A stretch of DNA of 64,000 nucleotides from NCBI RefSeq assembly GCF_019634775.1, contig NZ_JAHCAS010000002.1, forward strand, positions 496,001 to 560,000, read 5' to 3'. Every line of letters begins with the position of its first letter. Within the stretch, counting starts at the first letter, position 1. A program made the translations under genes and the position numbers. Source of the DNA: Dokdonella sp. GTDB taxonomy: Bacteria > Pseudomonadota > Gammaproteobacteria > Xanthomonadales > Rhodanobacteraceae. The notes beneath the pieces were generated by a model that saw only the letters and a list, made by a program, of their open reading frames with translations, was not told the origin of the DNA and did not search any database. Shown in pieces: positions 1 to 64,000 of the stretch.

Positions 1-565
1 CGAGCGCACCGATCGCGGCATGGTCGGGTTGCCAGGCGCGCAACGCGGATTCGCTGGCGAACTCGGCCAGCCACCAGCGTCGCCCCCCTTCGACGAAGGC
101 CGGCGGCAACGCGCCGAGATCGACGCCGTCGAGGATGCCGGCGAGCAAGGGCTGCGCGTCGATGCCGCATGTGAGCACACGCGAGCGAGGCGACTGCACA
201 GACAACCGGCGTGCATCGCCATCGCCCTCGACACGCACCGGCAGCAGGCCGGCCTGGCACTCCTGCACGAGCCGGCCGTCGCGCGGCATGGCGATGCCGG
301 CCTCGAGCACGGCATGTGCGCTGCCGATCGAGGGATGACCGGCGAAGGCGATCTCGCGCTGCGGCGTGAAGATGCGCACGCGATAGCTCGCCTGCGGCGT
401 CGTCGGCGTGAGCAGGAAAGTCGTTTCGACCAGATCGGTCCAGCGCGCGAAGGCCTGCATGGCTTCGTCGCTCCAGTCGTCGGCACCCACCACCACGCCG
501 AGCGGATTGCCGCCGCCGGGGCGATGGCTGAACACGTCGAGCTGGAAGTAGCGGTGTGCGGACAT
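1..565 (-). CDS. PhzF-family isomerase (partial, runs off left edge)
   Basis: Reading leftward from an ATG at 565, the frame is open to the window edge, giving about 188 N-terminal residues. It begins MSAHRYFQLDVFSHRPGGGN and continues with NPLGVVV, ETTFLL, YRVRIFTPQREIAFAGHPSIG and the next residues SAHAVL. This is the PhzF fold N-terminal lobe: the F.GNP-type loop and the E of ETTF (equivalent to the catalytic Glu of PhzF) are visible, as is the conserved FAGHP motif. PhzF-like proteins are cytosolic isomerases or epimerases acting on small hydroxy or amino acids. Genes of this type outside phenazine clusters have no firm substrate, and no phenazine genes are seen here. The C-terminal half lies outside the window. 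Confidence 0.85.
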   Translation of the reverse strand, partial: MSAHRYFQLDVFSHRPGGGNPLGVVVGADDWSDEAMQAFARWTDLVETTFLLTPTTPQASYRVRIFTPQREIAFAGHPSIGSAHAVLEAGIAMPRDGRLVQECQAGLLPVRVEGDGDARRLSVQSPRSRVLTCGIDAQPLLAGILDGVDLGALPPAFVEGGRRWWLAEFASESALRAWQPDHAAIGAL

Positions 566-607
566 GGTCGGCAGGGCAGGGATCGGGGCCGCGCAGCTTG
601 CCTCAGA

Positions 608-728
608 ACCGCTCGCCCGTGAACGGGCTCCCACGAAAACCATATGCGCCGCAGGAGCCCCTTCAGGGGCGATGCTTTCCGTGATGCCAGACGTCTTCGT
701 TGCTCGCCCGTAAACGGGTTCCTGCGGC
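608..728. repeat. REP/BIME-like cluster of three palindromic units
   Basis: Three related palindromes lie in the gap between two minus-strand genes: a reverse unit GCTCGCCCGTGAACGGGCTC at about 611, a forward unit GCAGGAGCCCCTTCAGGGGC at about 651 followed by GATGCTTT, and a reverse unit around 702-728 ending GGTTCCTGCGG. The same core, (G)CAGGAGCCC-loop-GGGCGAT, recurs at seven other places in this window, mostly as head-to-head pairs, as expected for REP/BIME elements mobilised by a RAYT (TnpA-REP) enzyme. No such enzyme gene is in the window. Confidence 0.75.
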
Positions 729-744
729 AAAGCGCGAGGTTGCC

Positions 745-1884
745 TCAACCCGCGGCTTTGGCTTTCCACGCGTCCAGCAGGGTCTTTTCACGCTCGGGCG
801 TGAGTCCGGAACCGAGTTTGGCCTGGCGTTCGGCCGGCAGCGACTTGAACCATGCCAGCGTATCGCTGGCAGTGGTCGCGAGCGGTCGGAAGCTGAGTCC
901 GGTGGCGAGGGCGCGGCCGATGTTGCGCTGGCCGAAGCCGGCACTGTCGCCCTGGGCCGGAATCCAGACCGGCATGTCGCTCCATGGCGAGACTTTCTGT
1001 TCGGCGAGGAACGTCGTGGGAATCCAGTGCAGCGTCGCACCGGCGGTGGTGGTCGCGCGGATGCCGTGCAGCAGTGCGGCCATCGACATCGTGTAGTTCG
1101 GTCCGGTCGCATTGAAGACGCCGAACGTACGCGATTCGGCAAGGCGGATCATCCACTCGGTGAGGTCGCGGGCATCGATGACCTGCACGGGATCACTGCC
1201 GTCGCCGGGTGCGACCACGTCGCCACCCTGGGCGAGACGCACGGGCCAGTACGTGAAGCGGTCGGTCGGGTCGCCTGGGCCGACGATGAGTCCAGGCCGC
1301 ACGATCGTGGCGGTGCCGCGGAACTGCTTGCGTGCCTCGAATTCACACGCGGCCTTGAGCGGGCCGTACAGCGCCATGTTCGCACGCAGGCTGTCACGCG
1401 TCTCCTTCATGACGTTGCGGCCGGTGTACTTGGCCAGCGCGGCATCCTCGTCGGCGTTCGGCGTGCCATTGTCGGCATAGACCGAGATCGTCGAGACGAA
1501 CATGTACTGTTTGACCTTGCCCTTGAGTACCTTGGCGGCGTCGCGAACCCAGAACGGCGTGCTGGTCGGGTTGTCGATGCAGACATCCCATTCGCGCCCC
1601 TTGAGTGCGGCGAGGTCGCCCTTGTCACGGTCGCCGTTGAGGTGCTCGACACCCCCGGGGAGATCGGCCTGGCGTTGGCCGCGGTTGAACACCGTGACCT
1701 GGTGGCCACGTGCCACCGCGTAGCGCACCTGGTGCGGGCCGATGAAGCCGGTGCCACCGAGAATCAGGATGCGCAATGGTTTGATGGCCGGCGTGTCGGC
1801 GCGCAGCAGGCCGGGGCGTGCGGTCAGGCCGAGTGCGCCGGCGAGTGCGCCGAGCTTGATAAGATCGCGGCGACTGATCGGCAT
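745..1884 (-). CDS. Tat-exported NAD-dependent epimerase/dehydratase-like protein
   Basis: The ATG at 1884 (379 aa) is chosen because it is preceded by GAGGAAC and opens a clear twin-arginine signal, SRRDLIKLGALAGALGL, ending near LLRADTPA. An upstream in-frame extension lacks coding character. After the signal comes a Rossmann entry, LRILILGGTGFIGPHQVRYA, then FNRGQ, CIDNPTST, MFVSTISVYAD and, further on, Y-x3-K in MALYGPLKAACE. This is the extended short-chain dehydrogenase/epimerase family, and related proteins are annotated as NAD-dependent epimerase or sugar reductase. A Tat signal implies that it folds with its nucleotide in the cytoplasm and works in the periplasm. Its substrate is unknown. 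It is divergent from uup. Confidence 0.85.
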   Translation of the reverse strand: MPISRRDLIKLGALAGALGLTARPGLLRADTPAIKPLRILILGGTGFIGPHQVRYAVARGHQVTVFNRGQRQADLPGGVEHLNGDRDKGDLAALKGREWDVCIDNPTSTPFWVRDAAKVLKGKVKQYMFVSTISVYADNGTPNADEDAALAKYTGRNVMKETRDSLRANMALYGPLKAACEFEARKQFRGTATIVRPGLIVGPGDPTDRFTYWPVRLAQGGDVVAPGDGSDPVQVIDARDLTEWMIRLAESRTFGVFNATGPNYTMSMAALLHGIRATTTAGATLHWIPTTFLAEQKVSPWSDMPVWIPAQGDSAGFGQRNIGRALATGLSFRPLATTASDTLAWFKSLPAERQAKLGSGLTPEREKTLLDAWKAKAAG

Positions 1885-2011
1885 GGCGGGTTCCTCGTTG
1901 GTCGGATTCGGATGGCAGTGAAGCGGGTGCCGAGCCTGTCGTCGCCCGTGCGGGCCATACAGTGCCATCAGTCCTTCCCTGTCTTTCGTCATACCTCCAA
2001 CCGGTTAGCAG

Positions 2012-3892
2012 ATGGCCCTCGTCGAAACCCGCAAGCTCGACTACAGCGTCGGCGGTCCGTTGCTGCTCGAGGGCGTCGATTTCGCCCTCGAATCGCGTGA
2101 ACGGGTCTGCATCGTCGGTCGCAACGGTGCCGGCAAGTCGACCCTGATGCGCCTGCTCGCCGGAGAAATCCGCCCGGACGACGGCGAGGTGCGCGTTTCG
2201 CCCGGTGTCGTGGTCGCGCGCCTTGCCCAGGAAGTTCCGCACGATCTCGATGGCACGATATTCGACGTCGTCGCCGCTGCACTCGGCGACATCGGCCAGT
2301 TGCTCGCCGAGTTCCATCGTCTCAGCCATGCGCTCGACGGCGAAGCCGACCTGCGCGCGCTGGCCGCCGTGCAGGCGCGCATCGACGGCGCCGACGGCTG
2401 GGATCTCGACCGCCGTGTGACCGAGGTGCTGGCGCGCCTCGAACTGCCCGAGGATGCGGCGTTTGCTGCGCAGTCCGGCGGCATGAAGCGTCGCGTCCTG
2501 CTCGCCCGCGCGCTGGTGCGCGCACCTGATGTGTTGTTGCTCGATGAGCCGACCAACCATCTCGACATCGAAGCGATTGCCTGGCTGGAGGAGCTCGTGC
2601 GTGGCTTCGCCGGCAGCGTCGTTTTCATCACCCACGACCGGAGATTCCTGCGCGAGCTGGCCACGCGCATCGTCGAGATCGATCGGGGCACGCTGACCAG
2701 TTGGCCGGGCGACTACGCAAATTACCTGCGCCGGCGTGAAGAGCGCCAGCACGCCGAAGCCCAGGCCAACGCCCTGTTCGACAAGCGCCTTGCTGCCGAG
2801 GAGGTGTGGATCCGCCAGGGCATCAAGGCACGGCGCACGCGTGACGAGGGTCGCGTGCGCCGGCTCGAGGCAATGCGCCGCGAACGCAGCGAACGTCGTG
2901 AGCGCACCGGCCGCGTGCGTCTTGAAATGACCGCCGCGCAGAACTCGGGACGCAAGGTCGTCGAGGCAAGAAACGTCGACTATGCGATCGGCGGACGCAC
3001 CCTGGTGCGTGATTTCTCGACGACAATCCTGCGCGGCGACCGCGTTGGCCTGATCGGCCCGAACGGCGCCGGCAAGACCACGCTGCTGCGCCTGCTGCTC
3101 GGCGAACTATTGCCGGATAGCGGTGAAATCGAACTCGGCACCCAGCTCGAAGTTGCCTATTTCGACCAGCACCGCGCGCAACTGCGCGAGGATCTGAACG
3201 CGCTCGACAACGTCGCCGACGGCCGCGAGTTCATCGAAGTCGGCGGTACGCGCAAGCATGCGATCGGCTACCTGCAGGATTTCCTGTTCACGCCGGAACG
3301 GGCGCGTGCACCGATCTCGGCGCTCTCCGGCGGCGAGCGCAACCGCCTGCTGCTGGCCAGGCTGTTCGCAAAGCCCTCGAACCTGTTGGTCATGGACGAA
3401 CCGACCAATGACCTCGACGTGGAGACCCTCGAACTGTTGGAAGAGCGGTTGATGGAATACCCGGGCACGCTGCTGCTGGTCTCGCACGATCGCGAGTTCC
3501 TCGACAACGTCGTCACCAGCACGCTCGCGCTCGAAGGGGAAGGGCGCATCGGCGAATACGTCGGTGGCTACAGCGAATGGCTGCGCCAGCGGCCACCATC
3601 TGCAGCGGCTCTCGTCGGTGCCGCGAAAGCCGCGCCGCAACCGGTCGGGGCCGCGCCGGTGCCCACTTCAGCGAAGCGCAAGCTCGGTTACCGGGAAGCG
3701 CGCGAGCTTGAGCAACTGCCGCAGCGCATCGAGGCGCTGGAGGCCCGCATCGCCACGATGACCGCCGCGATGGGCGACCCGGCCTTCTTTCGCCAGGACG
3801 GTGCCGCCATCGCCGCCGCGAATACCGAACTGGCGGCAGTCCAGGCCGAGCTCGATGCCGCCTATGAACGTTGGCAGGCGCTCGAGGCATGA
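2012..3892 (+). CDS. uup: ABC-F family ATPase Uup
   Basis: The 626-aa protein has two ATP-binding cassettes in tandem and no membrane segments, so it is a soluble ABC-F protein. Cassette 1 has Walker A GRNGAGKST, signature AAQSGGMKRRVLLARAL (a divergent LSGGE) and Walker B LLLDEPTNHLDIE. Cassette 2 has GPNGAGKTT, LSGGERNRLLLARLF and LVMDEPTNDLDVE. A charged linker joins the cassettes, and the C-terminal region (about 545-626) is rich in E/A/R and probably forms the coiled-coil DNA-binding domain typical of Uup. Length matches E. coli Uup (635 aa). Uup acts with ribosomes and branched DNA intermediates and limits precise transposon excision. The ATG at 2012 has only a weak ribosome-binding site. 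Confidence 0.93.
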   Translation: MALVETRKLDYSVGGPLLLEGVDFALESRERVCIVGRNGAGKSTLMRLLAGEIRPDDGEVRVSPGVVVARLAQEVPHDLDGTIFDVVAAALGDIGQLLAEFHRLSHALDGEADLRALAAVQARIDGADGWDLDRRVTEVLARLELPEDAAFAAQSGGMKRRVLLARALVRAPDVLLLDEPTNHLDIEAIAWLEELVRGFAGSVVFITHDRRFLRELATRIVEIDRGTLTSWPGDYANYLRRREERQHAEAQANALFDKRLAAEEVWIRQGIKARRTRDEGRVRRLEAMRRERSERRERTGRVRLEMTAAQNSGRKVVEARNVDYAIGGRTLVRDFSTTILRGDRVGLIGPNGAGKTTLLRLLLGELLPDSGEIELGTQLEVAYFDQHRAQLREDLNALDNVADGREFIEVGGTRKHAIGYLQDFLFTPERARAPISALSGGERNRLLLARLFAKPSNLLVMDEPTNDLDVETLELLEERLMEYPGTLLLVSHDREFLDNVVTSTLALEGEGRIGEYVGGYSEWLRQRPPSAAALVGAAKAAPQPVGAAPVPTSAKRKLGYREARELEQLPQRIEALEARIATMTAAMGDPAFFRQDGAAIAAANTELAAVQAELDAAYERWQALEA

Positions 3893-3944
3893 CGTTGCAT
3901 CGACGTGGCTGCTAGGCTCTGCGTCCTGCTGCGAGGGTGGTTCC

Positions 3945-5333
3945 ATGTCCATGACACGATTCCGACGCCATCTCCTTGCGGTCGCCCTGGCTCTCATTGC
4001 GGTGGCGGCTCACGCCGCCGATACCGATCGGCGCGCCGTTCTCGTCGACATCCGCACGGCGACCGCGGCCGAAGTCGACGCCTGGCGCACCGCGGCGGGC
4101 GTGGACTGGTGGCTCGAACTCGGCGACGAGCTGTTGCTATCGGGCGACGTGTCGGCGATGCGGCGTGCGATCGCACGCGATGTGGTCCTGCGTGATCTCG
4201 GCAAGTTCGAACCTCAGGATCTTGTCCTTCATGCGCGCGGCTGTGCGGTCGACCTGACCCCACCCGATCTGCTTGTCTATCCTGGTTCGCGCTACGACCT
4301 GCTGCTGCGTCCCGACGCTGCGCGCATGGCCGCGCTCGGCCACGGCGACCCGGCCCATGTCGGCGCTGATGAATGGGTCGAGGTACAGCCGAACAGCGTG
4401 ATTGCCCGTCAGTACCGCTTCGAGCGGCCGCGGGCTCTGCCTGCCGATCCGGCGATCAGCATGCTGGTTGCCGAGGTCGATACCGCGCGCTGGTTTGCCG
4501 ACGTTGAAATGCTGGCGTCATGGGATCGTTCCAGCTTTTCTTCCGAATTGGCTACCGCGCGGCAGTGGATAGCTGCGCGCTTCGCCGCGCTCGGTCTCGA
4601 GGTCAGCGAGCCGTCGTTCTCACTGGTATACGGCGCTACCACCTATACGCCGTCGAACGTCATCGGCCGGCTCGTCGGTGCGACGCGCCCGGACGACTGG
4701 GTCATCGTTGGCGGCCACTACGATTCGCGCAATGCGATCAACTCGCCGGCATATGCAGCCGATACTCCCGGCGCCGATGACAATGCGACCGGCTGCTCGG
4801 CGGTGCTCGAACTCGCGCGCATCTTCAGCCGCAAGCGCCCGGCGGCGACCATGTTCTTCATGTGCTATGCGGGCGAGGAGCAGGGTCTGGTCGGCAGCGG
4901 TGCGCATGCGGCGGGACTGCAGGCGAGCGGCGAATTGAGCAAGGTTCGACTCGCCGCGATCATGGACATGATCGGTTGGTCGCCGAACGCCACTTTGGGC
5001 GCCGACCTCGACACCACGTCGGCCAACCTCGCCACACGCAACCTGTTCGCCGATGCCGCACTGACCTACGTGCCGGAACTTGCGATTACGGTCAGCCCGC
5101 TGACCTGTTGCTCCGACCACATGCCCTACATCAATCGTGGACGCCCAGGCATCCTCAGCATCCATCGCAGCTACACCGGCTACGTGCACTACCACAAGTC
5201 GACTGACCTGCCGGCCAATCTCGGCAGCCACGCGCAGGCGATCGGCGGAGCGATCATGAAAATGAACGTGGCTGCGGTGGCCAGCGTGGCCGGACCGATG
5301 GATCGAATCTTCAGCCATGATTTCGACGATTGA
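3945..5333 (+). CDS. Secreted M28 family metallopeptidase
   Basis: The ATG at 3945, after GAGGGTGG, opens a signal peptide (RRHLLAVALALIAVAAHA/AD), giving a 462-aa precursor. After an N-terminal region of about 190 residues comes the M28 zinc aminopeptidase domain: GGHYDSRN (zinc His), PGADDNATG (bridging Asp), YAGEEQGLVGS (catalytic and zinc Glu), MDMIGW (zinc Asp) and CCSDHMPY (zinc His). All five metal ligands are therefore present. Members remove N-terminal residues from peptides outside the cytoplasm, usually with two zinc ions. The N-terminal region looks like a pro- or accessory domain. It follows uup at about 50 bp and could be read from the same transcript. Confidence 0.9.
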   Translation: MSMTRFRRHLLAVALALIAVAAHAADTDRRAVLVDIRTATAAEVDAWRTAAGVDWWLELGDELLLSGDVSAMRRAIARDVVLRDLGKFEPQDLVLHARGCAVDLTPPDLLVYPGSRYDLLLRPDAARMAALGHGDPAHVGADEWVEVQPNSVIARQYRFERPRALPADPAISMLVAEVDTARWFADVEMLASWDRSSFSSELATARQWIAARFAALGLEVSEPSFSLVYGATTYTPSNVIGRLVGATRPDDWVIVGGHYDSRNAINSPAYAADTPGADDNATGCSAVLELARIFSRKRPAATMFFMCYAGEEQGLVGSGAHAAGLQASGELSKVRLAAIMDMIGWSPNATLGADLDTTSANLATRNLFADAALTYVPELAITVSPLTCCSDHMPYINRGRPGILSIHRSYTGYVHYHKSTDLPANLGSHAQAIGGAIMKMNVAAVASVAGPMDRIFSHDFDD

Positions 5334-5432
5334 GGGCAAGTGGGACGATCACTCTCGTCGGACCTGCCTGCCGCTTTCGTGCTGCCCGACCAACGTCAAA
5401 CCAAACCTGCCAATCGTCCGGAGGCTTCAACG

Positions 5433-5915
5433 ATGACAACCGTCTACGACTTTTCCGCCCGCGACATCGATGGCAACGAACGTCCGCTCGCCGATTTCCG
5501 CGGCGAGGCCCTGCTCATCGTCAATGTGGCTTCGAAGTGCGGGTTCACGCCGCAGTACAAGGGCCTGGAAGAGCTGCACCGGAAGTACCATGCGCAGGGG
5601 TTCAGCGTGCTCGGCTTTCCCTGCGACCAGTTCGGCCATCAGGAGCCCGGCGACGAGGACGAGATCCGCAACTTCTGCTCGCTGACCTATGACGTCAGCT
5701 TCCCGATGTTCGCCAAGATCGACGTCAATGGCAGTGGCGCACACCCGCTCTACCAATGGTTGCGCAAGGAGAAGCCGGGTCTGCTCGGCTCGACCGCGAT
5801 CAAGTGGAACTTCACCAAGTTCCTGGTCGACCGCGATGGCGTGCCGCTCAAGCGCTACGCGCCGACCGACACGCCCGAGTCGATCGGCAAGGACCTGCCG
5901 GCGGTGCTGGGCTAG
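5433..5915 (+). CDS. Glutathione peroxidase (Cys type)
   Basis: The 160-aa protein starts at the ATG at 5433, with GGAGG nine bases upstream. The thioredoxin-fold motifs of the GPx family are in order: VNVASKCGFTPQY with the peroxidatic Cys36 in the selenocysteine position, the conserved GFPCDQFGHQEPG segment with the catalytic Gln, and AIKWNFTKFLVDRDG with the Trp-Asn pair. It reduces H2O2 and organic hydroperoxides in the cytoplasm. Bacterial Cys-GPx enzymes of this type (BtuE/BsaA-like) often prefer thioredoxin over glutathione. A perfect REP pair follows the stop codon. Confidence 0.95.
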   Translation: MTTVYDFSARDIDGNERPLADFRGEALLIVNVASKCGFTPQYKGLEELHRKYHAQGFSVLGFPCDQFGHQEPGDEDEIRNFCSLTYDVSFPMFAKIDVNGSGAHPLYQWLRKEKPGLLGSTAIKWNFTKFLVDRDGVPLKRYAPTDTPESIGKDLPAVLG

Positions 5916-5943
5916 TCGTCGCGCAAGATGTCATATGACGCCA

Positions 5944-6011
5944 GCAGGAGCGCACCCTGTGCGCGATTGAGGCGTCGCGGAAAACCGATCGCGCACAGGG
6001 TGCGCTCCTGC
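5944..6011. repeat. REP pair forming a perfect 24-bp inverted repeat
   Basis: The arm at 5944-5967 begins GCAGGAGCGCACCCTG and is repeated exactly in inverse at 5988-6011, with a 20-base spacer. It lies between the convergent gpx and mtnC genes, where the resulting hairpin could stop or protect transcripts from both sides. The loop variant (CACCCTGTG) differs from the CCCCTTCAGGGG core used elsewhere in the window, so at least two REP subtypes occur. Confidence 0.85.
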
Positions 6012-6042
6012 GGGTGACGGGGGCGCGCGCAGGGTTCCCAGT

Positions 6043-6735
6043 CTACAAATCGGTTGGCTCGATCGCGTCGAAGCTCGTCACGCAGGGATGGCGCGCGTCG
6101 GCCGGGCAGCCGCCTGCATCACGGGCGAGTTGCACGGTGGCAAGGCCCGAAGCCTTCGCCGCGTCGAGTTCCTCGGCGATGTCGGACAAGAACAGGATCG
6201 CACCGGGTTCGACACCGATCGCAGTGGCAATGCGCGCATACGACGCGGCCTCGCGCTTGGCGCCGGTTTCGGTATCGAAGTAACCACTGAACAGCGGAGT
6301 GAGGTCGCCGGCTTCGGTATGGCCGAACAACAGCTTCTGCGCCGGCACCGAGCCTGACGAGTACACGTACAGCGCCAGGCCGCGCGCGTGCCATTCGCGC
6401 AGGCACGGCGCGACGTCGGCATAGACATGTGCGCGGAATGCGCCATCGGCGTAGCCGTCTTCCCAGATCATGCCCTGCAGCGCCTTCAGCGCGGTCGATT
6501 TGCGATCGGCATCGATCCAGCCGATGAGCAGGTCGATGATTTCCTGCTCACTGGCCGAGACGAGGCCGGCTTCCTTCGCTGCTTCATGCAGCCAGTGCTG
6601 CACCTCGGGCTTGTCGGCGTGGGTGACGACGAAGGCCGGCAGGCGTTCGCGCGCGAACGGGAACAGCACGTCCTTGACGAAGCTGATCGAACTGGTCGTG
6701 CCTTCGATGTCGGTGAGGATCGCACGGATCGTCAT
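6043..6735 (-). CDS. mtnC: Acireductone synthase (enolase-phosphatase E1)
   Basis: The 230-aa HAD-superfamily protein begins [20 protein letters not shown], carrying the nucleophile Asp9 and the E1-specific Glu11. The second HAD motif is YVYSSGS, the lysine motif lies around [14 protein letters not shown], and the acidic motif is [14 protein letters not shown]. Length and motifs match MtnC. It enolises and dephosphorylates 2,3-diketo-5-methylthiopentyl-1-phosphate to acireductone in methionine salvage. It is third in the order mtnB-mtnD-mtnC on the minus strand, but a 518-base gap separates it from mtnD, so it may have its own promoter. Confidence 0.95.
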
Positions 6736-7253
6736 GGCGGCGCTCCGAGGGGAGGGGGCGCAAGATTAGCAGGCGTCGTGCATGGCGCAGGGAGGCGACG
6801 CGCGGGGCGAGGGCGTGGCAAGGATCAGGGCATCCCTGCGTGCGGATGCGCGCCGCGGTCGCCTCGATGTGGGTTCGTCAATCGTCCGGTCCGGCCATCG
6901 GTTGCCGTGCTTCAGCCGGCGTCGCGCCCAGGATGCCGACGTTGATGACCGTTTTGCGCGCCAAATTGCGTCTCATTAGTTCGAAGCTCACGGGAATCGC
7001 ATCCGTTCCACAGCCGGATGGCGGTTTCCGTGGGCTCCAGACGGCACACCCCGTCCGTCTGGGGGGCGCGCCCGCATACCCCAAGGTGCGTGGCGCGCTC
7101 CGGTTTTTTCTTCGACATGCCTCGATCGGTCCGCCGTTGCGACGGAAAACGTTCCCGCGGGACTTTGCGTTCGTGGCTGCACCTTCCGCCACGATTCGAC
7201 GATTCAGGACAACCACTGCCGCTTTCGCGCGGACGGCGCGTGCTGCCGGCGCA
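6736..7253. other. Long gap between mtnD and mtnC with hairpins, no clear gene
   Basis: No frame here has convincing protein character. Around 7046-7071 there is a perfect 8-bp hairpin (CCAGACGG ... CCGTCTGG). Just beyond it GCGCGCC near 7068-7076 can pair with GGCGCGC near 7092-7100, and the plus strand then shows a run of six T near 7103-7108. On the minus strand the same block would be an untranslated leader of mtnC or a separate small RNA. I could not match it to a known riboswitch consensus. Confidence 0.35.
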
Positions 7254-7823
7254 TCACGCCGTCGTCGTCGCTGAGGCGTGTGGCAGCATGCGTGGAAATC
7301 GTTCCGCGATGGCGTCGCCGGTGAAGTTCGCCACCCAGCCGGCCGGGTTGTTGAACAGGCGGATCGCGACGAAGTACGGCGACTCACTCATGTCGAACCA
7401 GTGGCGCGTGCCGTCGGGTACGCCGATGAGGTCGCCCTGTTCGCAGAGCACGTCATAGACCTTGTCGCCGAGGTGCAGGGTGAACTGGCCAGCGCCGGCG
7501 ACGAAGAAGCGCACCTCGTCCTCGGCATGGGTGTGCTCGCTGAGGAACTTGGCGCGAAATGCGGCACGCTCAGGATGGTCCGGAGTCAGGCTGACCACAT
7601 CGACGGTCTGGTAGCCTTCCTCGCGCATCAGGCGATCGATGTCCTCGCGATAGGCGGCGATGACCTCATCCTGGCTGGCGCCGGGGGCGATCGGCTGGTT
7701 TGCCTGCCAGCGTTCGAAGCGCACGCCGGCCTTGCCCAATTCGCGGGTGATGTCGTTGAAGTCGGTGTAGGTCGCCAGCGGCGCGTCGCCGTGGTCGTCG
7801 CGGAAAATGCGCAAGCGGCTCAT
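7254..7823 (-). CDS. mtnD: Acireductone dioxygenase
   Basis: The 189-aa cupin protein starts [10 protein letters not shown]. The metal site is visible in [18 protein letters not shown] (two His and one Glu of the 3-His/1-Glu set) and in GTRHWFDM (third His). Such enzymes with Fe(II) convert acireductone to 2-keto-4-methylthiobutyrate plus formate; with Ni(II) they make methylthiopropionate, formate and CO. Its ATG overlaps the mtnB stop codon (ATGA), showing translational coupling to the preceding step of methionine salvage. Confidence 0.96.
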
Positions 7824-8467
7824 CGTGACAGTCTCCTCAGGTCCAGCTCGCAGTTCAGCAGGAACTCGAAGGCCTCGATATGGCGTTTGGCCTCATCCAT
7901 GTCAACGCCCCAAGTGTAGATGCCGTGGCCGTCGATGAGATAGCCATGCAGCGGCTTGCCGGCATCCAGCCAGGCATCGACCCGGGCGACCAACTCGCTC
8001 ATGTCCTGGGTGTTCGGGAACACCGGCAGGTCGAGCACGCTCTCGTGAGTCGTGCAACCGGCAATCGCCTTCTGCAGTTCCCATCCTTCGAAGCGCACCA
8101 GGCCTTCCTGCGCGTACAGCCGTGAGGCCACGCTCTGTGCACGTGAATGCGTGTGCAGGACTGCGCCGGCCCCGGCGAAACGACGGTAGATCTGCGTGTG
8201 CAGGGCCGTCTCCGCGGACGGACGCCGACTCGTGCCGACCGCTCTCGCATCGAGGTCGACGACCATGATGTCATCGATGCCCAGTCGGCCCTTGTCGCGG
8301 CCGGATACCGTCACGGCGGCATGCGAGGCATCCAGGCGCATCGAGAAGTTGCTGCTGGTCGCTGGTGTCCAGCCACGGCCGGACAGGTCGCGACCGGCGG
8401 CAGCGATGATTTCGGCGCATTCGCGCAGGCGGGCAGGGGCGTACGGGAGCGCGGTGGTGTCGGTCAT
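7820..8467 (-). CDS. mtnB: Methylthioribulose-1-phosphate dehydratase
   Basis: The start is placed at the ATG at 8467 ([11 protein letters not shown], 215 aa) because family members are about 205-215 aa. Earlier in-frame starts at 8482 and 8500 add up to 11 residues, and none of the three has a strong ribosome-binding site. The class II aldolase fold is clear: [46 protein letters not shown] (zinc His pair) and [11 protein letters not shown] (third His). It dehydrates 5-methylthioribulose-1-phosphate in the cytoplasm. It is the first gene of mtnB-mtnD(-mtnC). Confidence 0.94.
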
Positions 8468-8582
8468 CTGGCAGATGGCCATCCAAACGGGGGCTGGCAA
8501 CTATACGTGACCAGGAACCTGGTCGCGCGCAATGAGACGCGGTCTGCGATCATCGGCACTTCGATCCGGCCGGTGGAGACCG

Positions 8583-10073
8583 ATGCCCGAATTCCTGAAC
8601 CCGTTCCTCGTCATCGCCGTGCTGGCCGGATTCGCGCTCGGCGCGCTCGTGTTCTTCTTGCTGGGGTTGCAGCGTGCGCGTGCGGCTGCCCTGCAGGCGC
8701 GCCTCGGCATTGAGCCCGAGCTGACTGCACTGCGCGAACAGCGCGATGGTCTGGAGCACCGTTTCAATGACCAGCGCAGCCAGCTCGAACGGCTCGAGCA
8801 CGAGCGCAGCCATGCCGAACAGCGGCAGCAGGCCGCACTCGCCGTCGCCGCGGAACGCAAGGCCGAGGTTGAGCAGCTGCGCGCGCGTCTCGTCGAGGCC
8901 GATGCACGCCATGACGCAACCAACCGCGACCTGCGCGCACTTGCAGAGCGCCATGCTGCGCTGGAAGCCGGCAGCGCCGAGCAGGTGCGCGCCGCCGCCG
9001 ACAAGCTCGCCTTGCTCGAACAGGCCGATCAGCGTCTGCGCGAGGCATTCCAGAACCTTGCCCAGCAGATCCTCGACGCCAAGGCCGAGCGCTTCAAGGA
9101 ACAGAGCGCCGAGCAGCTCGGTGGCCTGCTGGATCCACTCAAGGTCCAGCTCAGGGAGTTCCGCGAGGCGGTCACGCAGACGCATGCGAATGATCAGCGC
9201 GAGCGCGGCATGCTGGTGCAGGAGATCCGTTCGCTGCGCGACCTCAATCAGCGCATCAGCGAGGACGCGATCAACCTGACGCGCGCGCTCAAGGGTGACA
9301 GCCAGCGCCAGGGCGCATGGGGCGAGATGGTGCTCGAACGCGTGCTGGAGGCATCCGGACTGCAGGCCGGGCGGGAATACGAACTGCAATCGAGTTTCAC
9401 CGACACCGAAGGTCGGCGTCAGCGCCCCGACGCCCTCGTGCGCCTGCCCGAGAACAAGGTCATCGTGGTCGACTCGAAGCTCTCCCTGGTTGCCTGGGAG
9501 CGCTCGATCGCCGCGGCCGAACCGGGCGAGCGCGAGGCTGCGCTGCGCGAGCACCTGGCTTCGCTGCGCCGGCACATCGAGGGTCTGTCGACGAAAGACT
9601 ATGCCGGTATCGACGGCGTGCGCACGCTCGATTTCGTGCTGATGTTCGTGCCGATCGAGGCCGCCTTCATCGAGGCCGTGCGCCTCGACAGTGACCTCTA
9701 CGGCCACGCGCTCGCGCGCAACGTCTCCCTGGTCAGCCCGAGCACGCTGCTGGCCACGCTGCGCACGGTCGCTCACCTGTGGCGCATCGAGCGGCGCAAC
9801 GAGAATGCGCTCGAGATCGCCAGGCGCGCGGCCAACCTGCACGACAACTTCGCCCTGCTCGCGCAGGACCTCGAAGGCGTCGGAAAGCAGTTGCGCGACG
9901 CGCAGGACGCCCATGCGCGTGCGTTGCGCCGCCTGACCGATGGAGGCAAGGGCAGCGTCGTACTGCAGGTGCGCAGCCTGGCTGAGATGGGCGTATCGAC
10001 CAAGCGGACCTTGCCGGGCGGCCTGCTCGACGCGGCGGCGGCCGGCGTCGCCGAGGAGCCCGGCGAAGGCTGA
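8583..10073 (+). CDS. rmuC: DNA recombination protein RmuC
   Basis: The ATG at 8583 (496 aa) is preceded by GGTGGAGACC. An N-terminal membrane helix (FLVIAVLAGFALGALVFFLL) is followed by about 150 residues of charged coiled coil, and then by the RmuC nuclease-like domain: LKGDSQRQGAWGEMVLERVL, RQRPDALVRLP, VDSKLSLVAWE (the PD-(D/E)xK-like core) and FVLMFVPIEAAF. RmuC limits inversions at short repeats. In E. coli it belongs to the set of putative nucleases affecting recombination. The gene is divergent from mtnB. Confidence 0.95.
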   Translation: MPEFLNPFLVIAVLAGFALGALVFFLLGLQRARAAALQARLGIEPELTALREQRDGLEHRFNDQRSQLERLEHERSHAEQRQQAALAVAAERKAEVEQLRARLVEADARHDATNRDLRALAERHAALEAGSAEQVRAAADKLALLEQADQRLREAFQNLAQQILDAKAERFKEQSAEQLGGLLDPLKVQLREFREAVTQTHANDQRERGMLVQEIRSLRDLNQRISEDAINLTRALKGDSQRQGAWGEMVLERVLEASGLQAGREYELQSSFTDTEGRRQRPDALVRLPENKVIVVDSKLSLVAWERSIAAAEPGEREAALREHLASLRRHIEGLSTKDYAGIDGVRTLDFVLMFVPIEAAFIEAVRLDSDLYGHALARNVSLVSPSTLLATLRTVAHLWRIERRNENALEIARRAANLHDNFALLAQDLEGVGKQLRDAQDAHARALRRLTDGGKGSVVLQVRSLAEMGVSTKRTLPGGLLDAAAAGVAEEPGEG

Positions 10074-10104
10074 ATCGCGGCGCGTTGTTGCCTGCCTTCC
10101 CTTT

Positions 10105-10120
10105 TCCCCGCGCGCGGGGA
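10105..10120. repeat. Self-complementary hairpin after rmuC
   Basis: TCCCCGCGCGCGGGGA is a perfect 16-base palindrome about 30 bases after the rmuC stop. It has no T-run, so it is not a standard intrinsic terminator. CCCCGCGCGGGG hairpins of this sort are commonly dispersed in related genomes. Confidence 0.4.
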
Positions 10121-10250
10121 GAGACGCTGCGGGGTATGCATGCCTCCCGATCATCATTGCCGAAAGCCGGACTGGCGATCTTGCTACTTCCGAGGGCGGG
10201 GCTGACTGGTCTGGCGCCGCCGGCGGCGTTCGACTCGATCTGCTCGAAGA

Positions 10251-10490
10251 TCAGCCCTGAGCCTGCGCCATCTTGGCCATCCCGCCCTGCTTCGCGCGGA
10301 TCTCCGCAATCAGCGGCAGTCCTTGCAGGTACGAGACGATCGGAATGCGGCGTTCGTCGGGCCGACCGGGATTGAAGATGAAGGTGCCGCTGCGCGTGGA
10401 GGTGAACTCCAGGCGCGCGGTATGCGGCAGCAGAGTGGCTGAGGCCACGGGCGACGGCCCCTGGCCGTTGAACTCGGGTCCGCCCGTCAC
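10251..10490 (-). pseudogene. Possible C-terminal gene fragment of unknown function
   Basis: A minus-strand frame of 79 codons has protein-like composition (segments HTARLEFTSTRSGTFIFN and IPIVSYLQGLPLIAEIRAKQ; end GGMAKMAQAQG). Coding character continues a few codons upstream of the GTG at 10490 (WVPAAGGQFAKV) and then meets a stop codon near 10538, inside the transposon-scar region. It may be the tail of a host gene whose 5' part was lost when the neighbouring element inserted. I do not recognise the family, and it may be fortuitous. Confidence 0.3.
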
Positions 10491-10605
10491 CTTTGCGAAC
10501 TGGCCGCCAGCAGCAGGAACCCACCGAAGCGACTCGGGGGCGACTCAATGTCGCGCTTGAGCGCCGTAGGAATCTCCGGCCTTCAGGCCGGGGAGGATGT
10601 CAAGA
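10490..10605 (+). mobile_element. IS200/IS605-type tnpB 3' scar with right-end hairpin
   Basis: On the plus strand the codons around 10507-10530 read QQQEPTEAT, like the KQEPTEA tail seen near the C terminus of many TnpB (OrfB/IS1341) proteins. About 40 bases later comes GGAATCTCCGGCCTTCAGGC followed by CGGGGAGGATGTCAAG (10571-10606), the stem and GAGGATGTCAA ending typical of IS605-family right ends, which is also the 3' end of the TnpB guide-RNA (omega RNA) scaffold. No full tnpB or tnpA is present, so this is a remnant. The hairpin region also encodes the last residues of the GNAT toxin on the other strand. Confidence 0.55.
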
Positions 10606-11089
10606 CGGAATTCAAACGCAGCATCAGTGTCATCGGATTGAGCGGCGACGCCTGAAAACCATAGTGCTCGTAGAACGCCTTGGCGTGGTCGTGCAGTGCG
10701 TGCACCAGCAGCGCCCGGACACCAGCATTCTGCGAGACCATCACAGCGCGATGAACCGCGTCCTGTAGCAGCGCCCCGCCCAACTTGATGCCTTGGGCGC
10801 GATGGTCGATGGCCAATCTGGCAAGCACCATCACCGGCACTGGGTCGGGCATATTGCGGCGTACGGCGCTGGTGGCGGCTTGGTGCGAAACCGCCCCTGC
10901 GGCCATCGCGTAGTAGCCATGGACACGCCCGGCCTGGTCGGCGACGACGAAGGTGCGGCTTGCGCCGCTCAACTGGTTCGTCAGTGCCCGGCGCTTGAGC
11001 CATTCATCGAGACTGGCCTCCTCGCAGGCGAATTCATCCAGGATGTGGGTGGCCGCAAGGGGTTGCGGCGCGCTCAGAGCCAAACTCAT
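10583..11089 (-). CDS. GNAT-family toxin of a type II toxin-antitoxin pair
   Basis: The 168-aa protein starts at 11089, overlapping the antitoxin stop by four bases (ATGA). The GNAT core is visible: SGASRTFVVADQAGRVHGYY, VMVLARLAIDHRAQGIKLGG (acetyl-CoA loop, R-x2-G-x-K/G form) and AFYEHYGFQASP. Size, motifs and pairing with a DUF1778 protein match the TacT/AtaT class, which acetylates the amino group of aminoacyl-tRNA and blocks translation. The last residues, VLTSSPA, are encoded by the IS605-like right-end repeat, so the native C terminus has probably been replaced. Whether toxicity survives is unknown. Confidence 0.85.
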   Translation of the reverse strand: MSLALSAPQPLAATHILDEFACEEASLDEWLKRRALTNQLSGASRTFVVADQAGRVHGYYAMAAGAVSHQAATSAVRRNMPDPVPVMVLARLAIDHRAQGIKLGGALLQDAVHRAVMVSQNAGVRALLVHALHDHAKAFYEHYGFQASPLNPMTLMLRLNSVLTSSPA

Positions 11090-11358
11090 GCCTCGCCGGT
11101 GTTCCAGGGCGCTTTGACGGACATCAGGCGTTCAAGCCCGGGGTTGGGGGCGGGAGGCGCATCCAGCATCGCTGTGAACTGCTTGAACTTGTCGGCGTCC
11201 AGGCTGAAAAAGACCTGATCCAGCACCACGGACTGAGCGCGCTCGCAAGCGGCCTCCAGCATGAAGTCCGAGCGGTTCTTGCCGAGCAGGCTTGCAGCGT
11301 GATCGATCAGATCACGCTGCTCGGGCAGCGCCCGCAGATTGATGGCGGCGTCACGCAT
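11086..11358 (-). CDS. DUF1778 (TacA-like) antitoxin
   Basis: I place the start at the ATG at 11358 because AGGAG lies six bases ahead of it. The in-frame ATG at 11364 directly abuts that AGGAG and so is less likely. The 90-aa protein begins MRDAAINLRALPEQRDLIDH, a ribbon-helix-helix DNA-binding N terminus, followed by AASLLGKNRSDFMLEAACER and a C-terminal arm (DQVFFSLDADKFKQFTAML) that in TacA-type antitoxins wraps the acetyltransferase. It likely represses its own promoter together with the toxin. Coding overlap with the toxin shows an operon. Confidence 0.88.
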   Translation of the reverse strand: MRDAAINLRALPEQRDLIDHAASLLGKNRSDFMLEAACERAQSVVLDQVFFSLDADKFKQFTAMLDAPPAPNPGLERLMSVKAPWNTGEA

Positions 11359-11381
11359 TGGCATCTCCTATTTGCGCATAC

Positions 11382-11422
11382 ACAACAGATACACGCATTG
11401 TGGCGTGTCGTATAGCTGTTGT
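11382..11422. promoter_or_regulatory. Nested inverted repeats upstream of the DUF1778/GNAT operon
   Basis: ACAACAG (11382-11388) is mirrored by CTGTTGT (11416-11422), and inside it ACACGC (11391-11396) is mirrored by GCGTGT (11403-11408). The block sits about 24 bases upstream of the antitoxin start. RHH antitoxins bind such paired repeats, so this is a plausible autoregulatory operator. Confidence 0.55.
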
Positions 11423-11645
11423 CGATACGCTTCATCAGGGTCTGCGTGCGGCGGGCGGGTTTGCGGGAACGCCCGTTTCGTACAGATGGGTACCCGTAAG
11501 CGGCAGGGCGCAGACCCGATTTCTTCATTGGGCATGTGGCTATCCATGTCACCACCGTTTACCAACTCCAAAACAAACGCTTGCGAGATGATATCAATAA
11601 CCATACAATGATGCCATTGATAGCGTTACATTGGAGAGCTACCAA

Positions 11646-11903
11646 ATGGCCACAGTGAATGTAAGAAACCTGCCCGATGCTGTGCATCGTGCGCTTCGCG
11701 TGCGTGCCGCACATCATGGCCGCAGCACAGAGGCGGAAATCCGCTTCATTCTGGAAGAAGCCACCCGGCCAACCGGGCGCGTCAAGCTGGGTTCGTTGCT
11801 GGCTTCCATCGCCCGCGAGGCGGGCGGCCTGACCGATAAAGAACACGCCTTGTTTGAGAGCGTGCGCGACAAGACGCCGGCAGAACCAATGAGGTTTGAA
11901 TGA
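11646..11903 (+). CDS. vapB: FitA/VapB-like ribbon-helix-helix antitoxin
   Basis: The ATG at 11646 follows GGAGAG; an upstream in-frame ATG at 11631 has no such site. The 85-aa protein begins MATVNVRNLPDAVHRALRVR and carries AAHHGRSTEAEIRFILEEA, an Arc/MetJ-type RHH domain of the FitA/StbC group. The C-terminal part should cover the PIN toxin active site. The stop overlaps the toxin start (ATGA). The pair is transcribed away from the DUF1778/GNAT module, and the two share an intergenic region of about 290 bp. Confidence 0.9.
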   Translation: MATVNVRNLPDAVHRALRVRAAHHGRSTEAEIRFILEEATRPTGRVKLGSLLASIAREAGGLTDKEHALFESVRDKTPAEPMRFE

Positions 11904-12325
11904 TCGTCATTGATACCAACGTCATTTCCGAGCTGTGGAAGATTGAGCCGGATTCCAACGTGCTTGCTTGGGTTGATGCTCAGGCTATTGAAACGCTCTA
12001 TCTGTCTGCCGTCACCGTCGCAGAGTTGCGCTATGGCCTTGCGACGATGCCCGAGGGCAAGCGCCGCACGATCTACCAAGAGCGGCTAGAGGATGAGGTT
12101 TTGCCGAACTTCGCCGGCCGCGTGCTGGCCTTCGACCTGGACACGTCCAAGACCTATGCCGAGCTGATGGCGCGGGCGAGGGCAGAGGGCAAAGCAATCG
12201 CCAAGGCAGATGGCTACATCGCGGCCACGGCCGCCGCTCATGGCTTGATCGTGGCAACACGCGACACCAGCCCTTTTGAGGCCGGAGGGCTTGCTGTCAT
12301 CAACCCTTGGGAGGCTTCGCCATGA
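11900..12325 (+). CDS. vapC: PIN-domain ribonuclease toxin (VapC/FitB-like)
   Basis: The 141-aa protein has all the acidic residues expected of a PIN nuclease: MIVIDTNVISEL (Asp5), TVAELRYG (Glu), KADGYIAA (Asp) and ATRDTSPF (Asp). VapC-type toxins cleave tRNA or rRNA with Mg2+; FitB is the closest described type by motif. Its antitoxin gene overlaps by four bases. The GC content is lower than in the flanking housekeeping genes, consistent with transfer. Confidence 0.93.
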   Translation: MIVIDTNVISELWKIEPDSNVLAWVDAQAIETLYLSAVTVAELRYGLATMPEGKRRTIYQERLEDEVLPNFAGRVLAFDLDTSKTYAELMARARAEGKAIAKADGYIAATAAAHGLIVATRDTSPFEAGGLAVINPWEASP

Positions 12326-12373
12326 AGCAGCAGCACCAAGCCGCTTACACCCGTTTTTCCGTTTCGTGAGCGA

Positions 12374-12469
12374 CGAATCATCACGCTGTTCGCGCTGTCG
12401 AACCTGTGGATGGTGCGAAAGACGTTGTTGGCGATGACAGGAGAGGTGCGTCCACAGGGAGCCGGATGA
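12374..12469 (+). pseudogene. C-terminal scar of a DDE-type transposase
   Basis: Thirty-one codons from 12374 read RIITLFALSNLWMVRKTLLA then MTGEVRPQGAG and stop, the kind of tail found at the C terminus of several DDE transposases (FALSNLW.VR...). Nothing upstream in the frame resembles the rest of such an enzyme, because the frame is interrupted by a stop at the end of the PIN toxin gene. The bases after it, to about 12590, hold no gene and could contain the old insertion-sequence end. I cannot assign the IS family with confidence. Confidence 0.5.
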
Positions 12470-12602
12470 GGGTGCGCGTACGAAATGGCGGAAAAATGCC
12501 GCCGATTCCTCTTTCCAGACGCTATCGCGCCGAATTTTCCGCGGACATCGTTCGACCACCGCTCAATCGGGAGTTTCAGGTGGCTTGATGAGAGCTTCCC
12601 TA

Positions 12603-12644
12603 ACGAAAAGGCCCCGGGAATCGCTCCCGGGGCCTTTTCGTTTT
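12603..12644. terminator. Strong bidirectional intrinsic terminator
   Basis: CGAAAAGGCCCCGGGA pairs exactly with TCCCGGGGCCTTTTCG around a small loop, with A-rich and T-rich flanks. It sits downstream of the minus-strand permease and can stop transcription from both sides, closing off the toxin-antitoxin island. Confidence 0.93.
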
Positions 12645-12679
12645 CAGTGGGCTTGCGCCCGATCCCGGATGGGAGCCGC

Positions 12680-14248
12680 TCAGCGCGGCGGCGCGGCGTC
12701 TTCCTTGAACTCCGGCAGGTCGGGGCCGTCCAGCGGCGGCTCACCCTTGGCCAGCTGTGAATTGCGCATGCCGTAGACGAAGTACAGCGCAATCGAGCCA
12801 AGCAGATACCACAGGAAGAACAGCAGCACGCGGTTCTCGACGGTGAAGATCAGTGCGAAGCAGGCGATGATGCCGAGGATCGGCAGCACGGGATACAGGG
12901 GTACCCGGAATCCGCGCGGCAGGTTCGGATGTGTGCGACGCAGCCACATGACCGCGATGCAGACGATGCCGAACGCAGCGAGCGTACCGACCGAGGTCAT
13001 GTCACCAAGTGTGTTGATGTCGAAGAAGCCGGCGGCCACCGCCGTGATGATGCCGACCAGGATCGTGTTGATCCATGGCGTCTTGAACTTCGAATGGATG
13101 TTGGCGAACACGCGCGGCAACAGGCCGTCGCGTGCCATCGTGTAGAAGATGCGCGTCTGGCCGTACATCAGGACGAGGATCACCGAGGTCAGGCCGATGA
13201 TCGCGCCAGCCTTGACGATCTTGGCGAACCAGGCCCAGTCCGGGCCGAGCGCGTCGACGGCGACGGCGACCGGGTCGGGCACGTTGAGCAGCTTGTAGTT
13301 GACGACCATCGTCATGACGATCGACACCAGGATGTAGAGCAGGGTGCACACGACCAGCGAGCCGATGATGCCGATCGGCATGTCGCGCTTCGGGTTCTTG
13401 GCTTCCTGGCCCGCGGTGGAAACGGCCTCGAAGCCAATGTAGGCGAAGAACACGATGGACGCGGCGCGCAGGATGCCGCCCCAGCCGAACTCGCCCTTCT
13501 CGCCGGTCGGCTCGGGGATGAACGGTTGCCAGTTCACCTTCAGCGCGTCGTAGTGCTGGATCACGTACCAGCCCACGATCAGGATGAAGGCGATGATGAC
13601 GCTGGTCTTGATCGCGACGATCACGTTGTTGACCTTGGCGCTCTCGGACACGCCGATGACGAGCAGCGCGGCGAGGGCGAGGCAGATCAGGAAGGCGGGC
13701 AGGTTGAACAGGTAGGTCATCGGCATGCCGGCCGCATCGAGCAGCGGCTGGCCGTCGCGCATGATCGTGTGGCCGAACGGACCGGTCAGTTCGATCGGCA
13801 CCTTGATGCCGTAGTCGCCGAGCAGGCTGACCACGTAACCGCCCCATCCGACCGCGACCACCGAGGCGGCGAGACCGTATTCGAGCAGGAGCAGGGCGCC
13901 CATCGACCAGGCGGCGAATTCGCCGATGGTGGTGTAGCTGTAGGTATACGCCGAGCCCGACACCGGCAGGGTCGACGACAGCTCGGCGTAGCACAGGCCG
14001 GCCAATGCGCAGACCGCGCCGGCGACGAGGAACGAGACCAGCACGGCCGGCCCTGCATGGAGCGCGGCGGCGTTGCCGGTGCGCACGAAGATGCCCGCGC
14101 CGATGATGCAGCCGATGCCGAGAAACACGAGGTTCCACGGTCCCAGCGAACGTTTGAGTTGGCTTGTGTCGCTTTCGCGCTGTACCTGGGCAACGCTCTT
14201 GCGCGCAAGCATGCGCCCAAGGAAACCCTGGTTCTGGGTATTCGCCAT
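12680..14248 (-). CDS. APC-superfamily amino acid permease
   Basis: The 522-aa protein has a short basic N terminus followed by about 12-13 hydrophobic segments, beginning with LGPWNLVFLGIGCIIGAGIF. The GIGCIIGAGIFV motif is the conserved TM1 substrate loop of APC transporters, and YAELSSTLPVSGSAYTYSY lies in TM3. FFAYIGFEAVSTAGQEAKNP marks TM6 and its following loop. Its length and motifs fit the CAT/YfnA group, which exchanges or imports amino acids across the inner membrane. The specific substrate cannot be read from the sequence. It is divergent from the Nudix gene. Confidence 0.9.
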   Translation of the reverse strand: MANTQNQGFLGRMLARKSVAQVQRESDTSQLKRSLGPWNLVFLGIGCIIGAGIFVRTGNAAALHAGPAVLVSFLVAGAVCALAGLCYAELSSTLPVSGSAYTYSYTTIGEFAAWSMGALLLLEYGLAASVVAVGWGGYVVSLLGDYGIKVPIELTGPFGHTIMRDGQPLLDAAGMPMTYLFNLPAFLICLALAALLVIGVSESAKVNNVIVAIKTSVIIAFILIVGWYVIQHYDALKVNWQPFIPEPTGEKGEFGWGGILRAASIVFFAYIGFEAVSTAGQEAKNPKRDMPIGIIGSLVVCTLLYILVSIVMTMVVNYKLLNVPDPVAVAVDALGPDWAWFAKIVKAGAIIGLTSVILVLMYGQTRIFYTMARDGLLPRVFANIHSKFKTPWINTILVGIITAVAAGFFDINTLGDMTSVGTLAAFGIVCIAVMWLRRTHPNLPRGFRVPLYPVLPILGIIACFALIFTVENRVLLFFLWYLLGSIALYFVYGMRNSQLAKGEPPLDGPDLPEFKEDAAPPR

Positions 14249-14540
14249 GGGACTATTTCCTGTTTGGCCGGTGATCGGAAGCGGCGGCTGCCGCGAGATG
14301 GAACCGGCCGCGATGGCCGGAAGCGGCGCCGCTCGCCGAGACGGCTGGCGGCTTCAAGCGCGTGCAATGCATGGTGTCCTCCCCGTGGAACGATCCGGCC
14401 TGAACGCCCGTCTGCAGCGGAGCTGTCCGGATGCCGGCACCCGACATTACCGGCTCGCACGCGGTGTGCACAAGCATGGGCGGCCGTTGGGCGCGATAAT
14501 CACGGCATGCTTGCGTCATTCATTCCGGACATATCCAGTC

Positions 14541-15107
14541 ATGACCGAACCTGCCACGGTGCTGCGTGCCGCCCTCGCGGCCTTCGCCGCGCTCGCACCG
14601 ACCTCGGAATGGGTTGCTTTCACCTGCCTGCTCGACGACCCGGAGGATCCTTTCGTACGCACACGCCTGGCCGGCCACTTCACCGGCTCGGCCTGGCTGG
14701 TCAGCGGTGATGGTCGGCGCGTGCTGCTGACCCACCATCGCAAGCTTGGCCGCTGGTTGCAGCTCGGCGGCCATGCAGACGGCGAGCGCGATCTCTCCCT
14801 GGTTGCTCTGCGCGAAGCCACAGAGGAGTCGGGGCTGCACGGCCTGACGGTCGAGCCGGAGATCTTCGACATCGACCGCCACTGGATTCCCGAGCGCGGA
14901 ACCGAGCCCGGACACTGGCACTACGACGTGCGCCATGTCGTGCGTGCGACGGCTGACGAGGCATTCACCGTGGGCGATGAGTCACTCGACCTGGCGTGGG
15001 TGGACATCGCGGCGATTGCCGCCGATCCAGGAGCTGACGAATCGCTGCGGCGCATGGCGCGGCGCTGGATGGCGCGCTCCGCGCACGGGCGCGCCATCGG
15101 CTCCTGA
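14541..15107 (+). CDS. Nudix hydrolase
   Basis: The start is the ATG at 14541 (188 aa, MTEPATVLRAALAAF); longer in-frame versions overlap the divergent permease. The Nudix box is GGHADGERDLSLVALREATE followed by ESGL. It keeps the REATEESGL catalytic helix, with the variant GGHADGE loop common in a subgroup of these enzymes. Members hydrolyse nucleoside diphosphates linked to another moiety. No substrate is evident. The gene ends 14 bases before the convergent czcA. Confidence 0.88.
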   Translation: MTEPATVLRAALAAFAALAPTSEWVAFTCLLDDPEDPFVRTRLAGHFTGSAWLVSGDGRRVLLTHHRKLGRWLQLGGHADGERDLSLVALREATEESGLHGLTVEPEIFDIDRHWIPERGTEPGHWHYDVRHVVRATADEAFTVGDESLDLAWVDIAAIAADPGADESLRRMARRWMARSAHGRAIGS

Positions 15108-15121
15108 TCGGGCAGTCGCCG

Positions 15122-19277
<4,156 letters not shown>

Positions 19278-19281
<4 letters not shown>

Positions 19282-20549
19282 GGTGTGGATGTCCTCTGCG
19301 CGGTCGCGCCGAAGGCATGGCCGGTCAGTCTTTGGATTTCGATGAGGGCGCGTTGGGCCTCGACCGTGGCGGCGAGCTGCTGGCGCTTGAGCGTCGTCGT
19401 TTCTGCCTGCAACTGAGACCACTCGAGCTGGCTCGCCGCACCTGCCCGGAAGGCGCGTTCCGCTGCCGCGGCGGCGGCGTCGAACCGTGGGATGACCTCG
19501 TCGCGCAGGTGGTTGGCTTCGAGAGCGCGCGCGTTGAGGCGGGCATGCGCTTCGGCGAGAACCGAGCGCAGGTCGAGCAGGCCGGCCTCGCGCTCGTGGC
19601 GTACGGCTTCCCGCTCGGCTTCCGCGGCGCGGATGGCGAACGCGGCGCGTGGGCGCGTACCCAGGGGCAGGGTCACACTGCCGACCAGGCCCCAGTCATC
19701 CGTGGCCTGCAAGCGACGTACACCGACTCGCCATTCGATATCGGCGTGCGCCTCGCTGCGTGCGAGCTGCACGCGCGCCTCGCGCAGGCGTTCCTCGTCG
19801 GCGTAGCGACGTAGTTCAGGCGTCGTCGCGAGCAGGCCGTCGATATCGGCGAAGGCGGGCACGGTTGGAATGAACGGCGTCGCCATGTCGGCGCGCAGGC
19901 CGATGGCATCGTTGCCACCCCACATGATGGCGAGCCGCAGGGCGGCCGCGGCCTGGGCCTGCTGTGCGCGTACGAGTTCGAGGTTTGCACGGGCGAGTTC
20001 GGCCTGCGCAGCCAGATGTACGGAAGCTGGTGAGGCGCCGGCATCGAAGCGTCGCTTCGTCGCGCGCAGCGTGTGCGTGCGCTGAGCGACAGCGTCGCCG
20101 GCAATCGTTTCCTCTGCCTGCGCGGCGACCAGGTCGAGGTAGCGACGCGCTACCTCGGCGAGCAGGTCGAGTCGCTTCGCGTCTTCGGCACTGGCGAGTG
20201 CCTCGCGACGCCGTTCGGCGACGGCGACGCGCGCTGGCCGCTTGCCGCCGCGCTCGATCACCGAGCCGAGGCCGAAGCTCAACTCCGCGCCGTCGAAGCC
20301 GCTTGCGCTGCCGCTGCCGAGCGCGTTCTCGATGTCGAGGCCCAGGCGTGGTGACGGTCGCAGCGCGGCGAGTTCCGCTTCGGCGGAGAGGACGTCGCGG
20401 GTCGCGGCAAAGCCGGCAAGCGCGGGATGATTGCGCTCGACGCGGGTGCTGGCCTCGTCGAGACTGATCGTTGCAGGCGTCGGCTGCGCCCGTGCATGCG
20501 CACAGGCGCCGACCGCCAAGGCGACGAAGGTCGCCATCCGGATGGACAT
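19278..20549 (-). CDS. czcC: CzcC-like outer-membrane efflux channel
   Basis: The 423-aa protein starts with a signal peptide (VALAVGACAHARAQ) and then has two long alpha-helical halves rich in A/E/R/L (for example EALASAEDAKRLDLLAEVAR and ARANLELVRAQQAQAAAALR), typical of TolC-family OEP domains. SLDEASTRVERNHPAL and FGLGSVIERGGKR fit the CzcC subgroup. As a trimer it forms the outer-membrane exit duct for the CzcCBA pump. It precedes czcB with a four-base overlap. Confidence 0.92.
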
Positions 20550-20588
20550 GGCAGGACTCCGATTGAAGGGATGAAGGGCCGGTCGGCT

Positions 20589-20945
20589 TCAACCACTGAT
20601 CGGAGGGCGCAACAGGTCAGGGCGCGGGTATGGGGGTATGCCCGGGGCATGGTCGATGGCGACGAATCCTGGTAGCAGGGCGGCCAACTCGACCGTCGTC
20701 GCGGCCGGCAGCACCGGCGTGCAGCAGCAGGCATCGATGTGCATCAACACATGCCAGCCCTCTGGTGGAGCGTGCTCGGCGCGCTCGCCGGCTTCATCGA
20801 GAGCCAGCCCGGCATGTGCAAGCGCATGCAGGTCGCTGTGCAGTTCACTGGCCAACTCCAGCGCTGGACGCGCCAGCACGCACAACGCGAGCAGCACGAA
20901 GCCGAGCCAGTGCAGGCGAATGAGTCGGTGACGGAGGCCGTCCAT
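20589..20945 (-). CDS. CzcI-like small exported protein
   Basis: This 118-aa frame is the first gene of the czc operon, 39 bases ahead of czcC. It begins with a hydrophobic signal (LIRLHWLGFVLLALCVLARP), then a short His/Glu/Cys-rich region (SELHSDLHALAHAG, LMHIDACCCTPVL) and a proline-rich end (PPYPRPDLLRPP). Small His-rich periplasmic proteins in this position are called CzcI and are thought to affect metal-dependent induction. I infer the role from position and composition only. Confidence 0.55.
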   Translation of the reverse strand: MDGLRHRLIRLHWLGFVLLALCVLARPALELASELHSDLHALAHAGLALDEAGERAEHAPPEGWHVLMHIDACCCTPVLPAATTVELAALLPGFVAIDHAPGIPPYPRPDLLRPPISG

Positions 20946-21071
20946 CGGCGCAGCTTAGCGAGCGGGCCACGCGATACACAATTTCATCGTCGTCGGGGCA
21001 GCATGGTCAAACTGGCCGTCCGCAGCTGCGTGCTACCATCCTCGGCCAATTGGACATCCATTCGGGAAGCG

Positions 21072-22220
21072 ATGCAGATCGAAACCAAGCTGCCGAAGGT
21101 CGGCACGACGATCTTCACGGTCATGAGCCAGCTTGCCGCAACCCACGATGCGGTGAATCTCGGCCAGGGCTTTCCCGACTTCGACGGTCCGCAGGAACTG
21201 CGTGACGGGCTCACCGCGGCGATGAGTGCCGGTCGCAACCAGTACGCGCCGATGAGCGGTTGGCCGGCGCTGCGCCAGCAGATCGCGCTCAAGACGAAGG
21301 CGCTTTACGGCCGTGCGGTGGATGCCGACACCGAGGTGACCGTGACCTCGGGTGCGACCGAGGCGCTGTTCGCCGCGATCGCGGCGGTCGTGCGCACGGG
21401 TGACGAGGTCATCGTGCTCGATCCCTGCTACGACAGCTATGAACCGGCGATCGAACTGAATGGTGGTGTTGCCGTGCACGTGCCACTCGACGGCAGTGAT
21501 TTCTCGGTGGACTGGCAGCGCGTGCGCGATGCGCTCACGCCGCGCACGCGCATGATCGTCGTCAATACGCCGCACAACCCTTGTGGCTCGGTGTTCTCGG
21601 CCGCCGACCTCGACGAACTCGCCGCGCTGACCCGCGACACCGGCATCTTCGTTTTGTCCGACGAGGTCTATGAGCACATCGTCTTCGATGGAGCCCTGCA
21701 CCAGAGCGTGCTGCGCCACAACGAACTCGCTGCGCGCAGCTTCGTGGTCAGCTCGTTCGGCAAGACCTTCCACTGCACGGGCTGGAAGATCGGCTACTGC
21801 GTCGCCCCGCAGGCGCTCAGCGCCGAGTTCCGCAAGGTCCATCAGTACCTCACGTTCTGCACCTTCACGCCGGCGCAGATCGCGCTTGCCGAGGTGCTGG
21901 AACGCCTGCCGCAACACTATCTTGAGCTGCCGGCGTTCTACCAGGCGCGGCGCGAGTTCTTCCGCGGCCTGATGGAAGGTTCGCGTTTCCGCCTGCTGCC
22001 CGTCGGCGGTGCCTATTTCCAGGTCGCCGACTACTCGGCCATCAGCGAAAAGGACGACCTCGCCTTCTGCGAATGGATGGTGACGACGGCGGGTGTCGCG
22101 GCGATCCCCCTGTCGTCGTTCTACGAGACGCCGCCTTCGGGCCAGCGTCTGGTGCGCTTCTGCTTCGCCAAGTCCGACGACGTGCTGCGGGCGGGCGCCG
22201 AGCGCCTGCGCGTCCTGTGA
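21072..22220 (+). CDS. ybdL: PLP-dependent methionine-type aminotransferase
   Basis: The ATG at 21072 gives a 382-aa class I/II aminotransferase starting MQIETKLPKVGTTIFTVMSQ. Fold-type I landmarks are NLGQGFPDFDGPQELRDGL, NQYAPMSGWPALRQ, VTSGATEALFAAI, NTPHNPCGSVFS (PLP-ring Asn), SDEVYEHIVFDG, and the Schiff-base lysine in VVSSFGKTFHCTGWKIGY. These match YbdL/MtnE-type enzymes, which transaminate 2-keto-4-methylthiobutyrate to methionine, often with glutamine as donor. That is the last step of the salvage route whose earlier enzymes lie at 6-8.5 kb. An omega-amidase gene follows 13 bases later. Confidence 0.9.
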   Translation: MQIETKLPKVGTTIFTVMSQLAATHDAVNLGQGFPDFDGPQELRDGLTAAMSAGRNQYAPMSGWPALRQQIALKTKALYGRAVDADTEVTVTSGATEALFAAIAAVVRTGDEVIVLDPCYDSYEPAIELNGGVAVHVPLDGSDFSVDWQRVRDALTPRTRMIVVNTPHNPCGSVFSAADLDELAALTRDTGIFVLSDEVYEHIVFDGALHQSVLRHNELAARSFVVSSFGKTFHCTGWKIGYCVAPQALSAEFRKVHQYLTFCTFTPAQIALAEVLERLPQHYLELPAFYQARREFFRGLMEGSRFRLLPVGGAYFQVADYSAISEKDDLAFCEWMVTTAGVAAIPLSSFYETPPSGQRLVRFCFAKSDDVLRAGAERLRVL

Positions 22221-22233
22221 GGAATCGACAGCG

Positions 22234-23043
22234 ATGAACCTGCCCACCGCTCCGCTGCGCGTGTCCCTGGTGCAGGGCTCGACGCGCTGGCATGACGCTG
22301 CGGGCAACCGCGAATATTACGGCGGGCTGGTGCGCACGCTGGCCGGGCAGGGCGATCTCGTCGTCCTGCCCGAAACCTTCCTCAGCGGCTTCACCAACGA
22401 AACGCTTGGCAATGCCGAGACGATGGACGGCGAGGGCCTGCGCTGGCTGCGCGGCCTCGCCGCCGAGGTCGGTGCGGTCGTCACCGGCAGCTTGGTCGTG
22501 CGCGAGGGCGACAAGTGCGTGAACCGGCTGGTCTGGATGTGCCCGGACGGCAGCCATGCCTGCTACGACAAGCGCCACCTGTTCCGCATGGCCGGCGAAC
22601 ACGAGCGCTACACCGGGGGCAGCGAACGCCTCGTCGTGGACATCAACGGCTGGCGCATCTGTCCGCAGGTCTGCTACGACCTGCGTTTCCCGGTCTGGCT
22701 GCGCAACCGCTGGTCGCGCGAGGCGCAGCGCTTCGACTACGACCTGCTCGTGTTCGTCGCCAACTGGCCGTCGCCGCGCCGCTACGCCTGGTCGACCCTG
22801 CTGCGTGCGCGCGCAATCGAGAACCTGAGCTACTGCGTCGGCGTCAATCGTGTCGGCAGCGATGGCAACGGCCATGCCTACAGCGGCGACAGCGCCGTTC
22901 TCGATTTCCTCGGCCAGCCGCTGGTCGAACTCGGCGCACAGGAACAGGTCGTCACGGTGAGCCTCGATCCGCAGGCCTTGGCCGCGCACCGCGAACGTTT
23001 CCCGGCGTGGATGGACGCCGACGCGTTCACGATCCTCGATTGA
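22234..23043 (+). CDS. yafV: Omega-amidase (YafV-like nitrilase family)
   Basis: The 269-aa protein has the nitrilase catalytic triad in order: VVLPETFLSGF (Glu), CYDKRHLFRMAGE (Lys) and ICPQVCYDLRFPVW (Cys). These segments are typical of the YafV/Nit2 group, which hydrolyses 2-oxoglutaramate to 2-oxoglutarate and ammonia. It lies 13 bases after the aminotransferase gene. The pairing makes sense because a glutamine-dependent methionine transaminase releases 2-oxoglutaramate, and its removal pulls the reaction forward. The 3' end overlaps the convergent LysR gene by 17 bases. Confidence 0.92.
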   Translation: MNLPTAPLRVSLVQGSTRWHDAAGNREYYGGLVRTLAGQGDLVVLPETFLSGFTNETLGNAETMDGEGLRWLRGLAAEVGAVVTGSLVVREGDKCVNRLVWMCPDGSHACYDKRHLFRMAGEHERYTGGSERLVVDINGWRICPQVCYDLRFPVWLRNRWSREAQRFDYDLLVFVANWPSPRRYAWSTLLRARAIENLSYCVGVNRVGSDGNGHAYSGDSAVLDFLGQPLVELGAQEQVVTVSLDPQALAAHRERFPAWMDADAFTILD

Positions 23044-24061
23044 TTTTGCGCTCGGTCGCAGGAGCCCCCGCAGGAGCCCCTTTGGGGGCGATGCTTTTCG
23101 ACGAATTGATGATCGCCCCTGAAGGGGCTCCTGCGGGCGTTTCGTGCGCCTCGCAGCAGGCGCGCTCCCAATACGGCTCGGGACCGAAGCGCTCGACCAG
23201 GAAATCGATCAGCGCGCGCGTCTTTGCCGGCAATGCGCGGGTCTGCGGGTAGACCGCGTGAATGCCGATCTCCGGTACCTGCCAGTCGGCGAGTACGGGT
23301 ACGAGCCGGCCCGTTTTCAGCGCATCGCAGGCGATGAAGGTCGGCAGCAGGCCGATGCCGCAGCCCTCGATCGCCGCCGCCAGTACGTAGTCGCCGTTGT
23401 TGACACGGAGATTGCCGGCCAGCTTGACCTGCACGGTTTCACCCCGGCGTGTGAAGCTCCATTCGCCGGGCTTCTGCGACAAGGTGTAGATCAGCGCGTT
23501 GTGGGCCACAAGTTCGTCGGGGTGCTGTGGCGTACCGGCACGGTCGAGATAGGACGGCGCCGCCACCGTGACCAGGCTCACCAGTGCGATGCGCCGCGCG
23601 ACCAGGCTCGAATCGGCGAGCCGACCGATGCGGATCGCGAGGTCGTAGCCCTCATCGACGATGTCGACCAGGCGGTCGTTGAGGCCGAGCTCCAACTCCA
23701 CGCGCGGAAAGCGCTTCTGGAACTCGGCCAGCGCAGGAGCGAGATGGCGCACGGCGAACGAGATAGGCGCACTGACGCGCATGCGTCCGCGCGGTTCGAT
23801 CTGCAGTTCGGCCGCTTCTGCCTCTGCTTCGGCGAGCGCGTTGAGCACGTCGTTGACGCGCGCGTAGTAGTTCTTGCCGGGATCGGTCAGGCTGACACGC
23901 CGTGTCGTGCGGTTGAGCAGGCGTACGCCGAGGCTGTCTTCGAGCGCCTGGATCTGCTTGCTCGCCAGCGCGCGCGAAATACCCATCTGGCCAGCTGCGG
24001 CGGTGAAGCTTCCGGCGTCGACGACGCGCACGAACAACTGCATCGCCTGCAACTTGTCCAT
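23027..24061 (-). CDS. LysR-family regulator with REP-encoded C-terminal tail
   Basis: The ATG at 24061 overlaps the arsC stop by one base, so the two are one operon. The 344-aa protein starts with a winged helix (MDKLQAMQLFVRVVDAGSFT; LLNRTTRRVSLTDPGK), then a periplasmic-binding-like effector domain (SAPISFAVRHLAPALAEFQK, IEGCGIGLLPTFIA). The family core ends near FLVERFGPEPYWERA at about residue 305. The last 40 or so residues (HETPAGAPSGAIINSSKS and onward) are a translation of the REP repeat and of antisense yafV, an acquired low-complexity tail. Targets are unknown; arsC is the obvious neighbour. Confidence 0.88.
   Translation of the reverse strand: MDKLQAMQLFVRVVDAGSFTAAAGQMGISRALASKQIQALEDSLGVRLLNRTTRRVSLTDPGKNYYARVNDVLNALAEAEAEAAELQIEPRGRMRVSAPISFAVRHLAPALAEFQKRFPRVELELGLNDRLVDIVDEGYDLAIRIGRLADSSLVARRIALVSLVTVAAPSYLDRAGTPQHPDELVAHNALIYTLSQKPGEWSFTRRGETVQVKLAGNLRVNNGDYVLAAAIEGCGIGLLPTFIACDALKTGRLVPVLADWQVPEIGIHAVYPQTRALPAKTRALIDFLVERFGPEPYWERACCEAHETPAGAPSGAIINSSKSIAPKGAPAGAPATERKINRGS
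23058..23138. repeat. REP pair inside the 3' end of the LysR gene
   Basis: A forward unit GCAGGAGCCCCTTTGGGGGC with GATGCTTTT (23070-23100), preceded by a partial copy, faces a reverse unit GATCGCCCCTGAAGGGGCTC with CTGCGGG (23111-23138). It separates yafV from the conserved part of the convergent LysR gene and extends the LysR reading frame. Confidence 0.85.
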
Positions 24062-24411
24062 CAGAGGATGGAGAGGATCGCTTCGGGCGGCCGGCCGATC
24101 GCCGCCTTGCCGTTGGCGAGCAGGATCGGGCGTTGCAGCAGGGCGGGATTGGCGACGAGTGCGGCGATGAGTTCCTCGCGTCCGAGTCCCGCATCGTCGA
24201 GGCCGAGTTCGGCATAGCGCGGTTCGCCGGTGCGCATCAGCGCGCGCGGCTCCACGTCCAGGCGGGTCAACAGGTCGGCGACGAATGCCTTGGTTGGCGG
24301 AGCCTTGAGGTACTCGGCGACCTCGAACGCGACCCCGCGCGCTTCCAGCAGGGCGAGGGCCTCGCGCGATTTCGAACAGCGCGGATTGTGCAGCAGGATC
24401 GGGGTTTCCAC
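24061..24411 (-). CDS. arsC: ArsC-family arsenate reductase (glutaredoxin type)
   Basis: The 116-aa thioredoxin-fold protein starts METPILLHNPRCSKSREALA, with the single catalytic Cys12 in the NPRCSKSR motif. The segments VEPRALMRTGEP and PALLQRPILLANGKAAIGRP fit glutaredoxin-dependent ArsC, including the R-R-P type C-terminal region that stabilises the thiolate. It would reduce arsenate to arsenite in the cytoplasm. No ars efflux pump is in the window, so a role as a general thiol reductase of the ArsC/Spx fold is also possible. It is co-transcribed with the LysR gene. Confidence 0.88.
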   Translation of the reverse strand: METPILLHNPRCSKSREALALLEARGVAFEVAEYLKAPPTKAFVADLLTRLDVEPRALMRTGEPRYAELGLDDAGLGREELIAALVANPALLQRPILLANGKAAIGRPPEAILSIL

Positions 24412-24661
24412 CGGCTTCTGAATGGGCTGAACGGAACCTCACTGTAGCCGAATGCGCCATCGAGGCAAGCGCAAGGTTCAGCGTTTGCGGCGGACGGGAG
24501 CTGGAGTTGGCTGCGCGCATGCATGCAGTGGCCCGCATCACCCGATGTCGGCAGGCGTTCTTTGCTGCGCCGCAGCGAATGTGAAACGTTTTGCATTCGT
24601 TGGGTGAAGCCCTGCAACAGGTGTCCGCGCAACGGGACGCATAACGGCATTTGCAGCCTGC

Positions 24662-24667
24662 TAGAAT
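24662..24667 (+). promoter_or_regulatory. Candidate -10 box (TAGAAT) for the CsgG-like gene
   Basis: TAGAAT lies about 72 bases ahead of the ATG at 24739 in a gene-free stretch (24412-24738) that otherwise shows no feature. A clear -35 hexamer at 17 bp is missing. Confidence 0.3.
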
Positions 24668-24738
24668 GCGCGCCGATCGCTCCTATGGGGCGGGCGACAC
24701 GGGTCGGTTCGAAGCAATCCTTACGGGAGCACAAGCTG

Positions 24739-25449
24739 ATGAAGAAGTTTGCAGTGGTGGCCGCGATGGCCATCGCCTCAATGGTTTCGGGCACGGCATT
24801 CGCGCAGGGCAAGCCCTCGATCGGTGTCGCCGAGTTCAAGAACGAATCCGGCGCAGCCTGGTGGCGCGGCGGTGTGGGCTGGGAACTCTCGGGCATGCTG
24901 TCGAACGAACTCTCCAGTACCGGCAGCTTCCGTGTGGTCGAACGTGCCAAGCTCGAGAAGGTGCTGGAGGAGCAGAATCTCGCCGCCTCGGGTCGGGTGC
25001 GTTCGGGCAGCGGCGCCAAGATGGGTCAGTTGACCGGTGCCGATTACCTGGTGATGGGCACGGTGACTTCGTACGAAGAGAACACCGCCAGCACCGGCGG
25101 CGCGATCGCGTTCAAGGGCATCGCGCTCGGCGGCAAGAAGAGCGAGGCCTACATTGCGGTCGACGTGCGCGTGGTCAACGCGACCACCGGTGAAGTCGAC
25201 TTCTCGCGTACGGTCGAAGGTCGTACCTCAGGTGGTGGCGTCAGCGTCGGTGTGTTCCGCGGCGGCTTTGGCGGCACCCTGGCCAACGAGAAGAACACCC
25301 CCGCCGGCAAGGCGATCCGCGCCGTGCTGGTTGAGATCACCGATTATCTCAGCTGCGTGATGGTGGAGCGTGGTGGCTGTGAGGCCGAATACGCGGCCAA
25401 GGAGCGCAAGCGCCGCGACAGCAACAAGAAGGGCCTCAAGCTCGACTGA
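24739..25449 (+). CDS. CsgG/HfaB-like exported protein
   Basis: The ATG at 24739 follows GGGAG and opens a signal peptide (MKKFAVVAAMAIASMVSGTAFA/QG). The 236-aa protein then reads KPSIGVAEFKNESG, SGMLSNELSSTGSFRVVERA, KLEKVLEEQNLAASG and QLTGADYLVMGTVTSYEE, the CsgG-domain pattern. Unlike curli CsgG it has no lipobox Cys and is shorter, and no curli subunit genes are nearby, so a secretion-pore role is doubtful. Members of the wider group bind the envelope and assist surface structures. A strong terminator follows. Confidence 0.82.
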   Translation: MKKFAVVAAMAIASMVSGTAFAQGKPSIGVAEFKNESGAAWWRGGVGWELSGMLSNELSSTGSFRVVERAKLEKVLEEQNLAASGRVRSGSGAKMGQLTGADYLVMGTVTSYEENTASTGGAIAFKGIALGGKKSEAYIAVDVRVVNATTGEVDFSRTVEGRTSGGGVSVGVFRGGFGGTLANEKNTPAGKAIRAVLVEITDYLSCVMVERGGCEAEYAAKERKRRDSNKKGLKLD

Positions 25450-25504
25450 CGCCTCGCCGCCGGGCCTGCTGCGGCAGGCCCGACGGCCCGCGTGACAGAA
25501 CCGC

Positions 25505-25532
25505 CCCTCCCGTGCGAGCGGGAGGGTTTTTT
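25505..25532 (+). terminator. Intrinsic terminator after the CsgG-like gene
   Basis: CCCTCCCG pairs with CGGGAGGG around a TGCGAG loop, followed by TTTTTT. Confidence 0.9.
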
Positions 25533-25667
25533 GTTGGCGTTGTTGCCCGTGCGAGCATCCACGAGCGCTGCCGCGAGCGCGCTTGGGCTGACTGCAGGGC
25601 GGTTCGATCCCGATCCGCGGACGCCACCTGTGCCCTGCTCGCAGGAGTGGACACGATGCGGGCACCC

Positions 25668-27491
25668 TCATTGCTGGTCCGTCGTGGCGGCCACCCTGGC
25701 CGTTTCCTCGCTGAGGGCCTGGCTGCGTTTGGCCGGAGTCGTGTAGGGCGTCGGTTTCGGCGCATTGCCGAGCAGCAGGTGGCGGCCCGCGCCGAACCCT
25801 CCGGCGATGTCGAGTTTGAGGCGTTCGGCATCGCGGCGGCGGATATCCGCCGCTGTCTCCCTGGCTTGCTCCGCGTCGACGCCGAGTTCACGCAGTGCCA
25901 CCTCGCCGAAGGTCATCGCGGACTCGAAGGTCTCGCGCACCAGGTGATCGACGCCCTGGCCGATCAGTTCGACCGCATGCTCGCGGTCGAAGGCGCGCAC
26001 CAGCAGCTTCGCCTGCGGAAACTCGTGGCGCGCCAGCTCGACGATACGACTGGTCGTGCGGCGATCGTCGACACAGGCCGCGATCAGCCGGGCGCGACCG
26101 GCGCCCGAGGCATGCAGCACGTCGAGGCGACAGCCGTCACCGTAGTAGATCTTGAAACCGAACGTGGTGGCGGCGCGAATCATGTCGGTGTCCGTGTCGA
26201 TGATCGCGATGTCGAACCCGCGCGCGAGCAGCAACTGGCTGACGACCTGGCCGAAGCGGCCGAAGCCGATGATCAGGACAGTGCCTTCGAGGTCATGCGC
26301 GGCCTCGACCCCGTCCATCGATGGGCCGCGCTTCGGCGAGAGTCGGCGCAGGGCCAGCATCGCCAGTGGTGTCAATGCCATCGACAGCACGACGATGGCG
26401 GTGAGATTGGCGTTGATCGCAGCATCGATCACCCCGGCATTGGCGGCATGCGAGAACAGCACGAAAGCGAACTCGCCGCCCTGGGCCATCAGCACGGCGC
26501 GGTCGATCGCATCGACATGGCTGGCGCGGGTGAGGCGTGCGACGACGTAGATGCACAGTGCTTTCATCGCCATCAGCGATAGCACCCCGCCGAGGATCAG
26601 CGGCCCGTTGCGCGCGACCACCGCGAGATCCAGCGACATGCCGACGGCGAGGAAGAACAGGCCGAGCAGGATGCCGCGGAACGGTTCGATGTCGGCTTCG
26701 AGCTGGTGCCGGAACGTCGATTCCGACAGCAGCACACCGGCAAGGAAGGCGCCCATGGCCATCGACAGGCCACCGAGCTGCATGAGCAGGGCCGCACCGA
26801 GCACGACGAACAGGGCCGCTGCGGTCATCACCTCGCGCGCCTTGGCGCGGGCGAGGACGCGGAACAGGGGATTGAGCAGCCACAGGCCGGCCACGATCAG
26901 GCCGGCCAAGGCAGCGATGCCGATGCCGATGCCGGCCCAGCGTGACTGCCCGGCGTCGACATGGTGTGGCGACATGAAGGCGACCAGGGCGAGCAGCGGC
27001 ACGATCAGCAGATCCTCGAACAGCAGGATCGAGACCATGCGCTGGCCGCGCGGCTGGCTGATGTCGCCGCGTTCGTCGAGCAGTTGCATGACGATCGCGG
27101 TCGAGGTCAGCACGAAGCCCATCGCGCCGATCAACGACACCGGCAGCGGGAAGCCGAAGGCGAGGCCGACGCCGGTCAGGCCGAACGTGCAGGTGGCGAT
27201 CTGCAGGGCGCCGAGGCCGAAGATCTGGCGACGCAGCTTCCACAGGTGCGAGGGCTGCATTTCCATGCCGACGACGAACAGGAACATGACCACGCCGAGC
27301 TCGGCGACATGCAGGATTGCCGCGGGATCGGATATCCACTTCAGCCCGAACGGGCCGATGACAAGGCCGGCGGCGAGATAGCCGAGCACCGATCCGAGAC
27401 CGATGCGCCGGAAGATCGGCACCATGACCACGGCCGCGCCGAGCAGGGCGACCACCTTGACCAGTTCCCCACCCGTGCCTTCGATCGCCAT
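25668..27491 (-). CDS. CPA2-family cation:proton antiporter with TrkA-N domain (KefB/KefC-like)
   Basis: The 607-aa protein has about 12 membrane helices, from VVALLGAAVVMVPIFRRIGL through AELGVVMFLFVVGMEMQPSH, LLDERGDISQPRGQRMVSIL and LFFLAVGMSLDLAVVARNGP. The RCK/TrkA-N domain follows with the NAD-binding GTVLIIGFGRFGQVVSQLLL at about residue 400 and ends in a charged tail. This is the Kef-type potassium/proton antiporter layout. Kef channels respond to glutathione adducts via a KefF/KefG partner; no partner gene is adjacent here, so KefB versus a YbaL-like role is open. Confidence 0.9.
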   Translation of the reverse strand: MAIEGTGGELVKVVALLGAAVVMVPIFRRIGLGSVLGYLAAGLVIGPFGLKWISDPAAILHVAELGVVMFLFVVGMEMQPSHLWKLRRQIFGLGALQIATCTFGLTGVGLAFGFPLPVSLIGAMGFVLTSTAIVMQLLDERGDISQPRGQRMVSILLFEDLLIVPLLALVAFMSPHHVDAGQSRWAGIGIGIAALAGLIVAGLWLLNPLFRVLARAKAREVMTAAALFVVLGAALLMQLGGLSMAMGAFLAGVLLSESTFRHQLEADIEPFRGILLGLFFLAVGMSLDLAVVARNGPLILGGVLSLMAMKALCIYVVARLTRASHVDAIDRAVLMAQGGEFAFVLFSHAANAGVIDAAINANLTAIVVLSMALTPLAMLALRRLSPKRGPSMDGVEAAHDLEGTVLIIGFGRFGQVVSQLLLARGFDIAIIDTDTDMIRAATTFGFKIYYGDGCRLDVLHASGAGRARLIAACVDDRRTTSRIVELARHEFPQAKLLVRAFDREHAVELIGQGVDHLVRETFESAMTFGEVALRELGVDAEQARETAADIRRRDAERLKLDIAGGFGAGRHLLLGNAPKPTPYTTPAKRSQALSEETARVAATTDQQ

Positions 27492-27541
27492 GCCCTCGCT
27501 CCGTCAGTATGGGTTGCCCGCCTCGCGCGGTGGGATCGATA

Positions 27542-27907
27542 TCAGCGCCGCCCGCGTGGAATGGTCGCGAGCAGGAGCAGGCCGCCGACGATGGCAAGAT
27601 TCTTGAGGAAGTGCAGCCATTGCCCATGCGCCTCCGCGCCGTGGTAGCGCCAGAACGGATGCGCGAGGAAGGCATCGGCAACCAGGAAGACGGCGATGAG
27701 CAGGGCCAGGATGCGCACCTGCCAGCCGATCGCGAGGAGCAGGCCGGCGGTCAGTTCGAGGGCGCTGAGGACGAGATTGCCGCTGGAGATGGCCGTGCCG
27801 GCGAGCGGGCCGACGCCGGTGGCACCGAGCAGGCGTTCGCTGCCGAGTCCGATGAAGATGCCGGCCAGCAGCACGCGGGCGAGCAGGGGGACGAAGGATG
27901 CGTTCAT
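27542..27907 (-). CDS. DoxX-family membrane protein
   Basis: The ATG at 27907, after GGAGCCCG, gives 121 aa with four hydrophobic segments (VPLLARVLLAGIFIGLGSER; GNLVLSALELTAGLLLAIGW; ILALLIAVFLVADAFLAHPF; LKNLAIVGGLLLLATIPRGR). The FLAHPFW and WLHFLKNLAIVGG motifs are standard DoxX. Family members are small inner-membrane proteins linked to thiosulfate or redox metabolism, but most have no proven role. It lies 53 bases after the SDR gene on the same strand and is probably regulated with it. Confidence 0.88.
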   Translation of the reverse strand: MNASFVPLLARVLLAGIFIGLGSERLLGATGVGPLAGTAISSGNLVLSALELTAGLLLAIGWQVRILALLIAVFLVADAFLAHPFWRYHGAEAHGQWLHFLKNLAIVGGLLLLATIPRGRR

Positions 27908-27960
27908 TCGGGCTCCATGGGCCACGCGCGTTTCGCGCGCGCCCATGATGCCATCGGCGG

Positions 27961-28734
27961 TCAGCGCGTGGTGTAGCCGCCGTTGGCGAAGATCGTCTGC
28001 CCGGTGATCCACCAGCCTTCGGTGACGAGGAAGCGCACGATCGGGGCAATGTCCTCGATATCGGTCAGGCCCTTCTTCGAATAGCCGCTGAGTGCCGCGG
28101 CGGTGCTGTGGTAGGCGACGGCCTCGGGTGTTTCCTGGCCGTAGAAGAACGGCGTGTCCATCGGGCCCGGGCCGATCGCGTTGACCGAGATGCCGCGTGC
28201 ACCGAACTCCTTCGAGGCAGCGCGCGTGAAGTGCTCGACCGCAGCCTTGCTGGCCGGATAGACCGCATAGAACGGCGTGTAGGCGGCGAGCAGCGAGCTG
28301 ACGATGGTGACGATGCTGCCGCCGTCGGCGAGCGTGCGGCCGGCCTGCTGGATGAAGAAGAACGCGGCCTTGGCGTTGGCGTCGAAGCTCCGGTCGTAGT
28401 CGGCCTCGGTGACTTCGAGGATCGGCTTCTTGATGACCACGCCGGCGGTGTTGACGGCCACATCGATCTGGCCGAAGTGCCGCTGCGCGGTATCGAACAG
28501 GCGTGTGTTGCTTTCGACCTCGGCGAGGTTTCCCTGCACGAGGATCGCTTCGCAGCCGAGGGTCTTCAGTGCGGCGGCGGTGCGTTCGGTTTCGGCCTTG
28601 GAGGCATCGCTGTTGTAGTGCAGGGCGATGCCGCGCGTGCCGGCTTCGGCGAACTGGCGAGCGATCAGTGCGCCGAGGTTCTTGCCGCCGCCGGCGATGA
28701 CGGCGACTTTTCCGGTGAGGGTGCGGGCACTCAT
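27961..28734 (-). CDS. Short-chain dehydrogenase/reductase
   Basis: The ATG at 28734 follows GGAGTCCCGC; 257 aa. The classical SDR motifs are present: GKVAVIAGGGKNLGALIARQ (cofactor loop), VNTAGVV (an NNAG variant), SSLLAAYTPFYAVYPASKAA (Ser and the Y-x3-K pair) and NAIGPGPMDTPFF. Length is standard. It reduces or oxidises a small carbonyl or hydroxyl substrate in the cytoplasm. The divergent LysR gene 112 bases away is its likely regulator. Confidence 0.92.
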   Translation of the reverse strand: MSARTLTGKVAVIAGGGKNLGALIARQFAEAGTRGIALHYNSDASKAETERTAAALKTLGCEAILVQGNLAEVESNTRLFDTAQRHFGQIDVAVNTAGVVIKKPILEVTEADYDRSFDANAKAAFFFIQQAGRTLADGGSIVTIVSSLLAAYTPFYAVYPASKAAVEHFTRAASKEFGARGISVNAIGPGPMDTPFFYGQETPEAVAYHSTAAALSGYSKKGLTDIEDIAPIVRFLVTEGWWITGQTIFANGGYTTR

Positions 28735-28846
28735 GCGGGACTCCTGATGATTGGGGTCTTGAGCATGATTTGGACGTGAAGGAAGATAAATCGGCTCGAA
28801 CTGAATGGTATCGTCGGATTTCTCGACCAATCACCGGGAGGAGGCC

Positions 28847-29761
28847 ATGGATCGTCTCCAGGCCATCGAGGTCTTCGTCCGCGTCGTCGACGCCGGCAAT
28901 TTCACGCGGGCCGCCGACAGCCTGCGCATGCCGCGCTCGAGCGTGTCGACGATCGTCCAGCGTTTCGAGTCGTATCTCGGCGTACGCCTGCTCCAGCGCA
29001 CCACGCGGCGCATGCAGTTGACCGACGAAGGCATCGCCTGCCACGCCTGGTGCCAGCGCCTGCTCGCGGACATCGATGAGGGTGAAAGCCGGTTCCGCGG
29101 GACCGGGATGCGCCCGCGTGGCCGCTTGCGCGTCGACGTGCCGAACCGCATCGCGCGGCGGGTCATCGCCCCGGCCCTGCCGGGATTCTTCGCCGAGTTC
29201 CCGGACATCGAACTCGAACTGCGTTCGAGCGACCGCGCCGTCGACCTCGTAGAGGAGGGCGTCGATCTTGCGATCCGCGTCGGCGAACTGCGCGATTCGC
29301 GCCTGGCCGCGCGGCCACTCGGGCATCTGCGCATGATGAACCTCGCCAGTCCGGGGTATCTGGCACGCCATGGCTTGCCGCAGGTTCCCGCCGACCTCGA
29401 CCGGCACTTCGCGATCCACTACGCCTCTCCGACCAGCGGCCGTATCGAGGAGTGGGAATACGTCGAGGACGGAGTCGTGCTGACCAAGCCGATGCAGGCC
29501 AGGGTCACGGTCAACAACGTCGAGACCTACGTCGCCTGCTGCCTTGCCGGGCTTGGCCTGATCCAGATCCCCGCCTACGACGCGCGCGAACACCTGAGCG
29601 ACGGTTCGCTTGTCGAAGTGCTGTCCGCATGGCCGGCGGCAGCGATGCCGCTGTCCGCGCTGTACCCGCACCGGCGCCACCTGTCGCCGCGGGTGACCGC
29701 TTTCCTCGACTGGCTGGTGCCGTTGTTCGAGGCCGGGTTCCAGCCACAGCATCCCGTGTAG
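28847..29761 (+). CDS. LysR-family regulator, divergent to SDR/doxX
   Basis: The ATG at 28847 follows GGGAGGAGG; 304 aa. The N terminus is the wHTH (MDRLQAIEVFVRVVDAGNFT, SYLGVRLLQRTTRRMQLTDE), followed by an effector domain (RVDVPNRIARRVIAPALPGF, CLAGLGLIQIPAY). It resembles the CrgA-like group of LysR proteins, which often control a divergent oxidoreductase gene. The 112-bp spacer to the SDR gene is the expected operator region. Confidence 0.93.
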   Translation: MDRLQAIEVFVRVVDAGNFTRAADSLRMPRSSVSTIVQRFESYLGVRLLQRTTRRMQLTDEGIACHAWCQRLLADIDEGESRFRGTGMRPRGRLRVDVPNRIARRVIAPALPGFFAEFPDIELELRSSDRAVDLVEEGVDLAIRVGELRDSRLAARPLGHLRMMNLASPGYLARHGLPQVPADLDRHFAIHYASPTSGRIEEWEYVEDGVVLTKPMQARVTVNNVETYVACCLAGLGLIQIPAYDAREHLSDGSLVEVLSAWPAAAMPLSALYPHRRHLSPRVTAFLDWLVPLFEAGFQPQHPV

Positions 29762-29982
29762 GAAACGGCTTCAGTCGTGATGCTCTGGTTTGCAACGTCA
29801 CAGGGCAAACGCACCAGGCTTGGGGTGTTTCCCGCGAAATCGTCGGCGTCGCTGGCGCGCACCGACGGATCAAGTCCGGAGCACAAGCCGGGCAACTTGC
29901 CGCCGCGTGCCGGCTTGCGGCACTCTTTGCGCCTTGCGCTGTCTCCAGGAGCTGCGCCCGACCCCCGGGGATCGTCGCCCGC

Positions 29983-31224
29983 ATGTTCCGACCGCTCGAA
30001 GTCTTCATCGGCCTGCGCTACACGCGCGCCAAGCGCCGCAACCATTTCATCTCGTTCATTTCACTGGTGTCGATCCTCGGCATCGCGGTCGGCGTGACTG
30101 CACTGATCACCGTCATTTCGGTGATGAACGGCTTCGACAAGGAGCTCAAGGAGCGCATCCTCGGCATGGTCGCGCACGCGACGATCTCGGGCATCGACGA
30201 AAGCGTGCGCGACTGGCCGCATGCTCTCGAACGCGCCGCGGCGAATCCGCACGTGCTCGGCGCCGCGCCCTATGTCGAACGCGAGGCCATGCTGCAAGGC
30301 GAGCGTGTGGCCGGTGCGATCGTGCGCGGCGTCCTGCCCGAGTACGAGCCACGCGTGTCGGAAGTCGATCGGCGCATGGTGCAAGGTTCACTCGACGAAC
30401 TTGCCAGGGGGCGCTTCAATATCGTGCTTGGCCGCGAACTGGCGATGCAGCTCGGCGTCGGCATCGGTGACATGGTCACCGTCATCACCCCCGAGGTCAG
30501 CACCTCACCGGCCGGCGTGCAGCCGCGCTTCAAGCGCTTCCACGTCAGCGGTCTGTTCGAAGTCGGCATGCAGGAATACGACGGCGGTCTCGCCATCATG
30601 CACATGGACGACGCGCAGACGCTGTATCGCCTGGGCGGACCGACCGGCGTGCGCCTGCGCCTCGACGACCTTTTCCGCGCCTATGCAGTCGCGCGCGACG
30701 TTTCCGGCCAGCTCGGCCAGGCCTATCGCGTGACCGACTGGATGCAGGGCCACAGCAACTTCTTCAAGGCGATCGCCATGGAGAAGAAGGTCATGTTCCT
30801 GATCCTCTCGCTGATCGTCGCGGTGGCCGCGTTCAACCTCGTCTCGACCCTGGTCATGCTGGTCACCGACAAGCAGGCCGACATCGCCATCCTGCGCACG
30901 CTCGGGGCCACGCCGGCCAGCGTGATGGGCATGTTCATGGTGCAAGGGGTGCTGGTCGGTGCGCTCGGCATCGCCCTTGGCGTGCTGTTCGGCGTGCTGC
31001 TCTCACTCAACCTCGAGGCGATCGTCAAGTGGGTCGAGACGACGTTCGGCATCTCGTTCCTGTCGCCCGATGTCTACTACATCAGCGAACTGCCGTCCGA
31101 TCTGCACTGGAACGACGTTGGCTGGATCACGGTGACGGCTTTCGTGTTCTGCGTCATCGCCACGCTGTACCCGGCCTGGCGTGCAGCGCGTACCGAACCG
31201 GCGGCGGCGTTGCGCCATGAATGA
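29983..31224 (+). CDS. lolC: LolC/E-type lipoprotein-releasing permease
   Basis: The 413-aa protein starts [20 protein letters not shown]. It has one N-terminal membrane helix ([20 protein letters not shown]), a large periplasmic domain of about 220 residues, and three C-terminal helices of the FtsX domain ([60 protein letters not shown]). This is the LolC/LolE layout. Only one such gene precedes lolD, so the exporter may be a LolF-type homodimer or use a second subunit elsewhere. It extracts outer-membrane lipoproteins from the inner membrane. Confidence 0.94.
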
Positions 31225-31240
31225 GCCGAAGGAATCCGTG

Positions 31241-31930
31241 ATGACGATGCCGGTCGTGCTCAGTGCCGACAAGGTCGCCAAGGTCTATGCCGAGGGCAGC
31301 CTGCGCACCGATGTGCTGCACGATGTCAGCTTCAGCGTGCGGTCCGGCGAGACCGTGGCGATCGTCGGTGCCTCGGGCAGCGGCAAGAGCACCTTGCTGC
31401 ACATCCTCGGCGGCCTCGACACGGCGACCTCGGGCGAAGTGACAGTCGCGGGCCGGGAAATGTCGCGCTTGTCCGACCGCGCGCGCGGCGTGCTGCGCAA
31501 TCGCGCGCTCGGCTTCATCTACCAGTTTCATCACCTCCTGCCTGAGTTCACCGCGCTCGAGAACGTGTGCATGCCGTTGCTGATCCGCGGCACGTCGATC
31601 GCCGACGCGTGCACGCAGGCCACCGCATTGCTCGAACGCGTCGGCCTCGGCGCGCGCCTCGGACACAAGCCCGGCGAACTGAGCGGCGGCGAACGCCAGC
31701 GCGCCGCGGTCGCACGTGCGCTCGTCACCCGTCCCGCCTGCGTGCTCGGCGATGAACCAACCGGCAACCTCGACGAACGCAACGCCGCGCAAGTCTACGA
31801 GCTCATGCTGGAACTCAACCGCGAGATCGGCACGGCGCTCGTCCTTGTCACGCATGACCGTGGCTTGGCCGAGAGGATGGATCGGGTGCTGGAGTTGCGC
31901 GGTGGGAAGTTGCACGAGCTCGTGGAATAG
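31241..31930 (+). CDS. lolD: Lipoprotein-releasing ABC ATPase LolD
   Basis: I favour the ATG at 31241 (229 aa) because AAGGA lies seven bases before it. An ATG at 31217, overlapping the lolC stop, would add eight residues. Motifs are Walker [11 protein letters not shown]-loop [17 protein letters not shown] (the LolD-specific segment), signature [15 protein letters not shown] and Walker [15 protein letters not shown]. It powers LolC/E lipoprotein release. A dispersed repeat with a long hairpin follows. Confidence 0.95.
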
Positions 31931-31949
31931 ACTCGACCGCCCCACGGCC

Positions 31950-32078
31950 GTCATGCCGGTGCAGGCCGGCGTCCAGCTCCTTGCGTTTGCTGTTCGTTTT
32001 CTCTTGGTGGCTTGGGTACCGGGTTCCGCTCGCCTCGACAGCGAGCGGAACCGGATACCAAAGTCGCCAACAGGAAGC
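31950..32078. repeat. Dispersed repeat with a long hairpin between lolD and xseA
   Basis: The block opens GTCATGCCGGTGCAGGCCGG, a start seen in interspersed repeats of many proteobacteria. It contains GGTTCCGCTCGC (32022-32033) facing GCGAGCGGAACC (32041-32052) around a 7-base loop, with partial outer pairing (GGTA/TACC). It could act as a two-way terminator for the convergent genes. Confidence 0.6.
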
Positions 32079-32220
32079 GCAGAACAAGTCCGGCAGAGCG
32101 CGTGATCCAGGCACCCGCCCACACAACGGCGACGAGCGTCGCCGTATCGTCGCCCGAGGGAGCAGGGAGACCACCTATCCAGCTGTCAAGATTTCCGCGG
32201 CTAGCTCGGTGATCTGGAGA

Positions 32221-33579
32221 TTACTCCCCCATGACCCTCACCCGAATCTCACCATCCACCAACCGCGCACGCAACGCGGTGCCGGCAGTGACATCGCCGA
32301 CCGAACGCAGCACGCGGCCGCTGTCGGCGTCGAACAGGATCGCGTAGCCGCGGCTGAGGGTGGCAAGCGGGCTGGTGGCCTGCAGCGTGCGGGCGAGTCC
32401 GGCCATGCTCATGCGGCGGCGCTCGATGGCGTGGACGACTGCACGACACAGGCGGGTCTGCAGGGTGTCGAGACGCGTGTGCGTGCGCTGAATGTGCGCA
32501 CCAGGGTGGTTGACCTCGAGGCGCGAAAGCGCCTTGGCGAGACGGGCATGCCGGCGCTCGCTGCCGTGGGCGACGAACTGCTCGAGGCGCCGGCGCAGGC
32601 CGAGCAGACGCTCATGGCCACGCGCGAGCCGCTCGCCGGGGCGCAGGGCCTGAAGGCGCGCATGCCAGTGGTCGAGATGCTGGGCGAGGGCTTCGAGACG
32701 GTGGCGCTGGCGGACCACCAGGCGATCGCGCTGGCCCTGCAGGAGACGGCCGAGATCGGCCTGGTCCGGCACGAGCAACTCGGCAGCAGCCGAAGGCGTG
32801 GGCGCCCTCAGGTCGGCAACGAAGTCGGCGATCGACACATCGGTTTCGTGACCGATCGCGGCGACCACCGGAATCGGGCTGGCCACGATCGCGCGCGCGA
32901 CACGTTCGTCGTTGAAGGCCCACAGATCCTCGAGCGAGCCGCCGCCGCGGGTGAGCAGCAGTACGTCGTGCCGTGCGGCTGCAGCGGCGGCAGCCAGCAT
33001 CGTGGCGATCGCCGGTGCTGCCTCATTGCCTTGCACCGGCACCGGCAGCACGTCGACTTCGACCAGCGGGAAACGTCGACCAAGGACGCTGAGCACGTCA
33101 CGCACGGCCGCGCCGGTGGCCGAGGTGATGACGCCGATCCGGCGCGGCCATGCGGGAAGGGCGCGCTTGCGGGCGGCATCGAACAGACCTTCCGCGGCGA
33201 GACGGGCTTTCAGGCGTTCGAATTCGCGGCGCAACGCGCCTTCGCCGGCTGGTTCGAGGTGCTCGGCGATGAGCTGGAACTCGCCGCGCGCTTCGTACAG
33301 GCTGACACGTGCGCGTGCCAGCACCTGCATGCCGTCGGTCGGCTTGAATGGCAACCAGGTGCTGCGCGGCTTGAACATCGCGCAGCGTACCTGTGCTGCG
33401 CTGTCCTTGAGCGTGAAGTAGAGATGCCCTGAGGCCGGGCGCGAGACATTCGACAGTTCACCCTCGACCCACACCAGCGGCAGGGCATCTTCGATGAGGT
33501 CGCGTGCCAGGCGGTTGAGCGAGGACGGCGTAAGGATCGTGCGCGCCCGTGCACCGTCGCCTTCATTTGCCGGGCTCAT
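32221..33579 (-). CDS. xseA: Exodeoxyribonuclease VII large subunit
   Basis: The ATG at 33579 gives 452 aa (E. coli 456). The N-terminal OB-fold is seen in TPSSLNRLARDLIEDALPLV and SGHLYFTLKDSAAQVRCAMF. The catalytic domain carries RRIGVITSATGAAVRDVLSV, LLTRGGGSLEDLWAFNDERV and AIGHETDVSIADFVADLRAP, followed by a long coiled coil and the C-terminal SRGYAILFD. With XseB it degrades single-stranded DNA to large oligonucleotides in repair. xseB is not in the window. Confidence 0.96.
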   Translation of the reverse strand: MSPANEGDGARARTILTPSSLNRLARDLIEDALPLVWVEGELSNVSRPASGHLYFTLKDSAAQVRCAMFKPRSTWLPFKPTDGMQVLARARVSLYEARGEFQLIAEHLEPAGEGALRREFERLKARLAAEGLFDAARKRALPAWPRRIGVITSATGAAVRDVLSVLGRRFPLVEVDVLPVPVQGNEAAPAIATMLAAAAAAARHDVLLLTRGGGSLEDLWAFNDERVARAIVASPIPVVAAIGHETDVSIADFVADLRAPTPSAAAELLVPDQADLGRLLQGQRDRLVVRQRHRLEALAQHLDHWHARLQALRPGERLARGHERLLGLRRRLEQFVAHGSERRHARLAKALSRLEVNHPGAHIQRTHTRLDTLQTRLCRAVVHAIERRRMSMAGLARTLQATSPLATLSRGYAILFDADSGRVLRSVGDVTAGTALRARLVDGEIRVRVMGE

Positions 33580-33762
33580 GGATGAATGGTTGCCGTTGTA
33601 TCCATGGTGACGGTTTCGCATGGTCTGCCTGCGCTGGCAAGGGGCGGATGGCATGGATCCGCTCTGTCCGACGTATACCCAGCCCCCCGAACTCGTTGTA
33701 CATTTCGTCGCACGGGCAAGGATCAGGCGTCCGCCAGCGGGTTTGGCGCAGGGGGATATGGA

Positions 33763-35940
33763 ATGGGTGATGCCGGGTTCAGTACGGCGTTGGCAAGTTC
33801 GCGCCCTCTCGAGATCCTCCTTGTGGAGGACAATCCGGGCGACGTGCGTCTTGTCGTCGAAGCCCTGCGGCAAGGACGCTTGCTGCACCACCTGTGCATT
33901 GCCGCGAGTGGCGACGAGGCGATGGCGGTGTTGCGCCGCGAAGGCCGCCATGCGCATTGCCTGCGCCCGGATCTGATCCTGCTCGATCTCAACTTGCCTG
34001 GCCTGAGCGGCCACGAGTTGCTGCACGTCTTGAAATCGGATCCCACCTTTGCGCGCATCCCGGTCGTCGTCCTGACCGGATCGGTCGCGCACGAGGACAT
34101 CGTGCGCGCCTACGCCTCGCATGCGAATTGCTACATCCGCAAACCGGTCGATCTCGACCAACTGCTGGGCGTCATGCGCACGGTCGGCAACTTCTGGCTG
34201 TCAGTGGTGGATCTGCCGGGAGCGGGCAGCCGCGAGCGCCTCGGCAACTGGCGCTTGCTGCTGGTCGAGGACAATCCTGGCGATGCGCGTCTCGTCGTCG
34301 AAATGCTCTCCGCGCCGCAGTTGGAAATCGTTCACGTGGAACGCTTGTCCGACGCGCTCGATCGGCTGCGCGATGGGGCGTTCACGGTAGCCCTTGCCGA
34401 TCCCGGTTTGCCCGACTCGAGCGGCATCGACACGATCGGGGCGCTGTTGCGCGCGGCGCCACTGCTGCCGGTGGTGGTGTTGAGCGGCGCCGAGGATGAA
34501 AACCTGGCCCTGCGTGCGATCCAGCTCGGTGCACAGGACTACGTGGTCAAGGGACGGGTCGATGCGGATGCGTTGGTACGCGTGATGCGCTACGCAGTCG
34601 AGCGCAAGCTCGTGCAGGAGCGCCTCGACTATCTGGCCACCCACGACGGCGTCAGTGGCCTGCCGAACCGTCAGGTTTTCATCGATGAGCTTGGTCATGC
34701 GATTGCGCAGTGTCAATTGCGCAGCCACGATGCCGCCGTGCTGATGGTGTCGCTGTCGGGGCTGTCGCGCGTGAACCAGGTGCATGGGCACGATTTCGGC
34801 GATCTCGTCATCGGTGCCGCCGTCGCGCGCATGCGCAATGTACTGCCATCGGCTGCGCGCGTCGCCTGTACGGGCAGTGCCGAGTTCTCGGTCATCCTGA
34901 CTGACACGCAGTCGATCATGGATACGCCGCACATTGCAGAAGAACTGATCGCCGAAATTGGTCGGCCTGGCACCATCAACGGCCAGCAATACAGTCTTGG
35001 CGCCAACGTTGGCATGAGTCTGTTTGGCATCGACGCGGAGACGCCGTCGACCCTGCTCAAATGCGCCGAGACGGCGCTGTATCAGGCAAAGAGCGTGGGC
35101 AGGAATACGTTTCGCTTCTATTCGGCAAAGATGAATGCCACCGTGCTGGATCGTCTGGCGATCGAGCACGACCTGCGTGATGCGATAGACCGGGAGGATT
35201 TCGAACTCCACTTCCAGCCACTGTTCGACGTGATGGATGGCAGCCTGGTTGGTGCCGAGGCATTGCTGCGCTGGCGCCATCCGTCGCGTGGCCTGCTCGC
35301 GCCAGAGCATTTCCTCGACGTTGCCGAACAGAGCGGATCGATCCTCGAGATCGGAGCGTGGGTGGTATGCGAAGCCTGCAGGATCGCCGCGGCTTGGCCG
35401 GAAATCGGTGGGCGTCGCGTGCAGATCGCGGTCAACGTTTCCGCGCGCCAGCTCGTTGCCAGCGGTTTCGCTGAAGTCGTCGACCTTGCCCTCGAAACGA
35501 GTGGGTTGCCGCCGTCGGCGCTGGTCATCGAACTGACCGAAAGCATGATGCAGGCCGAAAGCTCGCGCGACATGTTGCAGCGCCTGCGTGCGCGTGGCGT
35601 CAACATAGCCATCGACGATTTCGGTACCGGCTTCAGTTCGCTGGCCTACCTGCGCCGGTTCCCGGTCGACGTGCTGAAGATCGACCGCACCTTTCTCGGT
35701 GCTGTCACTGGCGACGAACGCGATGCAGCCATCGTGCGCACGATCGTTGCCATGGCGCGCAATCTTGCCCTGTCTGTCGTCGCCGAGGGGGTCGAAACCA
35801 AGGCACAGCTCGAGTTCCTGCGCGGAATCGGCTGTGACAAGGCCCAGGGGTACCTGCTCGGTCGTCCGGTCGACGCACCTGCGTTCTCGGCTTGGCTGGG
35901 AGCCGGCACGCACGGCTTGCTCTCTGACGGGAGCAGTTGA
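33763..35940 (+). CDS. REC-REC-GGDEF(degenerate)-EAL signalling protein
   Basis: The ATG at 33763 follows a G-rich ribosome-binding site; 725 aa. REC1 has ILLVEDNPGD, phospho-acceptor Asp75 ([10 protein letters not shown]) and IRKPV. REC2 has LLLVEDNPGDARLVVEML, Asp213 (ALADPGLPD) and YVVKGR. The GGDEF region has TGSAEF at residues 370-375 in place of GGDEF, so it cannot be a normal diguanylate cyclase. The EAL domain keeps EALLRW (Glu499), ELTESMM, DDFGTGFSSLAYL and EGVETKAQL, so it probably hydrolyses cyclic di-GMP, under control of two phosphorylation sites. The stop overlaps the histidine kinase start. Confidence 0.9.
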   Translation: MGDAGFSTALASSRPLEILLVEDNPGDVRLVVEALRQGRLLHHLCIAASGDEAMAVLRREGRHAHCLRPDLILLDLNLPGLSGHELLHVLKSDPTFARIPVVVLTGSVAHEDIVRAYASHANCYIRKPVDLDQLLGVMRTVGNFWLSVVDLPGAGSRERLGNWRLLLVEDNPGDARLVVEMLSAPQLEIVHVERLSDALDRLRDGAFTVALADPGLPDSSGIDTIGALLRAAPLLPVVVLSGAEDENLALRAIQLGAQDYVVKGRVDADALVRVMRYAVERKLVQERLDYLATHDGVSGLPNRQVFIDELGHAIAQCQLRSHDAAVLMVSLSGLSRVNQVHGHDFGDLVIGAAVARMRNVLPSAARVACTGSAEFSVILTDTQSIMDTPHIAEELIAEIGRPGTINGQQYSLGANVGMSLFGIDAETPSTLLKCAETALYQAKSVGRNTFRFYSAKMNATVLDRLAIEHDLRDAIDREDFELHFQPLFDVMDGSLVGAEALLRWRHPSRGLLAPEHFLDVAEQSGSILEIGAWVVCEACRIAAAWPEIGGRRVQIAVNVSARQLVASGFAEVVDLALETSGLPPSALVIELTESMMQAESSRDMLQRLRARGVNIAIDDFGTGFSSLAYLRRFPVDVLKIDRTFLGAVTGDERDAAIVRTIVAMARNLALSVVAEGVETKAQLEFLRGIGCDKAQGYLLGRPVDAPAFSAWLGAGTHGLLSDGSS

Positions 35941-38651
35941 TGCTGTCGCGGCTGCTGCGAAACCCGCTGCATTTCGGTTGTGCACTCGCCGTTGCGGTCA
36001 TCGCGTTGGGATTCCTCGGTGCAAGGCCATGGGTCGAGGACGATCTGCTCAGGATCCGTCCGTTGAGCGCGGCGCTGGGTCTACTCGTTGCCCTTGGCCT
36101 GTTGCTGCGCGCCCGCGGTGGATCACGTATCCCGAAAGTGCTGGTCGGAGTCGTGGTTGCCGGTCTGTGCGGCCTTCAGCTCAGCTGGTTCCTGGTTGGC
36201 GGTTCGGGTACCGGCAGCGATGGCTCGGACATGCAGGCGGTCGGACAGGGCTTTGCCGCCGGATTGTTCTGTGTCGGCATGGCCTTCATTCTCGATGGGG
36301 TGCTACCGGCGCACTGGGGGCGCCACTTCGTGTTTGGCCTGATCGGGGCGGTCGTTGCCGGCATCGGTGTGTTCGGCCTGATCGAGATCGTCGGTCTGCG
36401 TCAGGGCCTCGGCATCGCCAACGAGGACCTGCCGGTCGGCATGCGCCTGCCGAGTGCCCTGACCTTGCTGTTCAGCGGAGTTGCCTTGCTGGCCGGTGCG
36501 CGCTTGCGTGGCGTGGCGATCGAAGGGGCTTCGCTCGCCGATGTGCGTCCAGGAGCGCTGCGCGACCGCACCGGCATCGCTGCCGGGCTTGCCATGTTGT
36601 GCATCAGCTTGGGTGCAACCGGCTTGATCTGGCGCGAGACGCAGATCGATGCGCGTGCACAGGAGCGTCAGCGCGCCGATGAAGGACTCGATCGCTTCGC
36701 CGACGCCCTCGGTGAGCAGGCGCTGGCGACCTCTGCGCTGCTGGATGGACTGGCGGGGCTATTCGCTGCATCGGATGATGTCACCGAGGAGGAATGGAGC
36801 GAGTACCTGCGACACACGCAAGTCGAAAAGCGCTATCCAGCCGTAGTAGCCGTCCTGTTCGTGCGTGGTGTGCGCGGCGCTGCTGAGCCAAAGCGAGAAC
36901 AACAATTCGATGCCGATCACATGCAGCAGGCGAGCCGTCCATCGCGATGGTCCGAGCGCCAAATGGTCATCACCTATGTGTCACCCAGGGCGGAAGTCCT
37001 GCGCGCGCTCATAGGCACCGATATCGAACGCGACCCCAACTATCGCCAGATCCTCGACATTGCCCGCGACGGTCTGGCATTTGCGGTATCCGCTCCGATT
37101 GCATTCGCCCGCCATGGAGACCCCAGGCAACGTACCGGCTTCGCGGTCGTCCGCGACGTGCATGGCGCCACGCCGGAGGACAGCGGATTCGTCTACGTGA
37201 TGATCGACATGGCTGCACTCGTCGCGCGCGTGCGCGATGATGTCGGTGCGGCATGGATCAGCCTGCGCGTACGGGATCTTGGCGTGGACGATGCGGCTGG
37301 AGTACTGCATGACACGGCTGACTTCGTTGATTCGCGTTCCCCGCTGTCGGCTGAGATCGATGTCGGTGGACGCCGTTGGCAAATCCAGACGCAGGCGCGG
37401 ACCGCGCAGTCCGGGGATGTCGCCTCGCGCACGTCGTCGCTCGTGGCCATCGTTGGTCCGCTGGTCGCGGTTGCCCTGTTCGCGATCACCTGGGTACTCG
37501 CAGGTCACCGTGCGCGTGCGCTGAACTTGGCAGCGCGCATGACCGCGGAGCTTCGTCGCAGCCAGCGTGCCCAGCGGGCGATTGCCGATACTGCAAGCGC
37601 CGGGATCATCACGGCAGACGCAAACGGAAAAATCCTCTACGCCAACCCGGCAGTCGCGGCGATCTTCGCCTACGAAGCCGACGACTTGCCCGGGCGCCAT
37701 CTGACCGAACTCGTTCCGGAGCGTCATCGCGAACGCCATCAGCTCGGTATTGACCGTGCCCGCGCGGGAATATCACCGAACATTCTGGGTCGATCGATCG
37801 AAAGCGTCGGACGGCGCAGCGACGGCAGCGAATTTCCGATAGAACTCATCGCCTCGGAATGGTCGAGTGACGGAACGATCTACTTCACCGGATTCGTCCT
37901 TGACATCAGCGGGCGCAAGCAACAGGAGTCGATGCTGCTGCAGAAGACACGCGAACTCGAGCGCTCGAATGCGGAGCTGGAGCAGTTCGCCTACGTGGCG
38001 TCACATGACCTGCAGGAGCCGTTGCGCATGGTGGCGAGCTATGTGCAGTTGCTCGCGCGGCGCTACCGAGGCCGCCTCGATCACGACGCGGACGAATTCA
38101 TCGGCTTCGCCGTCGATGGTGCATCGCGCATGCAATCGCTCATCCAGGACCTGCTGGCCTACGCGCGCGTGGGGCGCTCGGGTCAACAGTCGATCCCGGT
38201 GCATATTGGCCACTGTGCGGCATCGGCGCGCTTGGCACTCCAAGAGTCGATCGTCGAGAGCGGTGCGTGCGTCGACATCGCCGCCGACGGCGTTGCCCGA
38301 GCGGTCCCGAGTCAACTCGTCCAGCTGTTCCAGAATCTGATCGGCAATGCAATCAAATTTCGCAGCAAGGACACGCCGATCGTTTCGATCGACGCGACGC
38401 GGGAGGATGAGTTCTGGCACGTGCGCGTGCGCGACAACGGCATCGGCATCGAGCCTCGATACCGTGAACGCGTGTTCGCGATCTTCCAGCGCCTGCATAC
38501 ACGCAACGAGTATCCAGGCACAGGGATCGGCCTGGCGATCTGTCGCAAGATTGTCGAGGGCTTTGGGGGGCGCATCTGGATCGAGTCAGAAACAGGACAA
38601 CAAGGCAGCGTTTTCCATTTCACCATTCCCGCCAGCGAGGACAGTGCATGA
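35940..38651 (+). CDS. CHASE-PAS hybrid-less sensor histidine kinase
   Basis: The ATG at 35940 shares a base with the previous stop (TGATG); 903 aa. The first 200 residues hold about six or seven membrane helices (MASE-like), followed by a CHASE-type periplasmic region ([54 protein letters not shown]), another helix, and a PAS domain ([31 protein letters not shown]). The kinase has the H box [14 protein letters not shown] (His689) and an ATPase domain ([33 protein letters not shown]). The H box resembles phytochrome-type kinases that phosphorylate Rcp1-like regulators, one of which follows directly. Confidence 0.92.
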
Positions 38652-39097
38652 ACGCGCAAAAGACCGCCCATGTCGTCGAGATACTGCTCGTCGAGGACAA
38701 CGAAGGCGATGTGCGCCTGACCCGCGAGGCCCTGAGCGAAGGCCGCATCCGCAATTGCCTCAGCGTGGTCAACGACGGTGAACAGGCGCTCGCCTTCCTG
38801 CGTCGCCAGGAGCCATATGCGCAGGCGCCGCGCCCGGACCTGATCCTGCTCGACCTGAACTTGCCGCGGCTCGACGGCCGCGAAGTACTCGCCGAGATCA
38901 AGAGTGATCCCGACCTCAAGCAGATACCGGTGGTCGTGTTGACCAGTTCGCGCGCAGAGCAGGATCTGCTGCGCGCCTATGACCTGCATGCCAACTGCTT
39001 CATCGGCAAGCCGGTTGCATTTGAGGAATTCATCGACGTCGTGCGCAGCATCGAGGATTTCTGGCTGACCATCGTCGTGCTGCCCCCAAAGGAGTGA
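38648..39097 (+). CDS. Rcp1-like single-domain response regulator
   Basis: The 149-aa REC protein overlaps the kinase stop (ATGA). It shows [18 protein letters not shown], phospho-acceptor Asp69 ([10 protein letters not shown]), [14 protein letters not shown] and GKPVAFEEF. Its sequence is close to the first REC of the GGDEF-EAL protein two genes upstream, which suggests that both receive phosphate from the same kinase and compete for it. It has no output domain and probably acts by binding or as a phosphate sink. Confidence 0.92.
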
Positions 39098-39172
39098 TGG
39101 GCACGGGTAAGGAGCGCCCCTGCGCGCGATTCCTTGCAGCTATCGAAGAACCTTCGTGCACCGGGAGCGCTT

Positions 39173-40621
39173 CTACGCATCACTTTCAGGCGGGTTGCCG
39201 TTGCGGCGACGACGGATGCCGAGCCATCGTGCCAGCAGGGCGAGACCAGACCAGAGCAGGATCGCGGCGGCCGGCCAGGCCAGCGCACGCGGCCACAGGA
39301 AGGCCACCACGGCGATGGCGAGAAGGAGCAACCCCCCGATGCCAAGCATCGACGATTCGGAGCGGCCGAGTACGCGCCGGTTGGTGATCGCCGCACCGAC
39401 CGAGTTGGCCAGGCGCAGCGCACCGGCTGCCGCGCGCCCTGAACTGCCACCCTTGCATGCGGCGGCGCGATGATTCCGACGCTGCAGACGTCTGCCTTCG
39501 TGCAGGACGATCTCGGTGCTGTTGTCGAGATCCTGTAGGTACTGCGCTTCCATGCGTTCGGCGAAAGTGCGGTTTTCGACGGCGACGTCGATCTCGCAGT
39601 TGCCGATCCAGCTGGCCAGATTGAGGTTGCTCGAACCGACACGTGACCAACGGCCGTCGGCTACGGCGGACTTCGCGTGCAGCATCGAGCCGTTCCACTC
39701 GAACACACGCACGCCGGCTTCCAGGAGCGGCCGATATCCCGCGCGCGACATCGAGCCGACCGCGGGAATGTCGCTCGATCCTGGCACGAGCAGGCGAACG
39801 TCGACGCCGTCACGAGCCGCAGAGGCCAATGCCTGCACGTAGGGCGTGACGCCGACGAAGTAGGCGTCGGTGAGCCATAGCCGCTCTTCGGCCATGGCTG
39901 CGATCAACTGGTCGAGTCGGTACAGGCCGGCCGCATTCGGCACGGTCGCAATCACACGCAGGTCGACGTCGCCGGCCACGCCGGGCACTGCTGCGCAAGC
40001 ATCGAAATCGAGGGGAGTGCCGATGCGCGCCCAGACGTCGGCAAAGGCGTTGGCCAGCTCGGCGACGGCGGGTCCATGCACGGCGACGCCGGTATCGCGC
40101 CAAGGCGGGATCTTCCTGGCCGGATTGCCCAGCCATTTCGCGCTGACGCAGATGCCGGAAAGGAAGCCCGCATGACCGTCGGTCACGAGCAGCTTGCGAT
40201 GGTCGCGCGAAAGCCAGCCAAGCGGACTGGCGAGCCGTGGCGGGTTGTAGGTGCGCACTTCTCCGCCTGCGGCGACCAGCGGTGACCAGAATCGCGCACG
40301 TGACTGACCGAAGCAGCCGAGCCAGTCGCGCACGACGCGGACCCGTACGCCGGCCTCGGCGCGCTCGACGAGCGCGTCCCGGAAGGTGCGCGCAGTTTCA
40401 TCGTCGCGGAAGATGTAGTTCTCGAACAGAATCGATGCGCGCGCCGCACGGATCGAGGCCAGCCAGGCATCGTAGTTCGCTGCGGCATCGATCAGCAGTT
40501 CGATCGCATTTCCGCCGATCAGCGGCGCACCCGCCGCACGGCTCAAGGCCTGCGTGGCGACGAGCCGCGTCGACGCATTCCACGCGGGCACGGGCCTCGG
40601 TTCGAAGGGCAGGGCGGACAT
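39173..40621 (-). CDS. Cardiolipin synthase-like phospholipase D family protein
   Basis: The ATG at 40621 gives 482 aa. It has two HKD motifs: SRDHRKLLVTDGHAGF and SMLHAKSAVADGRW, each with the required H-x-K-x4-D, and further PLD-family segments (FENYIFRDDETA, DAYFVGVTPYV). This fits the ClsB/ClsA group that joins phosphatidylglycerol or related lipids. Unusually, the membrane helices are at the C terminus (GIGGLLLLAIAVVAFLWPRA; AAAILLWSGLALLARWLG), preceded by a basic region. The REP cluster lies just upstream. Confidence 0.88.
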   Translation of the reverse strand: MSALPFEPRPVPAWNASTRLVATQALSRAAGAPLIGGNAIELLIDAAANYDAWLASIRAARASILFENYIFRDDETARTFRDALVERAEAGVRVRVVRDWLGCFGQSRARFWSPLVAAGGEVRTYNPPRLASPLGWLSRDHRKLLVTDGHAGFLSGICVSAKWLGNPARKIPPWRDTGVAVHGPAVAELANAFADVWARIGTPLDFDACAAVPGVAGDVDLRVIATVPNAAGLYRLDQLIAAMAEERLWLTDAYFVGVTPYVQALASAARDGVDVRLLVPGSSDIPAVGSMSRAGYRPLLEAGVRVFEWNGSMLHAKSAVADGRWSRVGSSNLNLASWIGNCEIDVAVENRTFAERMEAQYLQDLDNSTEIVLHEGRRLQRRNHRAAACKGGSSGRAAAGALRLANSVGAAITNRRVLGRSESSMLGIGGLLLLAIAVVAFLWPRALAWPAAAILLWSGLALLARWLGIRRRRNGNPPESDA

Positions 40622-40677
40622 GCGGGTGAGTGTAGCGCCCGAAGGAGAAGAGCACCGCCCACACGGGCGTCCTTTCT

Positions 40678-40768
40678 GCATGAGCCCGTTCACGGGCGAT
40701 CGGACACTGCGATGAATCGAAAAGCCGAGCATCGTCCCTTAAGGGGCTCCTGCAGCGGCTCCTGCGGG
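40678..40768. repeat. REP pair upstream of the cardiolipin synthase-like gene
   Basis: A forward unit (ATGAGCCCGTTCACGGGCGA, about 40680-40699) faces a reverse unit with one and a half copies (GCATCGTCCCTTAAGGGGCT then CCTGCAGCGGCTCCTGCGGG, 40729-40768). The reverse arm carries a C-to-T change in its stem. Confidence 0.75.
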
Positions 40769-40780
40769 AGAATGCAGGCG

Positions 40781-41248
40781 CTATTTCGTTTCGCGCTCGG
40801 TGGCGATGAAGCGTTCGAGGGCTTTGCGCGCGTTGACGGTGACCTTGGCACGCAGCGGCGGTGTCCAGCCCAGCAGGAGACCGAGCGGCCCGAGCGCCTG
40901 GCGCGACCAGCGCCAGAAGGCGAAATCGTCGACCTGTTCGACGATGAGACCGTCGGCGAAGCGGAAATGAGAGCGCACGATGTTGTGCACGGGGCGCCCG
41001 GTACTCGAGAACGTGTACCAGGCCTGCCAATCTGCGCGCCCCTCGTCGCCTTCGGCAACGATGCCGGACGCCTGCACGCGCAGATCCGCGGCACGCGAGC
41101 ACAGCATCCGCCACATCGCGCCGACTTCAGCGCCATACAGTTCGAATACCGGATCGCGGAAACTCGCATGGGTGTGGTAGCAGGCCGCCATCGCCGCGCC
41201 GTCGTGGCGGGCGAAGGCGGCGAAATAGCCTTCGATCAACGCACGCAT
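40781..41248 (-). CDS. NTF2/SnoaL-like protein
   Basis: The ATG at 41248 gives 155 aa starting MRALIEGYFAAFARHDGAAM, with ACYHTHASFRDPVFELYGAE and IVRSHFRFADGLIVEQVDDF. This is the NTF2-like cone fold found in SnoaL-type proteins, most of which bind or isomerise small hydrophobic molecules or serve as accessory proteins. It lies 34 bases after the decahaem-propeller gene and is probably the last gene of the conduit operon. No catalytic role can be read from sequence. Confidence 0.8.
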   Translation of the reverse strand: MRALIEGYFAAFARHDGAAMAACYHTHASFRDPVFELYGAEVGAMWRMLCSRAADLRVQASGIVAEGDEGRADWQAWYTFSSTGRPVHNIVRSHFRFADGLIVEQVDDFAFWRWSRQALGPLGLLLGWTPPLRAKVTVNARKALERFIATERETK

Positions 41249-41282
41249 GTCGATGGGTGCCGGCACGACGCGCTCGCCCCGA

Positions 41283-44200
41283 TCAGTTCGGCCCGTGGGT
41301 GTCCGATGCCGTACCGGTCGGCGCGGCATGCCTGGACGGGCCGGCGACGGGTACGGGGATGTTGGGGGAGAGCGCCGTGCCGTGGTCGTCGATGGCGTTG
41401 CTGACGTACCAAGGTGTGCCATCCTCCTTGAGGAACAGGCGGCGCATTTCCTCGAGGGTGAACGGGCGCGAGCCGATGCGGCCGAATACGGCGACCTGAT
41501 GGCCGCTCTCGTCGACCGCGCGGTCGCGTTCGAGGCCGCGCGACAGCGACAGGGCAGGCTTGCCGGTCGGATACCAGGCGACGAGCTGCGGCTTCGGGTC
41601 GGGGGCGAAACCGTAGAACTTCGGTTGCGATTCCGGCGACGTGAGCTGGATGACCTTGAGACCGTTGCGGCCGTCTGCGACATAGGCGAACAGCGAGGCG
41701 TTGGTCGTTCCGACCACGACGTCACGCGCATCGTTGAGCTTGCCACCGGCGTTGTACATCTCGTACAGCCTGGGTTGCTCGGGATTGGTCACGTCGATGA
41801 TGGCGAGGCCGTCAGCGCCGTTGGCGATGAAGGCCCAGGTGCGGGCGATGTGCAGCTTTTGCGGGTCACGCAGAGACAGATGGGCGCCGGGGACTTCGGC
41901 GGCTCGCTCGGGCCTGGTCACGTCGACGACGTGCAGGCCGTCGGTGGCGGTGACGAAGAGATAGCGGAATTGCACCTGGCTGGCGCGCGCCCCGGCGATC
42001 GGGATCGTCTTGACGTAGCGCGGTGCGAGCGGGTCATCGAGGTCGAGGACGACGATGCCGCGCTCGGTGGCAACATAGAACGTCGTGCCGGCGATGGTCA
42101 GGTGGCGCGCTCCGTTGAGCACGCCGTCGCCGTTCCAGGTCATGGCGCGCTCGAGGTTGTTGTTGCGCGCCTCGCCATCGACCAGGGTGTCGATGTCGGT
42201 GGCGATCAGGCCTTCCTCGGCATCGGTGATGAAAGCGTATCGGTAGACCGGATGCATCACCTGTTCGGCGTTGGGGCCGCGCATCAGCTCGCCTTCGTTG
42301 CGCTTGGGCGCGACCGGTTGGGTCGTTGCCAGCGCAACACAGGTTGCATTCCTCGACTTGATCGCAGTGTTCTGCCCGAGTGGGGAGAACGGTGCGGTGA
42401 TGAGTTTCTGCGAGAAGCCCTTGTTGCCGATACTGGCGACGTCGTAGATCTGCGTGCCCTTGGTGCCTTCGGCGACGAACAGGTACTCGCCACGCAGTTG
42501 CAGGCACTCGGCAGTGCCGGCCGAATGCGCATGCGCGACTGGCAGGCGCTGCCCACGCTGCTGGTGCTCGGAGAACCAGTCCGGATAGGCGTATTTCTGC
42601 AGGTAGCTGCCGATCACCGCCTGCGGCTCGTCCCACTCGGTGACCTGTACGGCGTTGATCTCGCCGTCGCCACCGACCCAGGCGTGGAAGCCGACGAAAT
42701 CGATGAACTTCGTGCCGAGCAGCAGCAGCTGCGCCATGATGGCATTGTTGTCGTTGTTCTTCGACAGGTGGCAATCCTCGCAGTCCTTGGTCTCGGTCTT
42801 GCGTTCGGTGTGCGGGTAGTGCGGCGCAAATGCCTGCGAGCTGTAGCCCGAAGCGGCGATCGGCGGCTGCTGGACGTAGATCTTCTCGCGGTTGATGTTG
42901 GTCGAGGACAGCACCAGCGCCGACGAGGAGCGCACCGGCGCAATCTTGCCGTCCTTGATCCCGCCATGCTTGCCAAGGAAGAACATCTCGTCGCGCGCGA
43001 CCTGCGGGTTGTAGGTGGCGAAGTTGCGCGTGTAGCCGCCTTCGTACTTGTGGCGCTCGGTTTTCCAGTTGGCCTCGATCGGCAGGTGGCAGCCGCCGCA
43101 GCTCGTCGTCCAGGAGGTGTGGCACGAGTAGCACAGCATCTTGTCTTCGCCGTGGGCGCGTTCGTCGAGCGGCACATCCTTGCCCCAGCGCAGCTCGTCG
43201 GTGCCGCGCGCCATCGTATGGGCGCGCGTCGCCTTCGGATTGTATTCGCCGGACAGAGGATCGACGCTGTCCTTGACCAGGCTCATCGTCCATTCCAGGC
43301 CGGGTGTCACGGCCGAGCGCTGGATCAGCTTGTCGCCGACCCATTCGAAACGCTTCTTGCCGTCCGGGTTGCGGATCAGCAGCAGGTTGGTGCCGAACTT
43401 CGAGGCCGCCGGACCCGAGGTCTTCAGCGTCGGTGGCGCATCGACCGTGCCGTGGCAGTCCTGGCACTGGATTTCCACCGCGCCCATGACCTCGGCCTTG
43501 AGGTAGCCGTTGCCGTGATTGTCCTGGGCGAAATGGCAATCGACGCACTGCATGCCGACGTCGACGTGGATCGACGAGAGGTGCACGCCCTTCTTCCACT
43601 TGTCCGGATCGTCGTCGGCGATCTTCGTGCCGGCGGCGTCGAGCAGATTGCCCTTGCGGTCACGCTTGTAGATCGCGCGGAAATTCCAGCCGTGGCCGTG
43701 GTAGTCGGCGAACTGGGTGTCCTTGAGCTGCGGATTGAGCAGTGAAACATCCTTGAGGAAATCGACATCGGCCCACTTGCCGCGCGGTGAGGCGCCCTCA
43801 GGATTGCGGTCAAGGATCTTGCGCATCTTCTCCGCGTCGGGGTACTGCTGCTTCTCCGGCCACATGAACGGCGCGTCGGACTCGTAGTCCCACATCGTGT
43901 AGCCGAGCATGGTGTTGATGAACATGTTCGGCTGGTGCATGTGGCAGATCATGCACTGGCTGGTCGGGATCTGGCGCGTGAACTCGTGCTTGAGCGGATG
44001 GCCGGGCACGTCTTTCGGGATGGTTGGATCGGCCTGCTGGCTCGTGCCCATGTTGCCGAACTTCGCGTAGATGGCAGAGTGGCGGGGGTCGCGGTCGTTG
44101 GCGTAGACGACGTGGCAGGCGCTGCAACCGGACGAGCGGAAGTCGCCGGGATTGTCGTTGGTGCCGAGCATCCAGATGAATGGATCGTTGAGGCGTGTCT

Positions 44201-45092
44201 TGTGGATGTTGAGCACGGGGATCGACACGCGCAGGCCGGTGCCGGGCCCGCGGAACGACTGCTTGAGGTCGGGCCGGCCCGGTTCCTCGAGGCGCTGGAT
44301 CTGGCCGAACTCGTTCGGCAGACCGATCTCGGCGAAGATGTTGTTGATGTTGCGCCCGCCGCGCTCGAACACGCGGAAGATGTCGCCCGGCGGCACGGTT
44401 TCCCAGGTCGGCATCGGGTTGATCTTCGGCAGAATTCCGCGCTTGTCCATCGCAGCATCGTTGGGGATGCCGTTTTCGACGGCGGCTGGCTCGCCCTCAC
44501 GCGAATAGGATTCGCCAAGGATCGAGTGCTTGAACGGCAGGATGCCGTTGTTGTACGCGGCGGCGCCCCAGAACATCGCCGCATTGGCCATCAGGCTCTT
44601 CTCGTTGGCCTGGATGATCGGCAGGTGGCAGGCACCGCAGGCCTCGCGCGCGATGCGCAGGTCGCCCGGGTTGATGAAGCGCACGAACTCGGGGGCTTCC
44701 TGCATCAGCCAGGCATAGCTGCGCTCGGGATTTGCTGCTGACGGGAAGCGCGACGGATAACGTGGCAGCACATGGGCGCGTTCCAGCGCTGCGCGATACT
44801 CGACGCTGCCGGTCGAACCCTGGGCCTGCACGCTGGCATCGCCTCCATGGCAGTCCGTGCAGCCGAGCACCACGGCCGGATTGGCGTGCATGGTCTTGCG
44901 ATCGGATGCGCTGTGGCAACTGACGCAGCCAGCCGATTTCGCTTCGGCCTGTTCCCAGGTCTGGAAGGCCGGCGCGGCAGGTGCGGTGACGTATTCGCGC
45001 TCGACTTTCGCAGGCTTGCTGCTGTCGGCGAGAACGGGCGTCGCGGTGAGGGCGACGGATGCGATGCAAGCGGCGGCAATGGATCGCAGCAT
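41283..45092 (-). CDS. Exported decahaem cytochrome c fused to a six-repeat LVIVD propeller
   Basis: The 1269-aa protein begins with a signal peptide (MLRSIAAACIASVALTATPV-LA). The N-terminal two-thirds has ten CxxCH haem motifs in order: CVSCH (56-60), CTDCH (78-82), CGACH, CSACH, CMICH, CVDCH, CQDCH, CYSCH, CGGCH and CEDCH. From about residue 840 six repeats of the LVIVD type follow (EYLFVAEGTKGTQIYDVA; YAFITDAEEGLIATDID; FYVATERGIVVLDLDDP; YLFVTATDGLHVVDVTRP; AFIANGADGLAIIDVTNP; FAYVADGRNGLKVIQLTSP), likely a beta-propeller that docks on a partner or substrate. It should act outside the inner membrane, at or beyond the outer-membrane barrel encoded 16 bases upstream. Electron acceptor unknown. 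Confidence 0.9.
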   Translation of the reverse strand: MLRSIAAACIASVALTATPVLADSSKPAKVEREYVTAPAAPAFQTWEQAEAKSAGCVSCHSASDRKTMHANPAVVLGCTDCHGGDASVQAQGSTGSVEYRAALERAHVLPRYPSRFPSAANPERSYAWLMQEAPEFVRFINPGDLRIAREACGACHLPIIQANEKSLMANAAMFWGAAAYNNGILPFKHSILGESYSREGEPAAVENGIPNDAAMDKRGILPKINPMPTWETVPPGDIFRVFERGGRNINNIFAEIGLPNEFGQIQRLEEPGRPDLKQSFRGPGTGLRVSIPVLNIHKTRLNDPFIWMLGTNDNPGDFRSSGCSACHVVYANDRDPRHSAIYAKFGNMGTSQQADPTIPKDVPGHPLKHEFTRQIPTSQCMICHMHQPNMFINTMLGYTMWDYESDAPFMWPEKQQYPDAEKMRKILDRNPEGASPRGKWADVDFLKDVSLLNPQLKDTQFADYHGHGWNFRAIYKRDRKGNLLDAAGTKIADDDPDKWKKGVHLSSIHVDVGMQCVDCHFAQDNHGNGYLKAEVMGAVEIQCQDCHGTVDAPPTLKTSGPAASKFGTNLLLIRNPDGKKRFEWVGDKLIQRSAVTPGLEWTMSLVKDSVDPLSGEYNPKATRAHTMARGTDELRWGKDVPLDERAHGEDKMLCYSCHTSWTTSCGGCHLPIEANWKTERHKYEGGYTRNFATYNPQVARDEMFFLGKHGGIKDGKIAPVRSSSALVLSSTNINREKIYVQQPPIAASGYSSQAFAPHYPHTERKTETKDCEDCHLSKNNDNNAIMAQLLLLGTKFIDFVGFHAWVGGDGEINAVQVTEWDEPQAVIGSYLQKYAYPDWFSEHQQRGQRLPVAHAHSAGTAECLQLRGEYLFVAEGTKGTQIYDVASIGNKGFSQKLITAPFSPLGQNTAIKSRNATCVALATTQPVAPKRNEGELMRGPNAEQVMHPVYRYAFITDAEEGLIATDIDTLVDGEARNNNLERAMTWNGDGVLNGARHLTIAGTTFYVATERGIVVLDLDDPLAPRYVKTIPIAGARASQVQFRYLFVTATDGLHVVDVTRPERAAEVPGAHLSLRDPQKLHIARTWAFIANGADGLAIIDVTNPEQPRLYEMYNAGGKLNDARDVVVGTTNASLFAYVADGRNGLKVIQLTSPESQPKFYGFAPDPKPQLVAWYPTGKPALSLSRGLERDRAVDESGHQVAVFGRIGSRPFTLEEMRRLFLKEDGTPWYVSNAIDDHGTALSPNIPVPVAGPSRHAAPTGTASDTHGPN

Positions 45093-45108
45093 GGTTCTTC
45101 GCGCCCCC

Positions 45109-46929
45109 TCAGTACGTGAAGATCAGGTTGCCGAGCACCGTGTAGTAACGGGTGTCGTTGCCATAGAGATCCTTGAGGCCCTGGCCGGGCAGCAGGGTCG
45201 CCGCGGACAGGCGCAGGATGATGTTCTGCGTGGCATACGGCCGCCAGATCCACGCCACCGAGACATCGGTGCCGATATCGCGGCTGATGTCGGCTTGGTT
45301 GCGTGCAGTCTCCAGGACTTCCGAACGATCGAACCACAGGTGGTTGACGTTGGCCGACACGCGCGACTGCGGTGTGAGGTCGAAGTCGGCGCCGAGGCCG
45401 ATCAGGCGCAGGCCCGGGTTGTCGAAGTTCGACTGGCCCTGTTCCTTCGAGGAATGCAGGTTGGCGAGCAGGCCGTTGCGTCCGGCCAGGGTCACGCCGC
45501 CGCCGCCGATGAACGGGATGTTCTGGCGAATCCAGTAGCTGGTGTCGGCACCGGCGAAAATCGGGTTCTCGAAGATCGCGTCGTAACCGGTCGAGCGATC
45601 GTCGTAAGGATCCTTGTCGCCGCTGGCCCAGGCCGCCGAGGCGCGCACGCGGATCCAATCGAAGTCCATGGACGCTTCAGCCGCCACGAAGCCGGCGCGT
45701 ATATCGGTCTTTTGCGGCACGAACACTCCACCGTCCTTCTGGTCGCCGATCGCCGCATACGCGGCCACGGTGAGGTTCAGGCGCCCTATGTGCCCGTCGC
45801 CGTTGTAGCCGATGTAGCCGACATCGTAGGTGCGCGGCGCCTCGCGGCCGATCGCGGCCGGGCGCTGGATGAAGCCGTTGGAGTCGTAGAAGCTCTCGTC
45901 CTCGCGGTTGCGGTTCCAGGCAACGATCGCCTGCGAAGTGAAGCCGAGGAACGGGAAGTCCTGGCGGTACAGGCTGGCCAGCAGGATGTCGTCGTCGCGC
46001 GGTGATTTCGTGACATCGTTGAGGCCCGAGTTCAGGTCCTTTTCGAGGCGCCGGAACCAGGCGATGTTGTACTGCCACTTGTTGTTGTCGCGGTTGCCGA
46101 AGAAACGCACGCCGGGCTGGTTGTCCTGGTACAGGAAACCGCGGAAGTCCGACGAGAACGGTTGGATGCCGATGCGTACCTCGTCGACGTCGTAGCGCGA
46201 CGAGGCGGTGCGGTAGTCCTTGGTGAAGAACAGCTCCTGCACGCCGATGAACCCGTCGTCGCGCGTGCGGCCGAAGGTCGGATCGAGCTGCAGGGCGCGC
46301 ACTTCTTCGGTGCGCACGCGGTTGTAGTTCAGGGCCAGCGCGAGCTTGAACTCGTAGTCGGGTGGCTTGAATGCCGTGTCGCCCTTGTAGAGCAGGAAAC
46401 TGGCGATCACGGTCTGCGCGAAGATGGTCTGGTCGGTGTCGCCGAGCACATCGTTGGACCCGGGTTCCGGGCTCGACTGCGGGCCGACCGGAGTCGGGAT
46501 GCCGCGCGGTTCGACCAGGGTGTCGGACACTCCGGTCATGGCGAAGAACCAGTCCTCGCCGAAGATCGGCTTGTCACCCTTCAGTACGTTCTGGTTGTAG
46601 GGGTCGTACCACGGCGACTTGAGACCGAGCGCCTCCATGATGCGCCAGCGATCCGGGACCGGAATGAAGCTGCCAGCCTGGTCGACCGGGGCCGGGTTCA
46701 CCGCGTCGGGATTCTGCTCGACGAACATCGGCAGCGGTTCGGGCGGATGGCCCGGACGCCTGCGCGGAATCTGCGACTGGTATGGATCGTAGGTCGGCGC
46801 CTGCAGCACGCCGAACAGCAGCAGCCAATCGGGCTGGATGCCCGGCAGGTCGGCCTGTGCGTTGCCGACGAACAGGGCCCCGGCGAGACCGAGGCCGAAG
46901 GTGCGAAGGTGCAGGGCGATGCGGCGCAT
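45109..46929 (-). CDS. Outer-membrane beta-barrel of the cytochrome cluster
   Basis: The 606-aa protein has a signal peptide ending LFVGNAQA-DL and no haem motifs. From about residue 170 it shows alternating amphipathic strands (FKLALALNYNRVRTEEVRAL, YNIAWFRRLEKDLNS, VSANVNHLWF, VSVAWIWRPY) and ends LGNLIFTY, with a terminal aromatic residue as in BAM-assembled barrels. It is not recognisably MtrB. Between a periplasmic decahaem protein and an exported one, it plausibly forms the sheath or docking pore of an outer-membrane electron conduit. The role is inferred from context. Confidence 0.8.
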   Translation of the reverse strand: MRRIALHLRTFGLGLAGALFVGNAQADLPGIQPDWLLLFGVLQAPTYDPYQSQIPRRRPGHPPEPLPMFVEQNPDAVNPAPVDQAGSFIPVPDRWRIMEALGLKSPWYDPYNQNVLKGDKPIFGEDWFFAMTGVSDTLVEPRGIPTPVGPQSSPEPGSNDVLGDTDQTIFAQTVIASFLLYKGDTAFKPPDYEFKLALALNYNRVRTEEVRALQLDPTFGRTRDDGFIGVQELFFTKDYRTASSRYDVDEVRIGIQPFSSDFRGFLYQDNQPGVRFFGNRDNNKWQYNIAWFRRLEKDLNSGLNDVTKSPRDDDILLASLYRQDFPFLGFTSQAIVAWNRNREDESFYDSNGFIQRPAAIGREAPRTYDVGYIGYNGDGHIGRLNLTVAAYAAIGDQKDGGVFVPQKTDIRAGFVAAEASMDFDWIRVRASAAWASGDKDPYDDRSTGYDAIFENPIFAGADTSYWIRQNIPFIGGGGVTLAGRNGLLANLHSSKEQGQSNFDNPGLRLIGLGADFDLTPQSRVSANVNHLWFDRSEVLETARNQADISRDIGTDVSVAWIWRPYATQNIILRLSAATLLPGQGLKDLYGNDTRYYTVLGNLIFTY

Positions 46930-46930
46930 G

Positions 46931-48952
46931 TCACTTGCCCTCGCAGACGTACTGTTCGTTGGAATTCAGGAACGGCGATTGCGGACACTGCACGTAGAGC
47001 AGACGCGCGCCCTGCGGGACCAGGGTGTCGGCACGGATTGCCGGCGGTGCGTTGCCGATTGCGCCACCGAGGACGACACCGGCGTTGTGCAGGCCGAGGA
47101 AGGCGACGAGGTCGCTCTGGTCGGTGCCATCGCCGGAGGCACCGACCGCGCCGACCAGGGTGTTGCCGCGGTAGATCGGCACGCTGCCGCCGAACAGGGT
47201 GATGCCGTTCGGCACGCGATCGATGCCCGTGCAGTTGGTCGGTGCCTCGCCGAGCGGGGGCAGGTCGGTGCCGTCGAGGCTGACGGTCAGGCCGATCTGC
47301 TGCAGGTAGAAGGCGAGGAACAGGGCAGCCTGGTTGTAGTCGAGATCGAGTTCCAGGCCGGTGCTGAACACGCTCCAGTCGTTGATCGGCAGGCTCAACG
47401 GGCCCGGCGGGCGGCCCGGCACGCCGTCCGGATAGAACGGCCGCGACAGGTTGCCGATCGCGCGGTTCGAATACGCGATCGCGCCGTCGCCGAGCGCGCC
47501 CGAAGCGGGCAGGAAGGCGCGCAGTGCCGTGACGTAGGCGAAAGGACTGCGTGAGCCGGCCGAGGTGAAGGCGACGCGGCCGTTGGCGAGGTCGAGGGCG
47601 CCGCGCAGGTAGGTTGCCGGCGGCACCGAGGCGAGATCGGCGGCAGCGTAGCCGCCCGAGAAGAATGCGGCCGTGCGCGCCTTCTGCGTGGTCACGTCGA
47701 CTGCATCCACCAGGGCGTCGCGCGAGCGCACGAGGCCGAGCACGACGCCGTTCGTGTCGACCACGACGATGGTTTCGCCGGCCGGTGAGCCGAGTGGCTT
47801 GCGCACCTGCGCACGCGTGCGGTTGGCGACCTTGAGCGCTTCGCTCATCAACGTGCGCACTTCCTCTGCGCTGAGCGCCGCCGGGCCATCGGTGCCCGCG
47901 CGCGGCGGAAAGCGGTTGGTGCCGCTGCCGTCGTCGACGACGAAGGCATCGAGGCCGGGAAAAGTCACCGGATCGGGCCGGATGCCGGATTCGACCTGGC
48001 CGAAGGCGAGGCCGCGCGAGATCGTGCCACTGAAGAAGGCGGGGATCGCGATCACTTGGCCGTCGGCCGGGCCGAGCGTGGCGAATGCCGGTGCGCTGGC
48101 CGGATTGCGCGCAAGCTGGTTGAACTCGACATCGGTGAAACGCAGGCTCAAGCCACCGGCCGTGATGCGATCGGCGCGGCGGTCCACCGGTGCGGCGAAA
48201 CCATACGTCCCGGCCAGGGCGATGTATTCGTCGAGGTTGCGGTCGATGTCGCCGGCGAAGGTGTCGACGCCGTAGGTGTCGTCGGCGGATACGCCGATCG
48301 CACCGACCGGCACTCCATTCTTGTACAGCGGCACCCCGCCTGGATCGGCGGCGATACCGATCGGCGAGCGATGTGGGCCGGCGCTCGGGCCGATGCCGTT
48401 GAAGCGTGCCGAGATGTCCGAACACGGCAGTTGCGAGAACTGCACGCCGAACAGAGGCCCCGAAGGAGCGGTGATGTCGCCGGGATTGAAATGCTCCTGC
48501 GCGACCTGGCCGGCCGTACGCGAGGTGAAGGCATTTCCTTCGGAGGAGAAATACACCGAGGTGATGGCCTTGGCGATCGCGGTCAGTTCGCTCGGAATCT
48601 CGAGGCCTTCGAGGCCGCCGATGACGCCACGCCCGGAATCGACCTTCTGCGTGCGTCGGCTGTTGGTCATGCGATAGGCGCCGAGCACGTTGCCGACGCG
48701 GTCGACGACAGTGATCGTCGCCGGCAGGTTCTGGCCCTGCGCCTCGTTGACGGCCTGCGCGATGATGCGCCGGATGTCGTCTTCGGTGAGGAACGAACTG
48801 GCGTTTGCGCACGAACCCGAGCACCCGGAGTCACCGGAGCCGGTGCCGGGTCCAGGCGATGTCCCGTCGGTACTGGCGGTATTGCTGCCACCGCCGCACG
48901 CGGCCAGCAACGATGTCCCGATCAGCAACGCGCCGAATCTCACGATCCCCAT
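46931..48952 (-). CDS. Two-domain GlcG/HbpS-like lipoprotein
   Basis: The ATG at 48952 follows GAGGACGG and starts a lipoprotein signal (MGIVRFGALLIGTSLLAAC); 673 aa. Residues 20-45 are a Gly/Ser/Thr linker with CSGSC. Two GlcG/HbpS-type regions follow, the first with DIRRIIAQAVNEAQGQNLPA, TITVVDRVGNVLGAYRM and GVPVGAIGVS, the second with EVRTLMSEALKVANRTRAQV, TIVVVDTNGVVLGLVRS and GNTLVGAVGASGD. HbpS-type domains bind haem or related redox cofactors in some members. The gene is one base from the barrel gene, so it is likely an outer-membrane-anchored part of the conduit or a haem-handling factor. Confidence 0.8.
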   Translation of the reverse strand: MGIVRFGALLIGTSLLAACGGGSNTASTDGTSPGPGTGSGDSGCSGSCANASSFLTEDDIRRIIAQAVNEAQGQNLPATITVVDRVGNVLGAYRMTNSRRTQKVDSGRGVIGGLEGLEIPSELTAIAKAITSVYFSSEGNAFTSRTAGQVAQEHFNPGDITAPSGPLFGVQFSQLPCSDISARFNGIGPSAGPHRSPIGIAADPGGVPLYKNGVPVGAIGVSADDTYGVDTFAGDIDRNLDEYIALAGTYGFAAPVDRRADRITAGGLSLRFTDVEFNQLARNPASAPAFATLGPADGQVIAIPAFFSGTISRGLAFGQVESGIRPDPVTFPGLDAFVVDDGSGTNRFPPRAGTDGPAALSAEEVRTLMSEALKVANRTRAQVRKPLGSPAGETIVVVDTNGVVLGLVRSRDALVDAVDVTTQKARTAAFFSGGYAAADLASVPPATYLRGALDLANGRVAFTSAGSRSPFAYVTALRAFLPASGALGDGAIAYSNRAIGNLSRPFYPDGVPGRPPGPLSLPINDWSVFSTGLELDLDYNQAALFLAFYLQQIGLTVSLDGTDLPPLGEAPTNCTGIDRVPNGITLFGGSVPIYRGNTLVGAVGASGDGTDQSDLVAFLGLHNAGVVLGGAIGNAPPAIRADTLVPQGARLLYVQCPQSPFLNSNEQYVCEGK

Positions 48953-49027
48953 CCGTCCTCCCGTAGCGAGCATCGAGCTGGCTGGCGGTACCCCGCGGGC
49001 GATGATAGCTCAGCGGCCCACGGTCGC

Positions 49028-50740
49028 CTATCGCGCCTTGTTTCCGGTTGCCGGCGAACGTGTCGTCGGTGTGTCCAGGGTCAGGCCCGGCAACCGATGG
49101 TAGTCGTGGCAGGCGATGCAGGTGCTCTGCACCTTGCCTGCCGCGTGCGCTCCGCCATGGCACTGGCGGCAGTTGTCGATGCCGGGAATCAGCAGATCAT
49201 TCGCACCCTTCGAGGTTTCCGCTCCGGCATGGCAGTCGACGCAGGCCATCGTCTCGTGCCGTTGGTGGCTGAACTTCGCATCGACGTACCAGAGCCCGGC
49301 CACACGCACCGGTGCGACCTTCCATTCGGGATTGTTCGGACTCGGCGCGGCAATCGTGTGGCAGGTGACGCAGGCCTTGCCGGTGAACAGGGTGCGGGCC
49401 GCCTCGCGCGAACGGTCGCGCGCCCAGGCCAGCGCCTCGACGGTTTCCTGGCGCGACAGCGGCGGCGAACCGGGTCGGCGGCGCTCCTGCACGATGGTCG
49501 GCGCACGCGCGTCGGCATAGCCGCCTTCGAGCGCGCGCCGCGCATAGAACTCGTCGAGCGTGTAGACCACGGCGGGCACGTCGGCATGCGGCACCTGGCG
49601 GTCCGGTGCCAATGTGTCGAAACCGAGCGCGTGGCATTCGCGGCACATCGTCTCGAAGGCGATCGGTTTCATCGCCGCGCCACCCGGTTCGGTGACGTGG
49701 CAGCTCGCACACTCCAGCACCTTGCGCCCGTTCGGCGTGTTCAGGCCATCCGCCTTCAGGTGCACGGCATGGTCGAACTTGAGGCCGGAGTTTTCCTTCA
49801 ACCCAGCCGACCACGGCATCGACTTCGGCATGAAGTTGCCGGCAATGTCCCAGCCGGGCAGGTTGACGTGGAACTCCGGGTGCGCGGTACCGAAATCAGC
49901 AATGTCGGCGATCGAGCTCGCGCCCCGGGTGTTTGCCTTGAGGTCGCGGTGGCAGTCGGCGCACAGGCCTTGGTCGGTGCTGACCATGCCGCGGTTGCCA
50001 TTGTGGTCCTTGTGGCAGGTCGCGCAGCGCGTGTCGCCTAGTTCGGGCAGGTTGAACGCCATCGGGTCGGCATGCGCTTTGGTGCGCACGTGGCAGGTCG
50101 TGCAGGCGCTGTCGCGCACCATCAGGAAGGGATTCTGGTGGCAACTGCGGCAATCGTCGCCGAAATGGCGATGGGCGGCATCGAGTTCGCCGGTGCTCCA
50201 CGCGCCGACGCTCGGCAACGGCGAATGTGCGAGCAGCTTGCCGAGCGGCGGGACGAAATGGCCGGCCATCGGCAGGACGAGGAACAGGCCGAGCACGAGC
50301 AGGAAGCCGAGCCACGACGGCCAGCGCTTGCCGAGCCAGGTCTGCGCGAGCGTGGTCGGCTTGCCGCGGCGGGCGAGCATCTCGGCCTGTTCGTTCTTGT
50401 CGATCGCGGCCACCTCGACCGCGGCATCGTAGTCGCCGCGCGTGTCGAGCAGGGTGATGCGCGTCGAGCCCAGTTCGATCGCCGTGCCGGCACCGACCGT
50501 GGTCGCGTAGGTGATCTGGCCGTCGACGCGGATGCCGGCGACGATCAGCGACTCGACGCGATATTGGCCGCCGCCAAGCGAGGTCACGCGCGCGTGGTTC
50601 AGTGCCGCGCGCAGGTCGGGCAGGAAGATCGCCTGGTCGGCGGCGCGGCCGATCGTCAGCACCTCGCCGTAGTGGATGTCCTCCTCATACGAGACGGAGC
50701 TCTTCCCCTTCTTGAGGACGCGACGGATCAGCCAGCGCAT
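49028..50740 (-). CDS. FHA domain-TM-decahaem cytochrome c
   Basis: The 570-aa protein combines a cytosolic FHA-like domain (about residues 20-100; HYGEVLTIGRAADQAIFLPD, LNHARV), one membrane helix (about 143-160, WLGFLLVLGLFLVLPMAG) and a periplasmic region with ten CxxCH motifs: CRSCH, CTTCH, CATCH, CADCH, CASCH, CRECH, CVTCH, CVDCH, CRQCH and CIACH. There is no cleavable signal; the helix both anchors and exports. FHA domains bind phosphothreonine, so a cytosolic phosphoprotein may tie to or gate this electron carrier. It lies between the di-haem b-like gene and the lipoprotein gene. The combination is rare in my knowledge. Confidence 0.88.
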   Translation of the reverse strand: MRWLIRRVLKKGKSSVSYEEDIHYGEVLTIGRAADQAIFLPDLRAALNHARVTSLGGGQYRVESLIVAGIRVDGQITYATTVGAGTAIELGSTRITLLDTRGDYDAAVEVAAIDKNEQAEMLARRGKPTTLAQTWLGKRWPSWLGFLLVLGLFLVLPMAGHFVPPLGKLLAHSPLPSVGAWSTGELDAAHRHFGDDCRSCHQNPFLMVRDSACTTCHVRTKAHADPMAFNLPELGDTRCATCHKDHNGNRGMVSTDQGLCADCHRDLKANTRGASSIADIADFGTAHPEFHVNLPGWDIAGNFMPKSMPWSAGLKENSGLKFDHAVHLKADGLNTPNGRKVLECASCHVTEPGGAAMKPIAFETMCRECHALGFDTLAPDRQVPHADVPAVVYTLDEFYARRALEGGYADARAPTIVQERRRPGSPPLSRQETVEALAWARDRSREAARTLFTGKACVTCHTIAAPSPNNPEWKVAPVRVAGLWYVDAKFSHQRHETMACVDCHAGAETSKGANDLLIPGIDNCRQCHGGAHAAGKVQSTCIACHDYHRLPGLTLDTPTTRSPATGNKAR

Positions 50741-50798
50741 CGGCTTGCCTCGCGTCCGATCGGGTTCGGATTCGGCTGGCTCATGGCTTGCCGGGCGC

Positions 50799-51704
50799 CT
50801 ACCAGTAGAAGAACACTGAAACGATGTGGCCGATCAGGGCGGCGAGCAGGGTCACCGACAGCGGCACGTGGATGTACAGCCAGATCTCCATGATCGCCTG
50901 GTACTGGATGTCGCGCGCGACGCGCGTGGCCAGTGCGCGCTTGCGCGAGAGCATGTCGATGAGCTTGCGCAGTGCCTCGGTCTGGCGGTCGTCGGCACCG
51001 CCGGCGAGGAAATCGACCATGGCGATGATCGTCTGCCCGGCTTTCAGCCCCGCTGGAGGCGCGCCGACCTGGGTGCTGCGTTCGGCGATCGCGCTGCGGA
51101 TGCGCGCGATGGCGAGGTCGGAGCCGTCACGCGCACGCAACTGCGTCCACACGCCGCCGCCGAGGCGCGTGTTCTCGATCGAACGCAGTACCACCGCGTG
51201 GATCTCCGGCGCGATGCCGTCGGCGAGCGCGAGCGCGTTCTGGTCGATCTCGGCGATCTCCTCGAGCATGGCGTCGCGCGTCGCGTTCTCGCGGTTGCGC
51301 GTCATCAGGGCCGGGTAGCGCAGATAAGCGTAGACGCCGAAGAAGCCGCTGAAGATCACCAACAGCATCAGCACGAGTGCCAGCGTGTGCAGGTTCCAGC
51401 CGAACTGGAAGCCGCTGTGAAGCAGGGCGACGAGGATCAGCGCGGTGCCGAGGTAGATGTGTGCGGACAGCCAGCCGCGCGTCGAGCCGAGCGACGTCGA
51501 GTAACTACGCTTGCGCACGCCGAACAGCAGCAGCCAGACGATCAGCAGCGCACCGATCGTGCCGAGCGTGTAGCCGAGCCAGGTGCCGCCGTTCGGCACC
51601 GGATCGGGGTCGTGCCAGACGTAGAACCCGATCGACAGCACGCACAGGGCGAGAGCGATCCACAGGTAGCGGGAGCGGGCGTGGGTCAGGATGGACTCAT
51701 GCAC
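50799..51704 (-). CDS. Membrane di-haem cytochrome b-like protein
   Basis: The start is the GTG at 51704 with AGGAG eight bases ahead; a longer frame upstream is REP translation. The 301-aa protein has five hydrophobic segments (about 13-31, 42-62, 82-101, 105-128, 278-300) and a soluble loop of about 145 residues before the last. His82 and His96 in segment 3, and His279 and His293 in segment 5, are each H-x13-H pairs, the spacing used for bis-His b haems in cytochrome b bundles. It could pass electrons from quinol or from the Fe-S protein across the membrane to the FHA decahaem protein. No close family name is known to me. Confidence 0.75.
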   Translation of the reverse strand: MHESILTHARSRYLWIALALCVLSIGFYVWHDPDPVPNGGTWLGYTLGTIGALLIVWLLLFGVRKRSYSTSLGSTRGWLSAHIYLGTALILVALLHSGFQFGWNLHTLALVLMLLVIFSGFFGVYAYLRYPALMTRNRENATRDAMLEEIAEIDQNALALADGIAPEIHAVVLRSIENTRLGGGVWTQLRARDGSDLAIARIRSAIAERSTQVGAPPAGLKAGQTIIAMVDFLAGGADDRQTEALRKLIDMLSRKRALATRVARDIQYQAIMEIWLYIHVPLSVTLLAALIGHIVSVFFYW

Positions 51705-51778
51705 GGTGGCGCTCCTGGCTTGCTGTTCTTGGTGCGTGGAAGCAGGAGCGAAAGCTGGGGAGTGCGGGCAGCGCTTCT

Positions 51779-51842
51779 GCAGGAGCCCCTTCAGGGGCGA
51801 TCGACCCATCGCCCCTGAAGGGGCTCCCAAGGGGGCTCCTGC
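51779..51842. repeat. REP pair between the cytochrome b-like and FAD/Fe-S genes
   Basis: GCAGGAGCCCCTTCAGGGGC plus GAT (51779-51801) faces GATCGCCCCTGAAGGGGCTC on the opposite arm (51807-51827), followed by an extra partial copy (GGGGGCTCCTGC). Inside an apparent operon such a pair may tune transcript stability between the first and second gene. Confidence 0.85.
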
Positions 51843-51895
51843 GAAGCAAAAAACGGCTGTGCGCAGGCGTTACCGCCATGGTCGCCACCTTTACC

Positions 51896-54304
51896 TCAGC
51901 GCCTCGACTGTGCATACGCCGGAAACTCCTCGGGGCTGATGCGGATCGCCGCACCGGTCGGGCAGGCGCGCACGCAGGCGGCGCCGCCGGACTGGTCCTT
52001 GCACATGTCGCATTTGACGGCTTTCTTGGCTTGGCCGTCCTTCTTCGCGTCCGGGTCGTAGGGCGCTTCGCCCGGGCCGGGGCCGCGCCCGAACAGCAGC
52101 CACTGCAGCAGGCCGGGCTTCTTGGGCGGCTTGCTGGCCATGTGGATGACGCCGTACGGGCAATTGCGCTCGCAGTTGCCGCAGCCGATGCAGTTGTCTG
52201 CAATGAAGACCTCGCCGTTCGGCGCGCGCCGCAGCGCGTCGGGTGGGCAGTCCTTCATGCAGTGCGGGTGCTCGCAGTGGCGGCACGAGGTCGGTACGTG
52301 CACGTTGGCGAAGGTCGGGCCGGCCTCGCGATCAAGGCGCGAGGTGCCGCCGTGGGTTTCCGCGCAGGCCTTTTCGCAGTTGTCGCAACGCACGCACAGC
52401 GATTCGTCGATCAGCAGGATGTCGGTCGCCTCGCCGGCGCCTTGGGCCATCAGGAACGAAATGATGTCGCCGCCTTCCGGCGTCGACTGCATGGCGAGGT
52501 TGGCGGCGGTGCGCTGACGGTATTCCTTCTGCAGGCGCAGGCGCAACGCGGGGATGCGATCGATCATGCGCTTGAAGGTGTCGCCATCGAGACGGATCGT
52601 CTCCGTCGCGATGGCCGCACGCGCTGTCGCCGAGCGCCTTGTTTCGCCCATCAGGGCCATCTCGCCGACGTAGTTGCCGGCGGCGACGTAGGTCAGCACG
52701 ACATCCTTGCCGCCGAGGTTGCGCGAGATCGTCAGCGAACCTACACGCACGAGGTGCAGGCAGTCACCGGCCTCGCCTTCCAGAAACACGTTGTCGCCGG
52801 CGCGGTAGCGTTGCAGGGTCGCGCCGGCCGCCATCTCGTTCAGTTGCTCGATACTCGCCTCGGGGGCGAAGCGCGACTGGATCGCGCGCACGATGAACAC
52901 GCGGTCGATCTCCCTGCGCACGGCTTCCACCGAAGCGATCAGGCGGTTCATCGAGCGCCGTGGCGTCTCGACGAGGATGCAGTTCTGGCCTGCGATGACG
53001 GTCGCGGTGCGTCGGCGGCCGGAGATCAGGCCCATCTCGCCGAAGAATTCGCCGCGGCGGAGGATCACCGGGCTCGATTGGCCTTCGATGACGATGCGCA
53101 CGTCGCCTTCGACAATCGAATAGAAGCTGTTGGTGTAGTCGTTGCGTGCGAAGATCGTCTCGCCGTCCGCGGGCGTGCGGATGTCCGAGTCGAGCATGAA
53201 TTCGCGCATCTGCAGCGGCGTGATGTGCGAGAGCACCGGCACGTTTTTCTGGATGCGAGCAAGCGCCTCGTCGACACTGCGGAAGCCGCTGATGCCTGCA
53301 AACTTGGCCTTGAGCAGGGGAGTGTCGGCCGGTTCGACGTTGCCGCCGCAGATGTATTCGACGACTTCGTAGCCCTGGTTCATCGCCTGCTTGATGAGCG
53401 GATAGCCGCCCAGCGCGCCGACGATGTAGAGGCCTTTCACGTTCGACTCGTACTGCGCGCTGATCGCCGGCACTGCGGCAGGATCCTTGCTCGGGAACTC
53501 GATGCCACAGGCCTCGACGAAGCCGCGCGGCGCGGTCGCGCCGAGACGGGCGATGACGCGGTCGACGAGCACCTGCGCGCGTCCCTTGTCGGTGGCGAGG
53601 ATCATGCGGCCTGGCTTGCGTCCAGCGCTCAATGCCTCGACCCGCTCGGGCGAGCTGTTGTAGTAGCACTCGATGACGCCGTCCTCGATGGCCTTGAGCA
53701 CGGCCTGCTCGTTGCCCTTCTTCGCGCGCGAGAACTCATCCTTGCGGTTGATCAGGACGACGTTGTTCTGTTTCGCAAGGGCCAGCGCGTTCTCGATAGC
53801 CGCATCGCCGGCACCGACGACGACGATCGTCTCGCCCTCGTAGGCATCCGGGTCGTCGAGCTGGTACTGCACGAACGGCAGATCTTCGCCGGCGACACCA
53901 AGCTTGCGCAGGTTGCCCTGCAGGCCGATGCCGAGGACGACGGCCTGGGCCTCGACCTTCGCGCCATTCGTGCAGGCGATGTCGAAGATGCCATCGGCGC
54001 GGCGCTGGATCGAGGCGACTTCGTGGCGATGGCGCACGTTGATCTTGAGGCGCGCGGCGGACTCGTCCCAGGCGTCGAGGATGGTCTCGCGCAGGCCGGC
54101 AGTGAACGGGATCGGCGAGCGCAGCGGCAGGATGCCTGGCTCGTCCATCACGTACTTGCCCTTCTGATAACGGTAGATCGTGTTCGACAGGTGCGGCTCG
54201 GCCTCGAGCAGCACGTGCGATTCACCGCGCTCGGCGGCGCGAGCCGCCGCGGACAGGCCACCCGGACCCGATCCCACGATCGCGATCTTGAAACGCTCGG
54301 TCAT
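51896..54304 (-). CDS. FAD/NAD(P) oxidoreductase - two cNMP-binding domains - four-cluster ferredoxin fusion
   Basis: The ATG at 54304 (802 aa) has GAGGGG five bases ahead; a GTG at 54310 is the alternative. Residues 1-330 are a TrxR-like two-dinucleotide fold (IVGSGPGG at 10-16, VVVGAGDAAIEN near 165, YIVGALGGYP) with no CxxC disulfide, so it is more like a ferredoxin-NADP reductase than a thioredoxin reductase. Two cNMP domains follow, both with intact phosphate cassettes (GEFFGEMGLISGRRRTATV and YVGEMALMGETRRSATARA). The C terminus has four Cys sets: CVRCDNCEKAC, CRHCEHPHCMKDCP, CIGCGNCERNCP and CDMCKDQSGGAACVRACP, the DmsB/HybA pattern. It probably moves electrons from NAD(P)H into the membrane chain under cyclic-nucleotide control. 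Confidence 0.9.
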   Translation of the reverse strand: MTERFKIAIVGSGPGGLSAAARAAERGESHVLLEAEPHLSNTIYRYQKGKYVMDEPGILPLRSPIPFTAGLRETILDAWDESAARLKINVRHRHEVASIQRRADGIFDIACTNGAKVEAQAVVLGIGLQGNLRKLGVAGEDLPFVQYQLDDPDAYEGETIVVVGAGDAAIENALALAKQNNVVLINRKDEFSRAKKGNEQAVLKAIEDGVIECYYNSSPERVEALSAGRKPGRMILATDKGRAQVLVDRVIARLGATAPRGFVEACGIEFPSKDPAAVPAISAQYESNVKGLYIVGALGGYPLIKQAMNQGYEVVEYICGGNVEPADTPLLKAKFAGISGFRSVDEALARIQKNVPVLSHITPLQMREFMLDSDIRTPADGETIFARNDYTNSFYSIVEGDVRIVIEGQSSPVILRRGEFFGEMGLISGRRRTATVIAGQNCILVETPRRSMNRLIASVEAVRREIDRVFIVRAIQSRFAPEASIEQLNEMAAGATLQRYRAGDNVFLEGEAGDCLHLVRVGSLTISRNLGGKDVVLTYVAAGNYVGEMALMGETRRSATARAAIATETIRLDGDTFKRMIDRIPALRLRLQKEYRQRTAANLAMQSTPEGGDIISFLMAQGAGEATDILLIDESLCVRCDNCEKACAETHGGTSRLDREAGPTFANVHVPTSCRHCEHPHCMKDCPPDALRRAPNGEVFIADNCIGCGNCERNCPYGVIHMASKPPKKPGLLQWLLFGRGPGPGEAPYDPDAKKDGQAKKAVKCDMCKDQSGGAACVRACPTGAAIRISPEEFPAYAQSRR

Positions 54305-54503
54305 CGCCACCCCTCAGCCCCGGCCGATCATAGGCGCGGACACGACTCATGGAAAGCCGGAGATTCCGCCCCAACCTGTCGATATCCAATGACGGGGTGA
54401 CATCCGCAAGGCCCGCGGCGCGGTCTGCGCGGCTTGTCCAGGCCGCCAGCCTGTACTTCGCCACGCCCACCTCGCTGCGAACCTTGGGGATGTCATGACG
54501 CCA

Positions 54504-54533
54504 TTGCGGAATGGATCAGAGCATCCCTAGACT
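54504..54533 (+). promoter_or_regulatory. Candidate sigma-70 promoter (TTGCGG-18-TAGACT)
   Basis: TTGCGG (54504-54509) and TAGACT (54528-54533) are 18 bases apart, 25 bases before the ATG at 54558. The rest of the 54305-54557 gap shows no gene or repeat. Confidence 0.4.
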
Positions 54534-54557
54534 CGACCTCCGCAGGGGGACGAAACC

Positions 54558-56291
54558 ATGACGGAATTGCATCGCCGGCTGCTGCGTGACGTGCCCGAGC
54601 GGCGCGCGGCGCGCAGCGGCGACTTTGCCACCGAGCCACGCGCCCTGCGCAACTGGGTCGCAGCCCTGCCGCTGGCCAACTTCCTTGCCACTGCACGCAT
54701 GCTCGTCGACGGCCTGCGTGCGATGAACGCGTTGCGCATCCCGCCCGGCGAACGTCTCGACGCGCTCGAGATCCTGCGGGGGCCGATCAACCAGTTGGCC
54801 TCGCTGGTGGACAAGCAGATCGTCGGCGCCAGCTTCCCGCTGCCGCCACAGCGCTCCGAGCTGGGCACGCTGGCCCAGGAGTTCCAGTCCGAGCTGGCGC
54901 TTGGCTACCGCATGACACTGCACGACTACTGTGCGCCGAACGGCAGCGTACCGCTGCTCAAGGGCAAGTCCGTCGCACTTTCCGCCGCGCGTGCACTGGG
55001 CCACTGCGGCGCGCGCCTGCACAAGGCGTACCTGTTGTATCGCACGCCACCAAAGGGTTGCTGGCAATCGCTGCACGACGTCTACCGGTTCACCGCTTCG
55101 CTCGGCCTCGATTCGCGCAGCGTCGATGATGATGCCTTCGGTTCGGCCACGCCGCGCCAGTCCTATGTGCATGCGATCTTGCTCGCACTGGCGAACCCGT
55201 ATCGGTTCACCCAGCGCGAGTTGCTTGATTTGATTGCCTTCACGCGCACGTTGGCGCCATATCCGGAACTGCGCCGGGTTGCCGGCGGGCAAGCCGCGCA
55301 TCCGATCGACGTCGAGCGCGATGCAGGCCCCGGCTACATCCCCGAAGAACGCACGACCGTCGACGATGGCGTGCTCGAACTCGATCTCGGTCCGGTGCTT
55401 GCCTTCATCGACGAACAGGTCCGCATGGTCCCGCCCGGAATCCGCCTGGCGACATTCCGCGTGCGCGGTGGCGCGCCGGCACAGGTCGAGGTTGACTTGG
55501 TTCGTCGCATCGTCGATGGCTGGACCTCCGACGGCACGCGAGGGCATCGTCGCCTCGCCGGCGGACATGTCCTGCAGACCGTGATCGGACTGCACGACCT
55601 GCACTTCGTCCTCGCCGGCAACGAGGACTTCGACGGCTTTCTGCGCAAGGTGCGCGGTACCTCGATCAGCCTTTCCGAGCGCGATACGGCGGCCTCCTGG
55701 GTCGTCGGCTCGGGTGAGCAGATGCGCACCCAACGCATGTCTGCGCACATCGTCGACCAAGGCCTGGGCGGCTACCGGTTGGTCTGGGAACGTGGTGCGT
55801 CCGGTGAAAGCGTGCGCGCCAAGGTCGGAGAGCTGGTTGGACTGTCCTTGCCTGAAGGCGGCGATACGACCCCGGACTGGATGGTCGGCAGCGTACGCTG
55901 GATGCGCATCGACGACGAAGGCCGTATCGATGCCGGCATCGAACTGCTCGCACGTCGTTCGCTCGCGGTCGGCGCCGCTGCAGTCGACGCTGCGGGTCAG
56001 GCACGCGCAGACATGCGTGGCATCCTGCTGGCGCCGCTGCGCGAGGAGGAATCCGCGATTTACTCCAGTCTGTTGACGCCCGGACTGTTCGAGCGCGAGC
56101 CGGCCTCGATCGAAATGACGATTCCTGCCGATCCACATCGTTGGCCATCGGCGCCATGCGTGCTGCGGGTACAGGGGGCAGGCACCATGGATTCGACCGG
56201 TTCCTACCTCATGTTCGCGCTGCCGTCGCTGGATCTGCCGGACGATGGCATCGACGCAGCACCCGTGCTGGCGGGCGGGCCCCGGGCTTGA
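54558..56291 (+). CDS. Conserved protein of unknown function, possible PilZ-like C terminus
   Basis: The ATG at 54558 follows AGGGGG; 577 aa, no signal peptide and no membrane segment. The first 250 residues look alpha-helical ([54 protein letters not shown]). Between about 390 and 480 there is a beta-rich segment ([40 protein letters not shown], then GIELLARR) reminiscent of atypical PilZ domains, although the usual RxxxR and DxSxxG pair is not clean. The gene precedes ispG by 70 bases. I cannot give it a function. Confidence 0.7.
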
Positions 56292-56361
56292 GTATCCTTC
56301 GCCTTCCGCGGACGTCGTTTCGGTCCGCTCCGATTCCGCGCCCCGGCGCTGCAGATCCCGC

Positions 56362-57600
56362 ATGACCGATCCATCCGAGAGCGAGCGCGCCCGTCGCCTG
56401 AGCGTGGGGGTCCGCGTCGGCACGAGCCTTGTCGGCGGCCGCGCACCGATCGTGGTGCAGTCGATGACGAATACCGACACCGCCGACGTCGCCGGTACGG
56501 CGAAACAGGTTGCCGAACTGGCCCGTGCCGGTTCCGAACTGGTGCGGATCACGGTCAACAATCCGGAATCCGCTGCCGCCGTTCCGCGCATCCGCGAACG
56601 CCTCGACATGATGGGCGTCGACGTGCCGTTGATCGGAGACTTCCACTACAACGGTCACCAGTTGCTCGCGGCCGAGCCGGCCGCGGCGGAGGCGCTGGGC
56701 AAGTACCGGATCAATCCTGGCAACGTCGGCTTCGGACGCAAGAAGGATCAGCAGTTCGCAGCGATCATCGACACGGCACTGCGCCACGGCAAGCCGGTGC
56801 GTATCGGCGCCAATTGGGGCTCGCTCGACCAGTCGATGGTCGCCGCCCTGATGGACGAGAACCACGCACGCACGGTTCCTTGGGATGCCGCGCGCGTGGC
56901 CCGCGAGGCGCTGATCCGATCGGCGCTCGATTCGGCCGCGCGTGCCGAGGAACTCGGGCTGGGTCGCGATCGCATCATCCTTTCGTGCAAGGTGTCCGGT
57001 GTGCAGGAATTGATCGCCGTCTACCGCGATCTCGCCGTGCGTTGTGACTACGCACTGCACCTTGGCCTGACCGAAGCCGGCATGGGCTCGAAGGGTATCG
57101 TCGCTTCGACCGCGGCACTCGGCGTGCTGCTGCAGGAAGGCATCGGCGACACGATCCGCATCTCGCTCACCCCGGAGCCCGGCGAGTCGCGCACGCGTGA
57201 AGTCATCGTCGCGCAGGAACTGCTGCAGACCATGGGCCTGCGCGCGTTCACACCGCTTGTGACCGCCTGTCCGGGGTGTGGCCGCACGACCAGCACGTTG
57301 TTCCAGGAACTGGCCAGGACCGTGCAGGAGCATGTGCGCGCGAAGATGCCCGAGTGGCGGATCAAGTACGACGGCGTCGAGAACATGACTCTTGCGGTCA
57401 TGGGCTGCGTGGTCAACGGGCCAGGCGAGTCCAAACACGCCGACATCGGCATCTCGCTGCCCGGCACTGGCGAGGCTCCGGCCGCACCGGTATTCATCGA
57501 CGGCGAGAAGGCGATGACCCTGCGCGGCGAGAACATCGCCCGCGAGTTCGTCGACATCGTCGAGAACTACGTTGCGCGCAAGTACGCACAGCGCGGTTGA
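56362..57600 (+). CDS. ispG: 4-hydroxy-3-methylbut-2-en-1-yl diphosphate synthase
   Basis: The 412-aa protein begins near [19 protein letters not shown], then [40 protein letters not shown] and [10 protein letters not shown]. The Fe-S cysteines are in [12 protein letters not shown] and [19 protein letters not shown]. This is IspG (GcpE), the penultimate step of the non-mevalonate isoprenoid route, using a 4Fe-4S cluster. Length is normal for the proteobacterial enzyme. Confidence 0.97.
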
Positions 57601-57604
57601 GCCG

Positions 57605-58345
57605 ATGGCCAAGCAGGGCGAAATCGACTACGTGGCGAGGATCGGCGAGGTCGGCGCCGAGCACGCGCGCGGCAAGCCGTTCACTGCACCCGATTGCGGC
57701 CGCTTGCTGGCGGATCTCGGTGGCCTGTTCATGGTGCTGCCGCCGGCGCCGGCGCGGCTGCTGGACCTCGGTTGCGGCAGCGGCTGGACCAGCGTGTTCT
57801 TCGCCCGTCGCGGCTATCACGTCACCGGCCAGGACATCGCGCCGGACATGATCGCGCTGGCCGAACGCAACCGCGCCGAAGCCGGCCTCGGCAACCTCGA
57901 TTTCCGTGTCTGCGACTACGAAGGGCTCGGCTTCGACGGCGAGTTCGATGTGGCCGTGTTCTACGACGCGCTGCATCACGCCGAGGATCCGACCCTGGCG
58001 CTGGCCAGCGTGTTTCGTGCACTCAAGCCCGGTGGCGTGTTGGTGACGATCGAGCCCGGGGTTGGTCATGCCGCAGCCGAGGCTTCACGCGCAGCGGTCG
58101 ACGCCTTCGGCGTGACCGAGCGCGACATGCCGCCGCGTGAAATCGTGCGGCTCGGCCGTGCCGTCGGTTTTCGTGGCGCGCGCGTCTATCCAACGCCGAA
58201 GATGCTGGCGATGATCCAGTACGAGATGCCGAAACTCGCCCGTCTGCCGGATTGGGTCTCGGATTTCATCCGCTGGAGCGGCATGGGTTGGCTCATGCTC
58301 ATAGCCAAGCATCGCCGCGGCGGAATGGTCGTGCTGCGAAAGTAG
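57605..58345 (+). CDS. Class I SAM-dependent methyltransferase
   Basis: The ATG at 57605 is four bases after the ispG stop; 246 aa. The SAM site is RLLDLGCGSGWTSVFFARRG (motif I) with GQDIAPDMIALAERNRAEAG, and FDVAVFYDALHHAEDPTLAL as motif II/III. The C-terminal third (KMLAMIQYEMPKLARLPDW, GMGWLMLIAKHRRGGMVVL) includes a hydrophobic stretch and may touch the membrane. The substrate is unknown; coupling to ispG is only positional. Its stop codon TAG is the start of a REP unit. Confidence 0.85.
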   Translation: MAKQGEIDYVARIGEVGAEHARGKPFTAPDCGRLLADLGGLFMVLPPAPARLLDLGCGSGWTSVFFARRGYHVTGQDIAPDMIALAERNRAEAGLGNLDFRVCDYEGLGFDGEFDVAVFYDALHHAEDPTLALASVFRALKPGGVLVTIEPGVGHAAAEASRAAVDAFGVTERDMPPREIVRLGRAVGFRGARVYPTPKMLAMIQYEMPKLARLPDWVSDFIRWSGMGWLMLIAKHRRGGMVVLRK

Positions 58346-58382
58346 GAGCCCCCGTGGATGGGGCGATGCTTCTGCATCGACA
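58342..58382 (+). repeat. Single REP unit beginning in the methyltransferase stop codon
   Basis: GTAGGAGCCCCCGTGGATGG with GGCGATGCTTC shows the GTAG tetranucleotide that heads many REP sequences. The TAG of this GTAG is the stop codon of the preceding gene. No partner in reverse is seen nearby. Confidence 0.65.
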
Positions 58383-58521
58383 CGGCATGGGCTGCGGGTG
58401 AAACGGCCCGACTGCAAGGCGCCAGGCGCGCAACGGCATCGACTCCATGGGTGAGCGCCGGTTCCGCCGCTGCGCGACTCGAACCGGCCTGTGCTCCTGG
58501 CCTCGAATCGGGAGCGAGAGG

Positions 58522-58592
58522 CTGAAGCACGAAGCACGCGAAGATCGTTGAAATACCTCTTTCTCCGTGTGCTCTGCGTGCTCCGTGGTGTC
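58522..58592. repeat. Imperfect inverted repeat after imuA (GCACG/CGTGC-rich)
   Basis: GAAGCACGAAGCACGCGAAG is partly mirrored by CTCTGCGTGCTCCGTGGTG. Blocks of the type CTCCGTGTGCTCTGCGTGCT recur as dispersed repeats in many proteobacterial genomes. It lies just beyond the imuA stop, where imuB would be expected. Confidence 0.4.
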
Positions 58593-58613
58593 GGACTTTG
58601 CTTTTTGTGTCGC

Positions 58614-59282
58614 TTACGCGCGCAGGGGGATGGCGCTGGATCGGGTGAGGTCGAGATTGCCACGGCACTTGAGGATTTCTACGCAACTACCTGATCCAGA
58701 ATGAGAAATCTTGAGTCGAAGCGCGGCCGGGGTGGCTTCGTGGCAAGCCTTGAGCGGACGCAGCAGGAAGGCCAGGGCGTCGCCGGTTTCGGCGGCGAGT
58801 TGCAGGCGCCGCAGTTGGCGGTAGTCGGCTTCCGGCAGCCAGTGCAGCACCGCAGCGCAGCAGCCGGCGCGTAGACACTGCTCGGCGCTCCAGTGACGCT
58901 CGGCCGCGGCGGCCTCGATCTGCACGAGATGGGCAAGGTCGACGCCGGCGGCGGCGAGGGCCGGCGGATAGGGCACGTAGGGTGGGGCGATCACGGCGAC
59001 GCGCCGGCGCATCCGGGTGAGGGCGGCGATCGTCGGCAACAGCAGGCTCATTTCACCGAGACCGTCGTGTTCGACCAGAATTTCGGTCAGTGCACCGAGT
59101 GGCCAGCCGCCACCGGGCAGGCGTGCATCGAGGCGGGCGTCGCCGGTCGGCTGCGTGCGCAGTGACGGTACGCCGTCACGGCCACGGCGCCAGATGCGCG
59201 GATGATCGAGCAACTCACCGAGTGCCACGCGGCGCGCGCTGGCCGGTGCAGTGCTGAACGGGGAGCTCAGGAGCGCAGCCAT
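58614..59282 (-). CDS. imuA: ImuA, translesion mutasome component
   Basis: The ATG at 59282 overlaps the lexA2 stop, so the two are co-transcribed; 222 aa. It shows the ImuA/SulA-RecA-like pattern: RLDARLPGGGWPLGALTEIL, LLLPTIAALTRMRRRVAVIA, PPYVPYPPALAAAGVDLAHL, WSAEQCLRAGCCAAVLHWLP and DALAFLLRPL. ImuA works with ImuB and DnaE2 in SOS mutagenesis. Neither imuB nor dnaE2 follows; a repeat and then plus-strand genes occupy the place, so the operon is truncated or the partners are elsewhere. Confidence 0.9.
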   Translation of the reverse strand: MAALLSSPFSTAPASARRVALGELLDHPRIWRRGRDGVPSLRTQPTGDARLDARLPGGGWPLGALTEILVEHDGLGEMSLLLPTIAALTRMRRRVAVIAPPYVPYPPALAAAGVDLAHLVQIEAAAAERHWSAEQCLRAGCCAAVLHWLPEADYRQLRRLQLAAETGDALAFLLRPLKACHEATPAALRLKISHSGSGSCVEILKCRGNLDLTRSSAIPLRA

Positions 59283-59893
59283 CAGGTTCTCCGGATCATG
59301 CCGACGTAGAGGCCTTCGATCGCGAAATTCGTGCGCTCGGGATCGACTTCGATCGGCGCAAAGTCGGGGTTGGCGGGCAGCAGGCGGATACGGCCACGCC
59401 TGCATTCGAGGGTCTTGATGGTGACGTCGTCGTCGACACGGGCGACGACGATGCGACCGTCATCGGCGTGGTCGGTGCGGTGCACGGCGATGAGGTCGCC
59501 GTCGAGGATGCCGGCATCGCGCATGCTGAGGCCGACCACGCGCAGGAAGTAGTCCGGGCGCGGGTGGAACAGCGAGGCATCGATGCCGAACTCGCCTTCG
59601 ATGTTCTCAGTGGCGAGGATCGGACTGCCGGCGGCGACGCGGCCGACGAGGGGAAGCAGCGTCGTCGCCGGCGTCCGTGAGCGATGCGGCAGGCGCAGGC
59701 CGCGATGCGGCAGGCGCTCCAGCGCGCCCTTGCGCACGAGTGCCTCGACGTAGTCTTGCGCCGAGCTGTGACGGGCGAAACCGAGAGCCTCGGCGATCTC
59801 GCGCAGGGTGGGCGGGCGGCCGTACGCGTCGATGTGGGCACGGATGTGCTCGAGCACGCGGCGCTGGTTGTCGGTGAGGTGGGTTTCGTTCAT
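59282..59893 (-). CDS. lexA: LexA-family repressor of the lexA2-imuA operon
   Basis: The 203-aa protein (MNETHLTDNQRRVLEHIRAH) has the LexA winged helix (GRPPTLREIAEALGFARHSS) and peptidase domain: cleavage site Ala88-Gly89 (VGRVAAGSP), Ser123 (VVGLSMRDAGI) and Lys160 (VTIKTLECR). It is self-cleaved upon RecA activation. Linkage to imuA marks it as the LexA2 type that controls the mutasome cassette, distinct from a main SOS LexA elsewhere. The ATG at 59893 lies inside a palindromic operator; see the separate entry. Confidence 0.94.
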   Translation of the reverse strand: MNETHLTDNQRRVLEHIRAHIDAYGRPPTLREIAEALGFARHSSAQDYVEALVRKGALERLPHRGLRLPHRSRTPATTLLPLVGRVAAGSPILATENIEGEFGIDASLFHPRPDYFLRVVGLSMRDAGILDGDLIAVHRTDHADDGRIVVARVDDDVTIKTLECRRGRIRLLPANPDFAPIEVDPERTNFAIEGLYVGMIRRT

Positions 59894-59911
59894 ACGTACC
59901 AATGTACGTAT
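59892..59911. promoter_or_regulatory. LexA2-type operator ATACGTAC-CAAT-GTACGTAT
   Basis: A perfect 8-bp inverted repeat with 4-base spacer contains GTAC-N4-GTAC, close to the operator reported for LexA2 proteins of imuA-imuB-dnaE2 operons (GTAC-N4-GTRC class). It overlaps the lexA2 start codon. Confidence 0.85.
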
Positions 59912-59930
59912 TCCGGAAAGGATTGCAAGC
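59901..59930 (-). promoter_or_regulatory. Candidate lexA2 promoter, near-leaderless
   Basis: On the minus strand TTGCAA and TACATT are 16 bases apart. TACATT ends seven bases before the ATG at 59893, so transcription would start at or next to the start codon, inside the operator. Confidence 0.5.
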
Positions 59931-59940
59931 CCCTGTGCGT

Positions 59941-60011
59941 GGGAGCCCCTTCAGGGGCGATGCTTTTGGACAAGGTTGCAAAGAGCATCGCCCCTGAAGG
60001 GGCTCCTGCGG
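59941..60011. repeat. REP pair with perfect 23-bp arms
   Basis: GGAGCCCCTTCAGGGGCGAT plus GCT (59942-59964) is exactly inverted at 59984-60006. It lies between ppsA (downstream side) and the lexA2 promoter. Confidence 0.9.
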
Positions 60012-60034
60012 CGGACTCACCGAACGGGCGGGCA

Positions 60035-62407
60035 TCAGCCCGCCTTGTGCCGCGCCAGCTTGAGCCAGGTGTCGACGACGGTGTCGGGGTTGAGCGACAC
60101 CGACTCGATGCCTTCGTCCATCAGCCACTCGGCGAGGTCCGGATGATCACTCGGCCCCTGACCGCAGATACCGACGTACTTGCCCTTCTTGCGCGCGGTC
60201 TGGATGGCCAGCGAGAGCAGCTTCTTCACGGCCGGATCGCGCTCGTCAAACAGGCTGGCGACGATGCTCGAATCGCGGTCAAGGCCGAGGGTGAGCTGGG
60301 TCAGGTCGTTCGAGCCGATCGAGAAGCCGTCGAAGATGTCGAGGAACTCGTCGGCGAGCAGGGCGTTCGACGGCACTTCGCACATCATGATGATCTTGAG
60401 GCCGTCCTTGCCCTGGGCGAGACCGTGGCGGCCAAGCACTTCGATGACCTTGCGGCCCTCGGCGAGCGTGCGCACGAATGGAATCATCACCCAGGCGTTG
60501 GTCAGCCCCATCGTTTCGCGCACCTTCTTCATCGCCTGGCATTCCAGGGCGAAGGCTGGCTCGAAGCCCGGGTCGACATAGCGGCTGGCGCCGCGGAAGC
60601 CGATCATCGGGTTTTCCTCGTGCGGTTCGTATCTGGTGCCGCCGATGAGGTTGGCGTATTCGTTCGACTTGAAGTCCGACAGGCGCACGATGACCGGCTC
60701 GGGCGCAAAGGCGGCGGTGATCGTGGCGATGCCTTCGGCGAGGCGGTCGACGTAGAACGCGACCGGGTCGGAATAGCCGGCCATGCGCTCATCGATGCGC
60801 TTCTTCGTCTCGGCGTCCTGCTGGTCGTATTCGAGCAGGGCCTTCGGGTGCACGCCGATGTGGCTGGCGATGATCATCTCGAGACGGGCGAGCCCAACGC
60901 CGGCATTCGGCAGCATGGCGAAATCGAAGGCGCGCTCGGGATTGGCGACGTTCATCATGACCTTGAGCGGCGCCGGCGGCATCGCGCCGAGGTCGGCGGT
61001 GATGCGCTCGAACTCGAGCTTGCCCGCGTAGACGTAGCCGGTGTCGCCTTCCGCACAGGACACCGTCACTTCGGCACCGTCAGGGATCGCATCGAGGCCG
61101 TTGCCGGAACCGACGATGGCCGGCACGCCGAGTTCGCGCGCGATGATCGCGGCGTGGCAAGTGCGCCCGCCACGGTTGGTGACGATCGCCGAGGCGCGTT
61201 TCATCACCGGTTCCCAGTCCGGGTCGGTCATGTCGGCAACGAGCACGTCGCCGGGCTGCACGCGATCCATGTCCTTGATCGAACGGATGACCCTGGCGAT
61301 GCCGGTGCCGATCTTCTGGCCGACCGAACGGCCCTCGACCAGCACCGTGCCGCGCTGCTTCAACTGGAAGCGCTCGATCTGCGTGGCCTTCGCCCGCGAC
61401 TTCACCGTTTCCGGGCGCGCCTGCACGATGTAGAGCTTGCCGGTCGCGCCGTCCTTCGCCCATTCGATATCCATCGGGCGGCCGTAGTGGGCCTCGATGG
61501 TCAGCGCCTGGCGCGAGAGCTCGTGCACGTCCTCGTCGCTGATGCAAAAGCGCATGCGCTCGGCGCCCGGCGTCTCCTCGATCTTCACGCGCTCGCCGGG
61601 CTTGTCCGAATAGACCATGCGCTGCTGCTTGGCACCGATCTGGCGGCGCAGGATGGCCGGCTTGCCGGCCTTCAGGGTCGGCTTGTAGACGTAGAACTCG
61701 TCCGGATTGACCGCGCCCTGCACGACCATCTCGCCAAGGCCGTAGCTGCCGGTGACGAACACGGCGTCGCGGAAGCCCGATTCGGTGTCGAGCGTGAACA
61801 GCACGCCCGAGGCACCGATGTCCGAACGCACCATGAGTTGCACGCCGGCCGAGAGGAACACCTCTTCGTGCTTGAAACCATGGTGGACGCGATAGGCGAT
61901 GGCACGGTCGTTGTAGAGCGAGGCGAAGACTTCCTTGACCTTGTGGATCACCTCGTCGGCGCCACTGACATTGAGGAAGGTTTCCTGCTGGCCGGCGAAC
62001 GAGGCGTCCGGCAGGTCCTCGGCGGTGGCCGACGAGCGCACCGCCACGGAGATGTCGTTGCCGCCGGCCCGCCTGCACAGTTCGGCATAGGCCTCGCGCA
62101 CGGCGACATCGAATGCCGGGATCAGCGGCGTGTCGATGACCCACTGGCGGATCTCTGCGCCGGCCGCGGTCAGCGCGGCGACGTCCTCGACGTCGAGCGT
62201 TGCCAAGCGCTGCTGGATGCGTCCGGCCAGGCCGCTCTGGGCGATGAACTGCTGGAACGCGTGCGCCGTGGTGGCGAAGCCTCCCGGCACCGAAACGCCG
62301 AGTTTGGCTAGGTTGCCGATCATCTCGCCGAGCGAGGAGTTCTTGCCGCCGACCTTGCCCAGGTCGGACAGGCGCAACGCATCGAGCCACAGGACCAGAT
62401 CGCTCAA
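60035..62407 (-). CDS. ppsA: Phosphoenolpyruvate synthase
   Basis: I place the start at the TTG at 62407 because GGAG is six bases ahead and the length then is 790 aa (E. coli 792). The ATP-grasp domain has [20 protein letters not shown] and [20 protein letters not shown]. The swivelling domain has the catalytic His in [20 protein letters not shown], and the PEP-binding barrel shows [24 protein letters not shown] and [15 protein letters not shown]. It makes PEP from pyruvate, ATP and water for gluconeogenesis. The divergent ppsR gene encodes its regulator. Confidence 0.96.
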
Positions 62408-62643
62408 GACAGTCTCCGCATGCGGGAAGGGCGGCGGCAGCGCGCCGCGAGCCCGTGATTTTCGGGCTTTGGCGGCACAGGGGCAAGCCAAGACGCGGTT
62501 CGGTGTGGCATTGCAACAGGGGGCGTGAGGTCGCAGCAGACCGCTGCGAAGAGGTAGTGGGCTTTGCGATCAATGGATTGGCTGGGTTTGCGAAACCGCA
62601 TTCGAGGGCACGCAGGGCTGGACTGCGGCAGCGCATCGGCCGG

Positions 62644-62673
62644 ATGACGCACATGCGCGGCATTCCGTAGACT
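62644..62673 (+). promoter_or_regulatory. Candidate promoter for ppsR (ATGACG-18-TAGACT)
   Basis: TAGACT at 62668-62673 is 27 bases before the ppsR ATG, with ATGACG 18 bases upstream. The same -10 sequence precedes the gene at 54558. The rest of the 293-base ppsA-ppsR gap shows only a short hairpin-like GCCCGTGATTTTCGGGCTTT at about 62450. Confidence 0.35.
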
Positions 62674-62700
62674 CGCCGCTTCGCCGTCACCGGAGCCGTC

Positions 62701-63516
62701 ATGCGCCGTACCGTGTTCTACATCTCCGACGGCACCGGCATCACCGCCGAGACGATCGGCCACAGCGTGCTGACCCAGTTCGAAGGCGTCGATTTCGACA
62801 CCTTCCGCATTCCGTTCGTGGACAGCGCGGAGAAGGCCGAACAGGCCGCCGTGCGCATCAAAACGAGCTACGCCACCAGCGGCGTGCGGCCGATCGTGGT
62901 CAATACGATCATGGACAAGGCGCTCGGCGACATCGTCGCCACCGGTGGCGCACTCATGCTCGACGTGTTCGCGCCCTTTCTCGCCCCGCTGGAAGACGAG
63001 CTCGGCACGATCCGCTCGCCGCGTGTCGGCAAGGCACATGGCCTGACCAACTTCGCCGAGTACGAGGCACGCATCAACGCGACCAACTACGCGCTGACCC
63101 ACGACGACGGCATCGATGTCATGTACGACGATGCCGAAGTCATCCTGGTCGGTGTCTCGCGCGTCGGCAAGACGCCGACCTGCCTGTACATGGCCCTGCA
63201 CTACGGCGTGAAGGCAGCGAATTATCCGCTGACCGAGGAAGACCTCGAGAATCTCGAACTGCCGAAGCGTCTCGTCGCCCATCGGCGCAAGCTCTATGGC
63301 CTCAGCATCGACGCACAGCGCCTTGCACAGGTACGTGAAGCGCGCCGTCCGGGCAGCCGCTACGCGAAGCTCGAGCAGTGCCGGCGCGAACTCGATCTTG
63401 CCGACAAGCTGTTCCGTCGCGAAGGCATCCCGGTGCAGAGCACGACGCACACCTCGATCGAGGAGATCGCGAGCAAGATCCTGTCCCAGCTCGGCATCGA
63501 GAAGCACATGTTCTGA
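62701..63516 (+). CDS. ppsR: PEP synthase regulatory kinase/pyrophosphorylase
   Basis: The 271-aa protein begins [20 protein letters not shown] and has the P-loop GVSRVGKT at residues 151-158, with [20 protein letters not shown] and the C-terminal [16 protein letters not shown]. This is the DUF299 family (PpsR), which uses ADP to phosphorylate a threonine of PEP synthase and phosphate to reverse it. Its position opposite ppsA is the usual arrangement. Confidence 0.97.
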
Positions 63517-63549
63517 GCCGGGCGATGCGCGCATCCGGCGCACGCTTCG

Positions 63550-63622
63550 GCAGGAGCCCGTTCACGGGCGACTGGCTGATGCGACGAATCGAGAAGTATC
63601 GCCCCCGAAGGGGCTCCTGCGG
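63550..63622. repeat. REP pair after ppsR
   Basis: GCAGGAGCCCGTTCACGGGC with GACT (63550-63573) faces GTATCGCCCCCGAAGGGGCT then CCTGCGG (63596-63622). The two arms are of different subtypes (GTTCAC versus CGAAGG loops), so the unit is a mixed pair. Confidence 0.8.
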
Positions 63623-63723
63623 ACATCTGGGACGCCGGGCGCCGTGGGACTTCGCATGCTACGCGCGATCGCTTCCGGCCGACAGTCTTCCGCGCCGGCA
63701 AAACCGCTGCGTATGATCCGGCC

Positions 63724-64000
63724 ATGTCGAACCCGATCGCCGAGCGCCACGACGTCCTGCCAAGCCGCTTCGCCTGGCTGATGGGGCTGTACGGCGAGAA
63801 CTATCACCGTCTTGTCCATATGTTCGCGCCACAGCGGCTGGCGGTCGGGCGCTACGTATCGTCGGTCGACGATCAGCTGGACGTCTGCCTCGAGATGGTC
63901 GAGCACCATCGCTACACGATCGACCTCGTCCTCACCTATGCCTTCGTCGATGGTGAAACCGGCCGACCGACGCCATCGGCGCAGTTGCGCATGTACCGCG
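63724..64000 (+). CDS. DUF1249 family protein (YqiB-like, partial)
   Basis: Ninety-two codons are visible before the right edge: MSNPIAERHDVLPSRFAWLM, GLYGENYHRLVHMFAP, LEMVEHHRYTIDLVLTYAF and QLRMYR. These match the DUF1249 family, cytosolic proteins usually encoded beside cpdA and nudF. No function is established. The rest lies outside the window. Confidence 0.85.
   Translation, partial: MSNPIAERHDVLPSRFAWLMGLYGENYHRLVHMFAPQRLAVGRYVSSVDDQLDVCLEMVEHHRYTIDLVLTYAFVDGETGRPTPSAQLRMYR

Follow-up and report, generated by a model that had tools for sequence, protein, structure and literature searches.

Gene organization of the locus

We studied a 64,000-nucleotide stretch of a Dokdonella sp. contig, here called the window, in which an earlier reading of the letters alone (the original prediction) had pointed out a row of seven minus-strand genes as a candidate trans-envelope electron conduit with signalling inputs. 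All seven genes (g1 to g7) were present as a minus-strand run at positions 40781-54304, and the predicted total of 20 CxxCH motifs was recovered, ten in g3, ten in g6 and zero in the other genes. The intergenic gaps from g1 to g7 were 191, 58, 54, 1, 16 and 34 bp, which agrees with the long first gap and short remaining ones noted earlier; the value of 191 bp between g1 and g2 assumes a GTG start of g2 at 51704. Pfam and NCBIfam searches confirmed the domains: Pyr_redox, two cNMP_binding domains and four 4Fe-4S motifs in g1, c7/c3 in g3, and c7-type plus LVIVD in g6. The g5 of the window had no match in either collection, and a DNA pattern for tandem CxxCH motifs, which was overly specific, matched nothing over the genome. 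The features of the locus, all on the minus strand, were as follows:

51896..54304, minus: g1, putative fusion of an NADP/FAD reductase, tandem cNMP-binding domains and four [4Fe-4S] clusters, 802 aa (Pfam; PDB profile matches; conserved residues)
53372..54292, minus: FAD/NAD(P) domain of g1 (Pfam; conserved GxGxxG and GxGDxA; NADPH-type Arg/Lys)
52511..53203, minus: tandem cNMP-binding domains of g1, with phosphate-binding cassettes E425/R434 and E550/R559 (Pfam; PDB profiles; conservation)
51941..52414, minus: g1 domain for four [4Fe-4S] clusters (Pfam; NCBIfam; conserved Cys)
50799..51704, minus: g2, putative five-helix di-haem cytochrome b with a GTG start and His 82/96 and 279/293 (invariant His; hydropathy; weak b561 match; fusions)
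49028..50740, minus: g3, putative FHA-TM-decahaem c7-type cytochrome (10 CxxCH; FHA in orthologues; c7-type PDB matches)
50441..50668, minus: FHA-like domain of g3, lacking the phosphothreonine-binding Ser/Asn (GarA alignment; column counts)
50252..50308, minus: single TM helix of g3 (hydropathy; N-terminus-in orientation inferred)
46931..48973, minus: g4, putative two-domain GlcG/HbpS-like lipoprotein with lipobox LLAAC and no invariant His (four Pfam HbpS-like stretches; conservation)
45109..46929, minus: g5, predicted 18-strand outer-membrane beta-barrel, AlgE/porin-like (AF2 model; Foldseek; signal peptide and terminal Tyr)
41283..45092, minus: g6, putative exported decahaem cytochrome with a C-terminal LVIVD beta-propeller at about 41544-42686 (CxxCH; LVIVD; model and Foldseek; orthologues)
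40781..41248, minus: g7, SnoaL/NTF2-like (SnoaL_2) accessory (Pfam; confined to close relatives)
54327..54355, minus: promoter-like site just upstream of g1, the sole one in the region, in a count not above chance

The NTF2-like gene that had been included in the set is present as a SnoaL_2 protein (g7) and falls outside the core, being found only in close relatives. The core is made of the six neighbouring genes g1 to g6 and an unlinked pentahaem cytochrome as the seventh (see below).

Predicted NADPH/FAD, cyclic-nucleotide and haem b module

Profile matches of g1 to PDB entries ran, from the N- to the C-terminus, through ferredoxin-NADP reductase/YpdA, the tandem CNB domains of PKA-R/PKG and a four-cluster ferredoxin of the FHL/HycB type. 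The FAD and NADP motifs were conserved, and the motif suggests a preference for NADPH over NADH. The 16 cluster cysteines were kept in 35-36 of 36 orthologues, one sequence being without the last four. In the cNMP cassettes E425 and R434 were found in all 36 orthologues, E550 in 34 and R559 in 35; both sites are intact in sequence and may bind cAMP or cGMP, and the proposal of cyclic-nucleotide domains built into an electron carrier stands. A database-style name for g1 would be thioredoxin/bacillithiol-type disulfide reductase. We rejected it, since g1 lacks a redox-active Cys pair and is therefore not a thiol reductase: residues 1-330 contain no CxxC, and GSGPGG occupies what we take to be the position of the active Cys of YpdA.

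The His pairs of g2, spaced by 14 residues, lie on two TM helices and were invariant in 27 sequences; a spacing of 13-14 is typical of di-haem cytochromes b. By this signature g2 is a predicted di-haem cytochrome b, a more definite assignment than the "di-haem b-like" membrane protein proposed at first, and the pairing on two helices would place one haem b near each membrane face. The positive-inside rule would put the long g2 loop in the cytosol. At two loci (L108 and L109, in two genomes) g1 and g2 are naturally fused in one polypeptide, strong evidence that the FeS domain passes electrons to the haems b. In a distant variant (L058) the FAD domain is missing from the CNB and 4Fe-4S protein, and an FAD/NAD/2Fe-2S reductase has its own gene nearby; this arrangement fits the same electron logic split over separate genes.

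The FHA-like domain of the decahaem cytochrome g3

The FHA match of the window g3 was weak (18.1 bits, below the cut-off of 20.7). Across the family the FHA profile matched 31 of 37 g3 orthologues, with a best E value of 4.6e-10, and the closest solved relatives were GarA and OdhI (GarA match, 2e-6), so that the fold is a real feature of the family as far as profiles can tell. The idea that it reads phosphopeptides found no support: in the binding-loop columns aligned with GarA, 48 of 53 orthologues had the Arg, four the phosphothreonine-binding Ser and zero the Asn. Phospho-signalling through the Ser/Thr kinase and PP2C neighbours seen at two loci (L047 and L092) was likewise rejected, the kinases near the core being scattered and the FHA site degenerate. 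More plausibly the domain is an FHA-like scaffold, similar to the cytoplasmic domains of the T3SS protein YscD, whose model matched 23 of 37 g3 members. Ten haem motifs were counted in 51 of 53 orthologues and nine in the other two. A single TM helix follows the FHA-like domain; g3 would therefore have its N-terminus inside and its haems facing the periplasm.

Proteins of the envelope end

The AF2 model of g5 had 18 strands at moderate confidence (pLDDT 68). Foldseek placed it closest to AlgE and the Occ porins; no MtrB occurred among its 50 best structural matches, nor did g5 match the MtrB_PioB family of Pfam. In MtrB, 26 strands are required to enclose MtrA. The outer-membrane barrel of the original prediction is retained as a predicted barrel and is not MtrB-like: with 18 strands and an AlgE/Occ-like shape, a sheath filled by a cytochrome is not indicated. 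A conduit for electrons across the outer membrane, and an extracellular position of g6, are thus candidate readings only.

The ten haem motifs of g6 were present in all 43 orthologues. Its C-terminal LVIVD propeller was modelled confidently and supported by Foldseek; the haem part, modelled without haems, was mostly of low confidence, and only the propeller was interpreted. The g6 haem domain partly resembles ExtM (68.5 bits, cut-off 800). For g4, a role as His-ligated haem sensor was discarded, no invariant His being found among the conserved positions.

Co-inheritance and distribution

Among 61 relatives, ranging from genus to order, g3 was found in 22 and g6 in 20, all 20 shared; two genomes had g3 only, G023, whose contig ends just after g5, and G046, with a distant variant, and zero had g6 only. 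An evenly sampled set of 369 genomes of the class gave g3 in 16, g6 in 14 and both in 12 (g3 only in four, g6 only in two); because they count related genomes as independent, the Fisher tests of this co-occurrence make it look more significant than it is. In a phylum sample the set was present in 15 of 398 genomes, mostly outside the class. The core is co-inherited in Lysobacterales, in wider Gammaproteobacteria and in Sphingomonadaceae, i.e., in two classes, with MAGs of Lysobacteraceae and Rudaea and plasmids of Sphingobium and Sphingopyxis among the named carriers; one such plasmid is pMSHV of Sphingobium herbicidovorans MH (L123).

The order g1-g2-g3-g4-g5-g6 is retained at most loci across the two classes, and g5 and g6 are always adjacent and co-inherited. 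Some genomes have g1 separated from g2-g3, and in some g1-g3 lies apart from g4-g6 with both modules still present; the tie between the modules is therefore one of function, not of position alone. Fixed haem counts and an order kept across classes argue that the set is not due to chance. Co-conservation in other genomes, the check on which the original prediction was to stand or fall, was accordingly upheld, including where the modules are unlinked. The terminal part varies, since one genome (G150, 100% complete) has g1-g3 and two pentahaem cytochromes and no g6.

This pentahaem cytochrome, related to c554 and with one CX4CH and four CxxCH motifs, adjoins the set at many loci. The orthologue in the genome of the window is on the same contig (C2:121868-123154), at a distance of some 370 kb. 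Within the 61 relatives it was present in exactly the 21 with a close g3 and in 0 of the 39 without g3, a profile that leaves out G046 with its distant g3 variant only. It is unlinked to the set in most of these relatives; at other loci it lies next to g6 or g4. Its presence varies within the genus and in at least two other families (f9 and f10), so that several independent gains or losses agree for the pentahaem cytochrome and g3.

Neighbouring signalling and metabolic genes

Should g1 sense cyclic nucleotides, enzymes for their synthesis or breakdown would be expected to be encoded nearby, and such neighbours recur. Neighbours were identified by running representatives against Pfam/NCBIfam and assigning the rest by BLAST clustering. 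The core has a CHASE2-class III cyclase next to it at four to five loci (L046, L048, L050, L051 and L118), and at L042 only 7 bp separate g3 from a different cyclase (PF00211). An SpdA/CpdA-like phosphoesterase, resembling cyclic-nucleotide phosphodiesterases with scores below the curated cut-offs, is near g3 at seven alphaproteobacterial loci and in Sphingobium.

A gene for NADP-specific glutamate dehydrogenase (GDH), above the curated cut-off where tested, was located at most 2.4 kb from the core at nine loci of seven families and two classes; in Sphingopyxis indica the set is flanked by gdhA and putA. For GDH at 9 of 45 loci a uniform-placement estimate that ignores relatedness gave P < 1e-7. 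These neighbours agree with the use of NADP(H) by g1, in either direction. In the host of the window no cyclase, phosphodiesterase or GDH is next to the set, and its sole class III cyclase is unlinked to it.

Comparison with known systems

Like MtrCAB/MtoAB of Shewanella and Sideroxydans, the set combines genes for decahaem cytochromes with one for an outer-membrane barrel and would form a relay from the inner membrane to the outer envelope. It differs in its input, quinol and CymA in those systems but NADPH, FAD, FeS and haem b with cNMP domains here. Membership was rejected: no MtrA/DmsE, MtrB/PioB or MtrC match reached its cut-off (for the MtrA/DmsE decahaem family TIGR03508, g3 scored 19.4 bits versus 192.2 and g6 gave no match; for OmcA/MtrC-family surface decahaems, g6 had no match in Pfam/NCBIfam), and the barrel has 18 strands. 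PCC3 and Uet of iron oxidizers also combine a porin with several multihaem cytochromes, and Uet has NHL-propeller proteins. The PCC3 periplasmic cytochrome has 21-27 haems, and Uet the undecahaem UetJ and the trihaem UetDEG (PMC10734462), whereas the counts here are 10, 5 and 10, with the propeller fused to a decahaem; neither assignment holds. The Ext (selenite/tellurite) operon of Geobacter shares the partial likeness of g6 to ExtM, at a score far below that equivalog's cut-off, but the rhodanese-porin is missing here and the companion genes are others, so Ext was rejected too. The difference from MtrCAB and the known porin-cytochrome sets that the original prediction put forward holds for the cyclic-nucleotide domains and found no support for a phosphopeptide reader.

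NADPH oxidases (NOX) are similar in using NADPH, FAD and two haems b stacked across the membrane, sometimes in one polypeptide as in the g1-g2 fusions. The parts are non-homologous, however, and here four FeS clusters lie between, cNMP domains would regulate the path and the electrons would go to c-type haems, not to O2. GarA and OdhI are the nearest solved FHA relatives of g3, and GarA acts on glutamate dehydrogenase, whose gene is a frequent neighbour here; unlike them, the g3 domain is without the phosphothreonine-binding Ser/Asn and is membrane-tethered to a decahaem. A literature search on combinations of the parts did not find a description of the set. Multihaem clusters of Methylobacter and Methylococcus were considered as counterparts and are different gene sets. 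The nearest published trace of g3 that we found, matched by description only, is a ten-haem forkhead-associated cluster filed under "Other" in 27 of 87 Gallionellaceae genomes (PMC10734462). The set is larger than first described, with seven core genes in two classes, and apparently undescribed.

Proposed mechanism and alternatives

Cofactor sites, topology and co-inheritance of the set can be read from the sequences. On this basis we favour, with moderate confidence, an NADPH oxidase-like complex under cyclic-nucleotide control, through which cytosolic electrons would be exported to a chain of multihaem cytochromes that reaches as far as the outer membrane. We infer the order and direction of transfer, the gating and the acceptor as follows. 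A cyclic nucleotide on the PKA-R-like tandem domains of g1 would open or close the path. Electrons would pass from NADPH to the FAD of g1 and to its four [4Fe-4S] clusters, and the two haems b of g2 would carry them across the inner membrane, outward with the inside-negative potential. The membrane-tethered g3 decahaem would be the acceptor, its FHA-like cytosolic domain serving for docking or assembly. The c554-like pentahaem cytochrome would shuttle electrons over the periplasm, and g6, near the outer membrane with the barrel g5 and the lipoprotein g4, would reduce the final acceptor. Since Sphingobium and Sphingopyxis, which carry the set, are aerobes, we consider obligate metal respiration less likely than a role in redox balancing or in reducing some compound outside the cell or in the periplasm.

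The export chain could end inside the cell, with g5 admitting a soluble compound, g4 binding it and g6 reducing it. We regard this as a serious candidate, if one we would not bet on: g5 resembles AlgE and substrate-specific porins, g6 is partly like ExtM of selenite/tellurite operons and c554-type cytochromes are periplasmic, but no catalytic haem or substrate site was found in the set and g4 has neither an invariant His nor a recognised ligand. About equally likely, and on its own rather doubtful, is a true porin-cytochrome conduit in which g6 or the pentahaem cytochrome sits in or on g5 and electrons reach minerals, electrodes or partner cells outside. The constant adjacency and co-inheritance of barrel and decahaem, and the FHA proteins with ten haem motifs of Gallionellaceae iron oxidizers (PMC10734462), speak for it; the 18-strand, AlgE/Occ-like g5 model, of moderate pLDDT and with its missing MtrB and MtrB_PioB matches, speaks against it. 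These two endings overlap with the favoured export reading, and our confidences in them need not add up to certainty.

In a bolder version of that export reading, which we hold to be unlikely in its entirety, the set would stand for a hitherto unrecognised class of envelope electron transfer: a bacterial analogue of NOX, assembled from PKA-R-like, ferredoxin and c7 modules, that exports electrons from NADPH to cytochromes under the control of a second messenger. It would supply a decahaem-propeller at the outer membrane, be linked to NADP-GDH by an FHA domain that works without phosphopeptides, and spread between aerobic sphingomonads on conjugative megaplasmids. Inward flow, in which g6 oxidises a donor in the outer envelope and electrons reach NADP+ for biosynthesis, seems improbable. 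The recurrent NADP-GDH could consume the NADPH made and an FHA-decahaem has been noted in iron oxidizers (PMC10734462), but transfer from Fe(II)-type donors would run uphill and against the membrane potential unless coupled, and the set has no coupling subunit (NrfD, RnfD or a Nuo-like pump). Mere adjacency of unrelated genes, for which the only point is the split into two loci in some genomes, is refuted by the phyletic profiles, with co-inheritance when unlinked, the g1-g2 fusion and the order conserved in two classes against it, and has next to no chance of being right.

Biological significance

The well-studied electron relays to the outer envelope draw on the quinone pool, and we know of none gated by a second messenger. 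If the favoured reading is true, an NADPH-driven relay with cAMP/cGMP-type domains would tie signalling and the nitrogen/NADPH balance to electron export. The carriers, Lysobacterales and Sphingomonadaceae, are common aerobes that are seldom regarded as electroactive, and one of them, Sphingobium herbicidovorans MH, is a soil strain in culture in which the set can be studied. It may also supply a context for the ten-haem "forkhead-associated" protein of Gallionellaceae, so far without a function (PMC10734462).

Gene fusion and architecture of the reductase

In two genomes, both outside the class of the window's organism, the NADP/FAD reductase (g1) and the di-haem cytochrome b (g2) were found as a natural fusion, a single polypeptide of 1120-1125 aa with the domain order FAD-cNMP-FeS-di-haem b (L108:3046-6420 and L109:3844-7203). 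A distant variant of the set (L058:9530-19525) encoded a protein with cNMP-binding and 4x[4Fe-4S] domains that lacked the FAD domain, a FAD/NAD/2Fe-2S reductase in a separate gene, g2-like and g3-like proteins, and c554-like cytochromes.

Flanking genes

Two features of the window lie beside the set:
54558-56291, conserved divergent gene of 577 aa, adjoining ispG
35937-39097, sensor kinase gene containing a PAS-like region and, after it, a response regulator gene that overlaps it (both identified by eye), near the set and outside it

The 577-aa gene gave no matches in Pfam or NCBIfam and stays next to the set in most Lysobacterales loci. Several relatives carry a gene of ~730 aa between it and g1 (L061:3775-5976, L064:15191-17377), which by eye looks like an acetyl-CoA hydrolase/transferase and is absent from the window. 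Elsewhere, genes for a Ser/Thr kinase and a PP2C phosphatase immediately follow the FHA-decahaem gene, g3 (L047:1-3437), and in L092 the pentahaem gene is followed by PP2C and a double-FHA protein.

Plasmid carriage and terminal part

The set was plasmid-borne in Sphingobium herbicidovorans (pMSHV, L123), close to two-partner secretion genes, and in Sphingopyxis indica (pMC4, L124), close to putA/gdhA; both plasmids were typed as conjugative. The gene of the GlcG/HbpS lipoprotein (g4) was duplicated in tandem in one genome (L018:11816-16042). In L094:2172-8319, two tandem pentahaem c554-like genes adjoin g1-g3, together with a gene whose five-haem product matches the MtrC domain weakly; this genome lacks the LVIVD-propeller decahaem cytochrome (g6). 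The tandem pentahaems and the five-haem protein are a candidate alternative terminal part of the set.

Follow-up and report, generated by a model that had tools for sequence, protein, structure and literature searches.

The inner-membrane ring proteins of type III secretion (YscD, PrgH, MxiG and CdsD) are built from an FHA domain at a cytosolic N terminus, a single helix through the membrane and a periplasmic domain, and this is also the layout of the protein described here. The phosphothreonine pocket is poorly conserved in YscD and PrgH; in PrgH the mutants of this unconserved pocket are silent and deletion of the domain blocks assembly (PMC3635987). The soluble proteins GarA and OdhI are among the FHA structures closest to the domain under study, as found both by Foldseek and by profile, and they differ from it by their canonical pocket residues and by having no haem domain. 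The FHA face of GarA and OdhI also binds enzymes without phosphothreonine. On the side of the haem proteins, the MtrA-type carriers and MtrCAB conduits share with the present locus the ten c haems and an adjoining barrel (putative here) and second multihaem protein, and the Ext conduit cytochromes of Geobacter type, such as ExtM, are partially similar to the second cytochrome of the locus. The oxidoreductases of the NOX and STEAP types, which span the membrane with a di-haem b domain and use NAD(P)H, are comparable as well, and the features in common are the cytosolic NAD(P)H and FAD and the histidine pairs 14 apart in two membrane helices. Each part of the locus is of a known kind and the combination is new; no description of an FHA-multihaem protein or of the six-gene operon was found in the open-access papers searched, a coverage outside which most subscription papers lie.

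Here we analyzed a window (the whole stretch of 64,000 nucleotides from a Dokdonella sp. genome) which holds the gene of a protein of 570 amino acids with an ATG start, hereafter the FHA-decahaem protein. The initial annotation had given it an N-terminal FHA domain, one helix and ten CxxCH motifs, and all of these were confirmed by the reading of the ORF, by profiles, by the structural model and by hydropathy. The coordinates of the gene, its parts and its neighbours are collected in Table 1. The members of the family are annotated under generic names only (cytochrome c3 family protein, hypothetical protein).

Table 1. Features of the FHA-decahaem locus in the 64,000-nucleotide window
Feature	Position	Strand	Basis
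FHA-decahaem protein gene, whole	49028..50740	minus	ORF; aligned with 24 homologues
FHA domain, residues 1-111, cytosolic side (inferred)	50408..50740	minus	model, PDB matches, family profile
Single transmembrane helix, about residues 139-162	50255..50326	minus	hydropathy peak; model helix 138-161
Ten-haem c domain in the periplasm, with its first CxxCH at residue 197	49031..50152	minus	CxxCH count; Pfam; profile match
Soluble reductase with dinucleotide-binding folds for FAD and NAD(P), two domains that bind cNMP and 16 Cys for four [4Fe-4S]	51896..54310	minus	Pfam; conservation
Membrane protein, putative di-haem b (HX13H twice)	50799..51704	minus	GTG start at 51704 by homology; invariant His
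Putative lipoprotein, HbpS/GlcG-like domains	46931..48973	minus	several stretches match Pfam HbpS-like (3.4e-23); lipobox LLAAC seen in the sequence
Putative outer-membrane beta-barrel	45109..46929	minus	exported-type sequence without Pfam match; adjoins two cytochromes, conserved
Second ten-CxxCH cytochrome with LVIVD repeats	41283..45092	minus	signal peptide read from sequence; Pfam

The only hydrophobic stretch of the protein begins at about residue 141-145 (mean KD 2.2, the next best segment reaching 0.9) and is preceded by a segment containing KR, and a hydropathy peak is present at the equivalent place in all 25 family members. As the protein is without an N-terminal signal peptide, the FHA domain is most simply placed in the cytosol and the haem domain in the periplasm. 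The pTM of the model is low (0.43), hence the placement of the domains relative to each other is not interpreted.

Taken alone, the protein matches Pfam FHA with 18.1 bits (E 0.0038), below the curated cut-off of 20.7; the same profile is matched by 23 of the 25 family members with a best E of 4.9e-10. The family profile matches solved FHA domains such as GarA (2e-7) and Rv1747 (5e-7), the overall span being 1e-7 to 1e-5. Residues 1-111 were modelled as a confident beta-sandwich (block mean pLDDT 75-91), whose best structural matches are FHA structures (Foldseek E 2.5e-6, probability 1.00) and which reaches Z up to 10.7 against FHA chains in VIA. An FHA-like pattern produced by chance is ruled out, because the homologues match, the family profile finds solved FHA domains and the model finds FHA structures. 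The FHA-like N terminus of the initial annotation is therefore upheld as an FHA beta-sandwich. The likeness to the secretion ring proteins also appears in Pfam Yop-YscD_cpl, which is touched by 18 of the 25 members at E<0.1. The protein does not belong to the YscD/PrgH family, as a periplasmic decahaem cytochrome takes the place of the ring-building domains and the neighbours are redox genes and not type III secretion genes.

The haem domain has the CxxCH motifs and axial histidine ligands of a multihaem c-type cytochrome, with the haem histidines at H201, H217, H243, H264, H348, H370, H461, H504, H528 and H545. Besides these, exactly ten histidines outside the FHA domain are shared by at least 24 of the 25 members (190, 223, 246, 287, 324, 327, 385, 492, 495 and 548). 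These are likely to be the second ligands, and the equal numbers of CxxCH motifs and other conserved histidines fit ten bis-His haems. Several Pfam cytochrome c3/c7 profiles match above the cut-off (Cytochrome_C7 at 2.5e-13), and the family profile matches chain A of 6r2q (E 2.6e-6), which we take to be the MtrCAB complex, the listed molecule name being different. The locus departs from MtrCAB in that its carrier is helix-anchored with a cytosolic FHA domain, its operon includes a cytosolic reductase, and its putative barrel and second cytochrome are without sequence match to solved proteins.

The gene lies in a six-gene run in the order reductase, membrane protein, FHA-decahaem protein, HbpS-like lipoprotein, putative barrel and LVIVD ten-haem protein, and this order is identical in most of the 45 flanked loci. 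The core is made of the first three genes, which are adjacent in nearly all of these loci in Gamma- and Alphaproteobacteria, Sphingobium herbicidovorans being one example; the few apparent gaps in this trio come from a contig end or from a small membrane gene missed by the simple gene caller. The last three genes are inverted, moved or missing in some loci, and the trio stays together even where the barrel and the second cytochrome sit elsewhere or are absent. A relative of the LVIVD ten-haem protein was found somewhere in 30 of the 37 genomes carrying the gene. The family occurs in many Lysobacterales and in other Gamma- and Alphaproteobacteria, also on Sphingobium megaplasmids; it was found in 29 of the 121 genomes of the order and in 15 of 398 taken from the phylum. 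Its spread is patchy, e.g. the one other genome sampled from the genus of the window genome does not have it.

Some observations were also made in and around these loci. A glutamate dehydrogenase-like gene is inserted in the operon of a phylum-level relative (G725, locus L109, 5834-7366), and one genome (G112) has two operon copies with different neighbours (L060 and L061). In the window, a SnoaL-like small protein (MRALIEGYFAAFARHDG...) is encoded on the minus strand at 40781-41246, directly after the LVIVD cytochrome, and a similar gene follows in locus L016. The promoter and terminator scans gave nothing beyond chance. A REP/REPIN-like repeat with the core GAGCCCCTTCAGGGGCGAT is present at 51785-51824 and 59945-60003 and also near 657, 23117, 40736 and 63603; its core has 88 places in the genome with at most one mismatch and 0 for the reversed control, often as close inverted pairs.

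The reductase matches Pyr_redox_3 (2.7e-28) and cNMP_binding (5.5e-35) in Pfam. Its 16 cysteines are all invariant in 24 sequences, the FAD and NAD(P) glycines are conserved, and so are the phosphate-binding cassettes of both cNMP domains, of which the Glu/Arg pairs are E425 and R434 (24/24 each) and E550 and R559 (22/24 and 23/24). In the membrane protein H81, H95, H105, H278 and H292 are invariant in 28 sequences, which gives two HX13H pairs and one more histidine, and the model is helical with about five membrane-length helices. The fold search with this model gave no match at E<0.001 in the PDB and no solved b-type cytochrome, so the reading of the pairs as two stacked b haems is drawn from the histidine pattern. 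The likeness to NOX and STEAP has its limits, as the reductase is a separate protein with [4Fe-4S] and cNMP domains, the receiver is a multihaem c protein and there is no fold match. The putative barrel ends in an invariant tyrosine. The second cytochrome matches LVIVD (8.9e-12) and Cytochrome_C7 (4.5e-8) in Pfam; it resembles ExtM in part (E 3.6e-19) with a score of only 68.5 where the cut-off of that family is 800, and differs by the LVIVD repeats at its C-terminus. Profile searches of the solved structures, made for the putative barrel, for the second cytochrome and for the membrane protein, gave no match.

The initial annotation had taken the FHA domain as a phosphothreonine reader by which a Ser/Thr kinase controls electron flow or assembly. 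In this explanation the kinase phosphorylates a partner, the FHA domain binds it, and electron flow or assembly is gated. The pocket was examined by alignment to Rv1747 and GarA. The IGR motif is present with R32 kept, Ala46 replaces the serine of SxxH and Ala68 replaces the asparagine of NG(T), hence from the canonical set of Arg, Ser and Asn this protein has Arg only; the loss of phosphate-binding residues is then a half one, with the arginine kept and the serine lost. The same is seen across 52 family members, in which the glycine of GR (52/52), its arginine (49/52), the histidine of the HA motif (49/52) and, less often, G69 (37/52) are retained, whereas the serine is found in 4 and the asparagine in none at the aligned position (two members have an asparagine one position earlier). 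The fold, the arginine and the histidine agree with a phosphothreonine reader, and the serine and asparagine positions do not.

The search for kinases and phosphosites was similarly divided. In the window genome 26 Hanks-type Ser/Thr kinases score above the cut-off and there are 12 FHA matches, which makes a reader reasonable locally but does not generalise. Of the 37 genomes with the gene, six that are complete (G443, G564, G609, G698, G702 and G745) gave no Pkinase match, so co-occurrence with a Hanks-type kinase is not a trait of the family; the FHA domains of these six keep GR and the histidine and have Glu, Asn or Asp at the place of the serine. A few homologues (L054, L056, L121 and L125) have a kinase gene at a distance of some 10 kb or less, but such neighbours are sporadic and several of those genomes are kinase-rich. 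The reductase has six strongly conserved threonines, several of them inside cNMP and FeS motifs, and no TxxD phosphosite was found conserved in either the reductase or the membrane protein. The pocket census, together with the kinase-free genomes, downgrades the phosphothreonine reader to an unlikely explanation. Control by a Ser/Thr kinase is not supported for the family, and the signalling input that is conserved in the operon is the binding of cyclic nucleotides on the reductase, of which the cassettes are conserved, unlike the FHA pocket. As a separate observation, 26 Hanks-type kinases are a strikingly large set for a proteobacterial genome of 3.5 Mb.

It may also be considered that the FHA domain is a degenerate remnant whose role is only structural, e.g. 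in stabilising the N-terminus of the anchor. The degenerate pocket would agree with this, and so would one natural member (L030) in which the decahaem protein is without the FHA domain and the operon is intact, which indicates that the domain is dispensable and not always essential. The domain is nevertheless present in 52 of the 53 full-length members examined, with GR and HA kept while the rest diverges, which suggests selection on a surface, and a mere leftover is improbable in our estimate. The arginine of GR is retained more than a purely structural FHA domain needs, hence some anionic or phosphate ligand is possible. A phosphothreonine-reading function is not supported, and the FHA domain is more likely to be a docking platform.

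The surroundings of the operon point to cyclic nucleotides. Cyclases adjoin it in L052, L057, L058 and L060 (CHASE2 cyclases in the last three), and a calcineurin-like phosphoesterase, which might hydrolyse cAMP, adjoins the FHA gene in several loci of Alphaproteobacteria, among them that of S. herbicidovorans. Of the 29 genomes of the order that carry the gene, 26 also have a class III cyclase, as do 43 of the 92 that lack the gene (Fisher p 3e-5, uncorrected for kinship). The search of the window genome found a single class III cyclase (L072, 1489-2382; C1 near 2439000). It ends in an FHA domain whose GR, SRDHA and NGS motifs look canonical, and it could be the nucleotide source for the reductase. 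On these data the genes seem to be regulated by cyclic nucleotides and not by protein phosphorylation.

This cyclase also brings in the explanation that the FHA domain binds a cytosolic partner from outside the operon, such as the L072 cyclase itself, by which cNMP synthesis would be sited at the complex. It would agree with the FHA domain of that cyclase, with the conserved cNMP motifs of the reductase, and with the cyclase beside the operon in L052, which has a similar-looking C-terminal extension (no FHA match at E 0.001). Nevertheless, the pairing of FHA with FHA is no general rule, and the 43 of 92 genomes mentioned above show that many members of the order have a class III cyclase but no such operon. 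We give this explanation a low probability and retain docking within the operon's own complex as the preferred role.

The reading that we favour, with a probability of about 0.5, is that the FHA-decahaem protein is the membrane-anchored periplasmic carrier of an NAD(P)H-driven module, in which the FHA domain docks without phosphothreonine and cyclic nucleotides gate the reductase. By the conserved motifs of the reductase, electrons from NAD(P)H would pass to FAD and then to the four [4Fe-4S] clusters; by its HX13H pairs the membrane protein could carry them across the inner membrane via two b haems; and the decahaem domain would accept them in the periplasm and may hand them to the second ten-haem protein and the putative barrel, and so beyond the periplasm. 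On the cytosolic side of the helix the FHA domain may serve as a docking or assembly platform which holds the reductase to the membrane complex with no recognition of phosphothreonine, and we propose, by analogy to YscD/PrgH, that it docks the reductase or aids assembly. The binding of cyclic nucleotide to the two cNMP domains of the reductase would gate its activity.

Held more tentatively is the wider reading that these genes are an undescribed and widespread module, in which a cNMP-gated NAD(P)H reductase is held by the FHA domain to a transmembrane haem wire and a second messenger switches the export of electrons from the NAD(P)H pool of the cytosol to extracellular acceptors. To our knowledge, the chains by which bacteria export electrons are mostly fed by the quinone pool, and we know of no direct second-messenger switch among them. 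If the reading is true, the module would be a regulated valve for cytosolic reducing power that joins NAD(P)H, two sensor domains for cyclic nucleotides and a haem wire across the membrane, and the FHA domain would be a docking part in redox chemistry and not a phosphothreonine reader.
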